Source: Flavobacteriales bacterium CG_4_9_14_3_um_filter_40_17
GTDB lineage: Bacteria; Bacteroidota; Bacteroidia; Flavobacteriales; Flavobacteriaceae
Assembly: GCA_002790195.1 (NCBI GenBank)
Contig: PFUR01000075.1
Location: 43,365-107,364 of the forward strand
Direction: 5' to 3'
Length of the DNA: 64,000 nt
Below are positions 1-64,000 of the stretch, piece after piece. The notes under the pieces are model-generated. The model was not told where the DNA came from, made no database searches, and was given only the letters and a program-made list of their open reading frames with translations. Position numbers and translations under genes: made by a program. The first letter of the stretch is position 1; each line of letters starts with the position of its first letter.

Positions 1-1132
1 TATTCCGAGCAATAACCACTTTTTGGATTTCAGAAGTTCCTTCTCCGATGGTACACAACTTGGAGTCGCGGTAAAATTTCTCTACCGGAAAGTCTTTGGT
101 AAATCCGTAACCACCAAATATCTGGACGGCATCCGAAGAAATAGACACACATATTTCAGAGGCAAAGAGTTTGCTCATGGCACTGAGTTTGGTCATTTTT
201 TCACCTTTATTCTTTAGAAATGCAGCCTTGTGCAACATGAGTTCGGCGGCCTCTATCTGTGTTGCCATGTCTGCCAACTTGAAAGAAATGGCTTGAAATT
301 GGTTGATGGGTTGACCGAATTGCTCTCTTTCCGAAGAATATTTTAAGGCTGCTTCATAGGCTCCTTTAGCAATCCCAAGGGAAAGCGCACCGATAGAAAT
401 CCGCCCGCCATCCAATATTTTCATCGATTGCACAAATCCATCGCCAATTTCGCCCAACACATTTTCAGCCGGGACAAAACAGTCGGAAAAAACCATTTCA
501 GCTGTTTCGGAGGCGCGCATACCTAACTTATTTTCTTTTTTGCCGGACGAAAACCCTTTTGTCCCTTTTTCGACCACAAAAGCAGTCATTCCGTGCGAAT
601 CTCCTTTCTCTCCAGTTCGGGCAATGACAACAGCTACATCGCCACTTTTGCCGTGTGTAATAAAATTTTTGGTCCCGTTCAACACCCAACCTCCATCTTT
701 TTTGATTGCTGTGGTATTCATCCCTCCGGCATCACTTCCTGTGCTGTGTTCAGTCAATCCCCACGCTCCCAACCACTCGCCGGATGCTAATTTGGGAATC
801 CATTTTTCAATTTGACTTTTGCTTCCAAAACTCAACACATGATTGGTGCAGAGCGAATTATGTGCTGCCACCGATAAACCGATAGACGGATCTACCTTTG
901 AAATTTCTTCGATAACGGCGATGTATTCATGATAACCTAAACCGGAGCCACCCAGGCTTTCAGGCACCAGAATACCCATAAATCCCATTTTTCCAAGTTC
1001 AACAAAAAGTCCTCTCGGAAAATGTTGGCTTTCATCCCATTCCATAACATGCGGAAGAATGTGTTGTTGAGCAAAATCTTTGGCTGAACCAGCAACTAAA
1101 GTTTGGGTCTCATTGTATTCAAAATTCATCAT
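1..1132 (-). CDS. Acyl-CoA dehydrogenase (3' end cut by window edge)
   Basis: A FAD-dependent acyl-CoA dehydrogenase, which introduces the alpha-beta double bond in acyl-CoA during fatty-acid or branched-chain amino-acid oxidation in the cytoplasm. The reading frame runs from an ATG pair at 1132/1129 to the left edge with no stop; about 377 codons are visible, so only a few C-terminal residues are missing from a family normally about 380 long. Visible motifs are the flavin/substrate segment [14 protein letters not shown] in the middle and, near the end, [17 protein letters not shown], whose EGT glutamate matches the catalytic base of medium-chain type enzymes. It begins 4 bases after the stop of the helix-hairpin-helix gene, so the two are probably co-transcribed. 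The acyl chain specificity cannot be read from sequence. Confidence 0.93.
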
Positions 1133-1136
1133 AAAA

Positions 1137-2045
1137 TCACAATTTTTTTAGGTACAAATATAAGGCAATTGAGGGAAGTCGATTGGCCGGGAAATCTTCA
1201 ATTTTTGTTAATTCTTCTAAACTTTTAAATGAGCCGTTGGCACGCTTGTAATCCAAAATTTTAGTTGCGAGCTGACCGTTGATATAGGCAATCGACCGCA
1301 GTTGGTCGTATGTTGCTTCATTTAATTCTATTGGTTCGATTGCCGGTGTTGATAAAATCGTAAATTTTTCTAAGGTTTTCTGCACAACAACAGAATCCAA
1401 ACCATAGACATCATACAATTGTTCATCTACTAAAAAACCACCCAAACGGTTTCTAAAACTGATAATACGTTTCGACAATTTATCTCCTATTCCGTTTATT
1501 TTTTTTAATTGTTCTACATCAACGGTATTCAAATCTTCTTTCTTAGACGACTTTTCAGCGGTGTCTTTTTCATACTGAGGGGAAGTTGAATTGAAACTTG
1601 AATTCTTTTTCACCCAATCAGGAAACTTAAATGACGGGCTGACAGCCTCAAATAAGGAATCTGAAATTTGAGTTACCACTTGGAATTCTTTGGCAGAATT
1701 TACAAACTTCCCCTGATTTCTATAAGCGTGAAGCCGATCAATTTCGGCTACGGACATCCCAATCAAATACCCTTTGTAGTCGGTTATATAATTGGGATTG
1801 AAAGGGTAAATGGTGTCTTTCGGAGTTTCAGCAGATTTTAAGGAATCTATTTTTTTTTGAATCAACAGTAGATTTTCGGCAGCCATTAAATCCGTTTTGA
1901 TATCGGCTTGTGCCTTTATCCGGAAAAAGATTATTTGCATAACCACAATAAGTGCGGCCAAAATCAAAAGACCTCTTCTTTGGTGTTTGTTAAACGACAA
2001 AAACTGCTCTTTTTTCAGAAATGACATACCACGGTCATATTGCAA
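1137..2045 (-). CDS. Helix-hairpin-helix protein, ComEA-like
   Basis: A membrane-anchored DNA-binding-type protein of 302 residues. A hydrophobic segment (about residues 24-41) follows a short basic N terminus, so the rest should lie outside the inner membrane. Three helix-hairpin-helix-like units follow: around 85-135 ([10 protein letters not shown]), 173-215 ([12 protein letters not shown], the clearest GIG hairpin) and 238-285 ([14 protein letters not shown]). ComEA-type proteins bind incoming DNA in natural transformation, but Bacteroidota carry many such paralogues of unknown role and no other competence gene is here. An ATG at 2027 (MSFLKKEQF) is an equally good start; 2045 lies 5 bases after the stop of the MetS-like gene, so tight packing favours it slightly. 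Confidence 0.85.
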
Positions 2046-2050
2046 ATTGC

Positions 2051-2194
2051 CTATCTCGGTTCGTCGTCGTTTTCCGAGTAGGAATCTGGTTCGTCTTTCG
2101 GCGGCATGGTCAATACTTTATAGAAAAAGTAGGCTGTAATGGAAATGACTGTTCCCTGAGCCAAAATCATGGTAATTAGTGCGCTTGTGTTCAT
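2051..2194 (-). CDS. MetS-like small subunit of NSS transporter (47 aa)
   Basis: A very short gene read directly from the minus strand: ATG at 2194, TAG at 2051-2053, 47 residues. It starts MNTSALITMILAQG, continues with one hydrophobic helix (about residues 5-27, ending AYFFYKV) and ends in a very acidic tail (DEPDSYSENDDEPR). Its ATG overlaps the TGA of the upstream NSS transporter gene by four bases (ATGA), the usual sign of translational coupling. Known biology: the Corynebacterium methionine/alanine importer MetPS consists of an NSS protein plus a roughly 60-residue single-helix MetS subunit encoded immediately downstream. Size, topology and position match that family; the substrate here is inferred, not shown. 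Confidence 0.8.
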   Translation of the reverse strand: MNTSALITMILAQGTVISITAYFFYKVLTMPPKDEPDSYSENDDEPR

Positions 2195-3861
2195 AGTGTT
2201 GCCCTCCCTTCTTTTCTGCGTTTAAGAAATGCCAAATAAACGATGCCGGAAATAAATAAGAACAGCCCCAGCAACATGAATCTAGCCAATGACATAAAGA
2301 ATTTTTTATCGCGTAATTTTTCTAATTCGACTGCATCAGTAGCAACCTCTATTTGTTGGTTGAGACCTGTAAACGCTAACTGATTGACAATTGAAGAATT
2401 ATCTAATGTCCATCCATTCCCGTTGAATAGAGAATGTAAATTTCCTGACCAATCGTTGTCCAAAGGAGTAAATAAGGCACCCAAAAACACGATTAGAAGC
2501 AAAGTCGGGGTGATGTATTTGATGATAAATTTATAAATATTGGGAATTTTGATGTCGGCTCCTTCGTTGATTTCCCGCCATCCTTTGTCAATTCCGAATA
2601 TCCAAGAAAAGACAATTGTTTCGAGCAAAGCAAAAACAACTAAACTTACCGTCGCTGCCCAATAGTCATATTCATCAAACACACCTTGATTGTAGAAGAA
2701 AACCGTCGGAAGCCCCATCACGAGTGCCAAGGCTCCAAAAGACCAAGCCGCTTTGTTCCTTCCCCAGTCGAATTCGTCCCGCATAAAGCCCATCCAAGGC
2801 GTTCCCATGGCTAAAGATGAAGTGATTCCGGCAAAAAACAAAAGACCAAACCAAAATAATCCGGCCAAAGCGGCCAGAACTGTTCCCCATTGTTGGAAGA
2901 GATAGGGCATGGTTTGAAAAGCCATTCCAAAACCTGCGTTCTTCATAACCCAATCTAAGCCCAAGTAACCTGCTGCAATTGGAATCACAATGGCACTACC
3001 CAAAACAACTTCGACAAACTCATTCATAAAACCGGCTGAGACTGAGTTGAGTGCCACATCGTCCTTAGATTTAAGGTAAGCCGCGTAACAATGAATGGTT
3101 CCCATACCTACAGAAAGGGTGAAAAAAATCTGTCCGGCAGCTGCCAGCCAAACTTTCGGGTTGGTCAACGAGTCAAACTGTGGTGTCCATAAAAAATTGA
3201 TTCCATCCCAGGCATTTGCATCGGGAAATACGTCAGATGCACCACTTGTGCCAAGCGTCAAACCTCTAATTGCGAGAATTAGACCGAATAAAATAAGCAA
3301 AGGCATCCCTATTTTAGCCACTTTTTCAATCCCACCTAAGCCTTTAGAAAGGATAAATGTATTGATAGCCAAACATACAATATAAAAAATGACTGCTTCA
3401 TACGGGATTCCTGTAGTTGAAACGCCTACGGTCACATAAGTATTAAAAAAATTGGCAACTTCACCTTGCGAAAGCCCGTTAAAAGTTCCAACCAAAGAAT
3501 GATAGACATAGGACATCGTCCAAGATTCAATATAACAATAGTAGGAAACAACGGCAACATTGGTGAAAATTCCAAAAACTCCAATATACTTCCAAACCCG
3601 GCCTTTGGCCATGGTGTCTAATATATAAGGTGTACTGTGGTTGCCTGTTTTGCCGCCGTAGCGGCCGGAAGACCACTCGATGAAAAGTAATGGAATTCCC
3701 ATTATCAGAAAACAAACCAAATAAGGGATGATGAAGGCACCTCCTCCGTTTTGTACCGCCTGAACCGGAAATCTTAAAAAATTACCGAGCCCGACTGCGT
3801 TGCCCGCCATTGCCAAAATGAGGCCTACACGCGAACCCCAAGATTCTGCTTTTTGTGACAT
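2191..3861 (-). CDS. Sodium-dependent transporter, NSS/SNF family (MetP-like)
   Basis: A 556-residue secondary transporter of the neurotransmitter:sodium symporter family, expected to import an amino acid together with Na+. The signature first helix is clear (residues about 15-35, GNAVGLGNFLRFP, with the unwound glycine-rich stretch that binds sodium and substrate), as is the helix-6 region (GQIFFTLSVGMG). About 11-12 hydrophobic segments are visible. The C-terminal part holds an insertion of about 70 residues before the last helix. Overlap with the MetS-like gene supports a two-component MetPS-type methionine/alanine importer. A TAnnTTTG box lies 27 bases upstream of the ATG. Confidence 0.93.
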   Translation of the reverse strand: MSQKAESWGSRVGLILAMAGNAVGLGNFLRFPVQAVQNGGGAFIIPYLVCFLIMGIPLLFIEWSSGRYGGKTGNHSTPYILDTMAKGRVWKYIGVFGIFTNVAVVSYYCYIESWTMSYVYHSLVGTFNGLSQGEVANFFNTYVTVGVSTTGIPYEAVIFYIVCLAINTFILSKGLGGIEKVAKIGMPLLILFGLILAIRGLTLGTSGASDVFPDANAWDGINFLWTPQFDSLTNPKVWLAAAGQIFFTLSVGMGTIHCYAAYLKSKDDVALNSVSAGFMNEFVEVVLGSAIVIPIAAGYLGLDWVMKNAGFGMAFQTMPYLFQQWGTVLAALAGLFWFGLLFFAGITSSLAMGTPWMGFMRDEFDWGRNKAAWSFGALALVMGLPTVFFYNQGVFDEYDYWAATVSLVVFALLETIVFSWIFGIDKGWREINEGADIKIPNIYKFIIKYITPTLLLIVFLGALFTPLDNDWSGNLHSLFNGNGWTLDNSSIVNQLAFTGLNQQIEVATDAVELEKLRDKKFFMSLARFMLLGLFLFISGIVYLAFLKRRKEGRATL

Positions 3862-3887
3862 AAAGTTGATTTTGTTTTAAAAACTTT

Positions 3888-3895
3888 CAAATATA
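3888..3895 (-). promoter_or_regulatory. Candidate -7 box for the NSS transporter
   Basis: On the minus strand this reads TATATTTG, a full match to the Bacteroidota -7 consensus TAnnTTTG, 27 bases upstream of the transporter ATG. No TTG sits at the usual -33 spacing, so the match rests on one box. Confidence 0.4.
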
Positions 3896-4253
3896 AAAAA
3901 ATGGTTTAATTATTCTTTAATTAATGTTATTAATAAAACTTTTTATCTTCAAAATTAAAATATTCATCCGCTCACCGAATATTCAAATTCATGTTTTACA
4001 GTCATTAAGCATGGAGAATAAAAAAAACAAACCCCTTGGTTGTAAATCCAATCAAACGTTAAATAGTTAACTGATTTTAACTATCGAAAGAAACTTAATG
4101 ATTTGAAAATTGAAATCCAAAAGGTGGATTATACCCTTTACAATTATTTTTTATACCAAAATAAAATTTTATCAATAGTAAATGCCAACAGAACATAAAA
4201 ACAGTCCAATGTAGCAATCGCTAAGATTGGGTTTTATGGATATCTGAACTGTG
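3896..4253. other. AT-rich intergenic stretch without a gene
   Basis: About 360 bases between the divergently oriented regulatory region of the NSS transporter and the end of the PspC gene. No open frame of note on either strand. The only structure seen is a 7-base inverted repeat (TAGTTAA at 4064-4070 with TTAACTA at 4077-4083, 6-base loop), without a T-run that would make it a terminator. Confidence 0.5.
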
Positions 4254-4481
4254 TTACAAATCAAAAACTGAACTGCGTTTGGTATAAACAAGGTCTTTCA
4301 ATTTCAACAAAAAAGCCAAGGTCAAATACACTGCAAACCACAGGCCGACCGTGGCAAAAGACAGGTAAATAAAGAAAAGCCGGACATTTTTAGCTCGCAT
4401 CCCAATTTTATCTGCCACTCGAGATGCTACTTCAAAACCGTGCCTCTCAAAAAAACTCCGAATGTTGTATATAAAACGCAT
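4254..4481 (-). CDS. PspC-domain small membrane protein
   Basis: A 75-residue protein made almost entirely of one PspC-type domain. The N-terminal half is amphipathic and basic (FFERHGFEVASRVADKIGM), followed by AKNVRLFFIY and a hydrophobic hairpin (about residues 35-62) and a short tail. PspC proteins in proteobacteria sense envelope stress with PspB and activate the phage-shock response; in Flavobacteriia short stand-alone versions of this length occur without psp genes, and none is present here. Probably monocistronic, with a good -7 box 20 bases upstream. Its role in this organism is unknown. Confidence 0.8.
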   Translation of the reverse strand: MRFIYNIRSFFERHGFEVASRVADKIGMRAKNVRLFFIYLSFATVGLWFAVYLTLAFLLKLKDLVYTKRSSVFDL

Positions 4482-4500
4482 TGAACACTTTTTTCAAATT

Positions 4501-4508
4501 CAAATGTA
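4501..4508 (-). promoter_or_regulatory. Candidate -7 box for the PspC gene
   Basis: Minus-strand reading TACATTTG fits the Bacteroidota TAnnTTTG box, 20 bases upstream of the PspC ATG. No clear -33 TTG. Confidence 0.4.
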
Positions 4509-4588
4509 ACAAAAAAAGCCACCTTTTGGGGTAACTTTTTAAATCCTTTTTTAAGGACGAATTTTAGGATTTATTCCCTTTTATTTTA

Positions 4589-4596
4589 TATTTTTG
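4589..4596 (+). promoter_or_regulatory. Candidate -7 box for the lectin-like T9SS cargo operon
   Basis: TATTTTTG matches TAnnTTTG and ends 26 bases before the GTG start at 4623. A -33 TTG at the right distance is not visible. Confidence 0.35.
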
Positions 4597-4622
4597 AAAC
4601 CCTTTCATTTATTAGCCAAATA

Positions 4623-6347
4623 GTGTTTTCAAAAAAAATATTTCTCGCAATTGCTGTCTTTTTTTGTTTCCTGACAGATGGATATTCTCAACTCGATTTC
4701 ACACCTACCTTCCCACTTGACCCTGCCCAGTGGCAAATAGGTGGCGCGGCGCAATTGGTTGATTTGGATGGGCAGAACGGCAATGACGAAATCGAGTTGG
4801 TTGGATCTAATTTATTTGAAAGTGGCTTTTTGTTTTTTAACAATCCGGTCAACCTGAATGTTTGCAATGCCTGGCAAGTAGATTTCGATTTCAGGATTTG
4901 GAGTACCACTTCCGTGAGTGGAGCCGATGGTTTTGCTTTTGCATTTTTAGAGCAATTTCCGTCCGGGTTTGTCAGTGGCGGCGGTTTGGGCATTCCCAAC
5001 GCTTCCAACACCCGAGGCGTAATTGTGGGGTTTGACACTTTTGACAATTGCCATGACCGGCTTTCCAACCAACATGACAATCCCGAAATTCAAATCCGGG
5101 AAGTAGATGTCGCCAACGGGCTTTCATACGACGAGAACTGCTCAACACCCACCCGGCAATCAACCCCGACTACCCGGAAATTAGGTATTGGAAATCTTTC
5201 AACAGACAACTTAATCCTTCGCTCAACCAATTATCGGCACGCACGCATCGTTTTTGAAAACCAACGGATTAGCGTTTTTGTGGATGTGCAAAACAACGGG
5301 GTATTGCAACAAGTTATCGATCCGGTAGCCCTGACACGAAGCCTCAATTTTTCAGGATTTTTCGGTTTTACGGCAGCGACCGGAAGTTGGGTTGACAGTC
5401 ACGCGATCAAAAACATCAACATCAGCATCACCCGGCAAGACACCAACATCGCATCGGAAGTACTCCAATGCGACAACAATCCGGTCATTTTGGATGGGAA
5501 ACCCGGCTTCGACACCTATGCTTGGCGAGATGCTCAAGGCAATCCACTCGGAAACACCCAAACCATCACCGTAAATAACCCAAGTGTTTTTATTGTCGAA
5601 AAAACTTCGCTTTGTGGCACAGAAACCGAAACCATCACGGTTGTGCCCAACGATATACAAATTACCGGGTTTGATGAACAATCGCTTTGCGGGTTGCAAA
5701 CAATTACCTTGAATGTCAGTGGTGGCGAGTCACCTTATGCCTATTCCATCGATGGTTTTCAAACTTCACAAAGCAGCTCGTCCTTCGATTTTACCCAAAG
5801 TGGTTTTGTACAATTTTCTGTCCGGGATGCCACCGGCTGTGTGCGGACACAAAACATTCCCGTTTTGATTCCAGATCCTTTACAAGTTAATCTGAGAACC
5901 ATCAATGCCAACCAGATACAGGCATTTGTAACAGCAGGGACACCGCCTTTTACTTTTTCGTTTAATGGCGGCCAAGCCGCAAGTTCGAGCCGGTTTACGG
6001 TTCAGCGAAGTGGGACTTATACCGTTTTGGTGACGGATGCCGTTGGTTGTACCGCCGAAGCAACCATTTTTTTTGCCTGTGACCCGCTGAAAGTAGCCAA
6101 CTTTTTTACACCCAACGGCGACGGCATCAACGATTATTGGTATCCGACCGGTTTGGGCTGTACGCCTGATTTGGAAGTGGAAATTTACGATAGATTCGGA
6201 AGAGAATTGGCTAAATTCAGAGGTATTGTCAACGGTTGGAACGGAACTTTTAACGGGCAAGATATGCCGGGAACGGATTATTGGTACAAAATAAACACCG
6301 GTATCGGCGATGCCCCGATTGTCGGGCATTTTAATTTGTACCGATGA
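4623..6347 (+). CDS. T9SS type B cargo with L-type lectin-like domain
   Basis: A 574-residue exported protein starting at GTG. Residues 1-22 form a signal peptide (ends GYSQ). Residues about 25-270 resemble an L-type (legume-like) lectin sandwich, with the run DGFAFAFLEQFPSG, a glycine-rich turn and GVIVGFDTFDN typical of the carbohydrate- and metal-binding face. Then come two SprB/Ig-like repeats (about 350-420 and 420-490, each with GGESPYAYS or GTPPFTFS type cores). The end is a gliding-motility-associated C-terminal domain (FFTPNGDGINDYW, finishing FNLYR), the type B sorting signal for the type IX secretion system. It is thus probably a surface-bound sugar-binding protein. Its TGA overlaps the ATG of the PorP/SprF gene. 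Confidence 0.85.
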   Translation: MFSKKIFLAIAVFFCFLTDGYSQLDFTPTFPLDPAQWQIGGAAQLVDLDGQNGNDEIELVGSNLFESGFLFFNNPVNLNVCNAWQVDFDFRIWSTTSVSGADGFAFAFLEQFPSGFVSGGGLGIPNASNTRGVIVGFDTFDNCHDRLSNQHDNPEIQIREVDVANGLSYDENCSTPTRQSTPTTRKLGIGNLSTDNLILRSTNYRHARIVFENQRISVFVDVQNNGVLQQVIDPVALTRSLNFSGFFGFTAATGSWVDSHAIKNINISITRQDTNIASEVLQCDNNPVILDGKPGFDTYAWRDAQGNPLGNTQTITVNNPSVFIVEKTSLCGTETETITVVPNDIQITGFDEQSLCGLQTITLNVSGGESPYAYSIDGFQTSQSSSSFDFTQSGFVQFSVRDATGCVRTQNIPVLIPDPLQVNLRTINANQIQAFVTAGTPPFTFSFNGGQAASSSRFTVQRSGTYTVLVTDAVGCTAEATIFFACDPLKVANFFTPNGDGINDYWYPTGLGCTPDLEVEIYDRFGRELAKFRGIVNGWNGTFNGQDMPGTDYWYKINTGIGDAPIVGHFNLYR

Positions 6348-7309
6348 AAAAATTTTACTGGCTTATCGGGATTTGCTGTCTTACATTTTATGTGAACGGG
6401 CAGAACATTCCTTCTCCTACGCTCTATCTCGCAGACAATCAGTATCTAATTTCCCCGGCTTGGGCAGGCATCGGCGACAGCTATAAAATACGAACCCTCG
6501 GACAGTGGCAATGGCTCGATGTGCAAGATGCGCCCCGGACTTATTTTGTGTCTGTCAATGGCAGGCTTTCCGGCAAAACAGGTTTTGGTGTGTTGCTTTC
6601 GGATGATGAAAACGGGTTTACCTCCATCCGTTCGGCGACTTTTTCATTGGCATATCACTTAATCTTGGATGCCGATAAATATCGATTTTTGTCGTTTGGG
6701 ATGTCCTATCGGTTTTCAAATTTTAATGTGGATACATCCAGTTTTTCGGGCGGGCAACCCGATCCGGCGATTGGTGGAGACCGGAGTTTGGACGAATCTA
6801 ACTTTGATTTTGGGCTTTTGTACCGGGCAAACGGATTTTTTCTCAATTTGAGTTTTACGGATATCATCAACCGAAGCGAGGCAGAATTTACGGCACGAGA
6901 ACCTTTGAGCATCAGCAAGATAAATGTATATGCCGGTTACGAATTTGATTTGGCAAGTACCCGCACAGGTTATCTCGTGGCCGAACCGAGTGTCAATTAT
7001 CACTATTTCTCCGCCGACGGCCGTTCGGAAACCGATTTCAACCTGAAAATCACGCAAGAAGAAAGAGATTTTTCCTATTGGGGTGGGCTTACTTTCCGGA
7101 TAGAAACCGACGAGAGCAATCCGCAGTTGTTGTCTTTGACACCCATGATGGGATTGAAATACAGAAACTTTACCTTCGGCTATGGGTATCAAACTTTTTT
7201 TACTGAAACTTCTGCTTTTAACAACAATACTCATTTGTTGAGTCTTGGTTATGACTTCGGCGGAGCGGAAAGCAACTGCATTTGTACCCAAGTGAGAGGG
7301 ATAAAATAA
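6344..7309 (+). CDS. PorP/SprF-family type IX secretion outer membrane protein
   Basis: A 321-residue outer-membrane beta-barrel of the PorP/SprF family. The N terminus is a signal peptide (about 1-19, ending VNGQ), followed by the family's conserved start of the barrel (LYLADNQYLISPAWAGIG) and many alternating beta-strand segments to the C terminus. Members of this family capture or anchor type B type IX cargo at the outer membrane and are usually encoded just downstream of their cargo. The ATGA overlap with the lectin-like cargo gene fits exactly: this is very likely the dedicated partner of that protein. The last residues contain a CIC motif not typical of the barrel. Confidence 0.9.
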   Translation: MKKFYWLIGICCLTFYVNGQNIPSPTLYLADNQYLISPAWAGIGDSYKIRTLGQWQWLDVQDAPRTYFVSVNGRLSGKTGFGVLLSDDENGFTSIRSATFSLAYHLILDADKYRFLSFGMSYRFSNFNVDTSSFSGGQPDPAIGGDRSLDESNFDFGLLYRANGFFLNLSFTDIINRSEAEFTAREPLSISKINVYAGYEFDLASTRTGYLVAEPSVNYHYFSADGRSETDFNLKITQEERDFSYWGGLTFRIETDESNPQLLSLTPMMGLKYRNFTFGYGYQTFFTETSAFNNNTHLLSLGYDFGGAESNCICTQVRGIK

Positions 7310-7416
7310 CAATTGTCAACAATTTCTGTCAAGTTGTTATAAAATCTGTTGGTTTGTAGTGGTGTATTTTAAAATATTCTGATACTTTTACGAAATTAAT
7401 AACTAAAACGTTTGAA

Positions 7417-9000
7417 ATGGGAATCATATCATTTGTAGGCTTCACTTTATTGGTGGCATTGATTGCTTGGTGGTCAACTCGAAAAACCAATGAAAGCACT
7501 TCCGATGGCTACTTTCTGGGAGGAAGAAGCCTGACAGCTGGCGTTATCGCCGGCTCACTCTTGCTTACCAACTTATCAACTGAACAAATTGTCGGGCTCA
7601 ACGGTCAAGCTTATACCGAAGGGATTTTGGTTATGGCGTGGGAAACCTTGGCGGCTATTGCCATAGTCTTGACTGCTCTGTTCTTGCTTCCCCGCTATCT
7701 CAAAGGTGGCCTGACTACTGTCCCGCAATTTCTTGAAAAAAGATTTGACCGGTTTACCAAAACACTTACCTCCGGGCTTTTCTTGAGCGGATATGTTGTG
7801 GTGCTTTTGCCAATTGTGCTTTATTCAGGTGCTCTGGCCATCAATACCATGTTTAATATTCCAAAATTGTTGAACGTTTCTGATACGACCGCACTCTGGA
7901 TTATGGTTTGGTCTATTGGAATTGTAGGCTCCATCTACGCAATTTTCGGCGGGTTGAAAGCGGTCGCCGTTTCTGATACAGTCAATGCCATCGGCCTATT
8001 GATAGGCGGTTTATTGATTCCTATTTACGGTTTGTACAAAATCGGTGAAGGAAGTATCATTGACGGTTTTGACACCTTGATGGAATCTCATCCCGAGAAA
8101 TTTGATGCCATCGGCGACAGCCACGCGACCGTCCCATTCGCTACTATTTTTACCGGTATGATGTTGGTGCAGCTATTTTATTGGGGCACCAACCAAGCCA
8201 TCATCCAACGGGCTTTGGCAGCCAAAAACCTCAAGGAAGGCCAAAAAGGTTTGATGCTGGCAGCTTTCATTAAAATTTTGGGGCCGATTATCGTGGTTTT
8301 ACCGGGTATCATCGCCTTTCACATGTTTGGAAACTTAGAGAACCCCGATCAGGCCTATCCGACCTTGGTCAACGCCGTGTTGCCGAAAGTTTGGCTCGGG
8401 TTTTTTGCCGCCGTTCTCTTCGGCGCTATTTTGAGTTCGTTTAACAGCGCGCTCAACAGCTCGGTAACTCTTTTCGGAATCGATATTTACAAAGAATACT
8501 TTAACAGGGAAGCCAGCGAACTCAGGGTAGTAAAAGCCGGAAAGTTATTTGGAGTCTTGTTGGCTTTGCTTTCTATGTTTATTGCTCCGCTGATTGCCAA
8601 TGCTCCACAAGGTTTGTTTGGCTATTTGCAAGAAGTAAACGGCTGCTACAACATCCCGATTCTCACCATCATCGTAGTGGGTTATTTGACCAAACGCGTA
8701 CCTGCCATTGCAGCGAAAGTAGCTTTGTTCTCAGGTGTTATTTTGTATAGCGTCAGTCAGTTTGTCTTAAAACCTTACGTATTCGGCAACGACAATTATC
8801 CGCATTTTCTCCATGTGATGGCCATCCTGTTTGTAGTCAACGTGTTGATTATGCTTATCATCGGCAAACTGTATCCCAACGAAGCGCCTTACGAACAAGC
8901 TTATACCAAGCAGGTTGATATTGTTCCTTGGAAACACGTGAAGTTGGTCGGAATAGGTATTTTGGTCATCGTAATTGGGGTTTATATCTATTTCTCCTAA
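7417..9000 (+). CDS. Sodium:solute symporter, SGLT-like (SSS family)
   Basis: A 527-residue sodium:solute symporter with about 14 hydrophobic helices. The region SDGYFLGGRSLTAG followed by NLSTEQIVGLNGQAY is the segment shared with bacterial SGLT-type sugar/Na+ symporters, and the C terminus ends in a single helix after EAPYEQAYTKQ, also as in SGLTs. Substrate is probably a hexose or another small polyol/sugar; the neighbouring glycosidases and sugar genes support this but do not fix it. It is its own transcription unit: a strong hairpin terminator follows the stop by about 25 bases. Confidence 0.9.
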   Translation: MGIISFVGFTLLVALIAWWSTRKTNESTSDGYFLGGRSLTAGVIAGSLLLTNLSTEQIVGLNGQAYTEGILVMAWETLAAIAIVLTALFLLPRYLKGGLTTVPQFLEKRFDRFTKTLTSGLFLSGYVVVLLPIVLYSGALAINTMFNIPKLLNVSDTTALWIMVWSIGIVGSIYAIFGGLKAVAVSDTVNAIGLLIGGLLIPIYGLYKIGEGSIIDGFDTLMESHPEKFDAIGDSHATVPFATIFTGMMLVQLFYWGTNQAIIQRALAAKNLKEGQKGLMLAAFIKILGPIIVVLPGIIAFHMFGNLENPDQAYPTLVNAVLPKVWLGFFAAVLFGAILSSFNSALNSSVTLFGIDIYKEYFNREASELRVVKAGKLFGVLLALLSMFIAPLIANAPQGLFGYLQEVNGCYNIPILTIIVVGYLTKRVPAIAAKVALFSGVILYSVSQFVLKPYVFGNDNYPHFLHVMAILFVVNVLIMLIIGKLYPNEAPYEQAYTKQVDIVPWKHVKLVGIGILVIVIGVYIYFS

Positions 9001-9024
9001 AAAAAGCCATTTGATACAATATCG

Positions 9025-9066
9025 AAAGGAACAGATTTTTTAAAAGAAAAAGCCTGTTCCTTTTTT
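9025..9066 (+). terminator. Intrinsic terminator after the SGLT-like symporter
   Basis: A 10-base perfect stem (AAAGGAACAG at 9025-9034, CTGTTCCTTT at 9054-9063) closed by an AT-rich loop that can itself pair, followed by a T-run. Confidence 0.85.
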
Positions 9067-9073
9067 CATTGCT

Positions 9074-9081
9074 TATATTTG
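9074..9081 (+). promoter_or_regulatory. Candidate -7 box for the EEP gene
   Basis: TATATTTG, a full TAnnTTTG match, sits directly after the preceding terminator and 34 bases before the ATG at 9116. No clear -33 TTG. Confidence 0.4.
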
Positions 9082-9115
9082 ATTATATTCATTACACAAA
9101 AGAATTTAAAAAAAC

Positions 9116-9961
9116 ATGAAAACTACTATTCATTTCTGTTTCCTGATTTTTTTTATGTCAACGGGATTTCACACATTTTCGCAATCTCTCAAAGTGATGA
9201 CCTACAACATCCGGCTCAACGTGGAGTCTGACGGTGAAAATGCATGGCCTAACCGCAAAGATTATTTCACTTCACAAATACAATTTTACGAACCGGATAT
9301 ATTCGGAATACAAGAAGCTCTTCCTAATCAAATTACTGATATTTCAAACGCGTTGGGGCAATACGAGTATGTCGGTATTGGCAGAGATGGCGAAGGAAAA
9401 GGCGAGTCGTCGAATATTTTTTATAAAAAAGACCGGTTTACGGTTATGGAAACCCAAACTTTTTGGCTTTCAGAAACACCCGGCAAAATATCCAAAGGTT
9501 GGGATGCGGCTTTGAACCGGGTTTGTACGTATGCCTTGTTGTCTGATGAAACTACCGGGAAGCGTCTTTGGATTTTCAATACCCATTTGGACCACATCGG
9601 CGAAGAAGCCCGCACCAAGAGTATCAAACTGATTCTTTCAAAAATAGAAGCCGTCAACAGTCCTGACTATCCGGTTATTTTCATGGGCGATTTCAATTCT
9701 GAACCCGGCGTCGAAAGAATTATTTCACTCAAAAAAGAAATGGTTGACACCCGCTCAACCTCTGAAAACGCGCCTTTCGGCCCGTCTGGCACATTCAACG
9801 GATTCAAGCATAACGAACCAGTAACCCTCTTGATTGACTACATTTTCATCTCAAAAAATGAAAAACTGAAAGTATTGAAATATGCTGTCTTGAGCGATTC
9901 AAAAGATTTAAAATATCCATCCGACCATTTGCCGGTTTATGTCGAATTAAAATATCAGTAA
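9116..9961 (+). CDS. Exported endonuclease/exonuclease/phosphatase-family protein
   Basis: A 281-residue metal-dependent hydrolase of the EEP fold with a signal peptide (about 1-22, ending TFSQ). The four fold motifs are in order: MTYNIRLN near the start, the metal-binding glutamate in GIQEALPNQ, the NTHLDHIG block, MGDFNSEPG, and the catalytic SDHLPV near the end, with the preceding LIDYIFI. The family covers phosphodiesterases acting on DNA, sphingomyelin or inositol phosphates; short secreted Bacteroidota members next to sugar genes are usually unassigned, so the substrate is open. It lies 36 bases upstream of the GH16 gene, probably in one operon. Confidence 0.88.
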   Translation: MKTTIHFCFLIFFMSTGFHTFSQSLKVMTYNIRLNVESDGENAWPNRKDYFTSQIQFYEPDIFGIQEALPNQITDISNALGQYEYVGIGRDGEGKGESSNIFYKKDRFTVMETQTFWLSETPGKISKGWDAALNRVCTYALLSDETTGKRLWIFNTHLDHIGEEARTKSIKLILSKIEAVNSPDYPVIFMGDFNSEPGVERIISLKKEMVDTRSTSENAPFGPSGTFNGFKHNEPVTLLIDYIFISKNEKLKVLKYAVLSDSKDLKYPSDHLPVYVELKYQ

Positions 9962-9997
9962 TTTGCTAATTTTATAAATTGTCACCAAGATTGATTT

Positions 9998-10834
9998 ATG
10001 AAAATGCTTACACTTTTGACAAGTTTATTTTTTATGATTTCTTGCAAAACAAATCACGGCAACATCGAAAAAACGTACCGGTTGGTTTGGTCAGACGAAT
10101 TTAACTATTTTGGCAAGCCCGACCCGGAAAAATGGGGTTTTGAAAACGGTTTTATCCGTAATTTGGAAAAACAATATTATACCGGTAAATTAAAAAATGC
10201 CCGTGTTGAGAATGGTGTTTTGATACTTGAGGCTCATAAAGAAACCGCCAAAAATAAAGCCTTTATTTCCGAAAAATTAACTGACTGGAAAGAAAATTTG
10301 CGTCAAGCAGATTACACCTCCGCGAGTCTTACCACCAAGGGGCTGGCTCAATGGAAATACGGAATCATTGAAATAAAAGCCAAACTTCCAAAAGGAACCG
10401 GGCTGTGGCCTGCCATTTGGATGTTGAACGAAAATTTCGAAGAAGAAGATTCACATAAGGGTGAAATCGATATTATGGAACACTTGGGGTTTGATAGAAA
10501 ATCAATCATTGGCTCTGTCCATTTGGATACACCTGAAAATGAATCGTATCAATTTCAAAGTAAAAAAATTCGGATTAAAAATCCTTATGATGAATTTCAT
10601 ACTTACGCCATTCGTTGGACAGCAAAACAAATCGATTATTTACTTGACGGAGAGATTTATCAAACCATTAAAAAGAAAAACTTTAACCAACACAATCAAT
10701 GGCCTTTTGATCAGCCATTTTACTTAAAACTCAATGTGGCAGTAGGCGGTATCTCAGGTAGCAAAAAAGGAATTGATGACTGCACCCTTCCTCAAAAAAT
10801 GATAATTGAGTATGTCAGGGTTTATCAAAAATGA
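9998..10834 (+). CDS. Glycoside hydrolase family 16 lipoprotein
   Basis: A 278-residue endo-acting beta-glycanase of family GH16. The N terminus is a lipoprotein signal (MISC, lipid-modified cysteine about residue 16), so the enzyme is membrane-anchored. The catalytic signature is E156-I-D158-I-M-E161 followed by H, where the first glutamate is the nucleophile and E161 the acid/base; aromatic segments such as GLWPAIWML precede it and LDGEIYQT and PFYLKLNVAVGG follow. GH16 enzymes cut beta-1,3-, mixed-linkage beta-glucans, agar or carrageenan; the EIDIME variant is usual in laminarinase/lichenase-like members, so a beta-glucan is the best guess. No SusC/SusD pair accompanies it. Confidence 0.9.
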   Translation: MKMLTLLTSLFFMISCKTNHGNIEKTYRLVWSDEFNYFGKPDPEKWGFENGFIRNLEKQYYTGKLKNARVENGVLILEAHKETAKNKAFISEKLTDWKENLRQADYTSASLTTKGLAQWKYGIIEIKAKLPKGTGLWPAIWMLNENFEEEDSHKGEIDIMEHLGFDRKSIIGSVHLDTPENESYQFQSKKIRIKNPYDEFHTYAIRWTAKQIDYLLDGEIYQTIKKKNFNQHNQWPFDQPFYLKLNVAVGGISGSKKGIDDCTLPQKMIIEYVRVYQK

Positions 10835-10953
10835 TTAACCCTCTCCTAACTTAGATTTGTTTTACCTAAATATAATACGCCTATGCTTTTCTTATGGATT
10901 AAAATTGATAATTTTATCAAAAAATATTTCATTGCTATAAAAACGTTTAAAAA

Positions 10954-11736
10954 ATGTCAAAAAAAGGATTTCTTATCGATATGGACGGGGTCATTTATTC
11001 AAATGAAACCTTAATTCCCGGGGCAGATAAATTTATTCAAACCCTTCAGAAAGAAAACATTCCCTTTCTTTTTATGACCAACAACAGCCAACGCACGCCT
11101 TTGGATGCGGTATATAAAGTTGCTCGTATGGGAATCGAAATCAAGGAAGAAAATGTTTATACCAGCGCCATGGCGACAGCTTGGTTTTTGTCTTTTATGA
11201 AACCCAAAGGCACGGCTTACGTGCTAGGGGAAGGCGGGCTTTTGGCGAGTTTGCACAATGTGGATTACAAATTGGTAAACTCCAACCCGGATTTTGTAGT
11301 AGTGGGTGAAGGGCGAAATTTTACCCTCGAAATGGTCAACAACGCGGTGGATATGATACTTTCCGGCTCCAAATTTATCGCTACCAACCTCGACCCGTCG
11401 CCGAAGAAAAAAGGCTGGGTGAATCTGGGTATCAAAGCGGTCGTAGCCATGATCGAAGAGGCAACCGGCAAAAAAGCGTTTTCGGTGGGCAAACCAAGCC
11501 CGGTGATGATGCGCTCGGCTCGTAAATATCTCGGTTTGAGCGCAGAAGAAACCATCATCATCGGCGACACCATGGATACGGACATCTTGGGCGGTGTCCA
11601 ATTAGGTTACACAACTATCCTCACCATGTCCGGTGTTTCCACTACTGATTCGCTGCTTGATTATGCCTTCAAACCCGATCTGATTGTAAATTCGGTAGCC
11701 GATATTGATATCAAATCTGTGCTGGGAATGCATTAA
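10954..11736 (+). CDS. HAD-IIA hydrolase, NagD-like
   Basis: A 260-residue cytoplasmic phosphatase of the HAD superfamily, subclass IIA (NagD/PGP type). Motif I is D9-M-D11-G-V-I-Y, with D9 the nucleophile; the subfamily motif MTNNSQ follows near residue 42; GKPSP supplies the conserved lysine; and IGDTMDTDILGG carries the metal-binding aspartates. The cap domain lies between motifs II and III, as in NagD. NagD-type enzymes dephosphorylate nucleotides or sugar phosphates such as phosphoglycolate; the exact substrate cannot be told. Spacing of 119 bases from the GH16 gene leaves its operon membership uncertain. Confidence 0.92.
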   Translation: MSKKGFLIDMDGVIYSNETLIPGADKFIQTLQKENIPFLFMTNNSQRTPLDAVYKVARMGIEIKEENVYTSAMATAWFLSFMKPKGTAYVLGEGGLLASLHNVDYKLVNSNPDFVVVGEGRNFTLEMVNNAVDMILSGSKFIATNLDPSPKKKGWVNLGIKAVVAMIEEATGKKAFSVGKPSPVMMRSARKYLGLSAEETIIIGDTMDTDILGGVQLGYTTILTMSGVSTTDSLLDYAFKPDLIVNSVADIDIKSVLGMH

Positions 11737-11754
11737 TTTTATTATTTTTTAACA

Positions 11755-11910
11755 TATTGTCCGACTAAAAAATATTTCGTTCCTATGGAACTTTTTTGCT
11801 AAAACACAACTTCTTTTCCAACATTGTCCCTAACGGGACTATCCCGTTAGGGACTAAATAGGGGGAGATGTAAAAAGTACCACCGCTCAAAATGTCCCGT
11901 AGGGACTATA
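11755..11910. repeat. REP-like palindromic element
   Basis: An intergenic repeat-like region. It contains an almost ideal hairpin, GTCCCTAACGGGA (11826-11838) and its exact reverse complement (11842-11854) around a 3-base loop, and a second short hairpin GTCCC-GTA-GGGAC (11894-11906) followed by TATATCTGTAG. The shared GTCCC...GGGAC core in two hairpins of opposite arrangement is the layout of REP/BIME elements, which in Bacteroidota are often mobilised by TnpA-REP transposases; none is in the window. It may also stop transcription of the HAD gene. Confidence 0.6.
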
Positions 11911-11991
11911 TCTGTAGTGATTCAGGTTTATTATTTGGTTTTAATCGCACAACCATATTTTTTTAAGATTCAAACTTTTATTAATTCACTA

Positions 11992-11999
11992 TTTTTGTC
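11992..11999 (+). promoter_or_regulatory. Candidate -7 box for the thioredoxin-like gene
   Basis: TATTTTTG fits TAnnTTTG and ends 30 bases before the ATG at 12030. No convincing -33 TTG. Confidence 0.4.
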
Positions 12000-12029
12000 A
12001 AACTATATTAGATTCAAAAATTATAAATC

Positions 12030-12524
12030 ATGAAAAAAGTTATCAGTGTATTGATTGTATCTCTTTTGATTAATCTCAACTTATCCGCCCAAGAAAAACC
12101 ACAATTGTTGCCAAATTTTGCCATACAAGATACCGATGGAAATACCTTTTCAGAAAAGGATTTGGCACACAACAAATACATCGTTTTTGTCTATTTCAAC
12201 CCGACTTGCCCGCATTGTCAACGCGCTTTCAAAACCTTAAACGAAAATGTAGCCAAATTGGGTAACAACATGACTGTATATGGGATAACGGTCGGTGACA
12301 AAGGAAATTCGCTTTTCTTTATGAAAAAATACGCGCCTGCCCTAAACGAACGATCCAACTTCAAACTCTTATTGGAAAAAGACAAAGCATTTACAACTGT
12401 TTTCGGAGTTGAACGCTATCCATCAATTTATCTGTATTCGCCCGATAAAAAACTTCTCAGCTTTGAACAAGACGAGAAGAAAGTCCTGAATTTTTTAGGG
12501 AAAATACAACCCGTTGATCGATAA
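12030..12524 (+). CDS. Exported thioredoxin-like (TlpA/AhpC-type) protein
   Basis: A 164-residue thioredoxin-fold protein with a signal peptide (about 1-20, ending LSAQ), so it acts in the periplasm or is exported. The redox motif is C60-P-H-C63 within FNPTCPHCQRAF; the cis-proline comes later in VERYPSIYLYS. The CPHC centre is also found in DsbA-like oxidases, whereas reducing TlpA/ResA proteins usually have CEPC or CPPC, so an oxidising or peroxidase-like role is possible. It is flanked by its own promoter box and an intrinsic terminator and seems monocistronic. Confidence 0.85.
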   Translation: MKKVISVLIVSLLINLNLSAQEKPQLLPNFAIQDTDGNTFSEKDLAHNKYIVFVYFNPTCPHCQRAFKTLNENVAKLGNNMTVYGITVGDKGNSLFFMKKYAPALNERSNFKLLLEKDKAFTTVFGVERYPSIYLYSPDKKLLSFEQDEKKVLNFLGKIQPVDR

Positions 12525-12580
12525 TCGATAAAATATATTTTGAATAGGTAATATTCAAAAAAAAACCTAATTTTGAAAGA

Positions 12581-12608
12581 AACATCCTTGATTGGATGTT
12601 TTTTTTTA
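12581..12608 (+). terminator. Intrinsic terminator after the thioredoxin-like gene
   Basis: Stem AACATCC (12581-12587) and GGATGTT (12594-12600), 6-base loop, then a run of T. The hairpin lies inside a frame that would extend the GH32 gene upstream from a TTG, which argues for the later ATG start of that gene. Confidence 0.8.
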
Positions 12609-12647
12609 CCTAAAATTCAGACTGAATCTTTTAACTCACCAAAACCT

Positions 12648-14198
12648 ATGAAGACCAACCTTTCCATTTTTTCCATCGGATTAATTTTGACATTAACCGC
12701 CTGTAATCAAAAAATAAAATCAGAGCCGGTAACCACCACTCACAAAGATACTACAATTGCCTTTCAAGAGCAATTCCGCCCACAATACCACTTCACCCCG
12801 CCTGCACATTGGATGAACGACCCGAATGGTTTGGTTTATAACCAAGGGGTTTATCATTTGTTTTATCAATACTACCCGGAAGATATCGTTTGGGGACCGA
12901 TGCATTGGGGACACGCGATTAGTAAGGATCTGATTCACTGGGAACATAAACCCATCGCTTTGTATCCGGATAAAAACGGTTATATTTTTTCGGGAAGCGC
13001 AGTTGTTGACAAGCAAAACTCTTCAGGTTTTGGCAGTTTGGAAAACCCGCCTTTGGTGGCTATTTTCACCTATCACAATGATGTCAGGGAAAAAGTGGGT
13101 GGCAATGATTTTCAAACACAGGGAATTGCATACAGCTTGGACAATGGTGATACCTGGACGGTTTATGACAAAAATCCGGTGATAGGCAACAAAGCCATTC
13201 GCGATTTCAGAGACCCGAAAGTCTTTTGGTATGAAGAAGGGGAGCAATGGATATTGACGCTGGTTGCCGGCGATTATGCCCGGTTTTATGCATCCGGCAA
13301 TCTCAAAGATTGGAAACATTTGAGCGATTTCGGCAAAAACACCGGAGCGCATGGCGGCGTATGGGAATGCCCGGATTTGTTTAAACTCAAAGTGGAAAAC
13401 TCGAACGAAGAAAAATGGGTTTTGTTTATCAGCATCAATCCCGGTGCGCCGCTTGGCGGTTCGGGGACACAATATTTTGTCGGGGATTTTGACGGAAAAA
13501 CATTCACTACAGATCAGGGAGATATCAAATGGGTTGACTACGGAACAGATAATTACGCAGGTGTAACTTTCAATAACACACCCGATGGCAAACGTATCTT
13601 TATCGGTTGGATGAGCAATTGGCTTTACGCCCAAAAAACGCCTACCGAAGTTTGGAGAAGTGCCATGACATTGCCTAGAGAGCTTTCGCTGGCAAAAGTT
13701 GGCAAACAATATGTTTTGAAAAGCACGGTCGTAGGACAGATTGCATCTTTGGCAGAAAACCAAATCGAGGAAGCAACTGTCAGATTGCCTAAAACCGTTG
13801 AAAGTGAAATTGTTTCTCAAGCGGAAATTTCTTTTTCAACAGCAAACTCTTCTTTTAAACTTGTTTTTTCAAATGCTCAATACGATTCGTTGGCCTTGCA
13901 ATACAATGCGAATACAAATGCTTTTTCGATAGACCGGACTCTGTCGGGTTTGATCGATTTTGAAGAAAATTTCGGCAAAGAAATACATGTGATTCAAACG
14001 CCAAATATTCTGGGAAGCAACATAGAATTTAAAGTATTCTCGGACCAATCATCTATCGAAGTTTTTATCAATGGTGGAACTTACACTTTTACCGAAATCG
14101 TTTTTCCCAAAAAACCATTTAACAAATTAGAGATTTTTGGTGATGAAAATAAAGAAATCAAAAATTTAAGCATTAAAAAAATGAATACAATCTGGTAA
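12648..14198 (+). CDS. Glycoside hydrolase family 32 lipoprotein (levanase/invertase type)
   Basis: A 516-residue exo- or endo-fructosidase of family GH32 that hydrolyses sucrose, inulin or levan. The chosen ATG gives a lipoprotein signal (LTACNQ, cysteine about residue 19); a longer frame from a TTG at 12573 would run through the upstream terminator. All three GH32 active-site blocks are present: nucleophile D58 in HWMNDPNG, R188-D189-P in FRDPKVFW, and acid/base E240 in WECPDLF. Residues about 55-370 form the five-bladed propeller and the rest the beta-sandwich. It heads a beta-fructoside operon with a sugar MFS importer and a fructokinase; lipid anchoring suggests cleavage at the cell surface or periplasm. 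Confidence 0.93.
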   Translation: MKTNLSIFSIGLILTLTACNQKIKSEPVTTTHKDTTIAFQEQFRPQYHFTPPAHWMNDPNGLVYNQGVYHLFYQYYPEDIVWGPMHWGHAISKDLIHWEHKPIALYPDKNGYIFSGSAVVDKQNSSGFGSLENPPLVAIFTYHNDVREKVGGNDFQTQGIAYSLDNGDTWTVYDKNPVIGNKAIRDFRDPKVFWYEEGEQWILTLVAGDYARFYASGNLKDWKHLSDFGKNTGAHGGVWECPDLFKLKVENSNEEKWVLFISINPGAPLGGSGTQYFVGDFDGKTFTTDQGDIKWVDYGTDNYAGVTFNNTPDGKRIFIGWMSNWLYAQKTPTEVWRSAMTLPRELSLAKVGKQYVLKSTVVGQIASLAENQIEEATVRLPKTVESEIVSQAEISFSTANSSFKLVFSNAQYDSLALQYNANTNAFSIDRTLSGLIDFEENFGKEIHVIQTPNILGSNIEFKVFSDQSSIEVFINGGTYTFTEIVFPKKPFNKLEIFGDENKEIKNLSIKKMNTIW

Positions 14199-14255
14199 TT
14201 TCATAATATTGAAGAACCATATAACTTTTAAAACCTAACCAAAACTTTCCAAACC

Positions 14256-15602
14256 TTGAACACGAACAACATCCGCAATTGGTCCATCACAGTTGCCATT
14301 TCAGGCTTCTTATTTGGATTCGACACCGTAGTTATTTCCGGTGCCAATCAACCCATCAAAGAACTTTGGGACACCTCTCCCCTTTTTCACGGGCTTTTCA
14401 TCATGTCGATGGCACTATGGGGAACCGTTATCGGCGCATTGCTGGGCGGTATCCCATGTGATAAATACGGTCGAAAAAAAACCCTGTTTTGGATAGGAGT
14501 ACTCTACTTGGTTTCTGCCTTGGGTTCGGGTTTGGCAACTGATCCCTACTCTTTTTCATTCTTCAGGTTCATTGGCGGATTGGGCGTAGGCGCATCATCT
14601 GTCGCAGCCCCAATCTATATTTCGGAAATAACCACCGCTGCCAACCGCGGGAAACTCGGCATTCTCTATCAATTCAACATTGTCTTCGGTATTTTAATCG
14701 CTTATTTTTCAAACTATCTACTCAAAGGGTTCGATGGAGCCAATGATTGGCGTTGGATGTTGGGCGTAGAAGCCATTCCTGCTTTCATATATTGCATCAT
14801 GGTTTTGCGCGTACCCGACACCCCGCGTTGGTTGATTTTGAAGAAAAAAGACGAAACAGCCGGATTGGCATTACTCGAGCAAAATCTTTCTAAAGAAGAA
14901 GCTTTGGCGAGTTTCAAAGAAATCAAAAGTGATCAACTGAAACCCAATCAAAGTGAGCATATTTTTTCAGGTAAATTCAAATGGCCATTGATGTTGGCTT
15001 TTCTGCTCGCATTTTTCAACCAGCTTTCGGGCATCAATTTTATCTTATACTACGCACCCGAAATCCTTGAAATGGCCGGATTGGCTTCTAAAGAATCACT
15101 GATGAATTCGGTACTCATCGGTGTGGTCAATCTGTTGTTTACGTTTGTAGGTATGCGGCTGATTGACCCCTTCGGCAGGAAACAACTGATGTTGGTTGGC
15201 TCCATCGGCTACATCGTCAGTTTGAGTTTGGTTGCTTGGGCTTTCTATTCAGGCGCAGGATCACTGGTTTTGATGGTGTCTATCCTGTTGTTTATCGCTT
15301 CGCATGCCGTGGGGCAAGGCGCGGTCATTTGGATATTTATTTCTGAAATATTCCCGAACAACGTCCGTGCTTCCGGGCAATCATTCGGGACGGGGACGCA
15401 TTGGGTTTTCGCAGCACTCATCACCTTCTTGGGCCCGGTGGTAATTGACTTATTCCGTGTAAATCCTTGGCCTATTTTTGCGTTTTTTGCTTTCATGATG
15501 GTGTTGCAACTCTTGTTTGTCCTCTTTATGATGCCCGAAACCAAAGGTGTTTCTTTGGAAGAACTGGAGCACAAAATGCTCAATAGAAACCTAAAAAAAT
15601 GA
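14256..15602 (+). CDS. Sugar porter, MFS family
   Basis: A 448-residue 12-helix MFS transporter of the sugar porter family, starting at TTG. Family signatures: FLFGFDTVVISG in helix 1, DKYGRKKT after helix 2, PDTPRWL after helix 6, the repeat DPFGRKQL in the second half, and PETKGVSLEELE after helix 12. It presumably brings fructose or a short fructo-oligosaccharide across the inner membrane, because it lies between the GH32 gene (57 bases upstream) and a fructokinase whose ATG overlaps its own TGA. Sugar porters of this type normally work as proton symporters. Confidence 0.93.
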   Translation: MNTNNIRNWSITVAISGFLFGFDTVVISGANQPIKELWDTSPLFHGLFIMSMALWGTVIGALLGGIPCDKYGRKKTLFWIGVLYLVSALGSGLATDPYSFSFFRFIGGLGVGASSVAAPIYISEITTAANRGKLGILYQFNIVFGILIAYFSNYLLKGFDGANDWRWMLGVEAIPAFIYCIMVLRVPDTPRWLILKKKDETAGLALLEQNLSKEEALASFKEIKSDQLKPNQSEHIFSGKFKWPLMLAFLLAFFNQLSGINFILYYAPEILEMAGLASKESLMNSVLIGVVNLLFTFVGMRLIDPFGRKQLMLVGSIGYIVSLSLVAWAFYSGAGSLVLMVSILLFIASHAVGQGAVIWIFISEIFPNNVRASGQSFGTGTHWVFAALITFLGPVVIDLFRVNPWPIFAFFAFMMVLQLLFVLFMMPETKGVSLEELEHKMLNRNLKK

Positions 15603-16495
15603 ACGAGGCTGCTAATTTTTTGTGTTTTGGTGAAGTCCTCTTCGATGTTTTACCAGATAAAAGAGTAGTTGGCGGAGCTTCGCTCAATGTGGCGATTTGG
15701 TTGCACAGGCTCGGCAACCGGGTGAAGATGTTGAGCGCTGTTGGCGAGGACGGATTGGGAAAAGAATTGCTCAGTTTTATATCCAATCAGGGATTAGACA
15801 CGACGCTGATTGAGGCACACAAAACCTTGCCGACGAGTACGGTGAATGTGAAACTTACTACCGAAGGAATCGCAACTTACACCATCGAGCAACCCGTAGC
15901 TTGGGATGAAATTTCTTTATCTGACACGGTGAGGGAAATATCGGATTGCGCAACCTATCTTATTTATAATTCGCTGACTGTGCGAAGCAAAACCAGCCGG
16001 AACACCCTTTTTCGGCTATTGGAAAGCAAAGCGTACAAGGTGTTGGATGTAAATCTACGCCCGCCGCATTACGACCGGGAAACATTAATCAAACTCATGC
16101 AGGCGGCGGATTTCATCAAGTTTAACGAAGAAGAAATTTTGGAAATAGCTGCCTATTTCAAACCGGGTGTTCAAGGCCTTCGCGAGGCTGTTTTGTTGGT
16201 ATCCGAACAGACGAAAACCAACACCATTTGCGTGACACTGGGCGGTGATGGTGTATTGTTGTATAAAGATAAGAAGTTTTATTCCTTTGGCGGATTCAAA
16301 GTCACCGTGAAAGACACCATCGGCGCCGGCGATTCGTTCTTAGCCGCTTTGCTGTCCCAATTGCATCAACAAGCCCCGGTTGAAAAAGCGCTCCGGTATG
16401 CCTGTGCTTTGGGTGCTTTGGTGGCATCGAAAGAAGGAGCTGTCCCGGAAATTAACCTGATTGAAATCGACCTTAAAAAGAACTCCAAGAAATAA
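15599..16495 (+). CDS. Fructokinase, PfkB family
   Basis: A 298-residue PfkB/ribokinase-family sugar kinase. The N-terminal signature GGASLNVAIWLHRLG (around residue 25) binds the sugar, and the C-terminal signature DTIGAGDSFLAALL (around residue 240) holds the catalytic aspartate and the anion hole. The segment GEVLFDVLPDKRVVGGA is typical of bacterial fructokinases, and the gene overlaps the sugar porter by four bases in an operon with a GH32 enzyme. Fructose released outside and imported would thus be phosphorylated here for entry into glycolysis. Confidence 0.9.
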   Translation: MNEAANFLCFGEVLFDVLPDKRVVGGASLNVAIWLHRLGNRVKMLSAVGEDGLGKELLSFISNQGLDTTLIEAHKTLPTSTVNVKLTTEGIATYTIEQPVAWDEISLSDTVREISDCATYLIYNSLTVRSKTSRNTLFRLLESKAYKVLDVNLRPPHYDRETLIKLMQAADFIKFNEEEILEIAAYFKPGVQGLREAVLLVSEQTKTNTICVTLGGDGVLLYKDKKFYSFGGFKVTVKDTIGAGDSFLAALLSQLHQQAPVEKALRYACALGALVASKEGAVPEINLIEIDLKKNSKK

Positions 16496-16986
16496 AAAAA
16501 ACCTAATCACAACACGTGGATGAGGGCTTTCAAAAAATAGATGAATCATTTATTTCGCCGATAGATTGACCAAAGCTTCTTGAACTCAAATAAAAAAGTA
16601 GCGTTTGGTAAGCCATAAAACAGCAAGCCCCAAGTGCTTTTGAAATCCATATAAAGAATTTAAGGGTATGAAGTAAAATATTAAGTTGAATGAAAATCAG
16701 TTTAGCTTAAAAATTAGGTTCCGATTTTTTTTTGATTTAATTTACGGTTTTGTGTCAATAGTCTTTTGTGGCATCTAAAAAAGAGTTTAAAGACAATCAA
16801 GTGCTACTTTTGTATTCCTCAATACTTGAAAAATTTATCTAAACAAAAAAGGATGCTTCTGCCCATTTATTGCAAACTATTTTCTTAAAATATTCATATA
16901 AATGCATAAAGGATATTCAATCACAGAAAGTTTTTTACTAAATTAGGGGTAGTTTTTTAAAAAAACTACTATTTAGATTCTAATCA
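16496..16986. other. Intergenic leader region upstream of the molybdenum cofactor locus
   Basis: About 490 bases with no credible gene. It contains a TAnnTTTG box (TACTTTTG, 16805-16812) about 175 bases before the first gene, which would leave a long untranslated leader. No terminator for the fructokinase operon and no recognisable riboswitch were seen. Confidence 0.4.
16949..16969. promoter_or_regulatory. Perfect 10-base palindrome before the Moco locus
   Basis: GTAGTTTTTT and its exact reverse complement around a single central A, 17 bases upstream of the first reading frame. It could be an operator or an RNA hairpin that affects translation. Its AT-rich core makes a chance occurrence possible. 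Confidence 0.4.
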
Positions 16987-17305
16987 ATGTCAAAAATCCC
17001 AAAAACATACACCGATTTCAAAGATGAATTTCCTGATGTGAGTCTGATCTATTATAATTTAGGAACAGCGGTTCACAATGCCGAGCCTTTAGACGATAAA
17101 ACAAGGGCACTCAGAAAATTAGGGATGTCCTGCGTGGCGCAAAAAGAAGGAGCCGTGCATTCCCAGACGCGCAAAGCGCTGGATATAGGTTTGCACCAAA
17201 GCAGAAATTCACCACGTGGTGGTACTTATGTTGCCCAAACCAGGCTTACCCGTTATGATGGCTGCAATGACCTAGGTAAACGATATCCTTGAACCCAACA
17301 AATAA
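16987..17305 (+). pseudogene. Carboxymuconolactone decarboxylase-family gene, broken
   Basis: A relic of a small AhpD/CMD-like protein of about 106 residues. The first 69 codons are intact in style (LDDKTRALRKLG, TRKALDIGL). One extra base near 17194 then shifts the frame; reading in the neighbouring frame restores TKAEIHHVVVLMLPKPGLP and MMAAMT, which is the expected C-terminal half. There a second lesion follows: a TAG at 17273-17275 where relatives have tryptophan, before VNDILEPNK and TAA. Two independent lesions make a pseudogene more likely than sequencing error. The intact protein would be a small helical redox or decarboxylase-like enzyme; homologues often sit with Moco genes. Confidence 0.75.
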
Positions 17306-17312
17306 CCATTCA

Positions 17313-18293
17313 ATGCTCAAAGACACCTTTAACAGAACCCACGATTACCTGCGCATTTCCTTAACCGATGCCTGCAACTTCCGCTGCTTGTATTGTATGC
17401 CCAATGAGCAAATGAAGTTTATGCCGGCAAAGCATTTGATGCAAGCAGATGAAATTGAAATCCTCGCCAAGACTTTTGTAGAGTTGGGGGTAAAAAAAAT
17501 AAGGCTTACAGGTGGCGAACCGCTGGTGCGAAAAGATGCAAAAGTCATCGTCGCGCGGTTGTCCCAATTTCCGGTAGAACTTACCTTAACAACCAATGCT
17601 GCTTTGGTGGACAAGTTTATTGACGTGTTTCATCAGGCCGGTATTAAATCCATCAACGTGAGTTTAGACACCCTGCAAAAAGATAAATTTTTGAAACTCT
17701 CCAAGCGCGATTTGTTTGAAAAAGTATGGAATAACATTCAGTTGTTGATTGAAGAAGGTTTTCACGTAAAAGTAAACGTGGTGGTGATGAAAGGCATCAA
17801 CAACGATGAAATCCTTGATTTTATTGAATGGACCAAAAACCAACCCGTACACGTGCGTTTTATCGAGTTTATGCCTTTTGACAAAAACCAATGGAACAGC
17901 TCCAAAGTGTTCAGCTATCAGGAAATACTGAATCTGGCCGAAACCCAATTCAGCTTTATCAAAATGAAAGATGGCACGAACGAAACAGCCAAAAAATTCA
18001 AACCTTTTGGGCATCAGGGTACTTTTGCAGTCATCAGCACAATGAGCGCGCCGTTTTGCCTCAATTGCAACCGAATAAGGCTCACGGCAGACGGAAAAAT
18101 GAAAAACTGCCTTTTTTCTAAAGGAGAAGCCGATATCCTTACCGCTTTACGAAATCAAGAAGACATCGTGCGCATCATCAAAACCTGCGTGGGACAGAAA
18201 GAAAAAGCCCTTGGCGGACAGTTTGAAGGCGATTTTCATAAAATAGACACCACCAACATAAACAATCGGAGTATGATACGCATTGGCGGTTAA
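17313..18293 (+). CDS. moaA: GTP 3',8-cyclase MoaA
   Basis: Radical SAM enzyme (326 residues from the ATG at 17313) that starts molybdenum cofactor synthesis by turning GTP into 3',8-cyclo-7,8-dihydro-GTP, with MoaC finishing the step. The SAM cluster ligands are C21, C25 and C28 in ACNFRCLYC; the C-terminal cluster is bound by FCLNCNRIRLT and the following NCL. The protein ends SMIRIGG; the C-terminal double glycine is essential in known MoaA proteins. A longer frame opens at a TTG (17289) that overlaps the upstream pseudogene; the ATG gives the usual family start (DTFNRTHDYLRISLTDAC). Confidence 0.96.
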   Translation: MLKDTFNRTHDYLRISLTDACNFRCLYCMPNEQMKFMPAKHLMQADEIEILAKTFVELGVKKIRLTGGEPLVRKDAKVIVARLSQFPVELTLTTNAALVDKFIDVFHQAGIKSINVSLDTLQKDKFLKLSKRDLFEKVWNNIQLLIEEGFHVKVNVVVMKGINNDEILDFIEWTKNQPVHVRFIEFMPFDKNQWNSSKVFSYQEILNLAETQFSFIKMKDGTNETAKKFKPFGHQGTFAVISTMSAPFCLNCNRIRLTADGKMKNCLFSKGEADILTALRNQEDIVRIIKTCVGQKEKALGGQFEGDFHKIDTTNINNRSMIRIGG

Positions 18294-18347
18294 CTTTTGC
18301 CCACCATTATTCTCAAAAATCAACAAATCATCAATCATCAATCAAAA

Positions 18348-19523
18348 ATGATTCCTGTTTCCGAAGCCCTAAACCTAATCATCACACATTGTAAAACTTC
18401 GCGGGTTGAGGAAAAATCGCTGCCCGATGCCTTGGGATATGCACTTGCCGAAACGCTTTTTGCAAAAATGGACACCCCGCCTTTTGACAACTCGGCGATG
18501 GATGGTTATGCGTTTTCCTATGCGCTTTGGGATAAGAAAAATCCTTTAAAGGTCGTGGGCGAAGTGCAAGCCGGCGATGAATACCGTTTGAAAATTGGCG
18601 TCAATGAAGCCATCCGGATTTTCACCGGAGCACCCCTTCCACCTGATGTGGATACGGTGATTATGCAGGAAAAAGTAGAGCGCAACGATGACAAAATCAT
18701 CTTGCTTGACGAAAATCTAAAACAAGGTAACAACATTCGCCCCAAAGGTTCACAAACCAAAAAAGACGACCTTGCTTTAGAAAAAGGACAATCAATAACA
18801 CCGGCCGGAATTTCCTATTTGGCAGGAATGGGCTATTCAAAAGTGAAGGTGTATGCCAAACCCAAAGTGAGCATCATCATCACCGGAAAAGAACTCGTGA
18901 AAGCAGGTGACACCTTAGAATCGGGCAAGATCTATGAATCCAACGGAATTGGTTTGACTGCTGCTTTACGTCAACTCAACATCGAGCCGGTTTCGGTGGC
19001 CTTGGTTGACGATGTTTCCGAAGCTATTGAAAAAGTCATTAAAAATCAATTGAGTAGCGACATTGTCATTCTCACCGGTGGCGTTTCGGTGGGGAATTAT
19101 GATTTAGTACCGGCAGCTTTGGAAAAATGTGGCGTGGAGAAAATCTTTCACAAAGTAAAACAAAAACCCGGCAAACCCTTCTATTTCGGAACAACAGCTA
19201 ATGCACTGATTTTTGCACTTCCTGGAAATCCGGCGGCGGTTATGACCTGCTTTTACGAATATGTAGTGGCTGCCATTGATTATTTTACTCAAAAAACACA
19301 TCTTAAATCCTTGCAACTTCCTTTAAATAATGACTTTACCAAAAATCAGGGACTCACGTATTTTTTAAAAGGCAAAACCACAGAAAAGGGTGTCGAAATT
19401 TTAGACAGTCAGTTGAGTTATATGCTCAACTCCTTTGCCATTGCCGATTGCTTGATTACCCTTGAAGAAGACAAAACGAATTACAAAAAAGGGGATGTAG
19501 TACCGGTTTTAATGATTGCGTAA
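18348..19523 (+). CDS. moeA: Molybdopterin molybdotransferase MoeA
   Basis: Inserts molybdate into adenylated molybdopterin (391 residues). The N-terminal part has DTPPFDNSAMDGYAF, the middle the MoCF-binding fold with ILTGGVSVGNYD, followed by KVKQKPGKPFYFG and ALPGNPAAVMTCF, and a C-terminal beta-barrel (residues about 325-391). The ATG at 18348 was chosen because homologues start with IPVSEAL; a TTG 51 bases upstream gives an unlikely extension. The start is preceded by a run of TCAATCA repeats that also appears before moaCB. One base separates its stop from the ModE-like gene. Confidence 0.95.
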   Translation: MIPVSEALNLIITHCKTSRVEEKSLPDALGYALAETLFAKMDTPPFDNSAMDGYAFSYALWDKKNPLKVVGEVQAGDEYRLKIGVNEAIRIFTGAPLPPDVDTVIMQEKVERNDDKIILLDENLKQGNNIRPKGSQTKKDDLALEKGQSITPAGISYLAGMGYSKVKVYAKPKVSIIITGKELVKAGDTLESGKIYESNGIGLTAALRQLNIEPVSVALVDDVSEAIEKVIKNQLSSDIVILTGGVSVGNYDLVPAALEKCGVEKIFHKVKQKPGKPFYFGTTANALIFALPGNPAAVMTCFYEYVVAAIDYFTQKTHLKSLQLPLNNDFTKNQGLTYFLKGKTTEKGVEILDSQLSYMLNSFAIADCLITLEEDKTNYKKGDVVPVLMIA

Positions 19524-19524
19524 A

Positions 19525-19863
19525 ATGGAACTAAAAAACTATCAGGCAAAAGGACGTATCTGGCTGGAAACCGAACAAGACCATCAGTTAAGTCCAGGAC
19601 GGCAAAAGTTGATATTGGCCATCAAAGAGTTTGGCTTCATTTCCAAAGTAGTAAAAAAAATGAAGATTTCTTACCGCCACGCTTGGGAAATCATTAATGA
19701 GCTAAATGCCTCTTCCAACCTGCCGATTGTTGAAAAAAACTCCAGTGGCAGCGGTGGCGGTGGCAGTAAGTTAACAGAATCCGGAGAAACTTTACTCAAA
19801 CAATATGAGCAATGCCAAAACGAATTTGAAGCATTTAAATCCGAATTAAATAAAGTTGAATAA
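19525..19863 (+). CDS. ModE-like winged-helix DNA-binding protein
   Basis: A 112-residue protein equal to the N-terminal DNA-binding domain of the molybdate regulator ModE, without the C-terminal molybdate-binding (MOP) domains. Motifs: LSPGRQKLILAIKEFGFISKV, then the recognition helix ISYRHAWEIINELN, then a glycine/serine-rich wing (SGSGGGGSKLTESG). Such short forms occur widely and may act as repressors of Moco or molybdate uptake genes, though how they sense molybdate without MOP domains is unclear. It lies within the Moco operon; a possible ModE-like half-site is present upstream of arsD. Confidence 0.88.
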   Translation: MELKNYQAKGRIWLETEQDHQLSPGRQKLILAIKEFGFISKVVKKMKISYRHAWEIINELNASSNLPIVEKNSSGSGGGGSKLTESGETLLKQYEQCQNEFEAFKSELNKVE

Positions 19864-20601
19864 ATGAGCTTAGAAATCAGCATCTTATTTTTTGTCTTAC
19901 TTTTTGTAGCGGCTTTTTTCTATGCCTCTGTGGGCCACGGCGGCGCGAGCGGTTACTTGGCTTTGATGGCCTTGTTTTCGTTTGCGCCCGAAACGATGCG
20001 CCCTACGGCATTGGTCTTGAATATTTTTGTGTCGTTTATGGCGTTTTATCAGTTTTACAGAAAGGGCTTTTTTCAATGGAAACTATTTTGGCCTTTTGCC
20101 GTTGCTTCCATTCCTGCGGCATTTATCGGCGGTTTAATTACGGTTGACGATCAAATTTACAAACGCATTTTGGGAGTTTTGCTGCTGTTTGCCATCGCAC
20201 GGTTTTTGGGTTTTGGCATCAATAAAGATAAAATTCAAAAGAAACAACTGCTGTCTCTTTCCTTATTGATAGGGGTCGTTATCGGACTTTTTTCAGGAAT
20301 GATTGGCATTGGTGGCGGTATCATTTTGAGTCCATTGATTTTGCTTTTAGGATGGGCAAACTTGAAACAAACGGCTGCCATTTCAGCTTTGTTTATTTTT
20401 GTAAACAGTGTGTCAGGATTGGCAGGATTGGTTTCACAAGACGTGCAATTCAACACTTTGATGTGGGCAATGCTAAGCGTGGCGTTGGTGGGTGGTATGT
20501 TGGGTTCTTATTTTGGCGCGAACAAATTTAATAGCAATAAATTAAAATATGCCTTGTCATTTGTGTTGCTCATTGCTTCGATTAAATTAATGTTTACCTA
20601 A
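19864..20601 (+). CDS. Sulfite exporter TauE/SafE-family membrane protein
   Basis: A 245-residue membrane protein of the TauE/SafE (DUF81) family with about 8 hydrophobic segments. Both family repeats are seen: VGHGGASGYLALMALF at the start of the first half and SGMIGIGGGIILSPLI in the second. Family members export sulfite, sulfoacetate or related sulfur anions. Its position inside a Moco operon suggests a link to sulfite chemistry (sulfite oxidase and MsrP-type enzymes carry Mo-molybdopterin) or to anion balance, but direction and substrate are inferred. Confidence 0.87.
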   Translation: MSLEISILFFVLLFVAAFFYASVGHGGASGYLALMALFSFAPETMRPTALVLNIFVSFMAFYQFYRKGFFQWKLFWPFAVASIPAAFIGGLITVDDQIYKRILGVLLLFAIARFLGFGINKDKIQKKQLLSLSLLIGVVIGLFSGMIGIGGGIILSPLILLLGWANLKQTAAISALFIFVNSVSGLAGLVSQDVQFNTLMWAMLSVALVGGMLGSYFGANKFNSNKLKYALSFVLLIASIKLMFT

Positions 20602-21189
20602 ATGAACAACTCCATTCCACATACCACAGGATACATTCTCGCCGTCGGCAAAAGTACTCGAATGGGCGAAGACAAAGGACTGAAAGCTTTCAACGGAAAG
20701 GTCCTTGTGGCATCGGTTATCGAAGAATTGCAAAAGGCTGTAAATAAAGTTGTTATTGTTTCGAGCAATCCGTCGTATGAACAATTTGGATTGGAAGTTG
20801 TGGAAGATTTGGTAAAAAACATCGGTCCGGCGGGAGACATTTATACCGACTAGCAACACAGCAACACCGAAAAAAACTTTATCGTGAGTTGTGATATGCC
20901 TTTTGTTACAACTGAAGCAATGGCATTTATGTTGCAACAAAGGAAAGAGGCAGAAATTACCTTGCCCAAAATAAACGGCAAGCTGGAACCGCTTTTTGGG
21001 GTGTATTCAAAAAAATGCGTGTCTCTTTGGAAGCGTTTGATTGATGAAAACTGCATCAAACTTCAGGATATTTCAACACATTTTGATTTAAAAATTATAG
21101 AAGTGACAAACAATTCCCTATTTTCGGAAAAACTATTTCAAAACCTCAATACCCAAGACGAATTTAAAAATGCTTTAAAGACTTTATAA
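20602..21189 (+). pseudogene. mobA: mobA (molybdenum cofactor guanylyltransferase) with in-frame stop
   Basis: One reading frame of 196 codons, the normal MobA length, interrupted by TAG at 20851-20853 (codon 84). Before it: ILAVGKSTRMGEDKGL, the nucleotide-binding loop, but with valine where MobA normally has the second glycine of LAGGKS. After it the same frame continues with QHSNTEKNFIVSCDMPF, the Mg-GTP binding block, to the end. TTG (leucine) is the expected codon at the stop. The loop change suggests real decay and not just a read error. An intact MobA attaches GMP to the cofactor, needed by DMSO-reductase-family enzymes. Confidence 0.8.
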
Positions 21190-21190
21190 A

Positions 21191-21424
21191 ATGGAAATTA
21201 GTATTTTATTTTTTGGACAATTGGCTGAAATTATCGGGAAACCAAGCTTGAGTCTGAGCAATGTTTCCAATACCGATGATTTAAAAGCCCATCTGCAACA
21301 GCAATTTCCTGCTTTAGAAGAAATGACGTTTTCTATAGCTGTGAATAAAAATATCATTCAACAAAACACGCACTTAAACGCAGGCGACGAAGTGGCTTTA
21401 TTGCCTCCCTTTTCCGGCGGATAA
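21191..21424 (+). CDS. moaD: Molybdopterin synthase sulfur carrier subunit MoaD
   Basis: A 77-residue ubiquitin-fold protein that carries the thiocarboxylate sulfur used to make the dithiolene of molybdopterin. It starts MEISILFFGQLAE and ends LLPPFSGG; the terminal GG is the site of adenylation and thiocarboxylation. It sits just upstream of its activating enzyme (MoeB-like) and one gene before MoaE, its synthase partner. Confidence 0.94.
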   Translation: MEISILFFGQLAEIIGKPSLSLSNVSNTDDLKAHLQQQFPALEEMTFSIAVNKNIIQQNTHLNAGDEVALLPPFSGG

Positions 21425-21433
21425 AAGAGAAAA

Positions 21434-22531
21434 ATGAATACAGAAAATAGATATCAACGACAATTGCAATTAACTGGTTTCGGCAAAGAGGCTCAGAAAA
21501 AATTGGCTATGGCTAAAGTCTTGGTAATAGGTGCCGGTGGCTTGGGTTGCCCGGCCTTGCAGTATCTCGCAGGTGCCGGCGTGGGTACCTTGGGAATTGT
21601 AGATTTTGATACGGTTTCCCTGAGCAATCTGCATCGGCAAACGCTTTATGCCACGGAAGATGTTGGTAAATTAAAAGTAGAAGTTGCAACCAAAAAACTG
21701 AAGGCACTAAACCCCGAAATCGAAATTGTACCCTACATCGTTCAACTTAACAATCAAAACGCATTGGAGATTTTAAAAAGTTACGATATCATCATCGATG
21801 GAAGCGATAATTTCAGCACCCGGTATTTGGTGAACGATGCCTGCGTGTTGCTCGATAAGCACTTGATTTATGGTGCCGTGATGCGTTTTGAAGGGCAAGT
21901 GGGCGTTTTCAACCTCGAAAGAAACAACCTGAAAACCAATTACCGCGACTTGTTTCCCACACCGCCCGATGCGGCAAGTGCACCTTCTTGTAATGACGTT
22001 GGGGTTTTGGGGGTTTTGCCGGGTATAATCGGCACTTGGCAAGCTTCAGAAGCCCTAAAAATCATCACCGGAATAGGAATGCCTTTGGCTAATAAATTAC
22101 TAACTATTAATCTGTTGCATAATTCTTTTTACGAATTTCAATTGGCAAAAAACTCTAAAAGTGAAATGGAAATGCCTAAAGATGCCACTGCTCTTTTGCA
22201 GTTTAACTACGATTGGTTTTGCAATAAAGCCTATGAAAACATACTTTCCTGCAAAGCCTTTGATCAACTTCTAAAACAGCAAAAATGCCTCATCATAGAT
22301 GTGCGAGAGCCCAATGAAATGCCGATTATCACTGAATTTGAAACGCTGCAACTTCCGTTGAGCCGCTTTAGCGAAAGCATTGCTGACAAGACATTTAACA
22401 ACACCGTGGTAGTACTTTGCCAAAGTGGGCAACGCAGTTTAAAAGCCTTAGAACTTTTAAAAAAACAACATCCAAAACTCACCGCATTCAGTTTGGAAGG
22501 CGGTATAACCCAATGGAAAAAATCACATTAA
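21434..22531 (+). CDS. MoeB/MoeZ-type MoaD adenylyltransferase with rhodanese domain
   Basis: A 365-residue E1-like enzyme that adenylates the MoaD C terminus, fused to a sulfurtransferase. Residues about 1-245 are the ThiF/MoeB fold: nucleotide loop VIGAGGLGCPALQ, NLHRQTLY, and the metal-binding aspartate in DGSDNFSTRY. Residues about 260-365 are a rhodanese domain with the active-site cysteine in LCQSGQRS. The zinc-binding CxxC of E. coli MoeB is replaced by NYRD in this protein, and a second CxxC is not seen, so the structural zinc is probably absent; the cysteine in APSCNDVG is retained. The fused rhodanese makes it resemble MoeZ/MOCS3, able to both activate and sulfurate MoaD. Confidence 0.92.
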   Translation: MNTENRYQRQLQLTGFGKEAQKKLAMAKVLVIGAGGLGCPALQYLAGAGVGTLGIVDFDTVSLSNLHRQTLYATEDVGKLKVEVATKKLKALNPEIEIVPYIVQLNNQNALEILKSYDIIIDGSDNFSTRYLVNDACVLLDKHLIYGAVMRFEGQVGVFNLERNNLKTNYRDLFPTPPDAASAPSCNDVGVLGVLPGIIGTWQASEALKIITGIGMPLANKLLTINLLHNSFYEFQLAKNSKSEMEMPKDATALLQFNYDWFCNKAYENILSCKAFDQLLKQQKCLIIDVREPNEMPIITEFETLQLPLSRFSESIADKTFNNTVVVLCQSGQRSLKALELLKKQHPKLTAFSLEGGITQWKKSH

Positions 22532-22541
22532 AATAAAACCA

Positions 22542-22985
22542 ATGAGCAATCACAAACCAAAAAAAATATTTATAGACGGTGCCATTCCGCCGGAATTTAT
22601 TGGTGAAACCATCGCCAAACACAGCAGCAAAAAAGACATTGGCGCACACAATATTTTTCTTGGTCAGGTGCGCAATGATGTCATCGAAGGTAAAACAGTA
22701 GCTGCTATTGATTATTCAGCTTATGAAGAAATGGCAAATGAGAAGTTTCACGAAATCCGCGAAGCCGCTTTTGAAAAATACCCGTTGAATTGTATGCACA
22801 TTTACCACAGCTTGGGAAGCGTAGCCGCCGGCGAAATCTGTTTGTTTGTCTTCACTTCCTCCAAACACCGAAAAGATGCTATTGCTGCTTGCGAATACCT
22901 TGTAGAACGAATCAAAGCCGAAGCACCTGTTTGGGGTAAGGAAGTTTTTGAAGATGAAAGTTTTAACTGGAAAGTAAATAATTGA
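22542..22985 (+). CDS. moaE: Molybdopterin synthase catalytic subunit MoaE
   Basis: A 147-residue subunit that, with MoaD, converts cyclic pyranopterin monophosphate to molybdopterin. Family blocks: GAHNIFLGQVRNDV, IDYSAYEEMA, HIYHSLGSVAAGE, the arginine/histidine block SSKHRKDA, and EAPVWGKEVF, whose lysine is catalytic in E. coli MoaE. It follows the MoeB-like gene by 10 bases and precedes moaCB. Confidence 0.95.
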   Translation: MSNHKPKKIFIDGAIPPEFIGETIAKHSSKKDIGAHNIFLGQVRNDVIEGKTVAAIDYSAYEEMANEKFHEIREAAFEKYPLNCMHIYHSLGSVAAGEICLFVFTSSKHRKDAIAACEYLVERIKAEAPVWGKEVFEDESFNWKVNN

Positions 22986-23052
22986 TGATTGATTTTAGAA
23001 GTCTTTATTCAATCATCAATATTAAATAGTCAATATACAATAATCAATCAAA

Positions 23053-23967
23053 ATGGTCGATATCACCTTTAAAATCAAATCACACCGCATTGCCGTGGCA
23101 CAAGCTATTGTAAAAGTTAGCAAACAAGAAACCATTGATGCCATCCATAACAAAACCGTACCTAAAGGCGACGTGATAGAAGCGAGCCGCGTGGCGGGAC
23201 TTTTTGGCATCAAAAAGACAAGCGAAATGATTCCCGATTGCCATCCGCTGCCGGTAGAATTTGCAGCCGTAAGGCACCGCATCGTGGGCTTGGAAATCAT
23301 CATAGAAACCGAAGTTCAAACCATTTACCGCACCGGCGTGGAAGTAGAAGCAATGCACGGTGCGTCTGTGGTGGCGCTCACCATATACGATATGCTGAAA
23401 CCCATCGATAAGGAAATCGAAATCAAAAACATCAAACTCCTTAAGAAAAAAGGCGGAAAATCCCAATATAAAGTTGTTTTAAGCCGAACCATCAAAGCAG
23501 TGGTTATTGTGTGTTCCGACAGTATTTCTGCCGGAAAAAAACAGGATTTTGCAGGAAAGGCAATCATTCAAAAATTAGAAGATATTGGTGGCGTAAGCAT
23601 TGAGGATTACGTGATTATACCCGATGAAATTTCAGAAATACAAGCAAAAGTTCTAGCACATTACGATAAAAAAACAGACCTCATCATCGTTACCGGAGGC
23701 ACCGGATTATCAGCTCGCGATGTCACACCCGAAGCTATCAAGCCTTTGTTGGATCAGGAAATTCCGGGAATTGGCGAAGTGGCGCGTGCTTACGGGCAAG
23801 AACATATGCCGTATGCAATGTTATCTCGAAGTTTGGGCGGGCTCAAAGGAAATTCGCTTATCTTGGCATTGCCCGGCTCTACCCGTGGTGCTGCCGAAAG
23901 TATGGATGCGTTGTTTCCGTATCTGCTGCACATTTTTAAAATTATGGAACATTCGGCACACGAATAA
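23053..23967 (+). CDS. moaCB: Bifunctional MoaC/MoaB fusion
   Basis: A 304-residue fusion of two Moco enzymes. Residues about 1-150 are cyclic pyranopterin monophosphate synthase MoaC (MVDITFKIKSHRIA, DCHPLPVEF, VEAMHGASVVALTIYDMLK), which completes the step begun by MoaA. Residues about 155-304 are a MoaB/MogA-type molybdopterin adenylyltransferase (VIVCSDSISAGKK, LIIVTGGTGLSARDVTPEA, LALPGSTRGAAES). The MoaCB fusion is known from Bacteroidota and some other groups. It is the last Moco gene here. The 67-base gap before it is built from TCAATCA/ATCAATC repeats like those before moeA. Confidence 0.94.
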   Translation: MVDITFKIKSHRIAVAQAIVKVSKQETIDAIHNKTVPKGDVIEASRVAGLFGIKKTSEMIPDCHPLPVEFAAVRHRIVGLEIIIETEVQTIYRTGVEVEAMHGASVVALTIYDMLKPIDKEIEIKNIKLLKKKGGKSQYKVVLSRTIKAVVIVCSDSISAGKKQDFAGKAIIQKLEDIGGVSIEDYVIIPDEISEIQAKVLAHYDKKTDLIIVTGGTGLSARDVTPEAIKPLLDQEIPGIGEVARAYGQEHMPYAMLSRSLGGLKGNSLILALPGSTRGAAESMDALFPYLLHIFKIMEHSAHE

Positions 23968-24013
23968 TTTGTAGACCAAAATTGGGGTTGATAATTTTTT
24001 ATATCTATATTTA

Positions 24014-24040
24014 ATCGCTATATTGCAATATAATAATATA
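24014..24040. promoter_or_regulatory. Palindromic operator candidate upstream of arsDA
   Basis: A perfect 14-base palindrome TATATTGCAATATA (24019-24032) lies 26 bases before the arsD ATG, preceded by ATCGC and followed by ATAATATA. It could be an ArsR-type operator, as expected before ars genes. The left part, ATCGCTATAT, also resembles the half-site of the E. coli ModE box as I remember it, which is notable because a ModE-like protein is encoded upstream. Confidence 0.45.
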
Positions 24041-24057
24041 TTTTAAAAATCAAAGCA

Positions 24058-24645
24058 ATGAAAATAACAATTTTAGACCCAGCCATGTGCTGTAGCACCG
24101 GAGTGTGCGGAGAAGATGTAGATGATGCCTTGGTAGCAACCGCTGCCAATGTAAAGTGGCTAAAATCCCTTAGATATGAAGTCAATCGACACAATATTTC
24201 AAATGATGGTGCGGTTTTCAAAGACTATCCACAGGCGGTTGATAAACTCAAAAAAGAGGGTGTGGATTCGCTCCCTTACATTTTGGTGAACGATCAAATC
24301 GTGATGGCAGGAAGCTATCCCACCAAATCCGAATGGATGCAATTTTTGGGTAATGAAACTTCAGAAGCTCAAAATCCAAAAACTGAAGTTGACGATACCA
24401 CAAAAATCAACCTCCTGATTTCCATCGGTTCGGCCATTGCGGCTTCGAACGAGAAAGCACTTAAGCATTTTGTAGATGAAGCAAAAACAGCGAATATTTC
24501 CATCGAAGAAATAGCTAATGCCCTGAATATTGGCAACAATTTGCGTACTGAAGTATCACAAACAGTGGTGCAAACAGCCAATGCTTTACTAAGCGAAATA
24601 CAACCCGCGACTTCTTCTTGTTGCTCTGGTTCAAGCTGTTGCTAA
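24058..24645 (+). CDS. arsD: Arsenite metallochaperone ArsD with CMD-like C-terminal extension
   Basis: A 195-residue protein. Residues 1-105 are ArsD, a thioredoxin-fold chaperone that hands arsenite to the ArsA ATPase; the metal-binding cysteines C11, C12 and C17 are present in MCCSTGVCG, and VDSLPYILVNDQIVMAGSYP is the conserved second half. Residues about 113-175 form a helical domain (LISIGSAIAASNEKALKHFV, ISIEEIANALNIGNNLR) that resembles the AhpD/carboxymuconolactone decarboxylase repeat, but with ASNEKA where those have a redox CxxC. The tail ends SSCCSGSSCC, two vicinal cysteine pairs that could bind As(III). ArsD alone is about 120 residues, so the extension is an addition. It directly precedes arsA. 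Confidence 0.9.
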   Translation: MKITILDPAMCCSTGVCGEDVDDALVATAANVKWLKSLRYEVNRHNISNDGAVFKDYPQAVDKLKKEGVDSLPYILVNDQIVMAGSYPTKSEWMQFLGNETSEAQNPKTEVDDTTKINLLISIGSAIAASNEKALKHFVDEAKTANISIEEIANALNIGNNLRTEVSQTVVQTANALLSEIQPATSSCCSGSSCC

Positions 24646-24672
24646 TGGGTTAACCTCAAAATACAAAAAAAC

Positions 24673-26463
24673 ATGAAAATGTCAACACAATATCTCTTTT
24701 TCACCGGCAAAGGTGGTGTGGGAAAAACCTCTCTATCCTGTGCCACCGCAGTAAAAATGGCGGACGAAGGCAATAAGGTTTTACTCGTGAGTACCGACCC
24801 GGCATCTAATCTGCAGGATGTGTTAGACAGCCCCATTTCAGAAAAAATACAGCCTGTAAAAGGGCTTCAAAACCTTTCGGCCATCAATATTAACCCGGAA
24901 GTCTCAGCTCAGGAATACCGCAACCGCGTGACTGAACCTTTAAAAGACATTTTGCCAGAAGCAGACATCAAGAAAATGAACGAGCAGCTTTCGGGTGCTT
25001 GCACCACGGAAATCGCTTCCTTTGATGAGTTTTCACGATTTATTTCCGGCGAAAATGAAGGCGGAAATTTTGACGTGATCATCTTCGATACGGCTCCTAC
25101 AGGACACACCTTACGATTGTTGGAGTTGCCGGCTGCATGGGCATCTTTCTCAGAAGAAAATCCGGATGGCGCTTCTTGTCTGGGTCCAACTTCCGCCTTA
25201 AAAAGCAGTCAGGAGCGCTACAATAAAGTGGTGGCAACCTTGAGAGATGCCAAACAAACCACCTTTTATCTCGTGGCAAGAGCTGAAAAATCATCAATCA
25301 AAGAAGCTTCCCGCACCAGTGCCGAGTTACAATCGTTGGGACTCAACCACCAAAAATTATTGGTCAACGGGGTATTCAAAGCGCTGGATCAATCGGACGC
25401 TTTCGCCTTGAAAATGGAAAAAATGGCACAGCAGGAAATGGCTGATTTGCCTAAAAACTTACAAGATCTGGAACAGCAACGTTTTCCGTTGTTACCTTAC
25501 AATGTGTTAGGCATTGAAAAACTGCGCTCTTTGCTCGATACGATCCTGCAAGAAAAAGTAGTGCAGCAAACGCTTTCATCCACAAGCGTTCTAGTCCACG
25601 AACTCAACGGCATCGACCAGCTGGTCGATGACTTGACCAAGGAGCAGAATCACGGATTGATTATGACGATGGGAAAAGGCGGTGTGGGTAAAACCATTGC
25701 TGCTTCGGCCATCGCGGTGATGATTGCCCGCAAGGGTTTTGAAGTACATCTCACTACGACAGATCCGGCTGCTCACGTGCAGGATTTTATCAATCAGTTG
25801 GGAAGCTTACCTGAAAATATGACGGTTGATCGCATTGATCCCAAGGTGGAAACCCAACGCTACACCGAAAAGGTTTTGGCTCAAAAAGGTGCAAATATGG
25901 ACGAGCAAGGTAAGAAGTTATTGTTAGAAGATTTAAAATCGCCTTGCACAGAAGAAGTAGCCGTATTTCACGCCTTTTCAAAAGCCATTCAGCAAGCCAA
26001 GCGCAAGTTTGTGGTAATTGATACTGCACCCACCGGGCATACTTTATTGTTACTTGATACAGCCGGAAGCTACCACCGCGAAGTGATGCGCACTACCGGA
26101 ATGGATCCCGCTAAAATAAAAACGCCTTATATGGCATTGCAAGACGGCAGTTTGTCTAAAGTGATTTTGATTTCCTTGCCGGAAACCACCCCAATGCGTG
26201 AAGCTACGGCCTTACAAGAAGATTTGAAACGTGCGGGCATTTCGCCTTATGCTTGGGTGGTCAACCAAAGTCTTTCAATGCAAGACGGACTCAAAGACCT
26301 TTTATTGAAAAGCAGGGCTTTGGCAGAAGTGGATGTTATCAAAAACATCGAGAACACTCTTACAAACAAAATTTACGGCATTCCTTTTTTACCCAAAGAG
26401 CAACTTTTGACGGCACTCCTAGAATTTTATGATACCAAACAACTGGTAAAAGAAAAAAAATAG
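24673..26463 (+). CDS. arsA: Arsenical pump-driving ATPase ArsA
   Basis: A 596-residue cytoplasmic ATPase with two homologous halves, each with a P-loop (GKGGVGKTS near residue 10; GKGGVGKTI from G334) and a signal-transduction motif DTAPTGHT. The three arsenite-binding cysteines of the known enzyme have counterparts: SGACTTEIASFDEF and DGASCLGPTS in the first half and SPCTEEVAVFHAF in the second. ArsA energises an ArsB or Acr3 efflux channel with ArsD as metal donor. Neither channel nor an ArsR repressor or ArsC reductase is in this window, so the pump partner must be encoded elsewhere or ArsDA serves another function here. Confidence 0.95.
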   Translation: MKMSTQYLFFTGKGGVGKTSLSCATAVKMADEGNKVLLVSTDPASNLQDVLDSPISEKIQPVKGLQNLSAININPEVSAQEYRNRVTEPLKDILPEADIKKMNEQLSGACTTEIASFDEFSRFISGENEGGNFDVIIFDTAPTGHTLRLLELPAAWASFSEENPDGASCLGPTSALKSSQERYNKVVATLRDAKQTTFYLVARAEKSSIKEASRTSAELQSLGLNHQKLLVNGVFKALDQSDAFALKMEKMAQQEMADLPKNLQDLEQQRFPLLPYNVLGIEKLRSLLDTILQEKVVQQTLSSTSVLVHELNGIDQLVDDLTKEQNHGLIMTMGKGGVGKTIAASAIAVMIARKGFEVHLTTTDPAAHVQDFINQLGSLPENMTVDRIDPKVETQRYTEKVLAQKGANMDEQGKKLLLEDLKSPCTEEVAVFHAFSKAIQQAKRKFVVIDTAPTGHTLLLLDTAGSYHREVMRTTGMDPAKIKTPYMALQDGSLSKVILISLPETTPMREATALQEDLKRAGISPYAWVVNQSLSMQDGLKDLLLKSRALAEVDVIKNIENTLTNKIYGIPFLPKEQLLTALLEFYDTKQLVKEKK

Positions 26464-26580
26464 GCATCACAAAAACCGAACTTTTATCGTGCGTTTTATT
26501 ATTATCTTTTATATTAAACAACAAAGAATTTTTATTTAGAACTTATTTAAACTTTTATCAAAATAAGAGCAAACCCTAAC

Positions 26581-27183
26581 TTATCTCGGAGAATGCTCAA
26601 CAGTAGCCTCACGAACCCAATAATAATCTAAATTTTGATGCAGTTTGGCATTGATTAGTTCCATGCCTTCTTGGTAGGTGCTGCCTTGCGGAACGGCAAC
26701 GGCTTGACCGTTGGGCAGTGAAACCATGTAGAAACCGTCTTCAAATTTTGATAATTTGACATCTGTTCCGTCTATATTTTCTGCATACCAGGTTTTTTCT
26801 TCCGGCAAGTAATACATGTTTACTTTTTTGCCCTTTTTTTTCCCGGAGAGAACGGCCACCGAAAAATGATTTTGGGTAGCGGTAAGCTGGTATTTCACAC
26901 CGTCTTTTTCTACAAATTGGTTTTCGATATCGCCCGCTTGCATAGCTATCGGGTTGGAACCGGACCAAAATTCAATCACGTTGAAGATGATTAAGTCTCC
27001 CAAAAAAAACAACGGATAAACCGGGATGATAAAGAATCCCCAAAAAATGGCATTGTTGACAAACTTGCTGTCGGAAACCCCTTCGTTCCAGTTCTTAAGG
27101 TTGTTAAAAGCTTTGAATTCGCCGAGACATGATGAAGACAGAATGCTTGCAGTTAGCACAAGTGCTAGTAGGTTTTTTTTCAT
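26581..27183 (-). CDS. DUF3332-family lipoprotein
   Basis: A 200-residue protein with a lipoprotein signal (SSSCLG, cysteine about residue 19), a conserved N-terminal block (FNNLKNWNEGVSDSKFVNNAIFW), a hydrophobic stretch (FFIIPVYPLFFLGDLIIFNVIEFW) and a C-terminal half rich in beta-strands (residues about 90-170). This is the layout of DUF3332 proteins, which are widespread in Bacteroidota and lack an assigned role. It begins 24 bases downstream of the end of the MlaF-like gene and may be the last gene of that operon, which would fit an envelope function. Confidence 0.82.
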   Translation of the reverse strand: MKKNLLALVLTASILSSSCLGEFKAFNNLKNWNEGVSDSKFVNNAIFWGFFIIPVYPLFFLGDLIIFNVIEFWSGSNPIAMQAGDIENQFVEKDGVKYQLTATQNHFSVAVLSGKKKGKKVNMYYLPEEKTWYAENIDGTDVKLSKFEDGFYMVSLPNGQAVAVPQGSTYQEGMELINAKLHQNLDYYWVREATVEHSPR

Positions 27184-27207
27184 AAAAATTGAATTAATTA
27201 GTATAAT

Positions 27208-27975
27208 TTAAATCTGTTGGTGTCTATACACCTCCCTAACGTTTTTCATCAGGTTTGACGAGTAAACGAAATCGACTATTGCTTTATTGTCTGTGTTAAA
27301 AATCTCTTTGTTGCTCCCCTCCCACGCCTTTAATCCGTCTTTGAGAAACACGATTTTTTCTCCGATTTCCATCACCGAATTCATGTCATGCGAATTGATT
27401 ACCGTGGTGATGTCAAACTCGCGGGTGATTTCCTGAATCAGGTTGTCAATCAAAATGGATGTTTGCGGATCAAGCCCTGAGTTGGGCTCGTCACAGAATA
27501 AATATTTGGGATTGAGCACAATGGCACGAGCAATAGCGACTCTTTTTTTCATACCACCCGAAAGCTCTGAAGGTAATTTTTTATGCGAATCTTTGAGGTT
27601 GACCCTTTCCAAAACCATATCGACCCTTTCTTTCATTTGGGTTATGTTCATACTGGAAAACATTTTGAGTGGAAATTTCACATTTTCTTCGACACTCATC
27701 GAATCGAACAATGCACTTCCTTGAAAAACCATCCCGATTTGAGTGCGCAACTCACGCTGTTCGTCATAGTCTAAGTTTTTATAAACATGCCCTTCAAAAG
27801 ATATTTCGCCTTCATCGGGTTTAAAAAGCCCAATCATGCACTTCAAAAATACTGTTTTCCCGGAGCCGCTTTGACCGATGACGAGGTTGGTTTTTCCCTT
27901 GTCAAAACAAGTGCTGATTCCTTTGAGTACTTCAACACTGTCAAATGTTTTATGTAAGTTTGTTACCGTTATCAT
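27208..27975 (-). CDS. ABC transporter ATPase, MlaF-like
   Basis: A 255-residue ABC ATPase of the Mla/Mkl type, which drives phospholipid or other lipid transport between the two membranes. Walker A is GQSGSGKTVFLK (about residues 33-44), the ABC signature LSGGMKKRVAIARA, Walker B YLFCDEPNSGLD, and the switch histidine lies in VINSHDMNSV. Its start overlaps the stop of the MlaE-like permease gene, so the two proteins are made together. The substrate-binding MCE (MlaD) protein that normally completes this system is not adjacent. Confidence 0.92.
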   Translation of the reverse strand: MITVTNLHKTFDSVEVLKGISTCFDKGKTNLVIGQSGSGKTVFLKCMIGLFKPDEGEISFEGHVYKNLDYDEQRELRTQIGMVFQGSALFDSMSVEENVKFPLKMFSSMNITQMKERVDMVLERVNLKDSHKKLPSELSGGMKKRVAIARAIVLNPKYLFCDEPNSGLDPQTSILIDNLIQEITREFDITTVINSHDMNSVMEIGEKIVFLKDGLKAWEGSNKEIFNTDNKAIVDFVYSSNLMKNVREVYRHQQI

Positions 27976-28712
27976 CAGCTGAGAAGTAATTGTGTTATGA
28001 TATAATTTAAGACAATAATCACCACGCTGGTCCAGACGAACGAGGTGGTACTCGCTTTACCAACTTCCAGCGCGCCGCCTTGCATGTAATATCCATGAAA
28101 AGCCGGTATGGTAGCCAAAACAAAAGCAAAAACCAAGGTTTTGATGAAAGCATAGATGACGTGAAATTGAATAAACTCTACCTGTATGCCTTGGGTGTAG
28201 TCTGAAGATGTAGCAAAACCACCCATCACTGCCGCAACCCATCCGCCAATGATTCCGAGAAACATGCTGATGGCAATAATAAACGGATAAAGCATCATGG
28301 CAATTATTTTGGGGAAGATGAGATAGTTAAGCGAATTTACGCCCATAACTTCTAAGGCATCAATTTGTTCGGTAACGCGCATGGTGCCAATGCTCGAAGT
28401 GATAAAAGACCCAACCCTGCCTGCCATGATTATAGAAATGAAAGTAGGCGAAAATTCGAGTATGATGGATTGCCGGGTGGCAAAACCAATCAGAAATTTT
28501 GGTAACAAAGGGTTGGTAAGGTTTAGAGCCGTTTGAATGCTCACAACACCCCCTACAAAAAACGAAATAAAGGATACGATTCCCAACGAACCAAGTATGA
28601 GATCATCAACCTCTTTCATCAAAACTTCTTTGAAGTCACACCCACGAGGCGGCCTGCTGAAAACTTTCCGCAACATGATGAAGTAAGCACCAATCTTAGT
28701 AATATGTTTCAT
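27975..28712 (-). CDS. MlaE-family ABC permease
   Basis: A 245-residue inner-membrane permease of the MlaE family with about 5-6 hydrophobic segments. The conserved core ATRQSIILEFSPTFISIIMAG and VGSFITSSIGTMRVTEQIDALEVMG is the MlaE signature; the C-terminal helices (HGYYMQGGALEVGKASTTSFV) are also typical. It forms an ABC lipid transporter with the overlapping MlaF-like ATPase. A first gene in its operon, since a 180-base gap with a terminator for ppiD separates it from the next upstream gene. Confidence 0.92.
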   Translation of the reverse strand: MKHITKIGAYFIMLRKVFSRPPRGCDFKEVLMKEVDDLILGSLGIVSFISFFVGGVVSIQTALNLTNPLLPKFLIGFATRQSIILEFSPTFISIIMAGRVGSFITSSIGTMRVTEQIDALEVMGVNSLNYLIFPKIIAMMLYPFIIAISMFLGIIGGWVAAVMGGFATSSDYTQGIQVEFIQFHVIYAFIKTLVFAFVLATIPAFHGYYMQGGALEVGKASTTSFVWTSVVIIVLNYIITQLLLS

Positions 28713-28836
28713 GTGTATTCGATTTCTTTACTTAGAAGTCAATCTTTTGGCTAAAGTAGAAAAAAACGATTGATTATCTCAATTTTTAAAAGGGCTTTAA
28801 CCTTAGATAAAACAAACCGGCTCAAATTGAATTGAC

Positions 28837-28867
28837 AAAAAAATCCGAAGAAATTCTCCGGATTTTT
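28837..28867 (-). terminator. Intrinsic terminator after ppiD-like gene
   Basis: Inverted repeat AAAAATCCG (28839-28847) with CGGATTTTT (28859-28867), 11-base loop; on the minus strand the second arm runs into seven T residues, 24 bases after the ppiD-like stop. Confidence 0.85.
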
Positions 28868-28890
28868 ATTAACTGTATCGACGGCAGCTG

Positions 28891-31011
28891 TTAGTAGAAA
28901 ACTGCTCTATTATCTTCTATCTTCGCTTTGGCTTTCAAGGCATTAAAAATGTTGCCAGAAACCGGCGCGCTGCGTTGGTTCAAAATGGCATCTCCATAGG
29001 AAAGATAACTTTGGATGTCCTCAGCTTTATTCAGTTTGATAACTTTTATTTTATACACTCCATTGTTTCCTTCCAAAGCTACAGATGTTTGATCCGGTTT
29101 GAGGCTAAAAGCAGCTCCCACCACTTCGGGTTCCCTACCTGCTCCTGCTATCATCGGGTTTTTTCGGTTTACGGCTAATGCGCTTTCAATACTTACGTTG
29201 TAAGTTTTCGCTGCATCATCCATGTTGAGCTTGGCAATTTTTTCTTTGATGATGGCAGCCTTCTTTTGATTTCTCAAGATTGGCAAGACGCGGATGGAAG
29301 CATCTTCAGGTTTCATCAGCCCTTTTTCAGCTTTTTTGGTCAGTTGGACTACTGCATAATCTCCATTTGCCAAATCGAATCTTTTGATGTCTCCAATTTT
29401 GGTGTTTTCTTCAAATGTCCATTGAACCAGGCTTCTGTTTGATCCAATCCCGGGAAGTAATTCGTCTAAGAGGTGAATAGAGTTAATGGGATTTGCTTGG
29501 TATTTATTTTGGTCAGCGACTTCTTGAAAATCTTTTTCTTTCACGGCCAATTCAAACTTGGTGGCGGTTGTAAACAAATCGGAAATTGTCTTGTCTGAAG
29601 GCTCTATCCTTCTGGCTAAATTGGCCACTTTCACGACTTTCACCGTGCCTTTTTGGTCGTCAATTTTAATGATGTGATAGCCAAATTGTGTTTCTACAAT
29701 TCCGATGTCGCCTTTTTTATTTTCAAAAACATAATCGTTGAATGGTTTTACCATCGTACCGTGTGCAAAATATCCCAAATCACCTCCCTTGTCCCTGTTT
29801 GACTGATCAATTGAATATTTGGGAGCCAATTCGGTAAATTTGATTTGATTACTTTTGATGACTGTCAAAAGACTATCAACCAATATTTTGGCTTCCGATT
29901 TTGGCAAAGCATCCAGACCCGCAGATTGCAATCCTTGATAAGAAACCAGAATGTGGCTTGCTTTGACTGAATCCGGCTGTACTGTAGCGGCTACAACTTT
30001 GGTGGCTTTAAAAAAAGCTCCATCGCGGTATGGCCCGAAGATTTTTCCTTCTGGCGTGGCCAATATACTGTCAGCTACATTGGACGGCAATTGATTTTTT
30101 GTGACAAAGGTGTTCTCGTAAGGCAAGTCAGAATTCGCTGCCAAGAATTCGCTGATTTCGGTTGTGTTTTTCAATCCTTTGACAGTGTCATTTTTTTGAG
30201 TCTCCGAGTTGTATTCAACCCGATCGTTTAGCAAAGATAGAACGGCTTCTTTTACTTGGTTTTCATCCTCCAACGAAGCTTTTTCCTGAAACAAGACAAA
30301 TCGGATACCTCTCGAAGCTTCTTCTTCAAAACTTTTCGGGTGCTCTTTCACGTAAGCTAAAATTTCTTCTTTGCTTACCTCTATCTTGTCATCTGCGATG
30401 GCTTTATAGGGAATCAAAACAAAATTGAAATCTACTAAATCGCGCTCATTATGGTAGGCCCATTTCGATTCGAGTTTGGTTGCGGTAAAGCCTCCTTTAA
30501 CCAGATTGAAAAAATGTTGCTGAATGGCATTGGCAGCTAAGCTCTTTTCGTAATCTAACCACTGCCTCCAAATTTCACCCCCTTCTTTTTCTATACTTGC
30601 AATGTATTCACGAAGCCTGTACTCATCAAAAAACCCATTTTCATTTTGGAAGTTTGGATTGTTTACCAAACTCGCCATCATGATGTTCCACTGTTCGTCT
30701 TTTTCTACCGTTAAACCAAGTTTTTCAAATTGTTCTTCGAATAGTATTTTTCCTACTTCTTGATCCCAAACATATCGAACAGCCTGCGTGTTCGTCGCGT
30801 TTGGCCCTAAGTTGGCCTGTGCGTTATCTACTTTTTGTCTGAAACTCAGCATATCGATGTCAGTTCCGTTGACAACACCTATGTTTTTGGGGTTTCCGCT
30901 ATTAAAACCACCTTTTGTGAGTACATCAGATAAAATAAAGGCAAAAAGTGCCAAAGCTATAATCAGGATAAGAATCAGCGTACGTTGTCTAATCTTTGAA
31001 AGTATTGCCAT
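28891..31011 (-). CDS. Periplasmic peptidyl-prolyl isomerase, PpiD-like (SurA_N domain)
   Basis: A 706-residue membrane-anchored folding factor. One N-terminal helix (residues about 10-30) anchors it in the inner membrane; residues about 35-200 form the SurA/PpiD N-terminal chaperone domain; a parvulin (PPIC) domain lies around 345-455 (KASHILVSYQ, KYSIDQSNRDKGGDLGYFAHG, VETQFGYHIIKI); the rest is a long C-terminal chaperone region. It helps fold exported and outer-membrane proteins. It is the last gene of a long minus-strand envelope operon and is followed by a strong terminator. Confidence 0.92.
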   Translation of the reverse strand: MAILSKIRQRTLILILIIALALFAFILSDVLTKGGFNSGNPKNIGVVNGTDIDMLSFRQKVDNAQANLGPNATNTQAVRYVWDQEVGKILFEEQFEKLGLTVEKDEQWNIMMASLVNNPNFQNENGFFDEYRLREYIASIEKEGGEIWRQWLDYEKSLAANAIQQHFFNLVKGGFTATKLESKWAYHNERDLVDFNFVLIPYKAIADDKIEVSKEEILAYVKEHPKSFEEEASRGIRFVLFQEKASLEDENQVKEAVLSLLNDRVEYNSETQKNDTVKGLKNTTEISEFLAANSDLPYENTFVTKNQLPSNVADSILATPEGKIFGPYRDGAFFKATKVVAATVQPDSVKASHILVSYQGLQSAGLDALPKSEAKILVDSLLTVIKSNQIKFTELAPKYSIDQSNRDKGGDLGYFAHGTMVKPFNDYVFENKKGDIGIVETQFGYHIIKIDDQKGTVKVVKVANLARRIEPSDKTISDLFTTATKFELAVKEKDFQEVADQNKYQANPINSIHLLDELLPGIGSNRSLVQWTFEENTKIGDIKRFDLANGDYAVVQLTKKAEKGLMKPEDASIRVLPILRNQKKAAIIKEKIAKLNMDDAAKTYNVSIESALAVNRKNPMIAGAGREPEVVGAAFSLKPDQTSVALEGNNGVYKIKVIKLNKAEDIQSYLSYGDAILNQRSAPVSGNIFNALKAKAKIEDNRAVFY

Positions 31012-31106
31012 TGTGCTTAAATATTAAAAAAATTCAGTCGGCGAAAATACCATTTTTAAATGAATAATGAAATAAGAATGTGGTATTTATTTTTTATGAA
31101 AATACG

Positions 31107-31206
31107 AAAAATCTGGACCAGTTGGCAGAAGTCGAGTGCAAGAGATTGAGAGAATGGAGGCGTAGGCTTAGAAATCGTCAGTTGGTAACCGGATAACCAG
31201 ATTTTT
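31107..31206 (-). other. Long-range inverted repeat between the CorC-like and ppiD-like genes
   Basis: AAAAATCTGG (31107-31116) pairs perfectly with CCAGATTTTT (31197-31206), enclosing about 80 bases that include further matching pieces (CCAGTTGG near the left arm, AGTTGGTAACCGG near the right). On the minus strand the structure starts at the TAA of the CorC-like gene and ends in a T-run, so it may be a terminator or attenuator before ppiD, or a small structured RNA. Confidence 0.4.
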
Positions 31207-32495
31207 TAATCCGATTTTAATATTTTCAGGGTGACTAAATCAATCTTGGTATTTGAAGCTTCGAGTATGGTAAACTGGTATTTATCTATCTGGACTACTT
31301 CATTTATTTGAGGAATCTCTTCGGTATAATTGACTATCAGCCCGCCTAATGTCTCATAGTTTTCGTCTTCCGGCAAATCCAATTTATGAACTTCGTTGAT
31401 GTAGTCAACTTCCAATCGGGCAGAAAATTTGAAAAACGTCTCGTCTATCTGGATTTCAATTAGTTCATCCACATCGTGTTCGTCTTCTATTTCCCCAAAA
31501 AGTTCTTCTACTATGTCTTCCAAAGTAATGAGCCCGGCTGTCCCTCCATATTCATCGAGGACAACTGCAATGCTTTTTCGTTTTTTGATTAACAAGTCCA
31601 GTATATCTTTTGTAAGCATCGTTTCAGGGATAAATTCGATGGGTTTTAGGATGCTCGTAATATTTTTTGGTTTTTTGAACAAATCGAACGAGTGGATATA
31701 TCCAATGATATCATCAATATTCTCTTTGTAAATCAATATTTTTGAATAGCCTGTTTCGGTCAAAATTTTGACGACATCAGCGACCGGGGTTTGTATATCC
31801 ACTGCTTCGATTTCCGTTCGAGGCACCATAATTTCCCGGGCTTTTATTTCAGAAAACTCAAGTGCATTTTGAAAAATCTGAATTTCCGAATCCACTTGGT
31901 TTTCGTTGTCATTTTTTTCAATCTGTTCGTTGATATAATGTCCCAATTCCATTTTTGTAAAGGTCAATTGGATGGCATCACCTGAAGTTTTAAAAATATA
32001 TTTCAGTATCCAATCGGTCAATTTCATGATTAGTTCGGACGGGATTGAAAGCAACAACATGATGACATAGGCCGGAAAGGACAACCATTTCAACAAAGAA
32101 TTGGCATAGACTTGAAAAAAAACTTTTGGCAAAAATTCGGCGGTAATCAGAATGACTAAAGTTGAAAGGATGGTTTGAGCCAATAGGTTAAAATCGGTCA
32201 GCAGGCTGTTTACAAACCCAAATCGTGTCGGGTAGAGCCGAACAAACAAGCCCATCAAAAATTTACCCATAAAATAACCGTAAATTACCAAAGAAAGATT
32301 ATTACCCACCAGCATAGTGGTGATAAACTTGGAAGGTTTTGCGGTAATTCTTGACAACAACATACCAAAAAGGTTATCTTGCTTTTTCTCAATTTCAACT
32401 TGAATTTTGTTTGCAGTGACAAAAGCGATTTCCATGCCCGAAAAAAATGCGGACAGCAATAAGGTAATCAGAATAATAGGCATCTCAGGATTCAT
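31206..32495 (-). CDS. HlyC/CorC-family membrane protein with CBS domains
   Basis: A 429-residue protein with a DUF21/CNNM membrane domain (about residues 1-190, four hydrophobic segments), a CBS pair (about 210-335; IMVPRTEIEAVD, SKILIYKENIDDIIGYIH, VVLDEYGGTAGLITLEDIVEELFGEIEDEHD) and a C-terminal CorC/HlyC domain (about 345-425). Members are linked to magnesium or cobalt efflux; the Flavobacteriia gliding protein GldE has the same architecture, but no other gld gene is nearby and I do not assign that name. Its ATG overlaps the stop of the small membrane protein upstream. Confidence 0.9.
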   Translation of the reverse strand: MNPEMPIILITLLLSAFFSGMEIAFVTANKIQVEIEKKQDNLFGMLLSRITAKPSKFITTMLVGNNLSLVIYGYFMGKFLMGLFVRLYPTRFGFVNSLLTDFNLLAQTILSTLVILITAEFLPKVFFQVYANSLLKWLSFPAYVIMLLLSIPSELIMKLTDWILKYIFKTSGDAIQLTFTKMELGHYINEQIEKNDNENQVDSEIQIFQNALEFSEIKAREIMVPRTEIEAVDIQTPVADVVKILTETGYSKILIYKENIDDIIGYIHSFDLFKKPKNITSILKPIEFIPETMLTKDILDLLIKKRKSIAVVLDEYGGTAGLITLEDIVEELFGEIEDEHDVDELIEIQIDETFFKFSARLEVDYINEVHKLDLPEDENYETLGGLIVNYTEEIPQINEVVQIDKYQFTILEASNTKIDLVTLKILKSD

Positions 32496-32695
32496 GAATC
32501 TTGGTCATTTCTGCTTTCAAATTTCTTTCTGAAATTTCTTTTAAAAAAGTACATAAAAAGCGCAACAATGGCAAAAAGAGCATACAGATAGGCTTTTTCA
32601 GAGGCTACATGCCAAATTGTAATTGATTGATAGATAAAAAAAACAGCTATGATTAGGTAGCCAAATTCAATTATTTTATAAACATACTTATTCAT
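32492..32695 (-). CDS. Small hypothetical membrane protein (67 aa)
   Basis: A 67-residue protein with two hydrophobic segments (about 9-25 and 33-50) and a basic, then acidic tail (KRNFRKKFESRNDQDS). I do not recognise a named family. It is very probably a real gene: it is packed between lptC (3 bases upstream) and the CorC-like gene, whose ATG overlaps its TGA (ATGA). A small inner-membrane role linked to envelope assembly would fit the neighbours, but that is only context. Confidence 0.75.
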   Translation of the reverse strand: MNKYVYKIIEFGYLIIAVFFIYQSITIWHVASEKAYLYALFAIVALFMYFFKRNFRKKFESRNDQDS

Positions 32696-32698
32696 TTC

Positions 32699-33265
32699 CT
32701 ATTGATTTTCATTTATGAGGCTTTCTGCGCTGAATCTGGTGATGTTGATAATGGTGAGGTCTAAGTTGAAATCAATCCCAAAACCTTCCACTACCGAGCC
32801 ATCCACATCGGTAAATTTAAATTTTTTTTCTGAGAAGAGCCACTCGTTTTTTTGATCCCAAAAAAGTTGGTCGGTTTCCAATAAAGCACCATCGTGTTTG
32901 ATGATTTTGACATTGCCAAGCAGTTCAATCACGTCCATGCTGTCGTAGTTGACCGCTTTGTCGGCTTTGACCGTGGTTTTGAAATTGTTTTTGTCGAAAA
33001 AATAAAGGAGGAGGCCTTCAGGAAAACGGGAGAATGAAAATTTCCGGTTGCTGTAATCAATCATTTTGGCACTGATGAGATGAGAGGTTACCCTGCCTGA
33101 ATCAGTATATTTCAGGCTAAAATTTTCTGCTATGCCGATGGGTGCTCTTGAAGTCAGTTGCATTTTTTGAATCTTACCCAGATTGTCCTGACAAGAAAAA
33201 AACATTGCCACAACAAGCGTTGCGGCAATGTGAAAAGTTAAGGCTTTAAAGTTACCCTTAAGCAT
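32699..33265 (-). CDS. lptC: LPS export protein LptC
   Basis: A 188-residue bitopic protein of the lipopolysaccharide export bridge. The N terminus is hydrophobic and ends with FFSCQD, a possible lipobox, common in Bacteroidota LptC. The periplasmic part carries the LptC/OstA beta-jellyroll: VTSHLISAKMIDYSNRKFSF, VKADKAVNYDSMDVIELLGNVKI, ALLETDQLFWDQKNEWLFSEK. It would take LPS from LptB2FG and pass it to LptA. In Flavobacteriia it commonly sits in this operon with a TPR protein and a CorC-like gene. Confidence 0.9.
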   Translation of the reverse strand: MLKGNFKALTFHIAATLVVAMFFSCQDNLGKIQKMQLTSRAPIGIAENFSLKYTDSGRVTSHLISAKMIDYSNRKFSFSRFPEGLLLYFFDKNNFKTTVKADKAVNYDSMDVIELLGNVKIIKHDGALLETDQLFWDQKNEWLFSEKKFKFTDVDGSVVEGFGIDFNLDLTIINITRFSAESLINENQ

Positions 33266-33293
33266 TTTGAAAGGGATCAGGTTTTTTAAAAAT

Positions 33294-34649
33294 TTATAAG
33301 TTGGGAACTCTCACACTCAGACCAATCCAGCAACCGATTTTGATGGTTTCACCCGCTCTGGCTCCTTGAAAAATATCGGCTTTTGAGGGTGCTTTAGCCA
33401 TAAAGTTGTCCACAAAACTTTGTGCTACTGAACGCACGGTGGCATCTACTTGACCTGCCCTGCGAGCCACGTCAGCGGCCAACCAGTAAACAGCTCTTTT
33501 ATCAAAAACAGTTTCCCCACAGTCATTTGCACTGCTGCCATACATTTGGGCAATCAACAGATAGGCTTTCCCCATCGAAGGGTTGAATGACAAGGCTTTG
33601 TTTGCATAGGATCTTGCGTTGCCGAGTGCACCTCTCTTTCTCAACACAGTTGCTATTTTGTAATAAATTTCTGCTTTTTTGAAATTATCTGCATTCAATT
33701 CAGCAGACTGGTTAAAATATTCAAGTGCCTTATTCATGTCTTTCTTTTGCTCTGCTAAAATACCCAAAAAGTAGGAAGATTGAGCAGATGGGTCGATGGC
33801 GTGATAGGCCTCAACCAATTTAAAATAGAGCGGGTCTTCGGTACATTCTTTCTCAGACATTCTGGATGCAGCGGCGTTCAACCATTTTGCATCGGTTTTT
33901 TTGTTTTCAAAATCTTTGTTATACAATGGAATAAGATTATCACAATCAGCCAATATGCCTAACTTGGCATCGATGCTGTCTGACACAGTCCCGAATGAAC
34001 CGAGGTTGACATCAGCTACTTGGAGCGAACGTTCTTCTTTGGGGGAAAGCGTTCCGGCTTCTTGTTTTGGAAGAAGTTCATTCAAAACAGAAGACAATTT
34101 ATTAGATTCTTCGACTATTTTGGCTTTTACGTCGTCATATTTATCGAAAACAGATTGAATTTCTGCATCACCGGAATTGTACAAATCCACCAAAAGTGAA
34201 AAATAGGCATATAAACCACGTGGGTTGGTGAAATTTTCTCTATCGTTAGTGAATGCAGTGTCCAATATACTGTAAATTTCCTTTTTGGTGCCAATGTTGT
34301 TTTCCATCATGGCCATGGCTTTGTCCACCAATACTTTACCTTCTTTTCCGGGGAAATATTGAAGACGCTCGTCATAGAGTTTGATAAGGTCGTTGATAAA
34401 AGCCGTTTTTTGCTCACCCGAAGTTTTGCTTATCTTATCTTCCAAGATTCGCTCACCATAGATGTAGGTAGCTAAATTTAAATTAGGGCAATTTTTACGG
34501 ACACGTGTCCAGGGCTCAAAAGCGGCATCATAGTTTTTGACTTTGGCACTTTCCACGAAGAGCGACAGATCAACCGAACAATCTTGTGCTACTGAAACTA
34601 AGCTGCTAAATACAAAGGCGGTCAATAAAATTAAGTTTCTTGTCTTCAT
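33294..34649 (-). CDS. Exported TPR-repeat protein
   Basis: A 451-residue protein with a signal peptide (about 1-21, ending VSVAQ). Helical repeats run through the chain; the clearest TPR units lie around residues 285-375 (SSYFLGILAEQKKDMNKALEYFNQ, AEIYYKIATVLRKRGALGNARSYANKALSF, GKAYLLIAQMY). The C terminus has an odd beta-rich end (AGETIKIGCWIGLSVRVPNL). TPR proteins mediate protein-protein contacts; conserved position between an outer-membrane barrel gene and lptC points to outer-membrane or LPS-transport assembly, without direct proof. Confidence 0.85.
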   Translation of the reverse strand: MKTRNLILLTAFVFSSLVSVAQDCSVDLSLFVESAKVKNYDAAFEPWTRVRKNCPNLNLATYIYGERILEDKISKTSGEQKTAFINDLIKLYDERLQYFPGKEGKVLVDKAMAMMENNIGTKKEIYSILDTAFTNDRENFTNPRGLYAYFSLLVDLYNSGDAEIQSVFDKYDDVKAKIVEESNKLSSVLNELLPKQEAGTLSPKEERSLQVADVNLGSFGTVSDSIDAKLGILADCDNLIPLYNKDFENKKTDAKWLNAAASRMSEKECTEDPLYFKLVEAYHAIDPSAQSSYFLGILAEQKKDMNKALEYFNQSAELNADNFKKAEIYYKIATVLRKRGALGNARSYANKALSFNPSMGKAYLLIAQMYGSSANDCGETVFDKRAVYWLAADVARRAGQVDATVRSVAQSFVDNFMAKAPSKADIFQGARAGETIKIGCWIGLSVRVPNL

Positions 34650-34668
34650 CTTTTTTAATCTTTAATGG

Positions 34669-34676
34669 CAAATTTA
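34669..34676 (-). promoter_or_regulatory. Candidate -7 box for the TPR gene
   Basis: TAAATTTG on the minus strand, 20 bases before the ATG at 34649; could give an internal start within the coaX-to-ppiD operon. No -33 TTG at the expected distance. Confidence 0.35.
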
Positions 34677-34681
34677 GTAAA

Positions 34682-35938
34682 TTAATTATATTTTCTTTTA
34701 ACAAACCAACGATCATTAAATGAAAGTCCGATTCTAATGTTAAAGTATTTTTCCTTGACTAGTCCATTCGTTGTAGTTCCCTTCTGCCCAAATTCAAATC
34801 CAATATTGGCGTTTGAGAAAGATTGAAACCCACTTATGGGCAATCCCATCCCAAAAGATATGCCAAAGTCGTCAATTGATTGATTATTGATTACGATTCC
34901 TGTTTCTTCATACCGTATTCCTGCCATGTAAACTACTCTGCTCAAGTAGCTTGTAAACGAATTGTATTTGGGAATAAAATATCCACCCGCCGCTAACCTC
35001 GAGCTGTTTTCAAACGAAACATTTCCAATATTGATAAACCGGTTGGTAAAATTCTTGCTTTCGACATTGGTATATTGAATACCGGCAAACCATTTTCTGG
35101 GTTTGCCTATCCCGGTTCCCACCGATATCATTTGCGGGATTACCAAATCGGTATCGGGTACATCGACCGCTAAAGAATCGGTTGGAAAACCAACACCGGT
35201 GGCTGAAAAAATGACTGTTGACAGCAATCTTCTATTTTCCGAAGTTAAGCTGACCTCCGGAGAATAAGTGAGGGAAGAGCTAATTTCGAGGTCTTTTTTT
35301 ATTTTCATTTGATGATGGACACCTAAGGTATAACTAAATCCATATAAGTCTGAGCGGTCGTTTTCACGTGATCCCAATTGAACATCAGCAAAGGAAATGG
35401 TATTTTGGTTTTTGATGTTTCCGAAATTGTAGTTCCCTTCTACTCCCACGCTCCAGTTTTTGTTTAGTTGGTATCCTGCCGATAAATAAATCCGGTTGAT
35501 ACCCCCGGAACCTTCAAATTGAGAGACACTCCCTACTATGGTGTCGGTATTTTGCAATTCAAACCCTACCGAACTGAATGGCATAAAACCAAATCCAAGG
35601 CCTATTTTTTTGTTGATTGGAAATGCCATTGACAAATAATCGAGTGTCGCGTTGTCTGTGTTTGCAGTTGCATTATCAGTCTCAAATTGGATGGAATTGT
35701 ATGTTAAACCCAAGGCATACGTTGTCAACCTTAATCTGGAATAAGATGCCGGATTTTGTAAATTGAGATGTATGCTGTCTGCAATCATTCCAATTCCACC
35801 CATGATTCGGTTTTCGTTTGTTCCCCTGAATCGCAAATCGCCAATTCCGAAAAACGAGTAGGGAGATTTGCTTCCTTGTTGTGCTAAGCCAATGGTGGCG
35901 TACAAAAGTACAAGTATAAATAAATTTTTTTTAATCAT
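34682..35938 (-). CDS. Outer-membrane beta-barrel protein, function unknown
   Basis: A 418-residue protein with a signal peptide (about 1-20, ending GLAQQ) and then alternating strand patterns to the C terminus, the look of a FadL/PorV-like transport barrel. Near the N terminus it has SPYSFFGIGDLRFRGTNENRIMGG and LQNPASYS, where the NPA motif is typical of FadL-related Bacteroidota barrels. The gene starts 4 bases after coaX and is followed by the TPR gene, so it belongs to the same envelope operon. Substrate unknown. Confidence 0.82.
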   Translation of the reverse strand: MIKKNLFILVLLYATIGLAQQGSKSPYSFFGIGDLRFRGTNENRIMGGIGMIADSIHLNLQNPASYSRLRLTTYALGLTYNSIQFETDNATANTDNATLDYLSMAFPINKKIGLGFGFMPFSSVGFELQNTDTIVGSVSQFEGSGGINRIYLSAGYQLNKNWSVGVEGNYNFGNIKNQNTISFADVQLGSRENDRSDLYGFSYTLGVHHQMKIKKDLEISSSLTYSPEVSLTSENRRLLSTVIFSATGVGFPTDSLAVDVPDTDLVIPQMISVGTGIGKPRKWFAGIQYTNVESKNFTNRFINIGNVSFENSSRLAAGGYFIPKYNSFTSYLSRVVYMAGIRYEETGIVINNQSIDDFGISFGMGLPISGFQSFSNANIGFEFGQKGTTTNGLVKEKYFNIRIGLSFNDRWFVKRKYN

Positions 35939-35942
35939 TTAG

Positions 35943-36662
35943 TTAATTGTAATCTAATAAATCATTAAGTCCTTCCAGTAAAAAATTTGAATTGGCAAAT
36001 ATGCAGTTTTTTAAATGATGACGCAAGTATTCAGCATCCCCTCCTGTTAAAATTATTGTTAATTTCTCATTTTCAGCAAGATATTTATCAATCATCCCGT
36101 TCATTTCAAAAACAATTCCATTCTCTATTCCTGAGTGTATGGCACTCTTGGTGGTGTTTCCAATGAGTTTATAAGACAAGTCTCTGCTCAATAAAGGTAA
36201 TTTTCCCGTAAAGTGATGAACGGCTTTGTATCGCATTGATAAACCGGGTGAAATGGCTCCTCCCAAATATTCGTCTTTTTCGTTTTTGTAATCATACGTG
36301 ATGCAACTTCCGGCATCGATTACCAATACAGCTTGTTTTGGATATTTAAAGGTGGCTTCACTAATCAAAGCAATTCGATCTGCACCTAAAGTTTCAGGTG
36401 TTGCATAAAGATTGACAAATGGCACGCGTGTTTGGCTGTTTAATTTAAGTACATGATTGTGGCTTTTCAAAAATAGCTCTTCTCTAGCATCAAGATTAGT
36501 TACTGAGCAAACAATGGTTTTGAGAATTTTAAACTGATTATGGAGCTCAGCAAACGAAGTTTCCAAAGCATCGTGGTTGATTATCGATTTAACAAGCATT
36601 TGTTTGTTTTTGAAAACAGCTAATTTAATAGCCGAGTTTCCTACATCTATCACCAAATTCAT
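35943..36662 (-). CDS. coaX: Type III pantothenate kinase CoaX
   Basis: A 239-residue kinase that phosphorylates pantothenate, the first step of coenzyme A synthesis. Motifs of the ASKHA-fold type III enzymes: DVGNSAIKLAVFK at the N terminus (phosphate-1 site), LGADRIAL and VIDAGSCITYDY in the middle, GGAISPGLSMRYKAVHHFTGKLP, and the C-terminal ILTGGDAEYLRHHL. The ATG at 36662 was chosen because it gives the family start MNLVIDVGN; the frame opens 99 bases earlier but would run through the tRNA-Phe promoter. It heads the envelope operon. Confidence 0.95.
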   Translation of the reverse strand: MNLVIDVGNSAIKLAVFKNKQMLVKSIINHDALETSFAELHNQFKILKTIVCSVTNLDAREELFLKSHNHVLKLNSQTRVPFVNLYATPETLGADRIALISEATFKYPKQAVLVIDAGSCITYDYKNEKDEYLGGAISPGLSMRYKAVHHFTGKLPLLSRDLSYKLIGNTTKSAIHSGIENGIVFEMNGMIDKYLAENEKLTIILTGGDAEYLRHHLKNCIFANSNFLLEGLNDLLDYN

Positions 36663-36713
36663 CTGATTGGTTTTGTTTGCAAAAATAGGAATAGATATTT
36701 TTAAAAAAATTAT

Positions 36714-36744
36714 TTTGGGAGTATAAAAAATGAAACTATATTTG
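36714..36744 (+). promoter_or_regulatory. Bacteroidota-type promoter for tRNA-Phe
   Basis: TTTG (36714-36717) and TATATTTG (36737-36744) are separated by 19 bases, an excellent match to the TTG-N19-TAnnTTTG promoter of this phylum. The tRNA begins 19 bases later. This is the best promoter in the window. Confidence 0.75.
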
Positions 36745-36762
36745 CACCCGCATTTAGGCAAA

Positions 36763-36835
36763 GGTACCTTAGCTCAGATGGTAGAGCAATGGACTGAAAA
36801 TCCATGTGTCCCTGGTTCGATTCCTGGAGGTACCA
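36763..36835 (+). tRNA. tRNA-Phe (GAA)
   Basis: A 73-base cloverleaf. The acceptor stem is GGTACCT (36763-36769) with AGGTACC (36828-36834), the D arm has GCTC/GAGC, and the anticodon stem ATGGA/TCCAT encloses the loop CTGAAAA with anticodon GAA. The T arm is CCTGG-TTCGATT-CCTGG, with one central U-U mismatch. Discriminator A at 36835; the CCA end is not encoded (CAA follows), as usual for Bacteroidota. Confidence 0.96.
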
Positions 36836-36843
36836 CAAAACAT

Positions 36844-36871
36844 ACCCACTTTTCTATAGGTGGGTTTTTTT
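36844..36871 (+). terminator. Intrinsic terminator after tRNA-Phe
   Basis: Stem ACCCAC (36844-36849) and GTGGGT (36860-36865), 10-base loop, followed by a run of T. Confidence 0.8.
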
Positions 36872-37008
36872 ATTAAGTTTGGTGACTTCAATTAAACATT
36901 TCAAACTGCGCTACCAAATGTTTTGAACCCAAACTAATTATACTTCTTTCGCAGACATCACATGAAATCACAAGCCGGTTAATCCTTTCATAAATCCTTA
37001 AGCCAGCC

Positions 37009-37488
37009 TCAATAACCATCAATCCGCGGAAGCATTTTCTTTATCCATACAATTTGTCCCAAATGATAATGTGTATGTTCGATGATACCGTGGAGGTTTC
37101 GGTAATGGTCTCCTTATTTTTCTTCTGAAAAAGCTTCCCAAAGTTTGTTTTCAGGCAACTCTGCCAGCAAATCAGCAAATTTTTAGGTATCTGTCTAGGC
37201 GCTATCGCGCAAATTTTACAAATCTTCCCGTGAGTGGACAGGCGGATGATGGTCAAAACTGTAAGCATCCTCATGTATTGAGCGGTTTGCTTTCCAAAAC
37301 ATCCAATGCGGCACGCACATAGTAATGGATGTGGTAAACCAATTCTACGATGCTGTTGAAACCATCAACTTGCATAATAGCCTACTGTCAGGTGACTCCT
37401 TCTAAGTATTGTTTCATATTTAAAAAAGCCCGGTTTCCGCCAAAATAAACTTCTCTAAAATGTTTGGCAATTGGTCGGGGAGGTTCAT
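37009..37488 (-). pseudogene. DinB-family gene, heavily decayed
   Basis: Reading the minus strand from the ATG at 37488 to the TGA at 37009-37011 and correcting two frameshifts (one missing base near codon 7, one near codon 87) recovers nearly all of a DinB/DUF1572-like four-helix protein of about 160 residues: NLPDQL, KHFREVYFGGNRA, VDGFNSIVELVYHIHYYV, SFDHHPPVHSRED, AELPENKLWEAFSEEK, and HGIIEHTHYHLGQIVWI, including the metal-binding histidines. At least six in-frame stops (TGA, TAG and TAA) interrupt it. Most replace tryptophan, glutamine or tyrosine codons. Intact relatives are thiol-dependent or metal-dependent enzymes of unknown role in Bacteroidota. All short open frames in this stretch are fragments of this relic or its shadows. 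Confidence 0.85.
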
Positions 37489-37608
37489 AGATTTTTGTTT
37501 AAGGTTGGCTTATCTTACAAATCTATCCATTTATTCTTTATATTTAACCCCTGTTGACCTGATTCTCAAGCCAATTCCCTAACTTGCATCTTCCAATCAA
37601 CTCCGAAA

Positions 37609-37971
37609 ATGACTGACAAAGAAAATGAAAATTTACCGGTATGGACAAATCAAATCACACCGGCAGTGTTGGCTCAAATGTGCAAACAACTCAACAAAGA
37701 CCTCAACCGAGCGGGTTTTTTTGAACAAATAAGCGAAGTGGCTGACCCGGTTTTAATGAAAAACCAATTGGAAGCTGTTTTGCAAAAGCATTTATCTGCA
37801 GATTCTAAAAAAATCTCCAATCTGCTCTATGCTGTCGATGTGCCCGAAGCCGAACTCAACGCGTTTTTATCCGAAGAAATCGTCGAATTAAGCACAGCAC
37901 TTACTTGGCTGATTATCAAGCGTACTTGGCAGAAAATAAACCTCCGGCTCAACGGTTTTCGGACAGTTTGA
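37609..37971 (+). CDS. Hypothetical protein (120 aa)
   Basis: A 120-residue cytoplasmic-looking protein without signal or membrane segment; I do not recognise a family. It is helical and charged (TPAVLAQMCKQLNKDLNRAG, VLMKNQLEAVLQKHLSAD, EAELNAFLSEEIVELSTALTWLIIKRTWQK). It is probably real, as it has a clean ATG, ordinary codon use, and sits 131 bases ahead of sucA in the same direction. It could be a stand-alone gene; it ends in a basic tail (INLRLNGFRTV). Confidence 0.6.
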   Translation: MTDKENENLPVWTNQITPAVLAQMCKQLNKDLNRAGFFEQISEVADPVLMKNQLEAVLQKHLSADSKKISNLLYAVDVPEAELNAFLSEEIVELSTALTWLIIKRTWQKINLRLNGFRTV

Positions 37972-38049
37972 AGTTATTGAATAAAATTAAACTGTGATTT
38001 TGTATATTTAAAAAAATAAATACGACTTAGTTTTCTGTCTCATTTATCG

Positions 38050-38057
38050 TAATTTTG
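38050..38057 (+). promoter_or_regulatory. Candidate -7 box for sucAB
   Basis: TAATTTTG fits TAnnTTTG and lies 45 bases before the sucA ATG. A TTG at -33 is not evident. Confidence 0.4.
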
Positions 38058-38102
38058 AAAAATTATTTGAATTCAATTTTCCCATAGAAAGCCTTACATA
38101 CA

Positions 38103-40856
38103 ATGGATAAATTTTCCTTTCTCAACGCGGCACACACTGCCTTCTTTGCCCAATTATACGACCAATATCTCATCAATCCTGACAGCGTTGAACCCAGTTG
38201 GCGTGCCTTTTTTCAAGGTTTCGATTTCGGACTCGAATCTGGCGGGGAAGAAAGGACAATTTATGTGGAAAGCGGCAAGACGCAAATAGAAGTTCCAAAA
38301 GATGTTCAAAAAGAGTTTCAGGTAGTCAAACTCATCGAAGGATACCGCACCCGTGGGCATTTGTTTACCAAAACCAATCCCGTTCGCGAACGACGCAAAT
38401 ACAGCCCCACATTAGACATTGAAAATTTCGAGCTCAGCACAGCCGACTTAGACAGCGTTTTTAACGCCGGAGAAGTAATCGGAATCGGTCCCGCAACACT
38501 CCGAAAAATCATCGAACATCTCGAAAATGTCTATTGTGCCTCTATCGGTATCGAATTTATGTACATTCGAAATCCAGAAGTGATTCAATGGATTCAAAGC
38601 CGAATCAGCCTAGACGAAAACAAAACCATTTTCTCACCTGAAGAGAAAAAAAACATACTCAATAAACTCAACCAAGCATATAGTTTTGAAACGTTTTTGC
38701 ACACAAAATACGTCGGCCAAAAACGATTTTCACTCGAAGGAGGTGAGTCACTCATACCTGCCCTCGATGCCATCATCGAAAAAGGAGCAGAATTGGGTGT
38801 GGAGCAGTTTGTGGTCGGTATGGCACACCGCGGTAGGCTCAATGTACTGACGAATATATTCGGCAAACAGCCAAAAGACATCTTCAACGAATTTGACGGA
38901 AAAGATTATGACCAAGCAATTTTTGACGGTGATGTAAAATATCATTTGGGCTGGACATGCAACCGCGTTTCAAGAGGAGGAAAATTAATCAACATGAACA
39001 TCGCGCCCAATCCATCACATCTCGAAACGGTAGGTGCAGTTGTAGAAGGTATCACACGTGCTAAACAAGACGGCCGATTTCCCAATCAACCCGACAAAGT
39101 ATTACCCATAGCCATTCACGGCGATGCAGCCATCGCAGGTCAAGGCATTGTTTACGAAATCGTTCAGATGGCCAATTTAGATGGTTATAAAACCCAAGGC
39201 ACCATTCACATTGTAGTAAACAACCAAATTGGGTTTACAACCAACTACATGGATGCGCGCTCGAGTACGTATTGTACCGATGTCGGAAAGGTGACACTTT
39301 CGCCCGTGTTACATATCAATGCCGATGATGTAGAAGCGGTTGTCCATGCAGTTTTATTTGCTGTTGACTTCAGAATGACTTTCCACAGAGATGTCTTTAT
39401 CGATTTATTGGGCTATCGAAAATATGGCCACAACGAAGGTGATGAACCTCGTTTTACGCAGCCCAATCTCTACAAAGCCATAGCGAGCCACATGAATCCG
39501 CGTGATATATACGCCAAGATTTTAGAAGCAGACGGACTGATTGATGCAAATTATTTGGTGGAATTGGAGGCCAAATACAAGGCAGGCTTGGAATCTGACT
39601 TGGAAGAATCCCACAAAGAAGACAAAACCTTCATCACCCCGTTTATGCAAGATGAATGGGAGGGTTTCGAAACGGTTGACGAAATCGCTATGATGAAAGA
39701 TTTCGACACATCTTATCCCAAAGAAAAATTGGATTTGCTCGCAAAAGCAATAACCGAACTACCCAAAGACAAAAAATTCATCCGTAAATTGGAGCGGCTG
39801 ATTCAGGACAGAAACGACCAGTATTTCAAGAAAAATAGTTTGGATTGGGGACTTTGTGAGCTGTTGGCATACGCCACACTTTTGGATGAGGGATACAACC
39901 TTCGCATGTCCGGGCAAGATGTAGAAAGAGGTACTTTTTCTCATCGCCACGCAGTTTTGAAAGTGGAAGATTCTGAGGAAGAAATCATCTTGTTAAACAA
40001 CATGAATGAACAGCAAGGAATTTCTTATTTCTACAACTCTTTGCTTTCCGAATACGGCGTTTTAGGATTTGATTACGGTTATGCCATGGCAAGCCCGAAT
40101 ACACTCACTATTTGGGAAGCCCAATTTGGAGACTTCAGCAACGGTGCGCAAATCATGATTGATCAATACATTTCAGCCGCTGAAGATAAATGGAAATTGC
40201 AGAACGGCATTGTGATGCTTCTTCCACACGGTTACGAAGGCCAAGGAGCAGAACACTCTTCGGCAAGAATGGAACGTTACCTCCAACTTTGCGCCAAAGA
40301 CAATATGTTTGTGGCAGATTGTAGCACACCGGCAAACCTGTTTCACTTGCTCAGACGACAACTCAAAACACCTTTTAGAAAACCGTTGATTGTCTTCACA
40401 CCAAAAAGCTTATTGCGACATCCCAAAGTGGTTTCGACTATCGATGATTTGACTACCGGCAAATTTCAAAAGGTAATAGACGACGTGGAAGCCAATCCAA
40501 AAAAAGTAAAATCATTGGTGTTCTGCACCGGAAAATTTTACTACGAATTGCTGGGAGAAAAAGAAAAAAGAAAACGTGATGACATCGCTTTGATCCGTAT
40601 CGAGCAGTTGTTTCCCCTTCCGGCGGTAGAGATTCGCTCAATTATCAAAAAATACGGAGCCGATGAAGTGGTTTGGGCGCAAGAAGAGCCTCAAAACATG
40701 GGCGCTTGGGGATTCCTCTTGTTGCACTTGGAAGAGGCCAAAACCTTTAGGCTTTGTTCGCAACCGTTCTATGGCGCACCCGCAGCAGGAAGTGCCGAAC
40801 GATTCAGGCAAAGACACGAAAGAGTTTTGAATGAGGTTTTCGAAACGAAGAAATAA
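38103..40856 (+). CDS. sucA: 2-oxoglutarate dehydrogenase E1 component
   Basis: A 917-residue thiamine-diphosphate enzyme, the decarboxylating E1 of the 2-oxoglutarate dehydrogenase complex in the citric acid cycle. It begins with the E2-binding peptide (FSFLNAAHTAFFAQLYDQY) and has all main E1o motifs: TKYVGQKRFSLEGGESLIP, VGMAHRGRLNVL, APNPSHLETVG, the ThDP/Mg loop HGDAAIAGQGIVYE ... VVNNQIGFTT, and in the C-terminal half RGTFSHRHAV, EFGFDYGYA-type FDYGYAMASP and HGYEGQGAEHSSAR. Length matches the family (about 900-940). sucB follows 75 bases downstream in the same operon. Confidence 0.97.
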   Translation: MDKFSFLNAAHTAFFAQLYDQYLINPDSVEPSWRAFFQGFDFGLESGGEERTIYVESGKTQIEVPKDVQKEFQVVKLIEGYRTRGHLFTKTNPVRERRKYSPTLDIENFELSTADLDSVFNAGEVIGIGPATLRKIIEHLENVYCASIGIEFMYIRNPEVIQWIQSRISLDENKTIFSPEEKKNILNKLNQAYSFETFLHTKYVGQKRFSLEGGESLIPALDAIIEKGAELGVEQFVVGMAHRGRLNVLTNIFGKQPKDIFNEFDGKDYDQAIFDGDVKYHLGWTCNRVSRGGKLINMNIAPNPSHLETVGAVVEGITRAKQDGRFPNQPDKVLPIAIHGDAAIAGQGIVYEIVQMANLDGYKTQGTIHIVVNNQIGFTTNYMDARSSTYCTDVGKVTLSPVLHINADDVEAVVHAVLFAVDFRMTFHRDVFIDLLGYRKYGHNEGDEPRFTQPNLYKAIASHMNPRDIYAKILEADGLIDANYLVELEAKYKAGLESDLEESHKEDKTFITPFMQDEWEGFETVDEIAMMKDFDTSYPKEKLDLLAKAITELPKDKKFIRKLERLIQDRNDQYFKKNSLDWGLCELLAYATLLDEGYNLRMSGQDVERGTFSHRHAVLKVEDSEEEIILLNNMNEQQGISYFYNSLLSEYGVLGFDYGYAMASPNTLTIWEAQFGDFSNGAQIMIDQYISAAEDKWKLQNGIVMLLPHGYEGQGAEHSSARMERYLQLCAKDNMFVADCSTPANLFHLLRRQLKTPFRKPLIVFTPKSLLRHPKVVSTIDDLTTGKFQKVIDDVEANPKKVKSLVFCTGKFYYELLGEKEKRKRDDIALIRIEQLFPLPAVEIRSIIKKYGADEVVWAQEEPQNMGAWGFLLLHLEEAKTFRLCSQPFYGAPAAGSAERFRQRHERVLNEVFETKK

Positions 40857-40931
40857 ATCTTAAATTTGGAGTCTTGCATCTAATTTTCAAAAAAGACTAT
40901 CAAAAAACATATTAAAACCAAAAAGTAAATC

Positions 40932-42152
40932 ATGATTTTAGAAATGAAAGTGCCTTCACCGGGCGAATCTATCACCGAAGTTGAAATTGCCCAGTGGTTG
41001 GTAAAAGATGGTGATTACGTAGAAAAAGACCAAGCCATTGCTGAAGTTGATTCAGACAAAGCCACCCTTGAACTCCCTGCTGAAGCTTCTGGCACCATCA
41101 CGCTCAAGGCGGAAGTTGGAGAAGCAGTATCTGTAGGAGCTGTTGTTTGTTTGATAGACACCGCGGCGGCCAAAACTCTGGGTGTTGACAAACCGGTTTT
41201 AGAAGAAAAACCAACACCCAAAGCCGAACCGGCTAAAAAAGAAACTGCTCCCGCCAAAGCAGCTGAGAAAACCTATGCTTCCGGTACTCCATCTCCGGCA
41301 GCCAAAAAAATATTAGAAGAAAAAGGCATCGCTCCGGAGACCGTCAAAGGTAGTGGACGAAGCGGACGAATCACCAAAGAAGATGCCTCAACAGCGGTAC
41401 CTTCCATGGGAACTCCCGGCACGGGTTTGAGAGGGAGCGAACGCAAAAAAATGTCGATGCTGCGCCGAAAAGTTGCCGAACGATTGGTCAGTGCAAAAAA
41501 CGAAACCGCCATGCTGACGACTTTCAACGAAGTTGACATGAGCGAGATTTTCCGTTTGCGAAAAGAAAACAAAGATGCCTTTGCTGCTAAACACGGTGTA
41601 GGGCTTGGTTTTATGAGTTTCTTTACCAAAGCGGTCGTCCGAGCGCTTCAATTGTATCCAGATGTCAACTCAATGATAGATGGCGATCAGATGATTACAT
41701 ATGATTTTTACGATATTAGCGTGGCAGTGTCCGGTCCGAAAGGCTTGGTCGTGCCTGTGGTGAGAAATGCGGAAAACTTGAGTTTCAGAGGGGTCGAAAG
41801 CGAGATTAAACGCTTGGCCATACGCGCAAGAGACGGACAAATCACCGTCGATGAGATGACCGGCGGAACTTTTACGGTGTCTAACGGTGGTGTATTTGGC
41901 AGCATGCTCAGTACTCCAATTATAAATCCGCCACAGAGTGCCATCTTGGGTATGCACAACATAGTGGAAAGACCCATCGTGAAAAATGGGCAAATCGCAA
42001 TCGCACCAGTGATGTTTTTAGCCCTATCTTATGACCACCGCATCATAGACGGACGCGAGTCAGTCGGTTTTTTAGTAGCCGTCAAAGAAGCGATTGAACA
42101 TCCGGAGGAACACCTGATGAATGGCGATGTGAAAAAGGCACTGGAACTTTAA
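40932..42152 (+). CDS. sucB: Dihydrolipoyllysine-residue succinyltransferase (E2)
   Basis: A 406-residue E2 core of the 2-oxoglutarate dehydrogenase complex. Domains in order: lipoyl domain with lipoylated K43 in EVDSDKATLELP (about 1-75), an alanine/proline/lysine-rich linker, the E3/E1-binding domain (about 115-150, SPAAKKILEEKGI, GSGRSGRITKED), and the catalytic acetyltransferase-fold domain (about 175-406) ending with the active-site histidine in SYDHRIIDGRESVGFL. It forms the 24-mer that passes succinyl groups to CoA. A strong terminator follows. Confidence 0.97.
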   Translation: MILEMKVPSPGESITEVEIAQWLVKDGDYVEKDQAIAEVDSDKATLELPAEASGTITLKAEVGEAVSVGAVVCLIDTAAAKTLGVDKPVLEEKPTPKAEPAKKETAPAKAAEKTYASGTPSPAAKKILEEKGIAPETVKGSGRSGRITKEDASTAVPSMGTPGTGLRGSERKKMSMLRRKVAERLVSAKNETAMLTTFNEVDMSEIFRLRKENKDAFAAKHGVGLGFMSFFTKAVVRALQLYPDVNSMIDGDQMITYDFYDISVAVSGPKGLVVPVVRNAENLSFRGVESEIKRLAIRARDGQITVDEMTGGTFTVSNGGVFGSMLSTPIINPPQSAILGMHNIVERPIVKNGQIAIAPVMFLALSYDHRIIDGRESVGFLVAVKEAIEHPEEHLMNGDVKKALEL

Positions 42153-42171
42153 AATACATTTATGAAAGATA

Positions 42172-42215
42172 AAGGCTCGGCAGCCTGTGAAAACTTGCCG
42201 GGCCTTGTTTTTTTT
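42172..42215 (+). terminator. Intrinsic terminator after sucAB
   Basis: An 11-base stem, AAGGCTCGGCA (42172-42182) with TGCCGGGCCTT (42196-42206), one G-T pair, 13-base loop, then eight T residues. The reverse orientation lacks an equally good T-run. Confidence 0.9.
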
Positions 42216-42241
42216 AACAGTAGATTGATTCGTAATTATCT

Positions 42242-42856
42242 TCAACCCCTTTTCTTCTTCATCGCTACGGCCAAGGCTTTAGCTTGTATGCTTGCTGATT
42301 TTTCCAATTGATGAACGATGTTTTGGTAGTCTTGATTATTCCGGTTTTGAGAAAGTTTAGAAACTGCCTGAACCTCACGAACGGCTATCTTAAAACCGAT
42401 GATTCCATTTATTTGCCGCATGGTTTTCTCAGACATTCGGTCAACAGAAACAGGATTTTCTGAATTTTGCTCGTATTTGTCAACCATTTTTTTCAAGGAA
42501 TCGTGCAACTCGTCATTTTCCATAATTTGGATGGAACCATAAACATGAACTGCAAGGTAATTCCAGGTCGGAACTTCTTCTTGTTGGTACCAAGAGGAAG
42601 AAACATAGCTGTGCGGACCCGAAAAAATGGCGAGGACTTCCTCGTTTTTTTTGAAATTTTTCCACTGCGGATTCGCTTTAGAGAGGTGACCGGACAGTTC
42701 TGTAATTCCTTCATTTTCTTCATTCAATTCAATCGGGATATGGGTTGCGTGCAATTTCCCTTCGAGTTGGCTTATGAGAATGCCAAAGCTATTTTCCTTC
42801 AAAAAATTTCTAATTTCTTGCTGATTTTCATTCCGATATTGGGATGGAATATACAT
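42242..42856 (-). CDS. FMN-binding PaiB-like protein
   Basis: A 204-residue protein of the PaiB family (split-barrel FMN-binding fold). Blocks: MYIPSQYRNENQQEIRNFL, ATHIPIELNEE, LSGHLSKANPQWK, VLAIFSGPHSYVSSSWYQ, VPTWNYLAVHVYG and the C-terminal IIGFKIAVREVQAVSKLSQNR. In Bacillus PaiB is described as a negative regulator of sporulation and protease genes, but the fold is that of flavin oxidoreductases and DNA binding is not evident. It is 20 bases downstream of the S1-domain gene, so co-transcription is likely. Confidence 0.9.
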   Translation of the reverse strand: MYIPSQYRNENQQEIRNFLKENSFGILISQLEGKLHATHIPIELNEENEGITELSGHLSKANPQWKNFKKNEEVLAIFSGPHSYVSSSWYQQEEVPTWNYLAVHVYGSIQIMENDELHDSLKKMVDKYEQNSENPVSVDRMSEKTMRQINGIIGFKIAVREVQAVSKLSQNRNNQDYQNIVHQLEKSASIQAKALAVAMKKKRG

Positions 42857-42876
42857 TTTTTAAATTGCTAATGAAC

Positions 42877-43716
42877 TTACTCCGCTACCAACCTGATGCC
42901 GTCTTCCCCTATGCTGATTTTTTTTTCTTTATACAGGGCACCTATTGATTTTTTGAAAGCTTTTTTGCTGATTCCGAACTCGGAATAAATATCCTCAGGT
43001 GAACTTTTGTCTGACAGCGGAAGAAATCCATTGTTGGTTTGTAAGGTTTGACAAACCATTTCACAATTTACATCGTTAAATTTCAAATATCCTATCGGCT
43101 GCAGAGAAATGTCCAATTTATTGTCTTCCCGTATTTTTTTTACATAGCCATCCAAACAATCACCAACATTGATGCTTTTGTAGATTTCGTTGGTATAAAT
43201 CAGTCCTTTGTATTGATTGTTGACAATGACCGAAAAGCCCAAATCTGTTTTTTGTAAAATGATAATCGAAACATTTTCTCCCTCCTTCAAATTTTCAATC
43301 TCATTTTTCAGATATTTATCGATTTTATTGCTGGCAAAAAGCCGATTGGTTTTGGTGTCAATGTCTAAGTAAACCACGTACCACCTGCCCTGCTCCATTT
43401 TCTGCCGTTGTTCTTTGAATGGCACCATCAGCCCTTTCTCCAAACCCCAATCCATGAATGCACCGACCGTTTCAACAGCACTTACCCGCAAAAAGGCAAA
43501 TTCATGCAACAAAATTTTCGGTGTCAGATTGGTAGCAATTTTTCGCTCGGAAGAATCTAAATAAACAAACACCTTTAGGACATCGTCTATTTCATATTTT
43601 TCGGGGCAATATTTGTTGGGGAGCAGGATGTCTTCGCCAAACTCATCACCCAAAAAGATGCCTACGCTTGTTTGCCTTAAAATTCTCAGTTCGTTGTATT
43701 GGCCGATTGCTATCAC
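42877..43716 (-). CDS. S1 RNA-binding protein, CvfB-like
   Basis: A 279-residue protein made of tandem S1-type OB folds and a C-terminal winged helix, the CvfB/YitL architecture. Visible parts: the first S1 repeat (GQYNELRILRQTSVGIFLG), the second (FLRVSAVETVGAFMDWGLEKGLMVPFKEQ), the third (GFSVIVNNQYKGLIYTNEIY), and a final winged-helix (DIYSEFGISKKAFKKSIGALYKEKKI). CvfB binds RNA and affects virulence gene expression in Staphylococcus; in Bacteroidota its targets are unknown. It heads the two-gene unit with the PaiB-like gene. Confidence 0.9.
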   Translation of the reverse strand: MIAIGQYNELRILRQTSVGIFLGDEFGEDILLPNKYCPEKYEIDDVLKVFVYLDSSERKIATNLTPKILLHEFAFLRVSAVETVGAFMDWGLEKGLMVPFKEQRQKMEQGRWYVVYLDIDTKTNRLFASNKIDKYLKNEIENLKEGENVSIIILQKTDLGFSVIVNNQYKGLIYTNEIYKSINVGDCLDGYVKKIREDNKLDISLQPIGYLKFNDVNCEMVCQTLQTNNGFLPLSDKSSPEDIYSEFGISKKAFKKSIGALYKEKKISIGEDGIRLVAE

Positions 43717-43895
43717 AGTATCAAAATTTAGAAAAACAATATATTTTCTTCAAAAGTAGTTCTAAAAAGTGAATTAAGAAATTGTCTATGAATTAAGCCT
43801 TTAAAAAAACCGCCGGGCTTTTGGTAATCTTGTATTTATATTGTGAGGTCTTACTTTGTCAATATTTTTTTCTAATTTAGGGAAAACTTTTAGCA

Positions 43896-44567
43896 TTGAA
43901 AAAAATTCTTATTGTAGAAGATCAAATCGGTGTTTCACGATTTTTAAAACAGGGATTAGAGGAAGAATCATTCGTAGTAACGGTTGCTCAAAACGGGCTC
44001 GATGGGCTGAAATATTTATCAGAACAATCCTTTGGTTTGGTAATTTTAGACTGGAAATTACCCGGTATGAGCGGAATTGAAGTTTGTCAAAAATTCCGAT
44101 TGAAAGACGCTTCTACGCCAATTCTATTCCTGACGGCAAACGACACCCTCGAAGACACTTTAAAAGGCCTTCGATCCGGCGCAAATGACTACATTAAAAA
44201 ACCTTTTAGTTTTGAGGAATTGTTGGAACGCATAAAAATTCACTTCCGAGACAAAGAAGAAGAACCTATCATGACTGTCAATTTATTGAGAATTGACACC
44301 CGGACACACCAAGTTTTTAGATCCGATAAAGAAATCAACCTGACGCTGAAAGAATACCAGCTTTTGGTTTATTTAGCTACTAACAAAGGGAAAGTGTGCA
44401 CGCGTAAGGACATCATCAAAGATATATGGAACATCGGTTTTGAATATGACACGGGCGTAATCGATGTTTTCATCAATTCGATTCGGAAAAAATTAGATTT
44501 CAAAGCAACCAAAGATTTAATAAAAACCGTGAGAGGAGTCGGTTATATGATTGTTGAAGAAAACTAA
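43896..44567 (+). CDS. OmpR-family response regulator
   Basis: A 223-residue two-component regulator starting at TTG. The receiver domain (1-120) has acidic pocket E8-D9, phosphorylation site D52 in LVILDWKLPG, the switch threonine in LFLTAND and the lysine in YIKKPF. The C-terminal winged-helix DNA-binding domain (about 128-223) has LTLKEYQLLVYLATNKG and VDVFINSIRKKLD. It is followed after 3 bases by its sensor kinase. This pairing with a short-loop HAMP kinase resembles CusRS/heavy-metal or general envelope sensors; the signal is unknown. Confidence 0.95.
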   Translation: MKKILIVEDQIGVSRFLKQGLEEESFVVTVAQNGLDGLKYLSEQSFGLVILDWKLPGMSGIEVCQKFRLKDASTPILFLTANDTLEDTLKGLRSGANDYIKKPFSFEELLERIKIHFRDKEEEPIMTVNLLRIDTRTHQVFRSDKEINLTLKEYQLLVYLATNKGKVCTRKDIIKDIWNIGFEYDTGVIDVFINSIRKKLDFKATKDLIKTVRGVGYMIVEEN

Positions 44568-44570
44568 TTT

Positions 44571-45953
44571 ATGCGAAATTTATCCTTTACCAACCGCATT
44601 GCCTTTTACTTTATTTTAAGTACCGGGTTTCTTGTTTTCCTCATTTTTATCGCTACCTATCAAATTGTTTCGACAACGGTCAACAACCGCGTTGATCAAA
44701 ATTTGAGAGCAGAGGCCACTCATCATTTCTCAGAATTGATAGCCGACCATGGTAAACTTGTTTTTCGCGACTTAGACGAATGGAGAGAAAAGGAACACAA
44801 TGATCTAAACGTAAACCCGATTTTGGTGCAGATTGTAGATGAATTTGGAAATCTTATCGAAAAATCACCCAATCTGAAAAAAGAGCAAATGCAACTTAAA
44901 AAAGGGCTTACGGGCTATCAGATATACAATGAAAGTTTAAATAGTGAACTTGTCCGACAAGTGCAGATTCCTTTTTATGACGGAAAACTTCTTGAAGGCT
45001 ACTTGTTGGTTGCCACACCGTTGGAAGCTGCCAAAATGGTCATACAAAACTTAAAAGATGTAATGATACTGACTTATCCTATCGCTCTTCTGATTCTATT
45101 TTTCTTGGCAAAATTTATTGCTTCACGCAGTATTCAACCAGTAACCGAAATCATTCATACTGCCGAAACTATCAACAAAGAAAATCTGTCATCCCGTGTA
45201 AAACTGCCATCAAACAAAGATGAACTTTACCAACTTTCGGAAACCATCAACAATTTGCTCGGGCGAATTGAAAATGCCGTCATAAGGGAGAAGCAATTTA
45301 CCTCCGATGCTTCACACGAACTCCGAACGCCACTTTCCATCATCAAGGGAACGCTCGAAGTACTCCTCAGAAAATCGCGGACTGAAGAGGAATACAAAGA
45401 CAAGATAGGTTATTGCATCAATGAAACCAATCGGCTCAACGACCTGTTAGACCAACTTTTGTTACTGGCAAGGCAGGAATCGAATAGCTTGAATACCCAT
45501 CCATCTAATTTTGATATAAATAGCTTATTATTAGACATTATCAATCGGTATTCAATAAGAATATGCGGTAAATATATTCAGGTTTCTTTTGATTTTTCTA
45601 AAGAAATTTTGATTCATTCAGACTCCAATCTGCTGTCTATAATTTTGAGTAATTTACTGTCTAATGCCATTAAGTTTTCACCTGAAAATTCAAAGATTAC
45701 TATTTCTGTTTCAGAAAAAAATCAAGTTGTAACGTGCAAAATTTCAGATGAAGGCATTGGCATTGCAGAGAACGAAATAAACAAGATCTACGAAAAATTC
45801 TATAGGGCATCGCTCTCAGGACAAACCGTTGCAGAAGGAAGCGGTTTGGGTCTATCTATCACAAAAAGGCTTTGCGACACGCTCAATATCCAGTTAGACA
45901 TCAAGAACAACGAAAAAAAAGGCACGGAAGCAGTGTTGCAAATTCCAAAATAG
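44571..45953 (+). CDS. HAMP-domain sensor histidine kinase
   Basis: A 460-residue membrane kinase, cognate to the response regulator just upstream. Helix 1 is around residues 10-32, a periplasmic sensor region of about 125 residues follows, then helix 2 (about 160-182), a HAMP linker (ASRSIQPVTEIIHTAETIN), the dimerisation/phosphoacceptor helix with H249 in ASHELRTPLSII, and the ATPase domain with N box (LSNLLSNAIKFSP), G1 (CKISDEGIGIA) and G2 (GSGLGLSITKRL). All catalytic boxes are complete. Confidence 0.95.
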   Translation: MRNLSFTNRIAFYFILSTGFLVFLIFIATYQIVSTTVNNRVDQNLRAEATHHFSELIADHGKLVFRDLDEWREKEHNDLNVNPILVQIVDEFGNLIEKSPNLKKEQMQLKKGLTGYQIYNESLNSELVRQVQIPFYDGKLLEGYLLVATPLEAAKMVIQNLKDVMILTYPIALLILFFLAKFIASRSIQPVTEIIHTAETINKENLSSRVKLPSNKDELYQLSETINNLLGRIENAVIREKQFTSDASHELRTPLSIIKGTLEVLLRKSRTEEEYKDKIGYCINETNRLNDLLDQLLLLARQESNSLNTHPSNFDINSLLLDIINRYSIRICGKYIQVSFDFSKEILIHSDSNLLSIILSNLLSNAIKFSPENSKITISVSEKNQVVTCKISDEGIGIAENEINKIYEKFYRASLSGQTVAEGSGLGLSITKRLCDTLNIQLDIKNNEKKGTEAVLQIPK

Positions 45954-45973
45954 AATTGAAAATAGGGTCAAAA

Positions 45974-46663
45974 TCAATCCAACCCGTCAGACACCATTCT
46001 CAGCATGTCGTAGTCGAGTATGGAGATGTGTTTGCCATCTAATTTTATGATTTTATCTTTACCAAATTGCGACAACAACCTGATGACAGACTCCGTGGCC
46101 GTACCGACTATGCCTGCAACTTCCTCACGGGTAAGCACCAAACTCAAAGATCCGTCACTTTCTTTACCAAAATCATCTTCAAGCATAAGAAGCGTTGCTG
46201 CCAGTCGTGCTTTCATGGTTTTTTGAGACATGTTGACCAACAAATCGTCAGAATGCCTGATAGATTTGCCCATAGACTTAAACATATCAATCGTGAAGTT
46301 CGCATTTGTGCTGACGGCATTTATAATTTCAACCTGCGGAATAAAACAAACTTCCATGTCTGTCACGGCGACCGCACTGAGGTTCGTCGGCTCATTGCTC
46401 AAAGTACTTCGCTCGCCCAACAAATCACCTTTGGTGGTTAGCTTCACAATTTGGTCTTTCCCGTTTGCACTTAATTTAACCAACTTGCAAACGCCGCTTT
46501 TGATACAATACACCCCTTTTAGGTGCTCACCTTCTTCAAAAATACGCTCACCCTTTTTGAAGATTTGATCACCTTTACAACTTGTAAGATGGCTCAATTC
46601 TTCCTTGGTCAATGTCTTGAGGGAATTTAACTGGCGGACGATGCATTGCTCACACTTACTCAT
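45974..46663 (-). CDS. Crp/Fnr-family transcriptional regulator
   Basis: A 229-residue regulator with a cyclic-nucleotide-fold sensor (about 30-145) and a winged helix-turn-helix at the C terminus (LTREEVAGIVGTATESVIRLLSQF). The N terminus has cysteines C4 and C7 (KCEQC) and another at about 29 (TSCKG); with further cysteines in the sensor domain (YCIKSGVC, MEVCFIP) an oxygen-sensitive FeS cluster as in FNR is possible. It is divergently oriented from a FixI-type copper ATPase, the usual arrangement for an Fnr controlling cbb3 oxidase assembly genes in Bacteroidota. Confidence 0.9.
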   Translation of the reverse strand: MSKCEQCIVRQLNSLKTLTKEELSHLTSCKGDQIFKKGERIFEEGEHLKGVYCIKSGVCKLVKLSANGKDQIVKLTTKGDLLGERSTLSNEPTNLSAVAVTDMEVCFIPQVEIINAVSTNANFTIDMFKSMGKSIRHSDDLLVNMSQKTMKARLAATLLMLEDDFGKESDGSLSLVLTREEVAGIVGTATESVIRLLSQFGKDKIIKLDGKHISILDYDMLRMVSDGLD

Positions 46664-46688
46664 AAACAGTTGTTTTCATTTGCGCTAA

Positions 46689-46696
46689 CAAATTTA
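46689..46696 (-). promoter_or_regulatory. Candidate -7 box for the Crp/Fnr gene
   Basis: TAAATTTG on the minus strand, 25 bases before the ATG, matches TAnnTTTG. The remaining divergent region to the ATPase is AT-rich with imperfect TGA/TCA pairs, but no convincing full FNR box. Confidence 0.35.
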
Positions 46697-46777
46697 AGAA
46701 AAAAACATGACAATTATCATTGTATCAATATACTTAAATATAGATTTTTGCAATGGGTATTTTAAAATCAATGTGTG

Positions 46778-49153
46778 ATGAGTGAAGCTTCTTGCTACCA
46801 CTGTGGGGATTTGTGCGATGACGAATCAGTTGTTTTTGATGAAAAAATATTCTGCTGCAATGGTTGTAAAATGGTTTATTCCATTTTTTCAGACAATGGC
46901 TTAGACTATTTTTACGAGTTAGAGAAAAACCCAGGCACCAAACCTTCCGAATCTGTCAATCGGTTTGACTATTTAAAATTGGAGGATATCGTTCAAAAGT
47001 TATTGGATTTTGAGGATGAAACCGTTCAAGTTGTCACATTCTATATTCCAAAAATCCATTGTAGCTCTTGTATTTGGATCTTGGAAAACCTACACCGAAT
47101 AAATCCCAACATTCTCAAAACACGCGTCAATTTTTCAAGCAAAAAGGTTACATTTCACTATCGATACAAAGAATTTTCTTTGTATGAATTGGCCAATCTG
47201 CTCAACCAAATTGCCTACTCGCCCGTTATCCGATTAGATGACGAAAACAAACCAAAAATTATCGGTAACCGAAATGCCATCTATCGGCTTGCAATTGCCG
47301 GTTTTGCTTTTGGCAACATCATGTTGCTTTCTTTCCCCGAATATTTTCAAGTCTCCGAACTTTGGCTCGATCGTTTCAAACCCTTTTTCCGATGGTTGAT
47401 GCTTATATTGTCACTCCCTGTTGTTTTCTACTCTTCTCAAAGTTTTTTTGTGGTTGCTTACCGAAGCCTCAAAAGAGGAATTCTCAACATTGATGTCCCT
47501 ATCGCTTTGGGGATTGCCGCATTGTTTCTTCAAAGTATATTTGATGTTTTTTTTAATCGGGGTTCTGGATATTTTGACAGTCTCAGCGGATTGGTCTTTT
47601 TGATGTTGCTCGGACGTATGTTTCAACAGAAAACCTATGATTTTTTATCATTTGAGCGGGATTACAAATCTTACTTTCCTTTGGCTGTCACAAGAATCCA
47701 TGCAGACAATAAAGAGGAAATCGTGCCGATTCATTTAATTAAAAAAAATGACCACCTCCTAATCAAGAATGGGGAAATTGCACCTTCAGATTGTATTCTT
47801 TTATCGGAAGAAGCACAAATAGATTACAGCTTTGTCAGTGGGGAGTCTAAACCTGTTGAGCGGTTTATGGGCGATAAAATTTATGCCGGAGGAAGGCAGG
47901 TTGCCGGTGCCATCGAATTAAAAACGCTCACGAAGGTTTCTCAAAGTCGGTTGGTCCGATTGTGGGATCAACACACTTTTAAAAATGATAAAACAAGCGT
48001 TTTTGAAAATTTGACAGACACCATCAGTCAGTATTTCACGCCGGTCATCTTGCTGATAGCCACCTTTTCGGGTATTTATTGGTGGATCTTCAATCCGGCA
48101 ATTGCCATCAGAGTTGTAACCGCAGTCCTTATTGTAGCATGCCCTTGTGCTTTGGCTTTAGCAACACCTTTCACTTTGGGAAACATGATGCGAATCTTTG
48201 GGAAGAAAAATTTCTATCTCAAAAATACGCAGGTGATAGAACGATTGGCAAAAACCGAATTGCTCATTTTTGACAAAACAGGAACCTTGACCGAAAGCAG
48301 AAAGATGGAAATTGAATACCTTGGTGAAACCCTTTCAACGGAAGAAAACAACTTCATAAAATCTGTATTAAGACAATCCAATCATCCGCTTAGCAGACAG
48401 CTTCAAACCCTGTTTCAAAAAAATGAAATCATCCCGATTGAACACTTTGAAGAAACTCCCGGATTTGGACTTGAAGCACATTCAACTTTGGGAAGTATCA
48501 AAATCGGCAGGCATAGTTTTGCCGGAACACCATTTGATGTGGACGATTACAGGGTGACTTCTGTTCACATAAGTATCAATGAATCTTATAAAGGGTATTT
48601 CACTTTCAAACATCAATTCAGGGAAGGGGTAAAAACAATGTTGCAAAAACTGGTTAAAAATTACAAATTAATGGTTCTAAGCGGCGATAAACTTTCTGCA
48701 CAAAAAGACCTAGAAAAAGTATTGCCGGGAAATGTTGATGTACTGTTGGAACAAACACCCGAGGATAAATTGTTTCTCATCGAAAAACTACAAAAAACAG
48801 GGACTCAAATCACCATGCTCGGCGATGGGCTGAATGATGCCGGAGCTTTGGCACAAAGCAATGTCGGTATTTCGATTTCAGAAGATACGGCTACATTCTC
48901 TCCTGCTTGTGATGCAATTTTGTTGGCTGATAAATTGGCAGGCTTTGATAAAATTTTAAAGGCCTCTAAAAAGTCTATCCGAATCATAAAAATTTGTTTT
49001 GCAGTTTCCTTTGCTTACAATTCCATCGGTTTAACTTTTGCGGTTACCGGGCTTTTATCACCATTGGTTGCTGCTGTTTTGATGCCTTTAAGTTCTATTT
49101 CCATAGTAGTTTTAAGCACTGTCCTGACCAATAGAGTTGGAAAGAAACTCTAA
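46778..49153 (+). CDS. Copper-type P-ATPase, FixI/CcoI-like
   Basis: A 791-residue P1B-type ATPase. The N terminus carries an extra cysteine-rich unit (CYHCGDLC, FCCNGCKMVY) typical of FixI/CcoI, then an HMA domain with metal-binding CSSC in IPKIHCSSCIWILENL. Membrane helices include the ion-binding ACPCALALATP; the phosphorylation site is DKTGTLTES, followed by HPLSRQ and GDGLNDAGALAQS. FixI ATPases export copper used to assemble cbb3 cytochrome oxidase. The ATG at 46778 is preferred to a GTG one codon earlier. No ccoS, ccoNO or ccoP follows, which is unusual for this gene. Confidence 0.94.
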   Translation: MSEASCYHCGDLCDDESVVFDEKIFCCNGCKMVYSIFSDNGLDYFYELEKNPGTKPSESVNRFDYLKLEDIVQKLLDFEDETVQVVTFYIPKIHCSSCIWILENLHRINPNILKTRVNFSSKKVTFHYRYKEFSLYELANLLNQIAYSPVIRLDDENKPKIIGNRNAIYRLAIAGFAFGNIMLLSFPEYFQVSELWLDRFKPFFRWLMLILSLPVVFYSSQSFFVVAYRSLKRGILNIDVPIALGIAALFLQSIFDVFFNRGSGYFDSLSGLVFLMLLGRMFQQKTYDFLSFERDYKSYFPLAVTRIHADNKEEIVPIHLIKKNDHLLIKNGEIAPSDCILLSEEAQIDYSFVSGESKPVERFMGDKIYAGGRQVAGAIELKTLTKVSQSRLVRLWDQHTFKNDKTSVFENLTDTISQYFTPVILLIATFSGIYWWIFNPAIAIRVVTAVLIVACPCALALATPFTLGNMMRIFGKKNFYLKNTQVIERLAKTELLIFDKTGTLTESRKMEIEYLGETLSTEENNFIKSVLRQSNHPLSRQLQTLFQKNEIIPIEHFEETPGFGLEAHSTLGSIKIGRHSFAGTPFDVDDYRVTSVHISINESYKGYFTFKHQFREGVKTMLQKLVKNYKLMVLSGDKLSAQKDLEKVLPGNVDVLLEQTPEDKLFLIEKLQKTGTQITMLGDGLNDAGALAQSNVGISISEDTATFSPACDAILLADKLAGFDKILKASKKSIRIIKICFAVSFAYNSIGLTFAVTGLLSPLVAAVLMPLSSISIVVLSTVLTNRVGKKL

Positions 49154-49271
49154 CCAAACTTTATTAAATTGAATCATTGAACTCTTCCTGCCAATCGTAT
49201 ATTCCGATTCGCTTGAAAGCAGATTTTTCAAGAGCAAAATATTGACCGGAAAGCAAACTAAACATATTCAA
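49154..49271. other. Possible remnant of a gene 3' end
   Basis: On the minus strand, 49164-49265 encodes a short open frame of 33 residues ending WQEEFNDSI. The same EEFNDSI end and similar flanking bases occur at the end of the intact small membrane protein gene starting at 49920, about 370 bases away. It may be a duplicated and decayed 3' end of that gene; the rest of the stretch shows nothing. Confidence 0.35.
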
Positions 49272-49393
49272 TTTGGCTAAAGCCATGACATTCACAAACC
49301 TGTTTAGGTTGGCTAAAACCAACCCCAATTTATCAATTGCATCCCGCTTCAGCGGGATGACAGCTGCAACAACCCAAAAAGGCTTTAGCCAAA
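49272..49393. repeat. Intergenic element bounded by 13-base inverted repeats
   Basis: TTTGGCTAAAGCC (49272-49284) and its exact reverse complement GGCTTTAGCCAAA (49381-49393) enclose about 96 bases that contain two perfect hairpins: GGTTGG-CTAAAA-CCAACC (49307-49324) and CATCCCGC-TTCA-GCGGGATG (49340-49359). Nested short palindromes inside terminal inverted repeats point to a REP/MITE-like mobile element without coding capacity. No clear target-site duplication was identified. Confidence 0.6.
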
Positions 49394-49536
49394 TAAAAGA
49401 TTTATGAGCTAAATGATGCTTAAAAAAATTAGTTGATAATTTTTTTTGATATTTAAAATCAATAGCTTAAATTAAGAGTGATGTTGTAAGATGCTATTTC
49501 CAATCAATTATTTTATCGGACAGCAATGATTCATTT

Positions 49537-49920
49537 TCAAATTGAATCATTAAATTCCTCCTGACGGATGCGAACCGCTCGAATAGAAAACACAATCAAA
49601 AAAGCGATTGAAACAAAAATACTCAACGAACCGGACAACATTAATATCTTGGATATCAACTTGCTGTAAGCCAAAAAATCTTGAATGCCGGCACCTACCA
49701 TACAACCCGATCCGATATAAAACCCAACCATCCCGCGGTTGAGCAATTTGAGTTGTTTCAGTTTCTTCAGCGTGACTGTTTTGCCCCGATGGTTATCGGG
49801 ATGAATATCTAAAATCCTTTGTTTTATTTCACCACTCAAAGCTATCAAAAGATTGGAAGTTGACAAAATGAGCAAGGCAATACCGGGCAAAATCGTGATG
49901 GGTACATACCAGTTTTCCAT
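49537..49920 (-). CDS. DUF2721-like small membrane protein
   Basis: A 127-residue protein with three hydrophobic segments: about 7-28 (ITILPGIALLILSTSNLLIAL), 66-84 and 92-115. Between the first two lies a charged, likely cytoplasmic loop (KQRILDIHPDNHRGKTVTLKKLKQLKLLNRG). The layout with a first helix, a basic loop and two closely spaced helices resembles DUF2721 proteins. Function unknown. It seems to stand alone. Confidence 0.7.
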   Translation of the reverse strand: MENWYVPITILPGIALLILSTSNLLIALSGEIKQRILDIHPDNHRGKTVTLKKLKQLKLLNRGMVGFYIGSGCMVGAGIQDFLAYSKLISKILMLSGSLSIFVSIAFLIVFSIRAVRIRQEEFNDSI

Positions 49921-50032
49921 AAAGTGGGTTGTTTGATTATCTGATTTTTAAAATGAAAATTTGATTAAAATACAGTTGACAACAATTTATATTTTCAAAA
50001 AAAAATTACATTTCCCGTTTGTCTTCCCTGAA

Positions 50033-51646
50033 TCATCGATCCAAAACTCCCGCATAGGCAATTCCAGTCAACCGATGCATGTCATAATCAAAAGTGGATA
50101 AATCGCCTTTGTTGAATTTTGAAACGTCATCGTAGCCACATGCCCGAGCAATCACTTTGATTAAATCGTTGGTAGCCTCAAAAAAGTTATAGAGTTGCTT
50201 GGCAGAAGAATCAATCACCAATCTGCTTCGCAACGATTCTTTTTGGGTCGCTATCCCCACGGGGCAATTGTTCGATCCGCAGGCGCGCATTCCTAAACAA
50301 CCAATGGCTTGCAAAGCCGAATTTGAAACAGCCACCGCGTCTGCACCCATCATGAGTGCCTTGGCAAAATCTTCAGCAATTCTCAACCCTCCGGTAATGA
50401 TAAGCGTCACGTCTTGAGCATCTCGTTCGTCCAAAAACTTCCGAGCCCTTGCCAAAGCCGGAATGGTTGGCACATTGATGTTGTCTCGCAAAATAGTTGG
50501 AGCTGAGCCTGTTCCGCCACCTCGTCCGTCAAGGATGATGTAATCGACTCCTACTTTGAGGGCAAAATCTAAATCTTGTTCAATGTGGCTGGCTGCTACT
50601 TTAAATCCTATTGGGATGCCACCGGTGCGTTCGCGCACTTCTGTAGCAAATTTTTTGAAATCATTTACGCCGTGAAAATCTGGAAAAGTTGCCGGAGAAA
50701 TGGCGTTTTCACCTGCTTTAAGCCCGCGTACTTCGGCAATTTCTTTGCTCACTTTGATAGCAGGCAGATGACCGCCGGTTCCGGTTTTGGCTCCTTGCCC
50801 GCCTTTGAAATGAAAAGCCTGAGCTTTGATGACCTTATCCCATGAAAATCCGAATTTGGCCGATGCCAATTCGTAAAAATATTTGGAATTGTTGGCTTGT
50901 TCTTCCGGCAACATCCCGCCTTCTCCGGAACAAATTCCCGTTCCGGCCAATTGAGCACCTTTAGACAAAGCTATCTTGGCCTCACGCGACAAGGCGCCAA
51001 AACTCATGTCCGACACAAAGAGCGGCATGGATAAAACCAACGGTTTTTGGGCCTTACAACCAATGACAACTTCCGATTTAACCTTTTCATGATCGAGTAA
51101 CGGCCGAGTGGCCAATTGAGCCGGAAGGAACTGAATATCACTCCATTTGGGCAAAGAATTCCGATCAACACCCATAGAGGCCGAAAAACCGTGTTGACCT
51201 ACATTCTTCAAACCGTTTTTTGCTAATTCCTTGATGTATCCGGTGTAAGGTTCGGTGTCTTCGGGATGTGTGTCGGCATAGGTTCCCAAATACATATCGC
51301 GTTGAAAAGGTTGCGGGTTTTCTTGTTCAAAAGCTTTAATTTCCGCTTCACTGACATAGAGATTATCACCTTCGATAATTTCCTGAAACTTGTGTAATTT
51401 TTCGGCATTGTTATATTCGCTCACACCGGTATCATAGCGGTAATCCCAATTGTGAACGCCACAAAAAAGGTTGCCGCCTTCGACATAACCATCGGCTAAA
51501 AGAGCACCGCGATGGTGGCATCTGCCGTATAAGACGGAGATACCCTTTTCGTGTTTGATAATGACCAAATCTGTATTGGATGCTAAAGCGTAGAAAGGCG
51601 TTTTGAATTCGAGTTGGCTGATTGTTGCAAGTTTTATTTTTGACAT
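50033..51646 (-). CDS. Rieske domain fused to FMN-binding glutamate-synthase-like domain
   Basis: A 537-residue fusion. Residues 1-100 form a Rieske [2Fe-2S] domain with the complete ligand set C43-x-H45 and C62-x2-H65 (GRCHHRG, FCGVHNWDY). Residues about 130-537 are the FMN-binding (GltB-like) synthase barrel, with SDMSFGALSREAKIALSKGA, SGEGGMLPEEQ, FHFKGGQGAKTGTGGHLP, DGRGGGTGSAPT, and the cysteine cluster CLGMRACGSNNCPVGIATQ that binds the 3Fe-4S centre in glutamate synthases. It lacks the glutaminase domain. An electron path Rieske-FeS-FMN is implied; the substrate, possibly an amino or imino acid, is unknown. Confidence 0.88.
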   Translation of the reverse strand: MSKIKLATISQLEFKTPFYALASNTDLVIIKHEKGISVLYGRCHHRGALLADGYVEGGNLFCGVHNWDYRYDTGVSEYNNAEKLHKFQEIIEGDNLYVSEAEIKAFEQENPQPFQRDMYLGTYADTHPEDTEPYTGYIKELAKNGLKNVGQHGFSASMGVDRNSLPKWSDIQFLPAQLATRPLLDHEKVKSEVVIGCKAQKPLVLSMPLFVSDMSFGALSREAKIALSKGAQLAGTGICSGEGGMLPEEQANNSKYFYELASAKFGFSWDKVIKAQAFHFKGGQGAKTGTGGHLPAIKVSKEIAEVRGLKAGENAISPATFPDFHGVNDFKKFATEVRERTGGIPIGFKVAASHIEQDLDFALKVGVDYIILDGRGGGTGSAPTILRDNINVPTIPALARARKFLDERDAQDVTLIITGGLRIAEDFAKALMMGADAVAVSNSALQAIGCLGMRACGSNNCPVGIATQKESLRSRLVIDSSAKQLYNFFEATNDLIKVIARACGYDDVSKFNKGDLSTFDYDMHRLTGIAYAGVLDR

Positions 51647-51776
51647 ATACTTGGTTTGAATATACTGTTAAATAGTCGTAAATATGAAGAATAGGTTTCG
51701 TCGGATTATAAATTCATTTGAATAAATTGAAAAAAAAGTTTGTTTTCAACTTTTCCCCGAAAATAAGCTTTTTAGT

Positions 51777-52757
51777 TTATTGTACCAAAAGATTGCATCC
51801 TCTTATATCGGCATGGTCAAAACGTCCTAAAACTTCAAAACACCCGTCAGCATAGGTTTTTCCCAAATCCTGAGTGGCGATAAACGAACAGGAATAGATA
51901 TTTGCCAAATCAATCACATTAATGCCTCCGTTTTTTTGATGCCCCATCAAAGTCAAGGGGTCTTCGGGATCGCAAATCAAAATTTTCATCCAAGGAGGAC
52001 ATTCGAACAATCCGTCGCCCTTTGAGTAAGCCTGTGAAAAGAGTTCGGTCATGCCGTATTCGGAATGGATGACCGGTACGCCCAATCCGGTTTTTAAAAT
52101 TTGATGTAATTCTGATCGAATCAATTCTTTTCTTCTTCCTTTCATTCCGCCCGTTTCCATGACAAGGGTGTTGCGAAGTTGCATTGGATATCGCTCTGCC
52201 AAATCGAGCAATGCGAACGAAACGCCAATCAGTATAACTCGCTGTCCGGCAGCATCGAGCGCGATTAGTTTATCGCGAAGTTTCTCCATTTCGTTCAAAT
52301 AGAAACCACTATCTGGATGATGGCTTTCCGAAATCCAATCAGCAACCATATATACCAACGAAGAATTGTTTCTTTCCAAATAGGAAGGCAACAACGCCAA
52401 AACCACGAAGTCTGAAATGTTTCCATAGACTCGTTCAAAACCTCTTCGAAAGGAATTTTTGTAGATGGATTCATCAGCAACAGGATGTTTACTGGTCAAT
52501 TTTCCGGTTGTACCGCTGCTTTCAAAAATCAACTGTGCATTTTTACCTTTACTGAAAACCTTGTGGCTTTTAAAAAAAGAAATCGGCAGAAAAGGTATTT
52601 TTTCAATCGCATCAACTTCCTTGGGGTTTATCGACAAACCTTTGCAAAAATCGTGGTAAACCTGCACAGTTTTGAATTGAAAATTAAAAATATCCAACGC
52701 GTTTTCGGCAAACATACCTGCAGCTGTAATCCCGAAAATTGAAGTGGAATCTATCAT
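51777..52757 (-). CDS. LuxE/PaaK-type acyl-protein synthetase domain protein
   Basis: A 326-residue member of the adenylate-forming LuxE/PaaK group. The ATP-binding P-loop-like stretch FESSGTTGKLTSKHPV (about residue 95) is complete; IPFLPISFFKSHKV, VIHSEYGMTELFSQAY and the C-terminal GRFDHADIRGCNLL are typical of LuxE-like proteins of Bacteroidota. LuxE activates a fatty acid as acyl-AMP and transfers it to an enzyme thiol; no lux genes are here. Related stand-alone genes in Bacteroidota occur with sugar, lipid or surface-modification genes. The acyl substrate is not predictable. Confidence 0.85.
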   Translation of the reverse strand: MIDSTSIFGITAAGMFAENALDIFNFQFKTVQVYHDFCKGLSINPKEVDAIEKIPFLPISFFKSHKVFSKGKNAQLIFESSGTTGKLTSKHPVADESIYKNSFRRGFERVYGNISDFVVLALLPSYLERNNSSLVYMVADWISESHHPDSGFYLNEMEKLRDKLIALDAAGQRVILIGVSFALLDLAERYPMQLRNTLVMETGGMKGRRKELIRSELHQILKTGLGVPVIHSEYGMTELFSQAYSKGDGLFECPPWMKILICDPEDPLTLMGHQKNGGINVIDLANIYSCSFIATQDLGKTYADGCFEVLGRFDHADIRGCNLLVQ

Positions 52758-52785
52758 AAAATCGTTCTGTATGTCAACGCAATTG

Positions 52786-52793
52786 CAAAATTA
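52786..52793 (-). promoter_or_regulatory. Candidate -7 box for the LuxE-like gene
   Basis: TAATTTTG on the minus strand, 28 bases before the ATG at 52757. No clear -33 TTG. Confidence 0.35.
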
Positions 52794-52904
52794 GGTTTAT
52801 TTTATAAAACATTTTTATCATGGGTTGAAAGTTTAAAGTAACTGCAAACGACAAAAATCGACAAATCTTTGGCGAAAAATCATTATTAGAACAAAATATT
52901 TGAG

Positions 52905-52912
52905 TAGCTTTG
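52905..52912 (+). promoter_or_regulatory. Candidate -7 box ahead of the cysC leader
   Basis: TAGCTTTG matches TAnnTTTG. Transcription would start about 52919, directly before the perfect hairpin at 52925-52987. Confidence 0.4.
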
Positions 52913-52924
52913 TTAGAGGATATT

Positions 52925-52990
52925 AAAGCAAAATATTTAGTTATATAAATGATTTTAAGCATTTTAATTAGCCAAATATTTTGCTTTTTT
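52925..52990 (+). terminator. Leader hairpin with T-run upstream of cysC
   Basis: AAAGCAAAATATTT (52925-52938) pairs perfectly over 14 bases with AAATATTTTGCTTT (52974-52987), with a 35-base loop and then T residues. It lies 87 bases before the cysC ATG with no gene in front of it on this strand, so it looks like a transcription attenuator or the end of a roughly 70-base small RNA, not the terminator of an upstream gene. Confidence 0.5.
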
Positions 52991-53076
52991 CGTGTGTGAA
53001 TCTAACTGTTTTTATATCAGACACAAGTTAAATAATGATTTATTAGTTTATAACGATGCTAAAATGATTAAAAAAA

Positions 53077-53682
53077 ATGGTTGAGAATTTAGTAACATAC
53101 CCTTATGCAGTAACAAGAGAAGACCGTCTGAAAAGCAATGGCCATAATTCATTCCTTATTTTATTTACAGGATTATCGGGAGCAGGTAAATCGACCTTGG
53201 CGAATAACCTAGAACATTTACTTTTCAAAAAAAACATTAAAACCTATACTTTAGATGGTGATAATATTAGAAAAGGAATAAATAAAAACCTTGGTTTCAA
53301 CCCTGAAGACCGATCGGAAAACAACAGACGCGTTGCAGAAATTTCAAAACTGTTAATCGATGCCGGAGTGGTTGTGCTGGTTGCTATCATTGCACCTTAT
53401 CAAAAAGACAGGGAGATTATTAAAAACATCGTTGATAAAGAAAATTATATCGAAGTGTTTGTCAATACAAGCTTAGAAATTTGTGAAAAGAGAGATGTCA
53501 AAGGCTTGTACAAAAAAGCCAGAAATGGAGAGATAAAAAACATGACCGGAATTTCTTCTCCTTATGAAATTCCTACACATCCCAATATAGAAATCTATGA
53601 TCATTATTCAATAGAGGAGTCTGTGGCTTTAATTTTCGACTTCATAAAAGATAAATTACTTGCTGAAAAAAGTACTCTTTAA
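53077..53682 (+). CDS. cysC: Adenylyl-sulfate kinase CysC
   Basis: A 201-residue APS kinase that phosphorylates adenosine 5'-phosphosulfate to PAPS, the sulfuryl donor of sulfotransferases. P-loop GLSGAGKST (residues 32-40), APS-binding LDGDNIRKGINKNLGF, the phosphoacceptor-region FNPEDRSENNRRVAE, and the lid VKGLYKKARNGEIKNMTG and SSPYEIP are all present; the length is standard. There is no cysD, cysN or cysH next to it, so it is unlikely to serve only sulfate assimilation locally. A sulfotransferase gene lies 3.3 kb downstream on the same strand, a strong hint that its PAPS feeds sulfation. Confidence 0.95.
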   Translation: MVENLVTYPYAVTREDRLKSNGHNSFLILFTGLSGAGKSTLANNLEHLLFKKNIKTYTLDGDNIRKGINKNLGFNPEDRSENNRRVAEISKLLIDAGVVVLVAIIAPYQKDREIIKNIVDKENYIEVFVNTSLEICEKRDVKGLYKKARNGEIKNMTGISSPYEIPTHPNIEIYDHYSIEESVALIFDFIKDKLLAEKSTL

Positions 53683-53821
53683 AAAAACAAACTGTTTATA
53701 AAAAGAGATTTTACAAAGGTTTTCCTAACAAAAATGGGAGTCGAAAACACCTAAACCGGAAAAACAATTACTTTTACTCATCGTTTTTTGTCTTATGTAA
53801 AACCAAGTTACGAATTTCTTT

Positions 53822-53848
53822 AAGAAGCCGACATTTTGGCTTCTTTTT
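53822..53848 (+). terminator. Intrinsic terminator between cysC and the MMPL transporter
   Basis: Stem AAGAAGCC (53822-53829) and GGCTTCTT (53838-53845), 8-base loop, followed by T residues, 140 bases after the cysC stop. It separates cysC from the next gene. Confidence 0.75.
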
Positions 53849-53919
53849 AATTTACTTTTATCGCACATCAATGCATTTAAGTAATTAAACCATATTAATG
53901 CCTCCATTAAATCTATCTT

Positions 53920-56163
53920 ATGCAAGATAAAATTATTAATTACCGTCTTCCAATAGTAGTTTCTGCTATCGTTATTACTGTACTTTCTCTCTTTGCATTT
54001 CCGCGACTTAAGGTCAATGCTACGGTGGATGATTATGTTCCTAATAGCATACAAAATAAGGTTCATCTAAAGCAATTGGACAGCATTTTTGGTGGCAATA
54101 AAATGATTATGGTCATGTTGCAAAAAGAAGATGTAGTAAACGCGGCTACCCTAAACAGATTGAGCGGCTTGGCGAAGGATTTGGGAAAAATTAAAGGTAT
54201 AGACCGTGTTATTTCACCCTTTGACGCACAGGAACCCTCTATTGAAGATGGTGTCATGTCTGTTCATCCTTTTTTTAATCACATACCCGACAATCCTGTC
54301 GCCAATGACTCTTTAAAAAACCGCATCGTTGCCAACAATTTGACCAGCCGTTTTTTTTCGGAAGATTTCAGCTTAGTTTCCCTTGTCCTTGTTAAAAACA
54401 CCCAAACACCCGACAAAATTATTGAAGATATAAAATTGGTAATACAAAAACATCCGGGTACTGAAGAAGTACTTATAGGTGGAATGCCTTTTATCGGTTA
54501 TTCTATTGCAGGAAATATACAAAGTGATTTAATGATTTTGCTTCCCATTGCCATGATCCTCATGATTGGGATGCTCTACTTTTCTTTTAAAGAATGGAAA
54601 GGTGTATTTATGCCCTTTGTGATTGTGGCAATGAGCATCATTCTTTCTTTTGGCTTGATGGCATTTTTTGGATGGCAAATTTCGCTTTTCAGTATCTTAA
54701 TGCCTATTATGATTATTGCAATAGGGAATGATTATAGCATACACCTTATAGCTCGTTACCAAGAATTAGCAAGAGAGGATGAAACACTCTCCATGAAACA
54801 AATTTGTAGGCAAATTTATAAAGACCTTAACCGTCCCATTTTAATCGCCGGCCTTACCACTATTAGCGGTGTCTTGGGGTTGTTGACACACACCATGGTT
54901 CCGGCAGCACAATTGGGCGTTTTAACAGCCATCGGTATCGGTTTTGCTTTGGTGTTGAGTCTTTGGTTTCTGCCTGCAATACTCTCCTATTTTAAACCCA
55001 AGAGAACAATAAAACACGAAAAAACCAAAAAATCTTTTATAAATCGCATTTTAAACCTATTCGGGAGGTGGATTACCGTATATCCAAAACAACTTGTTCT
55101 TATTTCAGCATTTATTACCGCAATAAGTATTGTTGGAATCTTTTTCTTAAGAGTGGACACCAATGTAGAAAGCTATTTTTCCGGCAAATCAGAAGTGGGT
55201 CGTTCTACCAGATTAATCAACGAGAAACTTGGCGGTTCCAAATTTATTTCTATATTGTTTAGCGGCGATGTACTTTCACCTGAGGTGCTTAAGCGAATGG
55301 AGTACTACGAGAAAGAAATTCTTAAAGACCCTGCGGTAGGGCATGTGAGCTCTCCGGCTACCATGATTAAGGAATTAAGCAAAGGTTTTTATACACCCGA
55401 CGAAAAAGGATATAATCAGATTCCGGATGATGCCGGTGAGATATACCAATTGCTAGAGGTGTTTTCTCTTGGCGGAAATGAAGATGCTATTTCACAATTT
55501 ATGGACTATAATTATGAAAATGCACGCCTTATGATAAGTTTGAAAGATGGTAGTAACAGTGCTGTAAAACACCTCTTAAAAACAATCAATGCATTGACTA
55601 AAGACGATTCCAATGTTCAGTTTACCGCAGGAGCTGGCCTTAACGAAATAGAACTAGCAGACATGGTCGTATCCGGACAGATAAAATCCTTGATATTTGC
55701 AATGGCAGTAATCTTTATCCTATTAAGCTTTGTTTTTCGTTCGCCAAAAGCGGGATTGCTTTCCAGCCTGCCTTTATCTATTGCTATTCTGGTTCTTTTT
55801 GGGTTAATGGGCTTATTGGGTATTGCCGTTGACATTGCTACTGCACTGACATCTTCTATTATGATAGGAGTGGGGGTAGATTATACGATTCACTTTCTTT
55901 GGCATTTTAAAGAAGAGCGAGCCAAAGGCTTCTGTCATAAAGAGGCTGTACTTAGTACGCTTGAAACTTCCGGGCGAGGCATCGTTATCAATGCAGTTTC
56001 CGTAATTGTAGGGTTTCTACCTTTGGTTTTATCAAGTTTTACTCCTCTAAAATTCTTCGGCGCATTGGTGGTCATCTCTATTACCACTTGCCTTATCAGT
56101 TCTTTACTGATAGTACCTGCAATTGTCATATTAACAAAACCTCAATTTCTTGAAAAAAAATAA
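53920..56163 (+). CDS. MMPL/RND-family lipid transporter, HpnN-like
   Basis: A 747-residue inner-membrane RND permease with two homologous halves, each with a large periplasmic porter domain and a bundle of about five to six helices. The proton-relay motif appears twice (IAIGNDYSIHL near residue 266 and IGVGVDYTIHF near 650). Smaller than drug-type RND pumps (about 1050), it fits the MMPL/HpnN group, which moves lipids; HpnN exports hopanoids to the outer membrane in other bacteria. An adjacent LolA-like partner and downstream hopanoid genes support a lipid export role, but sequence alone does not fix the substrate. Confidence 0.88.
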   Translation: MQDKIINYRLPIVVSAIVITVLSLFAFPRLKVNATVDDYVPNSIQNKVHLKQLDSIFGGNKMIMVMLQKEDVVNAATLNRLSGLAKDLGKIKGIDRVISPFDAQEPSIEDGVMSVHPFFNHIPDNPVANDSLKNRIVANNLTSRFFSEDFSLVSLVLVKNTQTPDKIIEDIKLVIQKHPGTEEVLIGGMPFIGYSIAGNIQSDLMILLPIAMILMIGMLYFSFKEWKGVFMPFVIVAMSIILSFGLMAFFGWQISLFSILMPIMIIAIGNDYSIHLIARYQELAREDETLSMKQICRQIYKDLNRPILIAGLTTISGVLGLLTHTMVPAAQLGVLTAIGIGFALVLSLWFLPAILSYFKPKRTIKHEKTKKSFINRILNLFGRWITVYPKQLVLISAFITAISIVGIFFLRVDTNVESYFSGKSEVGRSTRLINEKLGGSKFISILFSGDVLSPEVLKRMEYYEKEILKDPAVGHVSSPATMIKELSKGFYTPDEKGYNQIPDDAGEIYQLLEVFSLGGNEDAISQFMDYNYENARLMISLKDGSNSAVKHLLKTINALTKDDSNVQFTAGAGLNEIELADMVVSGQIKSLIFAMAVIFILLSFVFRSPKAGLLSSLPLSIAILVLFGLMGLLGIAVDIATALTSSIMIGVGVDYTIHFLWHFKEERAKGFCHKEAVLSTLETSGRGIVINAVSVIVGFLPLVLSSFTPLKFFGALVVISITTCLISSLLIVPAIVILTKPQFLEKK

Positions 56164-56173
56164 CACCATTACC

Positions 56174-56932
56174 ATGATTAGATATACCTTTTTTATTTTA
56201 CTCCTTACTCTATCCTTCCCGTCATTTGGACAGGACAATGCAGAAACCATTTTCAAAAAGGCTTCAGAAAAGCTGTTTTTGACTAACATGGAAATGACTA
56301 TCAACATTAAAGAAACCGGCAAAAATAAACAAGTTAAAGAAAAAACCTTCCATGTCCTTATGGCTAAATTTGGAATGGTTGAAAAAACCAAGACGGTGAT
56401 ACAAAAACCTATTCGCGCTGAGGGAGTTACCATTGTTATCACCAAAAACCCTAAAAAATCCGGGCTCATTGAAATCTTTACTCCTGCCAATGGAAAAATA
56501 CGAAAACTGAAGGCCACGCCTCAAAACATGGATCGGGTAGGTGCCAGTTCACCCATATCCAATTACACCTCAATGGATACTAATGAGTTGTACGTTAAGC
56601 TCATCGGAAAGCAACAACTCGACGACAAACCGAACTACCTTATAATGGTAACTGAGAAAAAAGACACTACCGGTTCAAAAGCCGAATTTTTAATTGATGA
56701 AAAATCTTTCCGTATCCTTCAAATTGTTTCTTATGATTCAAGCGGCAACAAAAGTATTTCCAACCTATCCGACTTTCAGGACATCAGTGGGTATAAAGGA
56801 AAAGTTTATCCGATGCATATTGTTACAAAATCGATGAAAGATGGTGAAGAAAAAGATATTAAGGTTTTAAGCCTCACACCACGGCCTGATGTAAAAGAAG
56901 AAGATTTTAAAATTCTTTCTGCCAAAAATTAA
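56174..56932 (+). CDS. Outer-membrane lipoprotein-sorting (LolA-like) protein
   Basis: A 252-residue periplasmic protein with a signal peptide (MIRYTFFILLLTLS, ending FGQ). The mature chain is a LolA/LppX-like half-barrel: KASEKLFLTNMEMTINI, MDRVGASSPISNYTSMD, SKAEFLIDEKSFRILQI, and GYKGKVYPMHIV. Proteins of this kind travel with MMPL transporters and carry lipids across the periplasm. The ATG at 56174 gives the clean signal sequence; the frame could start at a TTG 24 bases earlier, overlapping the transporter gene. Probably co-transcribed with the transporter. Confidence 0.87.
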   Translation: MIRYTFFILLLTLSFPSFGQDNAETIFKKASEKLFLTNMEMTINIKETGKNKQVKEKTFHVLMAKFGMVEKTKTVIQKPIRAEGVTIVITKNPKKSGLIEIFTPANGKIRKLKATPQNMDRVGASSPISNYTSMDTNELYVKLIGKQQLDDKPNYLIMVTEKKDTTGSKAEFLIDEKSFRILQIVSYDSSGNKSISNLSDFQDISGYKGKVYPMHIVTKSMKDGEEKDIKVLSLTPRPDVKEEDFKILSAKN

Positions 56933-56939
56933 ACCTTGA

Positions 56940-56966
56940 TTAAAATGGCTTGGCAATCCATTTTAA
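56940..56966 (+). terminator. Hairpin after the LolA-like gene
   Basis: A perfect 9-base stem, TTAAAATGG (56940-56948) with CCATTTTAA (56958-56966), 9-base loop, directly behind the stop. The T-run follows only about 16 bases later, so termination is possible but not certain. Confidence 0.45.
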
Positions 56967-57027
56967 CATCGCAATCATCATTTTTTTCTAAATTTAAGCC
57001 CAACAATCATAATATTTTTTATTTTCA

Positions 57028-58236
57028 ATGACATTTAATAGAAAAATGAAAGAACTACCGGCTTTATTTTCAATTTTTGAATATTTAGAAATTCCCGCAC
57101 GTAAATCTGGTGTTTTTAAACCTATATGGGAAAAGGATTATTTTATGAAAAAAGCAATCCGAGCTGCCGGGGGTTTAAATAATTGGGGAAACCCTGATTT
57201 TATTTCCGGGCTCGAGTCTTTATTAGATTCTATCAAAAAACTGCCATCTACTCATTTTATTGGTCAGATTACGTTGCATTCTTTAATCATCAGGTCATTG
57301 GTAAACCGGCTACGATATGTTGAATTGTTGCAAAAAGAAACGAGGCTGCTCTCTTTAAATGCGCCCATTATCATCACCGGATTATCGCGATCGGGTACCA
57401 CTTTCCTTCATCGCCTGATGGCTTATGATTCCAGGCACTACGCCGCTCCTCTATGGGAATTGCTCAATCCATATAAAAATAGTGGCGTTTTTGATTTTAG
57501 AAAAGCCAAAACTACTTATGAAATTTTGTTAAAGAATATCCTGTTACCTGAATTGGATAAAAAACATTATACCCGAGCCGACACGAAAGAAGAGTGTATT
57601 ATGCTCTTGGCAAATAGTTTTCACTCACAACTTTTTACAGATATAGCTCCTCTTTCTGAATATCTTGACTGGTATATAAAAGAAGACAGAGAATTTGCTT
57701 ATAAAGAATATAGCCATCAACTCAGGCTCTTACAAAATTACCATCCCGGGAAACGGTTGGTACTCAAAGCCCCCAGCCATTTGGGCAGTTTAGACCATAT
57801 TATTAAATACATACCTGATGCAACAATCATACAAACCCACAGAAATCCGGAGGAGTGTATAAACAGCCTCTGTAGCCTAAGGCAAACTTTATTCAAAATG
57901 GTTGAAAGAGAGATCGATAATCAAGAAATTCTAAGACAGGTTTTGGAATTGTTTGACCATGAGACCAAAAAAAATATCGATTTCCATAAAAAACATCCCA
58001 GTAAAGTAATCTCGGTTTCCTATAAAGAATTAACGCAAAATCCGTTTGGTGTTTTAAATGGTATCTATGGCAAAATGGACTATGAATGGACTGAAAACAT
58101 AGACAAAAGCATTAAACAATACCTTGTTGACAATCCACAAAATCGCAGAGGAAAGCATGATTATAATAATTTGACCCAAAATTCCATACCGGAAAACATA
58201 AGAGCGTATGCCGATTTTTTTAAAGACTACTTATAG
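57028..58236 (+). CDS. Sulfotransferase family protein (PAPS-dependent type)
   Basis: A 402-residue enzyme of the Sulfotransfer_3 type. The PAPS 5'-phosphosulfate loop is GLSRSGTTFLHRLM (G118-S120-R-S-G-T-T), the 3'-phosphate motif lies around residue 271 (THRNPEECINSLCSLR), and KAPSHLGSLD before it is the usual third block. No signal peptide is visible, so it works in the cytoplasm. It should move a sulfuryl group from PAPS to a hydroxyl of a small lipid or sugar. It sits between a lipid transporter unit and hopanoid genes, with a cysC upstream; the natural inference is sulfation of a hopanoid or a linked polar group. The native acceptor is not known. Confidence 0.88.
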   Translation: MTFNRKMKELPALFSIFEYLEIPARKSGVFKPIWEKDYFMKKAIRAAGGLNNWGNPDFISGLESLLDSIKKLPSTHFIGQITLHSLIIRSLVNRLRYVELLQKETRLLSLNAPIIITGLSRSGTTFLHRLMAYDSRHYAAPLWELLNPYKNSGVFDFRKAKTTYEILLKNILLPELDKKHYTRADTKEECIMLLANSFHSQLFTDIAPLSEYLDWYIKEDREFAYKEYSHQLRLLQNYHPGKRLVLKAPSHLGSLDHIIKYIPDATIIQTHRNPEECINSLCSLRQTLFKMVEREIDNQEILRQVLELFDHETKKNIDFHKKHPSKVISVSYKELTQNPFGVLNGIYGKMDYEWTENIDKSIKQYLVDNPQNRRGKHDYNNLTQNSIPENIRAYADFFKDYL

Positions 58237-58247
58237 CGTTTGCAATG

Positions 58248-59249
58248 TTAAGAAAGATAGTTGTTTTCTTTAAACCAATTAATGGAATCTTCTAAGGCGA
58301 TCATCACTTCTTTTGGATGATACGCTAACTCCCTGTTTGCTTTGTCAATAGAAAAGTACATTTTTTTCTTTGATAATTTTACACCGCTTACTGTGGCTCT
58401 TGGTTCTGTCTTTGATTTGCTGATATTTGCCCACCATTCTGACACATAGGCAATGGGCAATACAAAATTATGCGGCAATTGAATTTTTGGAGCCGCTCTA
58501 CCGGTGATAGAAGCAATTTTTTGCAATAAATCTTTCATTGAAAAGTTTTCATTTCCCAATATGTATCGCTCACCGATCTTTCCCTTTTCAAGGGCAAGTA
58601 AATGCCCGATGGCGACATCATCTACATGTACCCAATTCAATCCCGTATCAACAAATGCAGGCATATTGCCGGCAGCAGCATCAAGAATTAATTTACCTGT
58701 GGGTGTAGGTTTAATATCTCCCGGACCAATTGGCGTAGATGGATTTACAATGGTGACACGAAGCCCTTCTTCTTTTGCCATTTTTTTAACCAACTCTTCT
58801 GCGAGGAACTTCGATTTCTTATAATCGCCAATCATATCCGCATAAGTAACAGGCGTATCTTCGTTTGCGGGAGTTCCGTCCTGATTGATTCCCAAAGTAG
58901 CTACACTGCTGGTATATACAATTTTTTTTACCCCCGATTTCAAAGCAGCATGCATCATATTTTCTGTTCCGGCAACATTATTATCATATAGTTCTTGTGG
59001 GTTCAAAGACCACAACCGATAATCTGCGGCCACGTGAAACAAATATTCGCAATCTTTCAAAGCATATTCAAGTGAGTTTACATCTTTGAGATCGCCATAA
59101 GCAATTTCTACATTCAATCCCTTCAAGTTATCTAGCATACTTGAAGGACGAACCAAGGTTTTTAAATTATATCCGCGTTCAACCAACAACCGTGCAACAG
59201 CCGATCCTACAAATCCTGTGGCTCCGGTAACCAATACTTTTTTATTCAT
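58248..59249 (-). CDS. hpnA: Hopanoid-associated sugar epimerase, HpnA-like
   Basis: A 333-residue extended short-chain dehydrogenase/epimerase. NAD-binding loop TGATGFVGSAVARLL at the N terminus, FHVAADYRLW, the conserved TSSVATLG, and the catalytic YKKSK (in GDYKKSKFLAEE, about residue 145). NPSTPIGPGDIKPTPTGKLI is a strong hallmark of HpnA-type proteins, whose genes occur in hopanoid clusters. The substrate is uncertain. It lies 139 bases upstream of the hpnH start region on the other side, transcribed in the same direction as hpnH but after it, so one operon of hpnH-hpnA is likely. Confidence 0.85.
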   Translation of the reverse strand: MNKKVLVTGATGFVGSAVARLLVERGYNLKTLVRPSSMLDNLKGLNVEIAYGDLKDVNSLEYALKDCEYLFHVAADYRLWSLNPQELYDNNVAGTENMMHAALKSGVKKIVYTSSVATLGINQDGTPANEDTPVTYADMIGDYKKSKFLAEELVKKMAKEEGLRVTIVNPSTPIGPGDIKPTPTGKLILDAAAGNMPAFVDTGLNWVHVDDVAIGHLLALEKGKIGERYILGNENFSMKDLLQKIASITGRAAPKIQLPHNFVLPIAYVSEWWANISKSKTEPRATVSGVKLSKKKMYFSIDKANRELAYHPKEVMIALEDSINWFKENNYLS

Positions 59250-59388
59250 TAATAGAAATAAATTGTAAACAGAATGTCACCACAATTGTAAAGATACGGT
59301 TGGAAAATAACATAACCGGAAACTAATTTCGACCAACTAATAAGCCGATTTACACACCTTTTTAATTACTGAATCAATTCTAGTAAAA

Positions 59389-60549
59389 TCACTTATCGGT
59401 CAATTGTTCCTCTTTTTTTACAGGAGAAGGTTTCTTTTTTATTATTGGCATTTGTGGGTTTACAAGCTCTGATTTATCTATTTTATTCAGGTCATAGGTT
59501 ATTGGCAAGTCGGGTGACAAAGGTCCTTCGGTCTTGGGTCCTCCATTTAAACTTAATTCCAAAAGTTTTAAAGGGTTTTTAAATGAATCATTCACAGCGG
59601 TTCCTTCAAAACCACAATGTACCATACAATTATCGCATTTTGGATTATGCCCAACTCCGTATTTATCCCATTCCGTATCTTCAATCAGTTCTTTGTAGGA
59701 CTTTGCATAACCTTCGTTAACCAAAAGATAACATGGTTTTTGCCAGCCAAAAATATTGTAAGTCACCGTACTCCAAGGTGTACACTGATAGGACTGGTTT
59801 CCTGCGAGAAAGTCAAGGAACAGGGCAGATTGATTAAACTCCCATTTGCTTTTTCTTTTCTTACCTTCTCTAAAAATACCTCTGAATAGTTCTTTGCTCT
59901 GGTTCCTTCCCAAGAAAAGTTCCTGTTCCGGTGCCATTTCATAACTATAGCCCGGAGAAACCATAATTCCTTCCACTCCTAATTTCATTGCAAAATCAAA
60001 AAAATCGGCAACTTCTTTCGGATCGACATCGTTAAAAAGTGTACAGTTGATGGTTACTCTATGGCCTTTATCCAAGGCTAATTTTATGGCTTCAACTGCA
60101 ATTTCAAAGACCCCTTCTTTACAAACTGATTTGTCATGATGTTCCTTTAACCCGTCCAAATGAATAGAAAATGTGAGATAATGGGAGGGTTCATACGCAT
60201 GTATTTTCCTCTTCAACATTATCGCATTCGTACATAGGTAGATATATTTTTTTCTTTGTATCAATCCTTTGACTATCTGGGGCATTTCGTTGTGGATAAG
60301 TGGCTCTCCGCCGGGAATAGATATTACCGGTGCGCCACACTCATCAACTGCTTTCATGGCATCTTCAAAACTCATCCTTCTCTTCAATGTATGTTCCTCA
60401 TAGGCAATTTTGCCACAACCTGCACAAGCCAAATTGCATTGAAAAAGAGGTTCAAGCATTAAAACAAGAGGATATTTTTTCTCTCTTTTTAATTTTTTCT
60501 TAATTATGTAACTAGCGATATTAATTTGTTGTTTAATTGGTACTCCCAT
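59389..60549 (-). CDS. hpnH: Adenosyl-hopene transferase HpnH
   Basis: A 386-residue radical SAM enzyme that adds the 5'-deoxyadenosyl group to diploptene (hopene), giving adenosylhopane, the branch point to all extended hopanoids. Cluster ligands C38, C42 and C45 (CNLACAGC); the surrounding PLVLMLEPLFQCNLACAGCGKI and VDECGAPVISIPGGEPLIH are strongly typical of HpnH. Auxiliary-region cysteines PKCDNCMVHCGFE lie near residue 310. The C terminus is a basic, lysine-rich tail (about 365-386) not needed for catalysis. Divergent from shc, with a 550-base shared control region. Confidence 0.94.
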   Translation of the reverse strand: MGVPIKQQINIASYIIKKKLKREKKYPLVLMLEPLFQCNLACAGCGKIAYEEHTLKRRMSFEDAMKAVDECGAPVISIPGGEPLIHNEMPQIVKGLIQRKKYIYLCTNAIMLKRKIHAYEPSHYLTFSIHLDGLKEHHDKSVCKEGVFEIAVEAIKLALDKGHRVTINCTLFNDVDPKEVADFFDFAMKLGVEGIMVSPGYSYEMAPEQELFLGRNQSKELFRGIFREGKKRKSKWEFNQSALFLDFLAGNQSYQCTPWSTVTYNIFGWQKPCYLLVNEGYAKSYKELIEDTEWDKYGVGHNPKCDNCMVHCGFEGTAVNDSFKNPLKLLELSLNGGPKTEGPLSPDLPITYDLNKIDKSELVNPQMPIIKKKPSPVKKEEQLTDK

Positions 60550-60695
60550 CTTAAAAGTAAATTTTTATTCGTGTATAGGTCGATTATTTGTATGAATCTT
60601 TACAACTTTTATGTTCAAATCAATAAGCAAAATAGTCAACAATTTTATAATTCAGTTATTTTGGAAAAATTATATTATCAACACTCGACAATAAA

Positions 60696-60818
60696 ATGAC
60701 TTCAAATCAATCACAAACTCTATTTCAAATTAAAAACTGTCTTAAATCTCTAAACACAACCAAATTTGAGATAGATAAATGTAAGGAGTTTCTAAAACTC
60801 TATTCTAATCACAATTAA
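60696..60818 (+). CDS. Possible small protein (40 aa)
   Basis: ATG at 60696 to TAA at 60816-60818. The product (SQTLFQIKNCLKSLN, FEIDKCKEFLKLYSNHN) is amphipathic and could be a single helix pair. No family recognised; it may be chance in AT-rich DNA, but its composition is more protein-like than the surrounding frames. Confidence 0.25.
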   Translation: MTSNQSQTLFQIKNCLKSLNTTKFEIDKCKEFLKLYSNHN

Positions 60819-61016
60819 AATAAATCCATAAACGGATAAACGGTTGAATGAAAGTGCTAATTTAAATGATTTTATGATAAAACACATTGCGAGGTTTGTA
60901 AAAAAACTGACAGTAAAAAAATCAATAACTTTTTAAAACCTCACGTTCAACAATACTACAGTAGCAAAATAAGAATAAATTGTAGCTGTATCCATTTTTT
61001 TTTTAAATTTCTATCT

Positions 61017-61024
61017 TATTTTTG
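61017..61024 (+). promoter_or_regulatory. Candidate -7 box for shc-hpnG
   Basis: TATTTTTG, a full TAnnTTTG match, 77 bases before the shc ATG. No clear -33 TTG. Confidence 0.35.
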
Positions 61025-61101
61025 ATGAAATACAATCGAATAAACAAAAAATGCTTTTTTTATAAAAGAACTGAAAATCCAAAGACTATTGCCGAAAAAT
61101 T

Positions 61102-63057
61102 ATGGATAACATCAAAGAATTGAAGAAAGAACCTGATCAAACAAGTCCTAAGCTTAAAGTTAAAACACCCAAAAGCGCTATTGACAAGGCGATTCGAATG
61201 GCTTTAGAAAGCATTGTTAAAAAACAAGATCCGGAAGGCTTTTGGTGTTATGAATTAGAAGCCGATATTACCATTCCTTCAGAATATATTTTGATGATGC
61301 ACTACACCGGGGATGTTGATGAAAGAATTCAGGTTAAAATGGTGAATTATATTCGAAAAAGACAACAAGAAAATGGAGGTTGGCCATTATATCTGGGTGG
61401 CAAAACAGATATTAGCTGTACCGTTAAAGCCTATTACGCACTTAAACTGGCAGGTGATGACATCGAATCTGCTCACATGTTACTTGCAAGAAGGGCAATT
61501 TTAGAAAAAGGAGGTGCTGCAAAAAGCAATGTTTTCACCCGGATTATGTTGGCTATGTTTGAGCAGGTTCCTTGGAGAGCTGTCCCATTAATACCTGTTG
61601 AAATCATGTTGTTTCCAAAATGGTTTCCTTTCCACATCAGTAAAATATCCTACTGGTCCAGAACGGTTATAGTCCCTTTGTTTATATTATACAGTTCACG
61701 GGCTACGGCCAAAAACCCTAATAAAATTGACATCAGGGAACTATTCGAAGTTCCTCCCGAAAAAGAAAGAAATTATTTTCCCAAAAGATCCTTTTTAAAT
61801 AAAATAATCCTAACAGCAGAACGGATTGGTTATAATTTGCAATGGCTCATCCCCGGATTTATACATAAAAGAGCCTTGGAAAAAGCAAAGAACTGGATTG
61901 TGCCGAGATTAAATGGAGAAGCGGGGTTGGGAGCAATCTTTCCGGCGATGGTAAATGCTTATGAAGCTTTATTATTACTATATGACAAAGATGATGAAGT
62001 GGTAAAAACAGCCAGAAAATCTATTGACCTGCTTATTATCGAAAAAGACGACGAAGCTTATTGCCAACCCTGCGTCTCAACCGTTTGGGATACCCTATTG
62101 GCTGCACAGGCACTACTTGAGTCAAAGGATGAAAACGGAATAAAGTCAACGCACAAAGGGCTGGAATGGTTGCAAAAAAGGCAAGTTGTAGAGGGGAATG
62201 CCGACTGGAGAGAAAACCGGCCGAATTTGGCTCCCGGTGGGTGGCCGTTCCAATTTGACAACGATTATTACCCTGATTTGGATGATACTGCTTTTGTCGG
62301 TTTGGCTATGGTAAAAGCAGATTTTAAGAAATACGAAAAGAATATAAAACTTGCTGCGGATTGGATTGCTGGGATGCAATCAAAAAATGGAGGATTTGCT
62401 TCCTTTGAATTAAACAATACTCAGTATTATTTGAATGAAATTCCTTTTGCAGACCATGGCGCACTACTAGATCCTCCTACAGCCGATGTGACGGCAAGAT
62501 GCGTAATGTTTTTAACATCGGTTGTAGATAAATATCCTGAATATCAATACCCTATAAATAAGGCAATGCTATATCTTAGCGAAGAACAAGAAGACGATGG
62601 ATCATGGTTTGGAAGATGGGGAACAAATTATATTTATGGCACTTGGTCTGTTTTAATGGCCTTTGAAGAACTTAAAATTAAAAGTGATGACAGCCGAATT
62701 AAAAAAGCCGTAACTTGGTTAAAATCTGTTCAACGCGAGGACGGCGGCTGGGGAGAGGATAATGACAGTTATGAATCATTTGGAAAACACGGATTGGGAT
62801 ATAAAAGTACTGCATTTCAAACAGCTTGGGCAGTCTTGGGATTGATGAATGCCGGTGAAGCCGTTTCTGAAAGTGTATCGAAAGGCATTGATTTTTTACT
62901 AAAACAACAGGGAGTCGATGGGCTGTGGCACGACCCCGAACATACAGCTCCCGGGTTCCCACGCGTATTTTACCTAAAATATCATGGCTATGACAAGTAC
63001 TTTCCGCTGTGGGCACTTTCAAAATATAGAAATGAAATTAAATCCCTACGCCAGTGA
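61102..63057 (+). CDS. shc: Squalene-hopene cyclase
   Basis: A 651-residue class II terpene cyclase that folds squalene to hopene/hopanol. The catalytic acid motif is D392-L-D394-D395-T-A (family DxDDTA). QW repeats line the two alpha-barrels: QENGGWPLYLGG, LAPGGWPFQFDNDYYP, QSKNGGFASFE, QEDDGSWFGRWGTNYIYGTW, QREDGGWGEDNDSYE and QQGVDGLWHDPEH. The end FPRVFYLKYHGYDKYFPLWALSKY is diagnostic for bacterial SHC. Its N terminus adds about 30 charged residues rich in lysine. Length is normal (630-720). A monotopic inner-membrane enzyme. Its TGA overlaps the GTG start of the nucleosidase gene. Squalene synthesis genes are not in the window. Confidence 0.96.
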   Translation: MDNIKELKKEPDQTSPKLKVKTPKSAIDKAIRMALESIVKKQDPEGFWCYELEADITIPSEYILMMHYTGDVDERIQVKMVNYIRKRQQENGGWPLYLGGKTDISCTVKAYYALKLAGDDIESAHMLLARRAILEKGGAAKSNVFTRIMLAMFEQVPWRAVPLIPVEIMLFPKWFPFHISKISYWSRTVIVPLFILYSSRATAKNPNKIDIRELFEVPPEKERNYFPKRSFLNKIILTAERIGYNLQWLIPGFIHKRALEKAKNWIVPRLNGEAGLGAIFPAMVNAYEALLLLYDKDDEVVKTARKSIDLLIIEKDDEAYCQPCVSTVWDTLLAAQALLESKDENGIKSTHKGLEWLQKRQVVEGNADWRENRPNLAPGGWPFQFDNDYYPDLDDTAFVGLAMVKADFKKYEKNIKLAADWIAGMQSKNGGFASFELNNTQYYLNEIPFADHGALLDPPTADVTARCVMFLTSVVDKYPEYQYPINKAMLYLSEEQEDDGSWFGRWGTNYIYGTWSVLMAFEELKIKSDDSRIKKAVTWLKSVQREDGGWGEDNDSYESFGKHGLGYKSTAFQTAWAVLGLMNAGEAVSESVSKGIDFLLKQQGVDGLWHDPEHTAPGFPRVFYLKYHGYDKYFPLWALSKYRNEIKSLRQ

Positions 63058-63743
63058 TCGGTATAATTATTCCTTTGATACGGGAAGCTTCTGTTTTTAA
63101 AGTAGAAAAAATCGCAACCAAAAGACCCATAAAACTGACTGATAATTTATTATTTTTTGTTTCTGGGGTCGGTACTAAAAATGCCGAAGATGCTGTAAAC
63201 TCTTTGGCTTCTGAAGTTACTCATATCATAAGCTGGGGAAGTGCCGCCGGTTTGTCTAAAATTCTAAAACCGGGAGATTTGATATTGCCTGAATTAATAT
63301 TGGATGAGAAGGGGACAGAATATGTTACAGATTCAACTTTCAATAATCGAATGGTTCAATTATTTCCAAAAGAACTTTCCTATCACCATGGATCTCTTTG
63401 CGAATCGACAAATATGCTGAAAGAAGTAGAAGAAAAAAGACTGTTCGGCAAAAAACACAATGCTATGGCTTGTGATATGGAATCGGCAACCATCGCAAAA
63501 CTGGCAAAGCAAAAAGGAATTTCATTTAGCGCGTTGCGCGTAATTTCTGATGATTACAATACAAGCATTCCTCAATCTGTTTTTTTATCAATTAACAAAG
63601 ATGGTGATTTCAGCATAGGCGCATTATTTTTTCAATTACTCCTCAACCCCAAGGAGATTGTTCAGGTCATTCGATTGGGAAAAAATTTTAGCAAGGCAAA
63701 AAAGACAATGCTGAAATTAAAAAATGTATTGTTCAGCTTATAA
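63054..63743 (+). CDS. hpnG: HpnG-like adenosylhopane nucleosidase
   Basis: A 229-residue member of the nucleoside phosphorylase/nucleosidase fold. Core segments: FFVSGVGTKNAEDAVNSL, HIISWGSAAGLSKILKPGDLILPE, MACDMESATIAKLAK with the catalytic-site ES pair, and RVISDDYNTSIP with the base-binding aspartate. In hopanoid clusters this gene (HpnG) removes adenine from adenosylhopane to give ribosylhopane. The GTGA overlap with shc indicates translational coupling and secures this role better than the fold alone, which also covers MTA/SAH nucleosidases. Confidence 0.9.
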   Translation: MIGIIIPLIREASVFKVEKIATKRPIKLTDNLLFFVSGVGTKNAEDAVNSLASEVTHIISWGSAAGLSKILKPGDLILPELILDEKGTEYVTDSTFNNRMVQLFPKELSYHHGSLCESTNMLKEVEEKRLFGKKHNAMACDMESATIAKLAKQKGISFSALRVISDDYNTSIPQSVFLSINKDGDFSIGALFFQLLLNPKEIVQVIRLGKNFSKAKKTMLKLKNVLFSL

Positions 63744-63790
63744 TTTTAAACCATCATAATTGCCAATTCCTATTTTAATCAAAATTGACC

Positions 63791-64000
63791 ATGGTTTCTG
63801 AAGCTATAGTTTACAAACTTTTCAAGTTCATGCTGGTAGGCATTGGAGGAACTACCATTGATTTTGGAATAACTTATTTGCTCAAAGAAAAGGTAAAGAT
63901 TAACAAGTACATTGCAAATAGCATTGGGTACTTGTCCGCCGCAACGAGTAACTATGTTTTTACTCGAATATGGGTATTTGAGAGCACCAATCCGAACCTG
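63791..64000 (+). CDS. GtrA-family membrane protein (cut by window edge)
   Basis: The first 70 codons of a GtrA/DPMS1-like protein: start MVSEAIVYKLFKFMLVGIGG, a hydrophobic first helix, DFGITYLLKE, then IANSIGYLSAATSNYVFTRIWVF, the GtrA signature for the second helix and its NY-F-R-W motif. GtrA proteins have four helices and act in moving polyprenyl-linked sugars or in cell-surface glycosylation. 47 bases after hpnG and in the same direction, it may continue the shc operon and point to sugar addition to the hopanoid or to an unrelated glycosylation unit to the right. Confidence 0.85.
   Translation, partial: MVSEAIVYKLFKFMLVGIGGTTIDFGITYLLKEKVKINKYIANSIGYLSAATSNYVFTRIWVFESTNPNL

Follow-up and report, generated by a model that had tools for sequence, protein, structure and literature searches.

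The molybdenum cofactor (Moco) gene cluster in the 64,000-nucleotide stretch of DNA analyzed here (the window) was very probably acquired horizontally in place of the cluster native to the genus, and its mobA gene, most likely a passenger without a client enzyme, then decayed. The window belongs to G000, a draft assembly of 2.69 Mb in 87 contigs that is 99.5% complete. The relatives that matter most are the sister species G001 (draft assembly, 82% complete), the congener G002, and two metagenome-assembled genomes, G198 (Flavobacteriaceae bacterium bin.26) and G199 (Flavobacteriaceae M30B29), whose loci L037 and L038 contain the nearest intact mobA genes, present in the same gene order.

Lesions and constraint in mobA

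The mobA frame ends in TAA and contains one internal TAG at codon 84. As the original prediction stated, this codon interrupts an otherwise continuous frame. Each half matches MobA separately: the family model PF12804 (cut-off 27) gives 57 bits for the first half (20602-20850), 28 bits for the second (20884-21189), and 101.9 bits for the whole frame with X in place of the stop. Scores of the halves with the NCBIfam MobA model PRK00317 (52.2 and 55.6 bits) lie below its cut-off of 164, as do those of the intact genes of L037 (154.4 bits) and L038 (143.1 bits). The predicted alteration of the nucleotide loop, LAVGKS for LAGGKS, was also found; the loop reads LAVGKSTRMG in the window and LAGGKSSRMG in L037 and L038, so that the window copy has neither an intact LAGG loop nor a continuous frame. 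A further lesion, G79D, lies five codons upstream of the stop and adds to those described previously. The opposite-strand frame across mobA is broken by many stops; the antisense ORFs there are shorter, with 117, 80, and 69 amino acids.

These lesions were placed against 38 intact homologues, drawn from 29 of the 77 other MobA-matched genomes and from 9 of the 12 loci besides L037 and L038 (L041 and L048 were unused, and L043, the 39th sequence extracted, was left out for length). Twenty-five columns are conserved, that is, kept in at least 90% of the 38. The window copy deviates at three of them, G15V and G79D (glycine in 38/38) and the stop at Leu84 (37/38), whereas L037 and L038 deviate at none; 24 of the references deviate at no column, 11 at one, and 3 at two. 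Residues 15 and 79 correspond to Gly14 and Gly82 of E. coli MobA (PDB 1fr9, 1frw, 1e5k), a member of the same family, when counted by eye on the alignment via L037. Compared with the E. coli enzyme, the window copy is altered at both glycines and truncated. Because two invariant glycines have been lost in addition to the codon, a single base error is an insufficient explanation, and mobA, judged from its sequence, looks lost.

Constraint on the gene has changed as well. The pN/pS of mobA is 0.40 and 0.48 when the window is compared with L037 and L038, and 0.22 between L037 and L038. There is no comparable rise in moaA, moeA, tauE, moaD, and moeB, and a smaller one in modE; for moaE and moaCB the comparison was made with L038 only. 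Amino-acid changes private to the window copy of mobA number 40, against 13 and 16 on the L037 and L038 branches, while six other genes pooled have 126 in the window and 89 and 136 on the other two branches (Fisher p 0.0007 against mobA). ModE has 18 private changes in the window, 6 in L037, and 8 in L038. The window copy thus shows the marks of a pseudogene: intact orthologues in the same gene order elsewhere, constraint relaxed relative to its neighbors, and several lesions, namely the stop and the two invariant glycines. In a neutral simulation at 0.2 changes per site, a mean of about four stops arose, and one stop or none was seen in 7% of runs. The single stop and zero frameshifts of mobA are fewer than this predicts, which indicates either that constraint on mobA lasted until recently or that some of the divergence is older. 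Its complete loss is probably recent.

The Moco island and the relics of a native cluster

The cluster lies on an island with the gene order moaA-moeA-modE-tauE-mobA-moaD-moeB-moaE-moaCB, followed by arsDA; its neighbors are a pfkB-family kinase gene on one side and a DUF3332 gene on the other (Table 1). In G001 the two flanks are contiguous on one contig, which constitutes an empty site. The borders derive from blastn breaks at 16563 and 26613, with the left flank pushed to 16596 by gapped local alignment. We found no convincing repeat at the island ends and no mobility genes among the island ORFs that were run through family searches.

Table 1 Features of the Moco island in the window
Feature	Position	Strand	Remark
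Island missing from G001	16597..26612 (about, ~10 kb)		flanks adjoin in G001
Block colinear with L038	17312..24050	+	76% DNA identity
Block colinear with L037	17312..22801 (end of L037 locus)	+	78% DNA identity
Probable decayed carboxymuconolactone-decarboxylase-like relic	16987..17310	+	frames by eye; PF02627
moaA, intact	17313..18293	+	
moeA, intact	18297..19523	+	ATG at 18348
ModE-domain protein, intact	19525..19863	+	TIGR00637 69 bits, cut-off 98.5 not reached
TauE/SafE-family permease, intact	19864..20601	+	PF01925, 128 bits
mobA pseudogene (Mo-cofactor guanylyltransferase)	20602..21189	+	amber at codon 84, G15V, G79D
In-frame TAG	20851..20853	+	TTG (Leu) in L037; Leu in 37/38 homologues
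moaD, intact	21191..21424	+	
moeB with rhodanese-like region, intact	21434..22531	+	
moaE, intact	22542..22985	+	
moaC/moaB fusion, intact	23053..23967	+	
arsD, island cargo	24058..24645	+	
arsA (two-half), island cargo	24673..26463	+	terminator TAG

The probable relic listed in Table 1 lies directly upstream of moaA, near the left end of the island, and contains a frame change and a stop; its PF02627 match (E 0.0012, 19.3 bits) does not reach the cut-off of 23. In L038, the region after moaCB (8419-9671) encodes a regulator of the ArsR/SmtB family and gives a weak arsenate-reductase-like match. Beyond the island, a two-component system (window 43896-45953) lies about 17 kb from the DUF3332 gene; in G002 (L143:10801-12866) the same system adjoins that gene, which points to a local rearrangement. 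A squalene-hopene cyclase is encoded at window 61102-63057 (PF13243/PF13249).

Among 30 genomes, MoaA of the window is 85% identical to that of G198 and 81% to that of G199, but at most 56% to the others and 39% to that of G002. SucA, encoded in the same window, has the opposite affinities: 93% to G001, 78% to G002, and 72% to G198 and G199. DNA identity to L038 and L037 is 76–78% over the Moco cluster, against 69% for SucA in the same genomes. The corresponding trees conflict. MoaA groups G000 with G198 and G199 (support 100/100), whereas SucA groups G000 with G001 and G002 (100/100) and places G198 and G199 elsewhere. These are trees of one gene each, with 25 MoaA and 29 SucA rows from the 30 genomes, and carry a long-branch warning outside the window's group. 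No moeA, moaA, or mobA was found in the 82% complete assembly of G001.

The Moco cluster of G002 (L070:4952-15305, on G002:C12) is unrelated to that of the window and has the order iorA-iorB-moaD-moaE-moaA-moaC-mobA-moeB-tauE-moeA-xdhC-mocA. Here iorA and iorB are our working names, after isoquinoline oxidoreductase, for subunits of the xanthine-oxidase family; no search returned that name. On a contig other than the window's, G000 retains mocA, xdhC, iorB, and iorA (74–90% identity to G002; 72–90% protein identity for the surroundings as a whole), with a gap of 515 bases between iorB and xdhC where G002 has its Moco genes. The gap contains scraps of moaD (E 1.5e-5; 0/300 shuffles as good), moaA (weak; E 0.008, 1/300), and moeA (E 8e-9, 0/300), in the order of G002; for the other five of the eight native proteins searched (tauE, moaC, mobA, moeB, moaE), nothing in the gap rose above chance. 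MoeA has only one match in G000, so Mo-molybdopterin (Mo-MPT) in this genome probably comes from the imported cluster. It would then be this cluster that feeds the xanthine-oxidase-family enzyme.

Clients of MobA and competing explanations

The search for molybdoenzymes in G000 covered the families PF00384, PF00174, and PF02738. The first two families had no match in this 99.5% complete genome. The third had one, a 750-residue xanthine-oxidase-family subunit; of the solved structures, the large subunit of an aldehyde dehydrogenase (8gy3) matches it best. The set is completed by a PF20256 match in the same subunit, a 2Fe-2S subunit, XdhC, and a nearby MocA-type protein; the last scores 156 bits with TIGR03310 (cut-off 186 not reached) and 53 bits with the MobA model TIGR02665. 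No second MobA was found among the five PF12804 places of G000, which comprise the window mobA, this MocA-type protein, one PF02348 cytidylyltransferase, and two PF00483 nucleotidyl transferases. Both the predicted mobA loss and the predicted lack of bis-MGD enzymes are therefore borne out, the latter for the families searched.

Xanthine-oxidase-family enzymes carry Mo-MPT or MCD, and MocA makes MCD (PMC2997495). The enzyme of G000 is thus expected to carry one of these two forms, completed by its own MocA and XdhC, and would not need guanylylation. A further candidate class of MobA client is the AOR family, to which E. coli YdhV belongs. The bis-Mo-MPT found in YdhV is also formed by MobA (PMC9103625).

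G198 and G199 present the opposite picture to G000, with PF00384 present and PF02738 absent. The PF00384 protein of G199 is a formate dehydrogenase alpha subunit (815 bits; cut-off 666), and in G198 a gene of this family is divided between the ends of two contigs (155 and 633 bits); fdhD accompanies it in both genomes. Formate dehydrogenase is an enzyme of the bis-MGD type. Across 198 genomes including G000, PF00384 occurs in 75 of the 78 with a MobA-type match and in 15 of the 120 without, where PF00384 also takes in NuoG-like proteins, many of the 15 are weak matches, and the count of PF00384 genomes is 84 over the cut-off and 90 at E 0.001. The three MobA-type genomes that lack PF00384 are G000, G002, and G108. 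In G002 and G108 the MobA-type genes are free of stops; such a gene can thus be retained where a PF00384 client is missing, and a strict rule of "no client, no MobA" is weakened by these two genomes. The G002 cluster encodes both MobA-type and MocA-type proteins.

Could mobA nevertheless be functional, with the TAG a sequencing or assembly error? We consider this improbable. The lesion is one substitution without a frameshift in a draft assembly of 87 contigs, and stops are fewer than free drift predicts; however, two findings do not depend on the stop: G15V and G79D alter positions that all 38 homologues keep unchanged, and pN/pS is roughly double the value for the two intact genes. A PF00384 client is also absent. 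The open frame and the paucity of stops would also suit a gene whose TAG is read through, or whose halves are made separately (the second from the GTG at 20884), and which still works, but both glycine changes would remain in such a product, and we regard this as very unlikely. Amber suppression itself was rejected: TAG serves as an ordinary terminator, closing two (arsA and an lptC-like gene) of the 30 window genes that were checked, and the window contains no suppressor tRNA, tRNA-Phe being its only tRNA.

Two further accounts accept the loss of mobA and explain it differently. If the window's cluster were ancestral in the genus and had been lost by G001 and G002, mobA could have decayed vertically after loss of a bis-MGD enzyme. 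The incompleteness of G001, in which the three genes were sought, leaves room for such a history, but the conflict between MoaA and SucA trees, the 39% identity of MoaA to G002 against 85% to G198, and the relics of a G002-type cluster in G000 make it quite improbable. The original prediction held that loss of mobA would leave Mo-MPT for enzymes of the sulfite-oxidase or MsrP type, with TauE handling sulfite. Although the absence of PF00384 agrees with this, PF00174 is equally absent, and the molybdoenzyme present is instead of the xanthine-oxidase family, with a MocA-type protein. Nor is TauE a sign of sulfite chemistry, because the two unrelated types of Moco cluster each contain a PF01925 gene, both the imported one (window, L038) and that of the congener (L070), where the gene accompanies a xanthine-oxidase-family enzyme. 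This part of the prediction failed, and we find the sulfite account scarcely credible.

Proposed history and its meaning

We favor horizontal import followed by decay of mobA, and infer the order of events as follows. The Moco cluster would have arrived on the island that also carries arsD and arsA, its source being either the lineage of the two formate-dehydrogenase-bearing Flavobacteriaceae or one shared with them, and would have replaced the genus's own cluster, leaving scraps between iorB and xdhC. Since the molybdoenzyme of G000, of the xanthine-oxidase family, would have no need of a guanylylated cofactor, mobA most likely came as a clientless passenger. Selection on it would have relaxed, with loss of two invariant glycines and one codon, while the remaining genes of the cluster, presumably still making Mo-MPT, stayed intact. 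XdhC and MobA of R. capsulatus are competitors for Mo-MPT (PMC2997495), which allows another reading: the imported MobA may have been harmful, drawing Mo-MPT into a dead end, so that its loss was selected and the pathway pruned to the host's enzyme. We think this unlikely.

The case has several counterparts. Leimkuhler and Klipp reportedly found in 1999 that a Rhodobacter capsulatus mobA mutant needs MobA for its MGD enzymes but not for xanthine dehydrogenase; that strain is a laboratory mutant, whereas G000 represents a natural state. In the available portion of a study of Dielma fastidiosa (PMC6147048), the Moco pathway was likewise acquired as a block, as shown by tree conflict. There, molybdoenzymes came along with the pathway, whereas in G000 only pathway genes are seen, the native cluster has disappeared, and it is the gene serving an absent enzyme class that decayed. 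The xdhC-mocA operons described in the accessible text of PMC2997495 resemble G000 in having MocA and XdhC homologues beside a xanthine-oxidase-family enzyme; G000 differs in that the Moco genes between iorB and xdhC, which the congener keeps, are reduced to scraps. In the open-license literature we found no report of replacement of a Moco cluster with decay of mobA.

G000 is instructive, although cases of this kind are known. Its record of the event is unusually full: donor-like relatives, an empty site in the sister species, remnants of the cluster that was displaced, and an imported step that decayed, that step being the one whose enzyme class was not found. Among these relatives, our results support the use of mobA to indicate PF00384 enzymes; G002 and G108 are exceptions that deserve study. 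G000 also offers a natural setting in which to test how MobA and XdhC/MocA compete over Mo-MPT.
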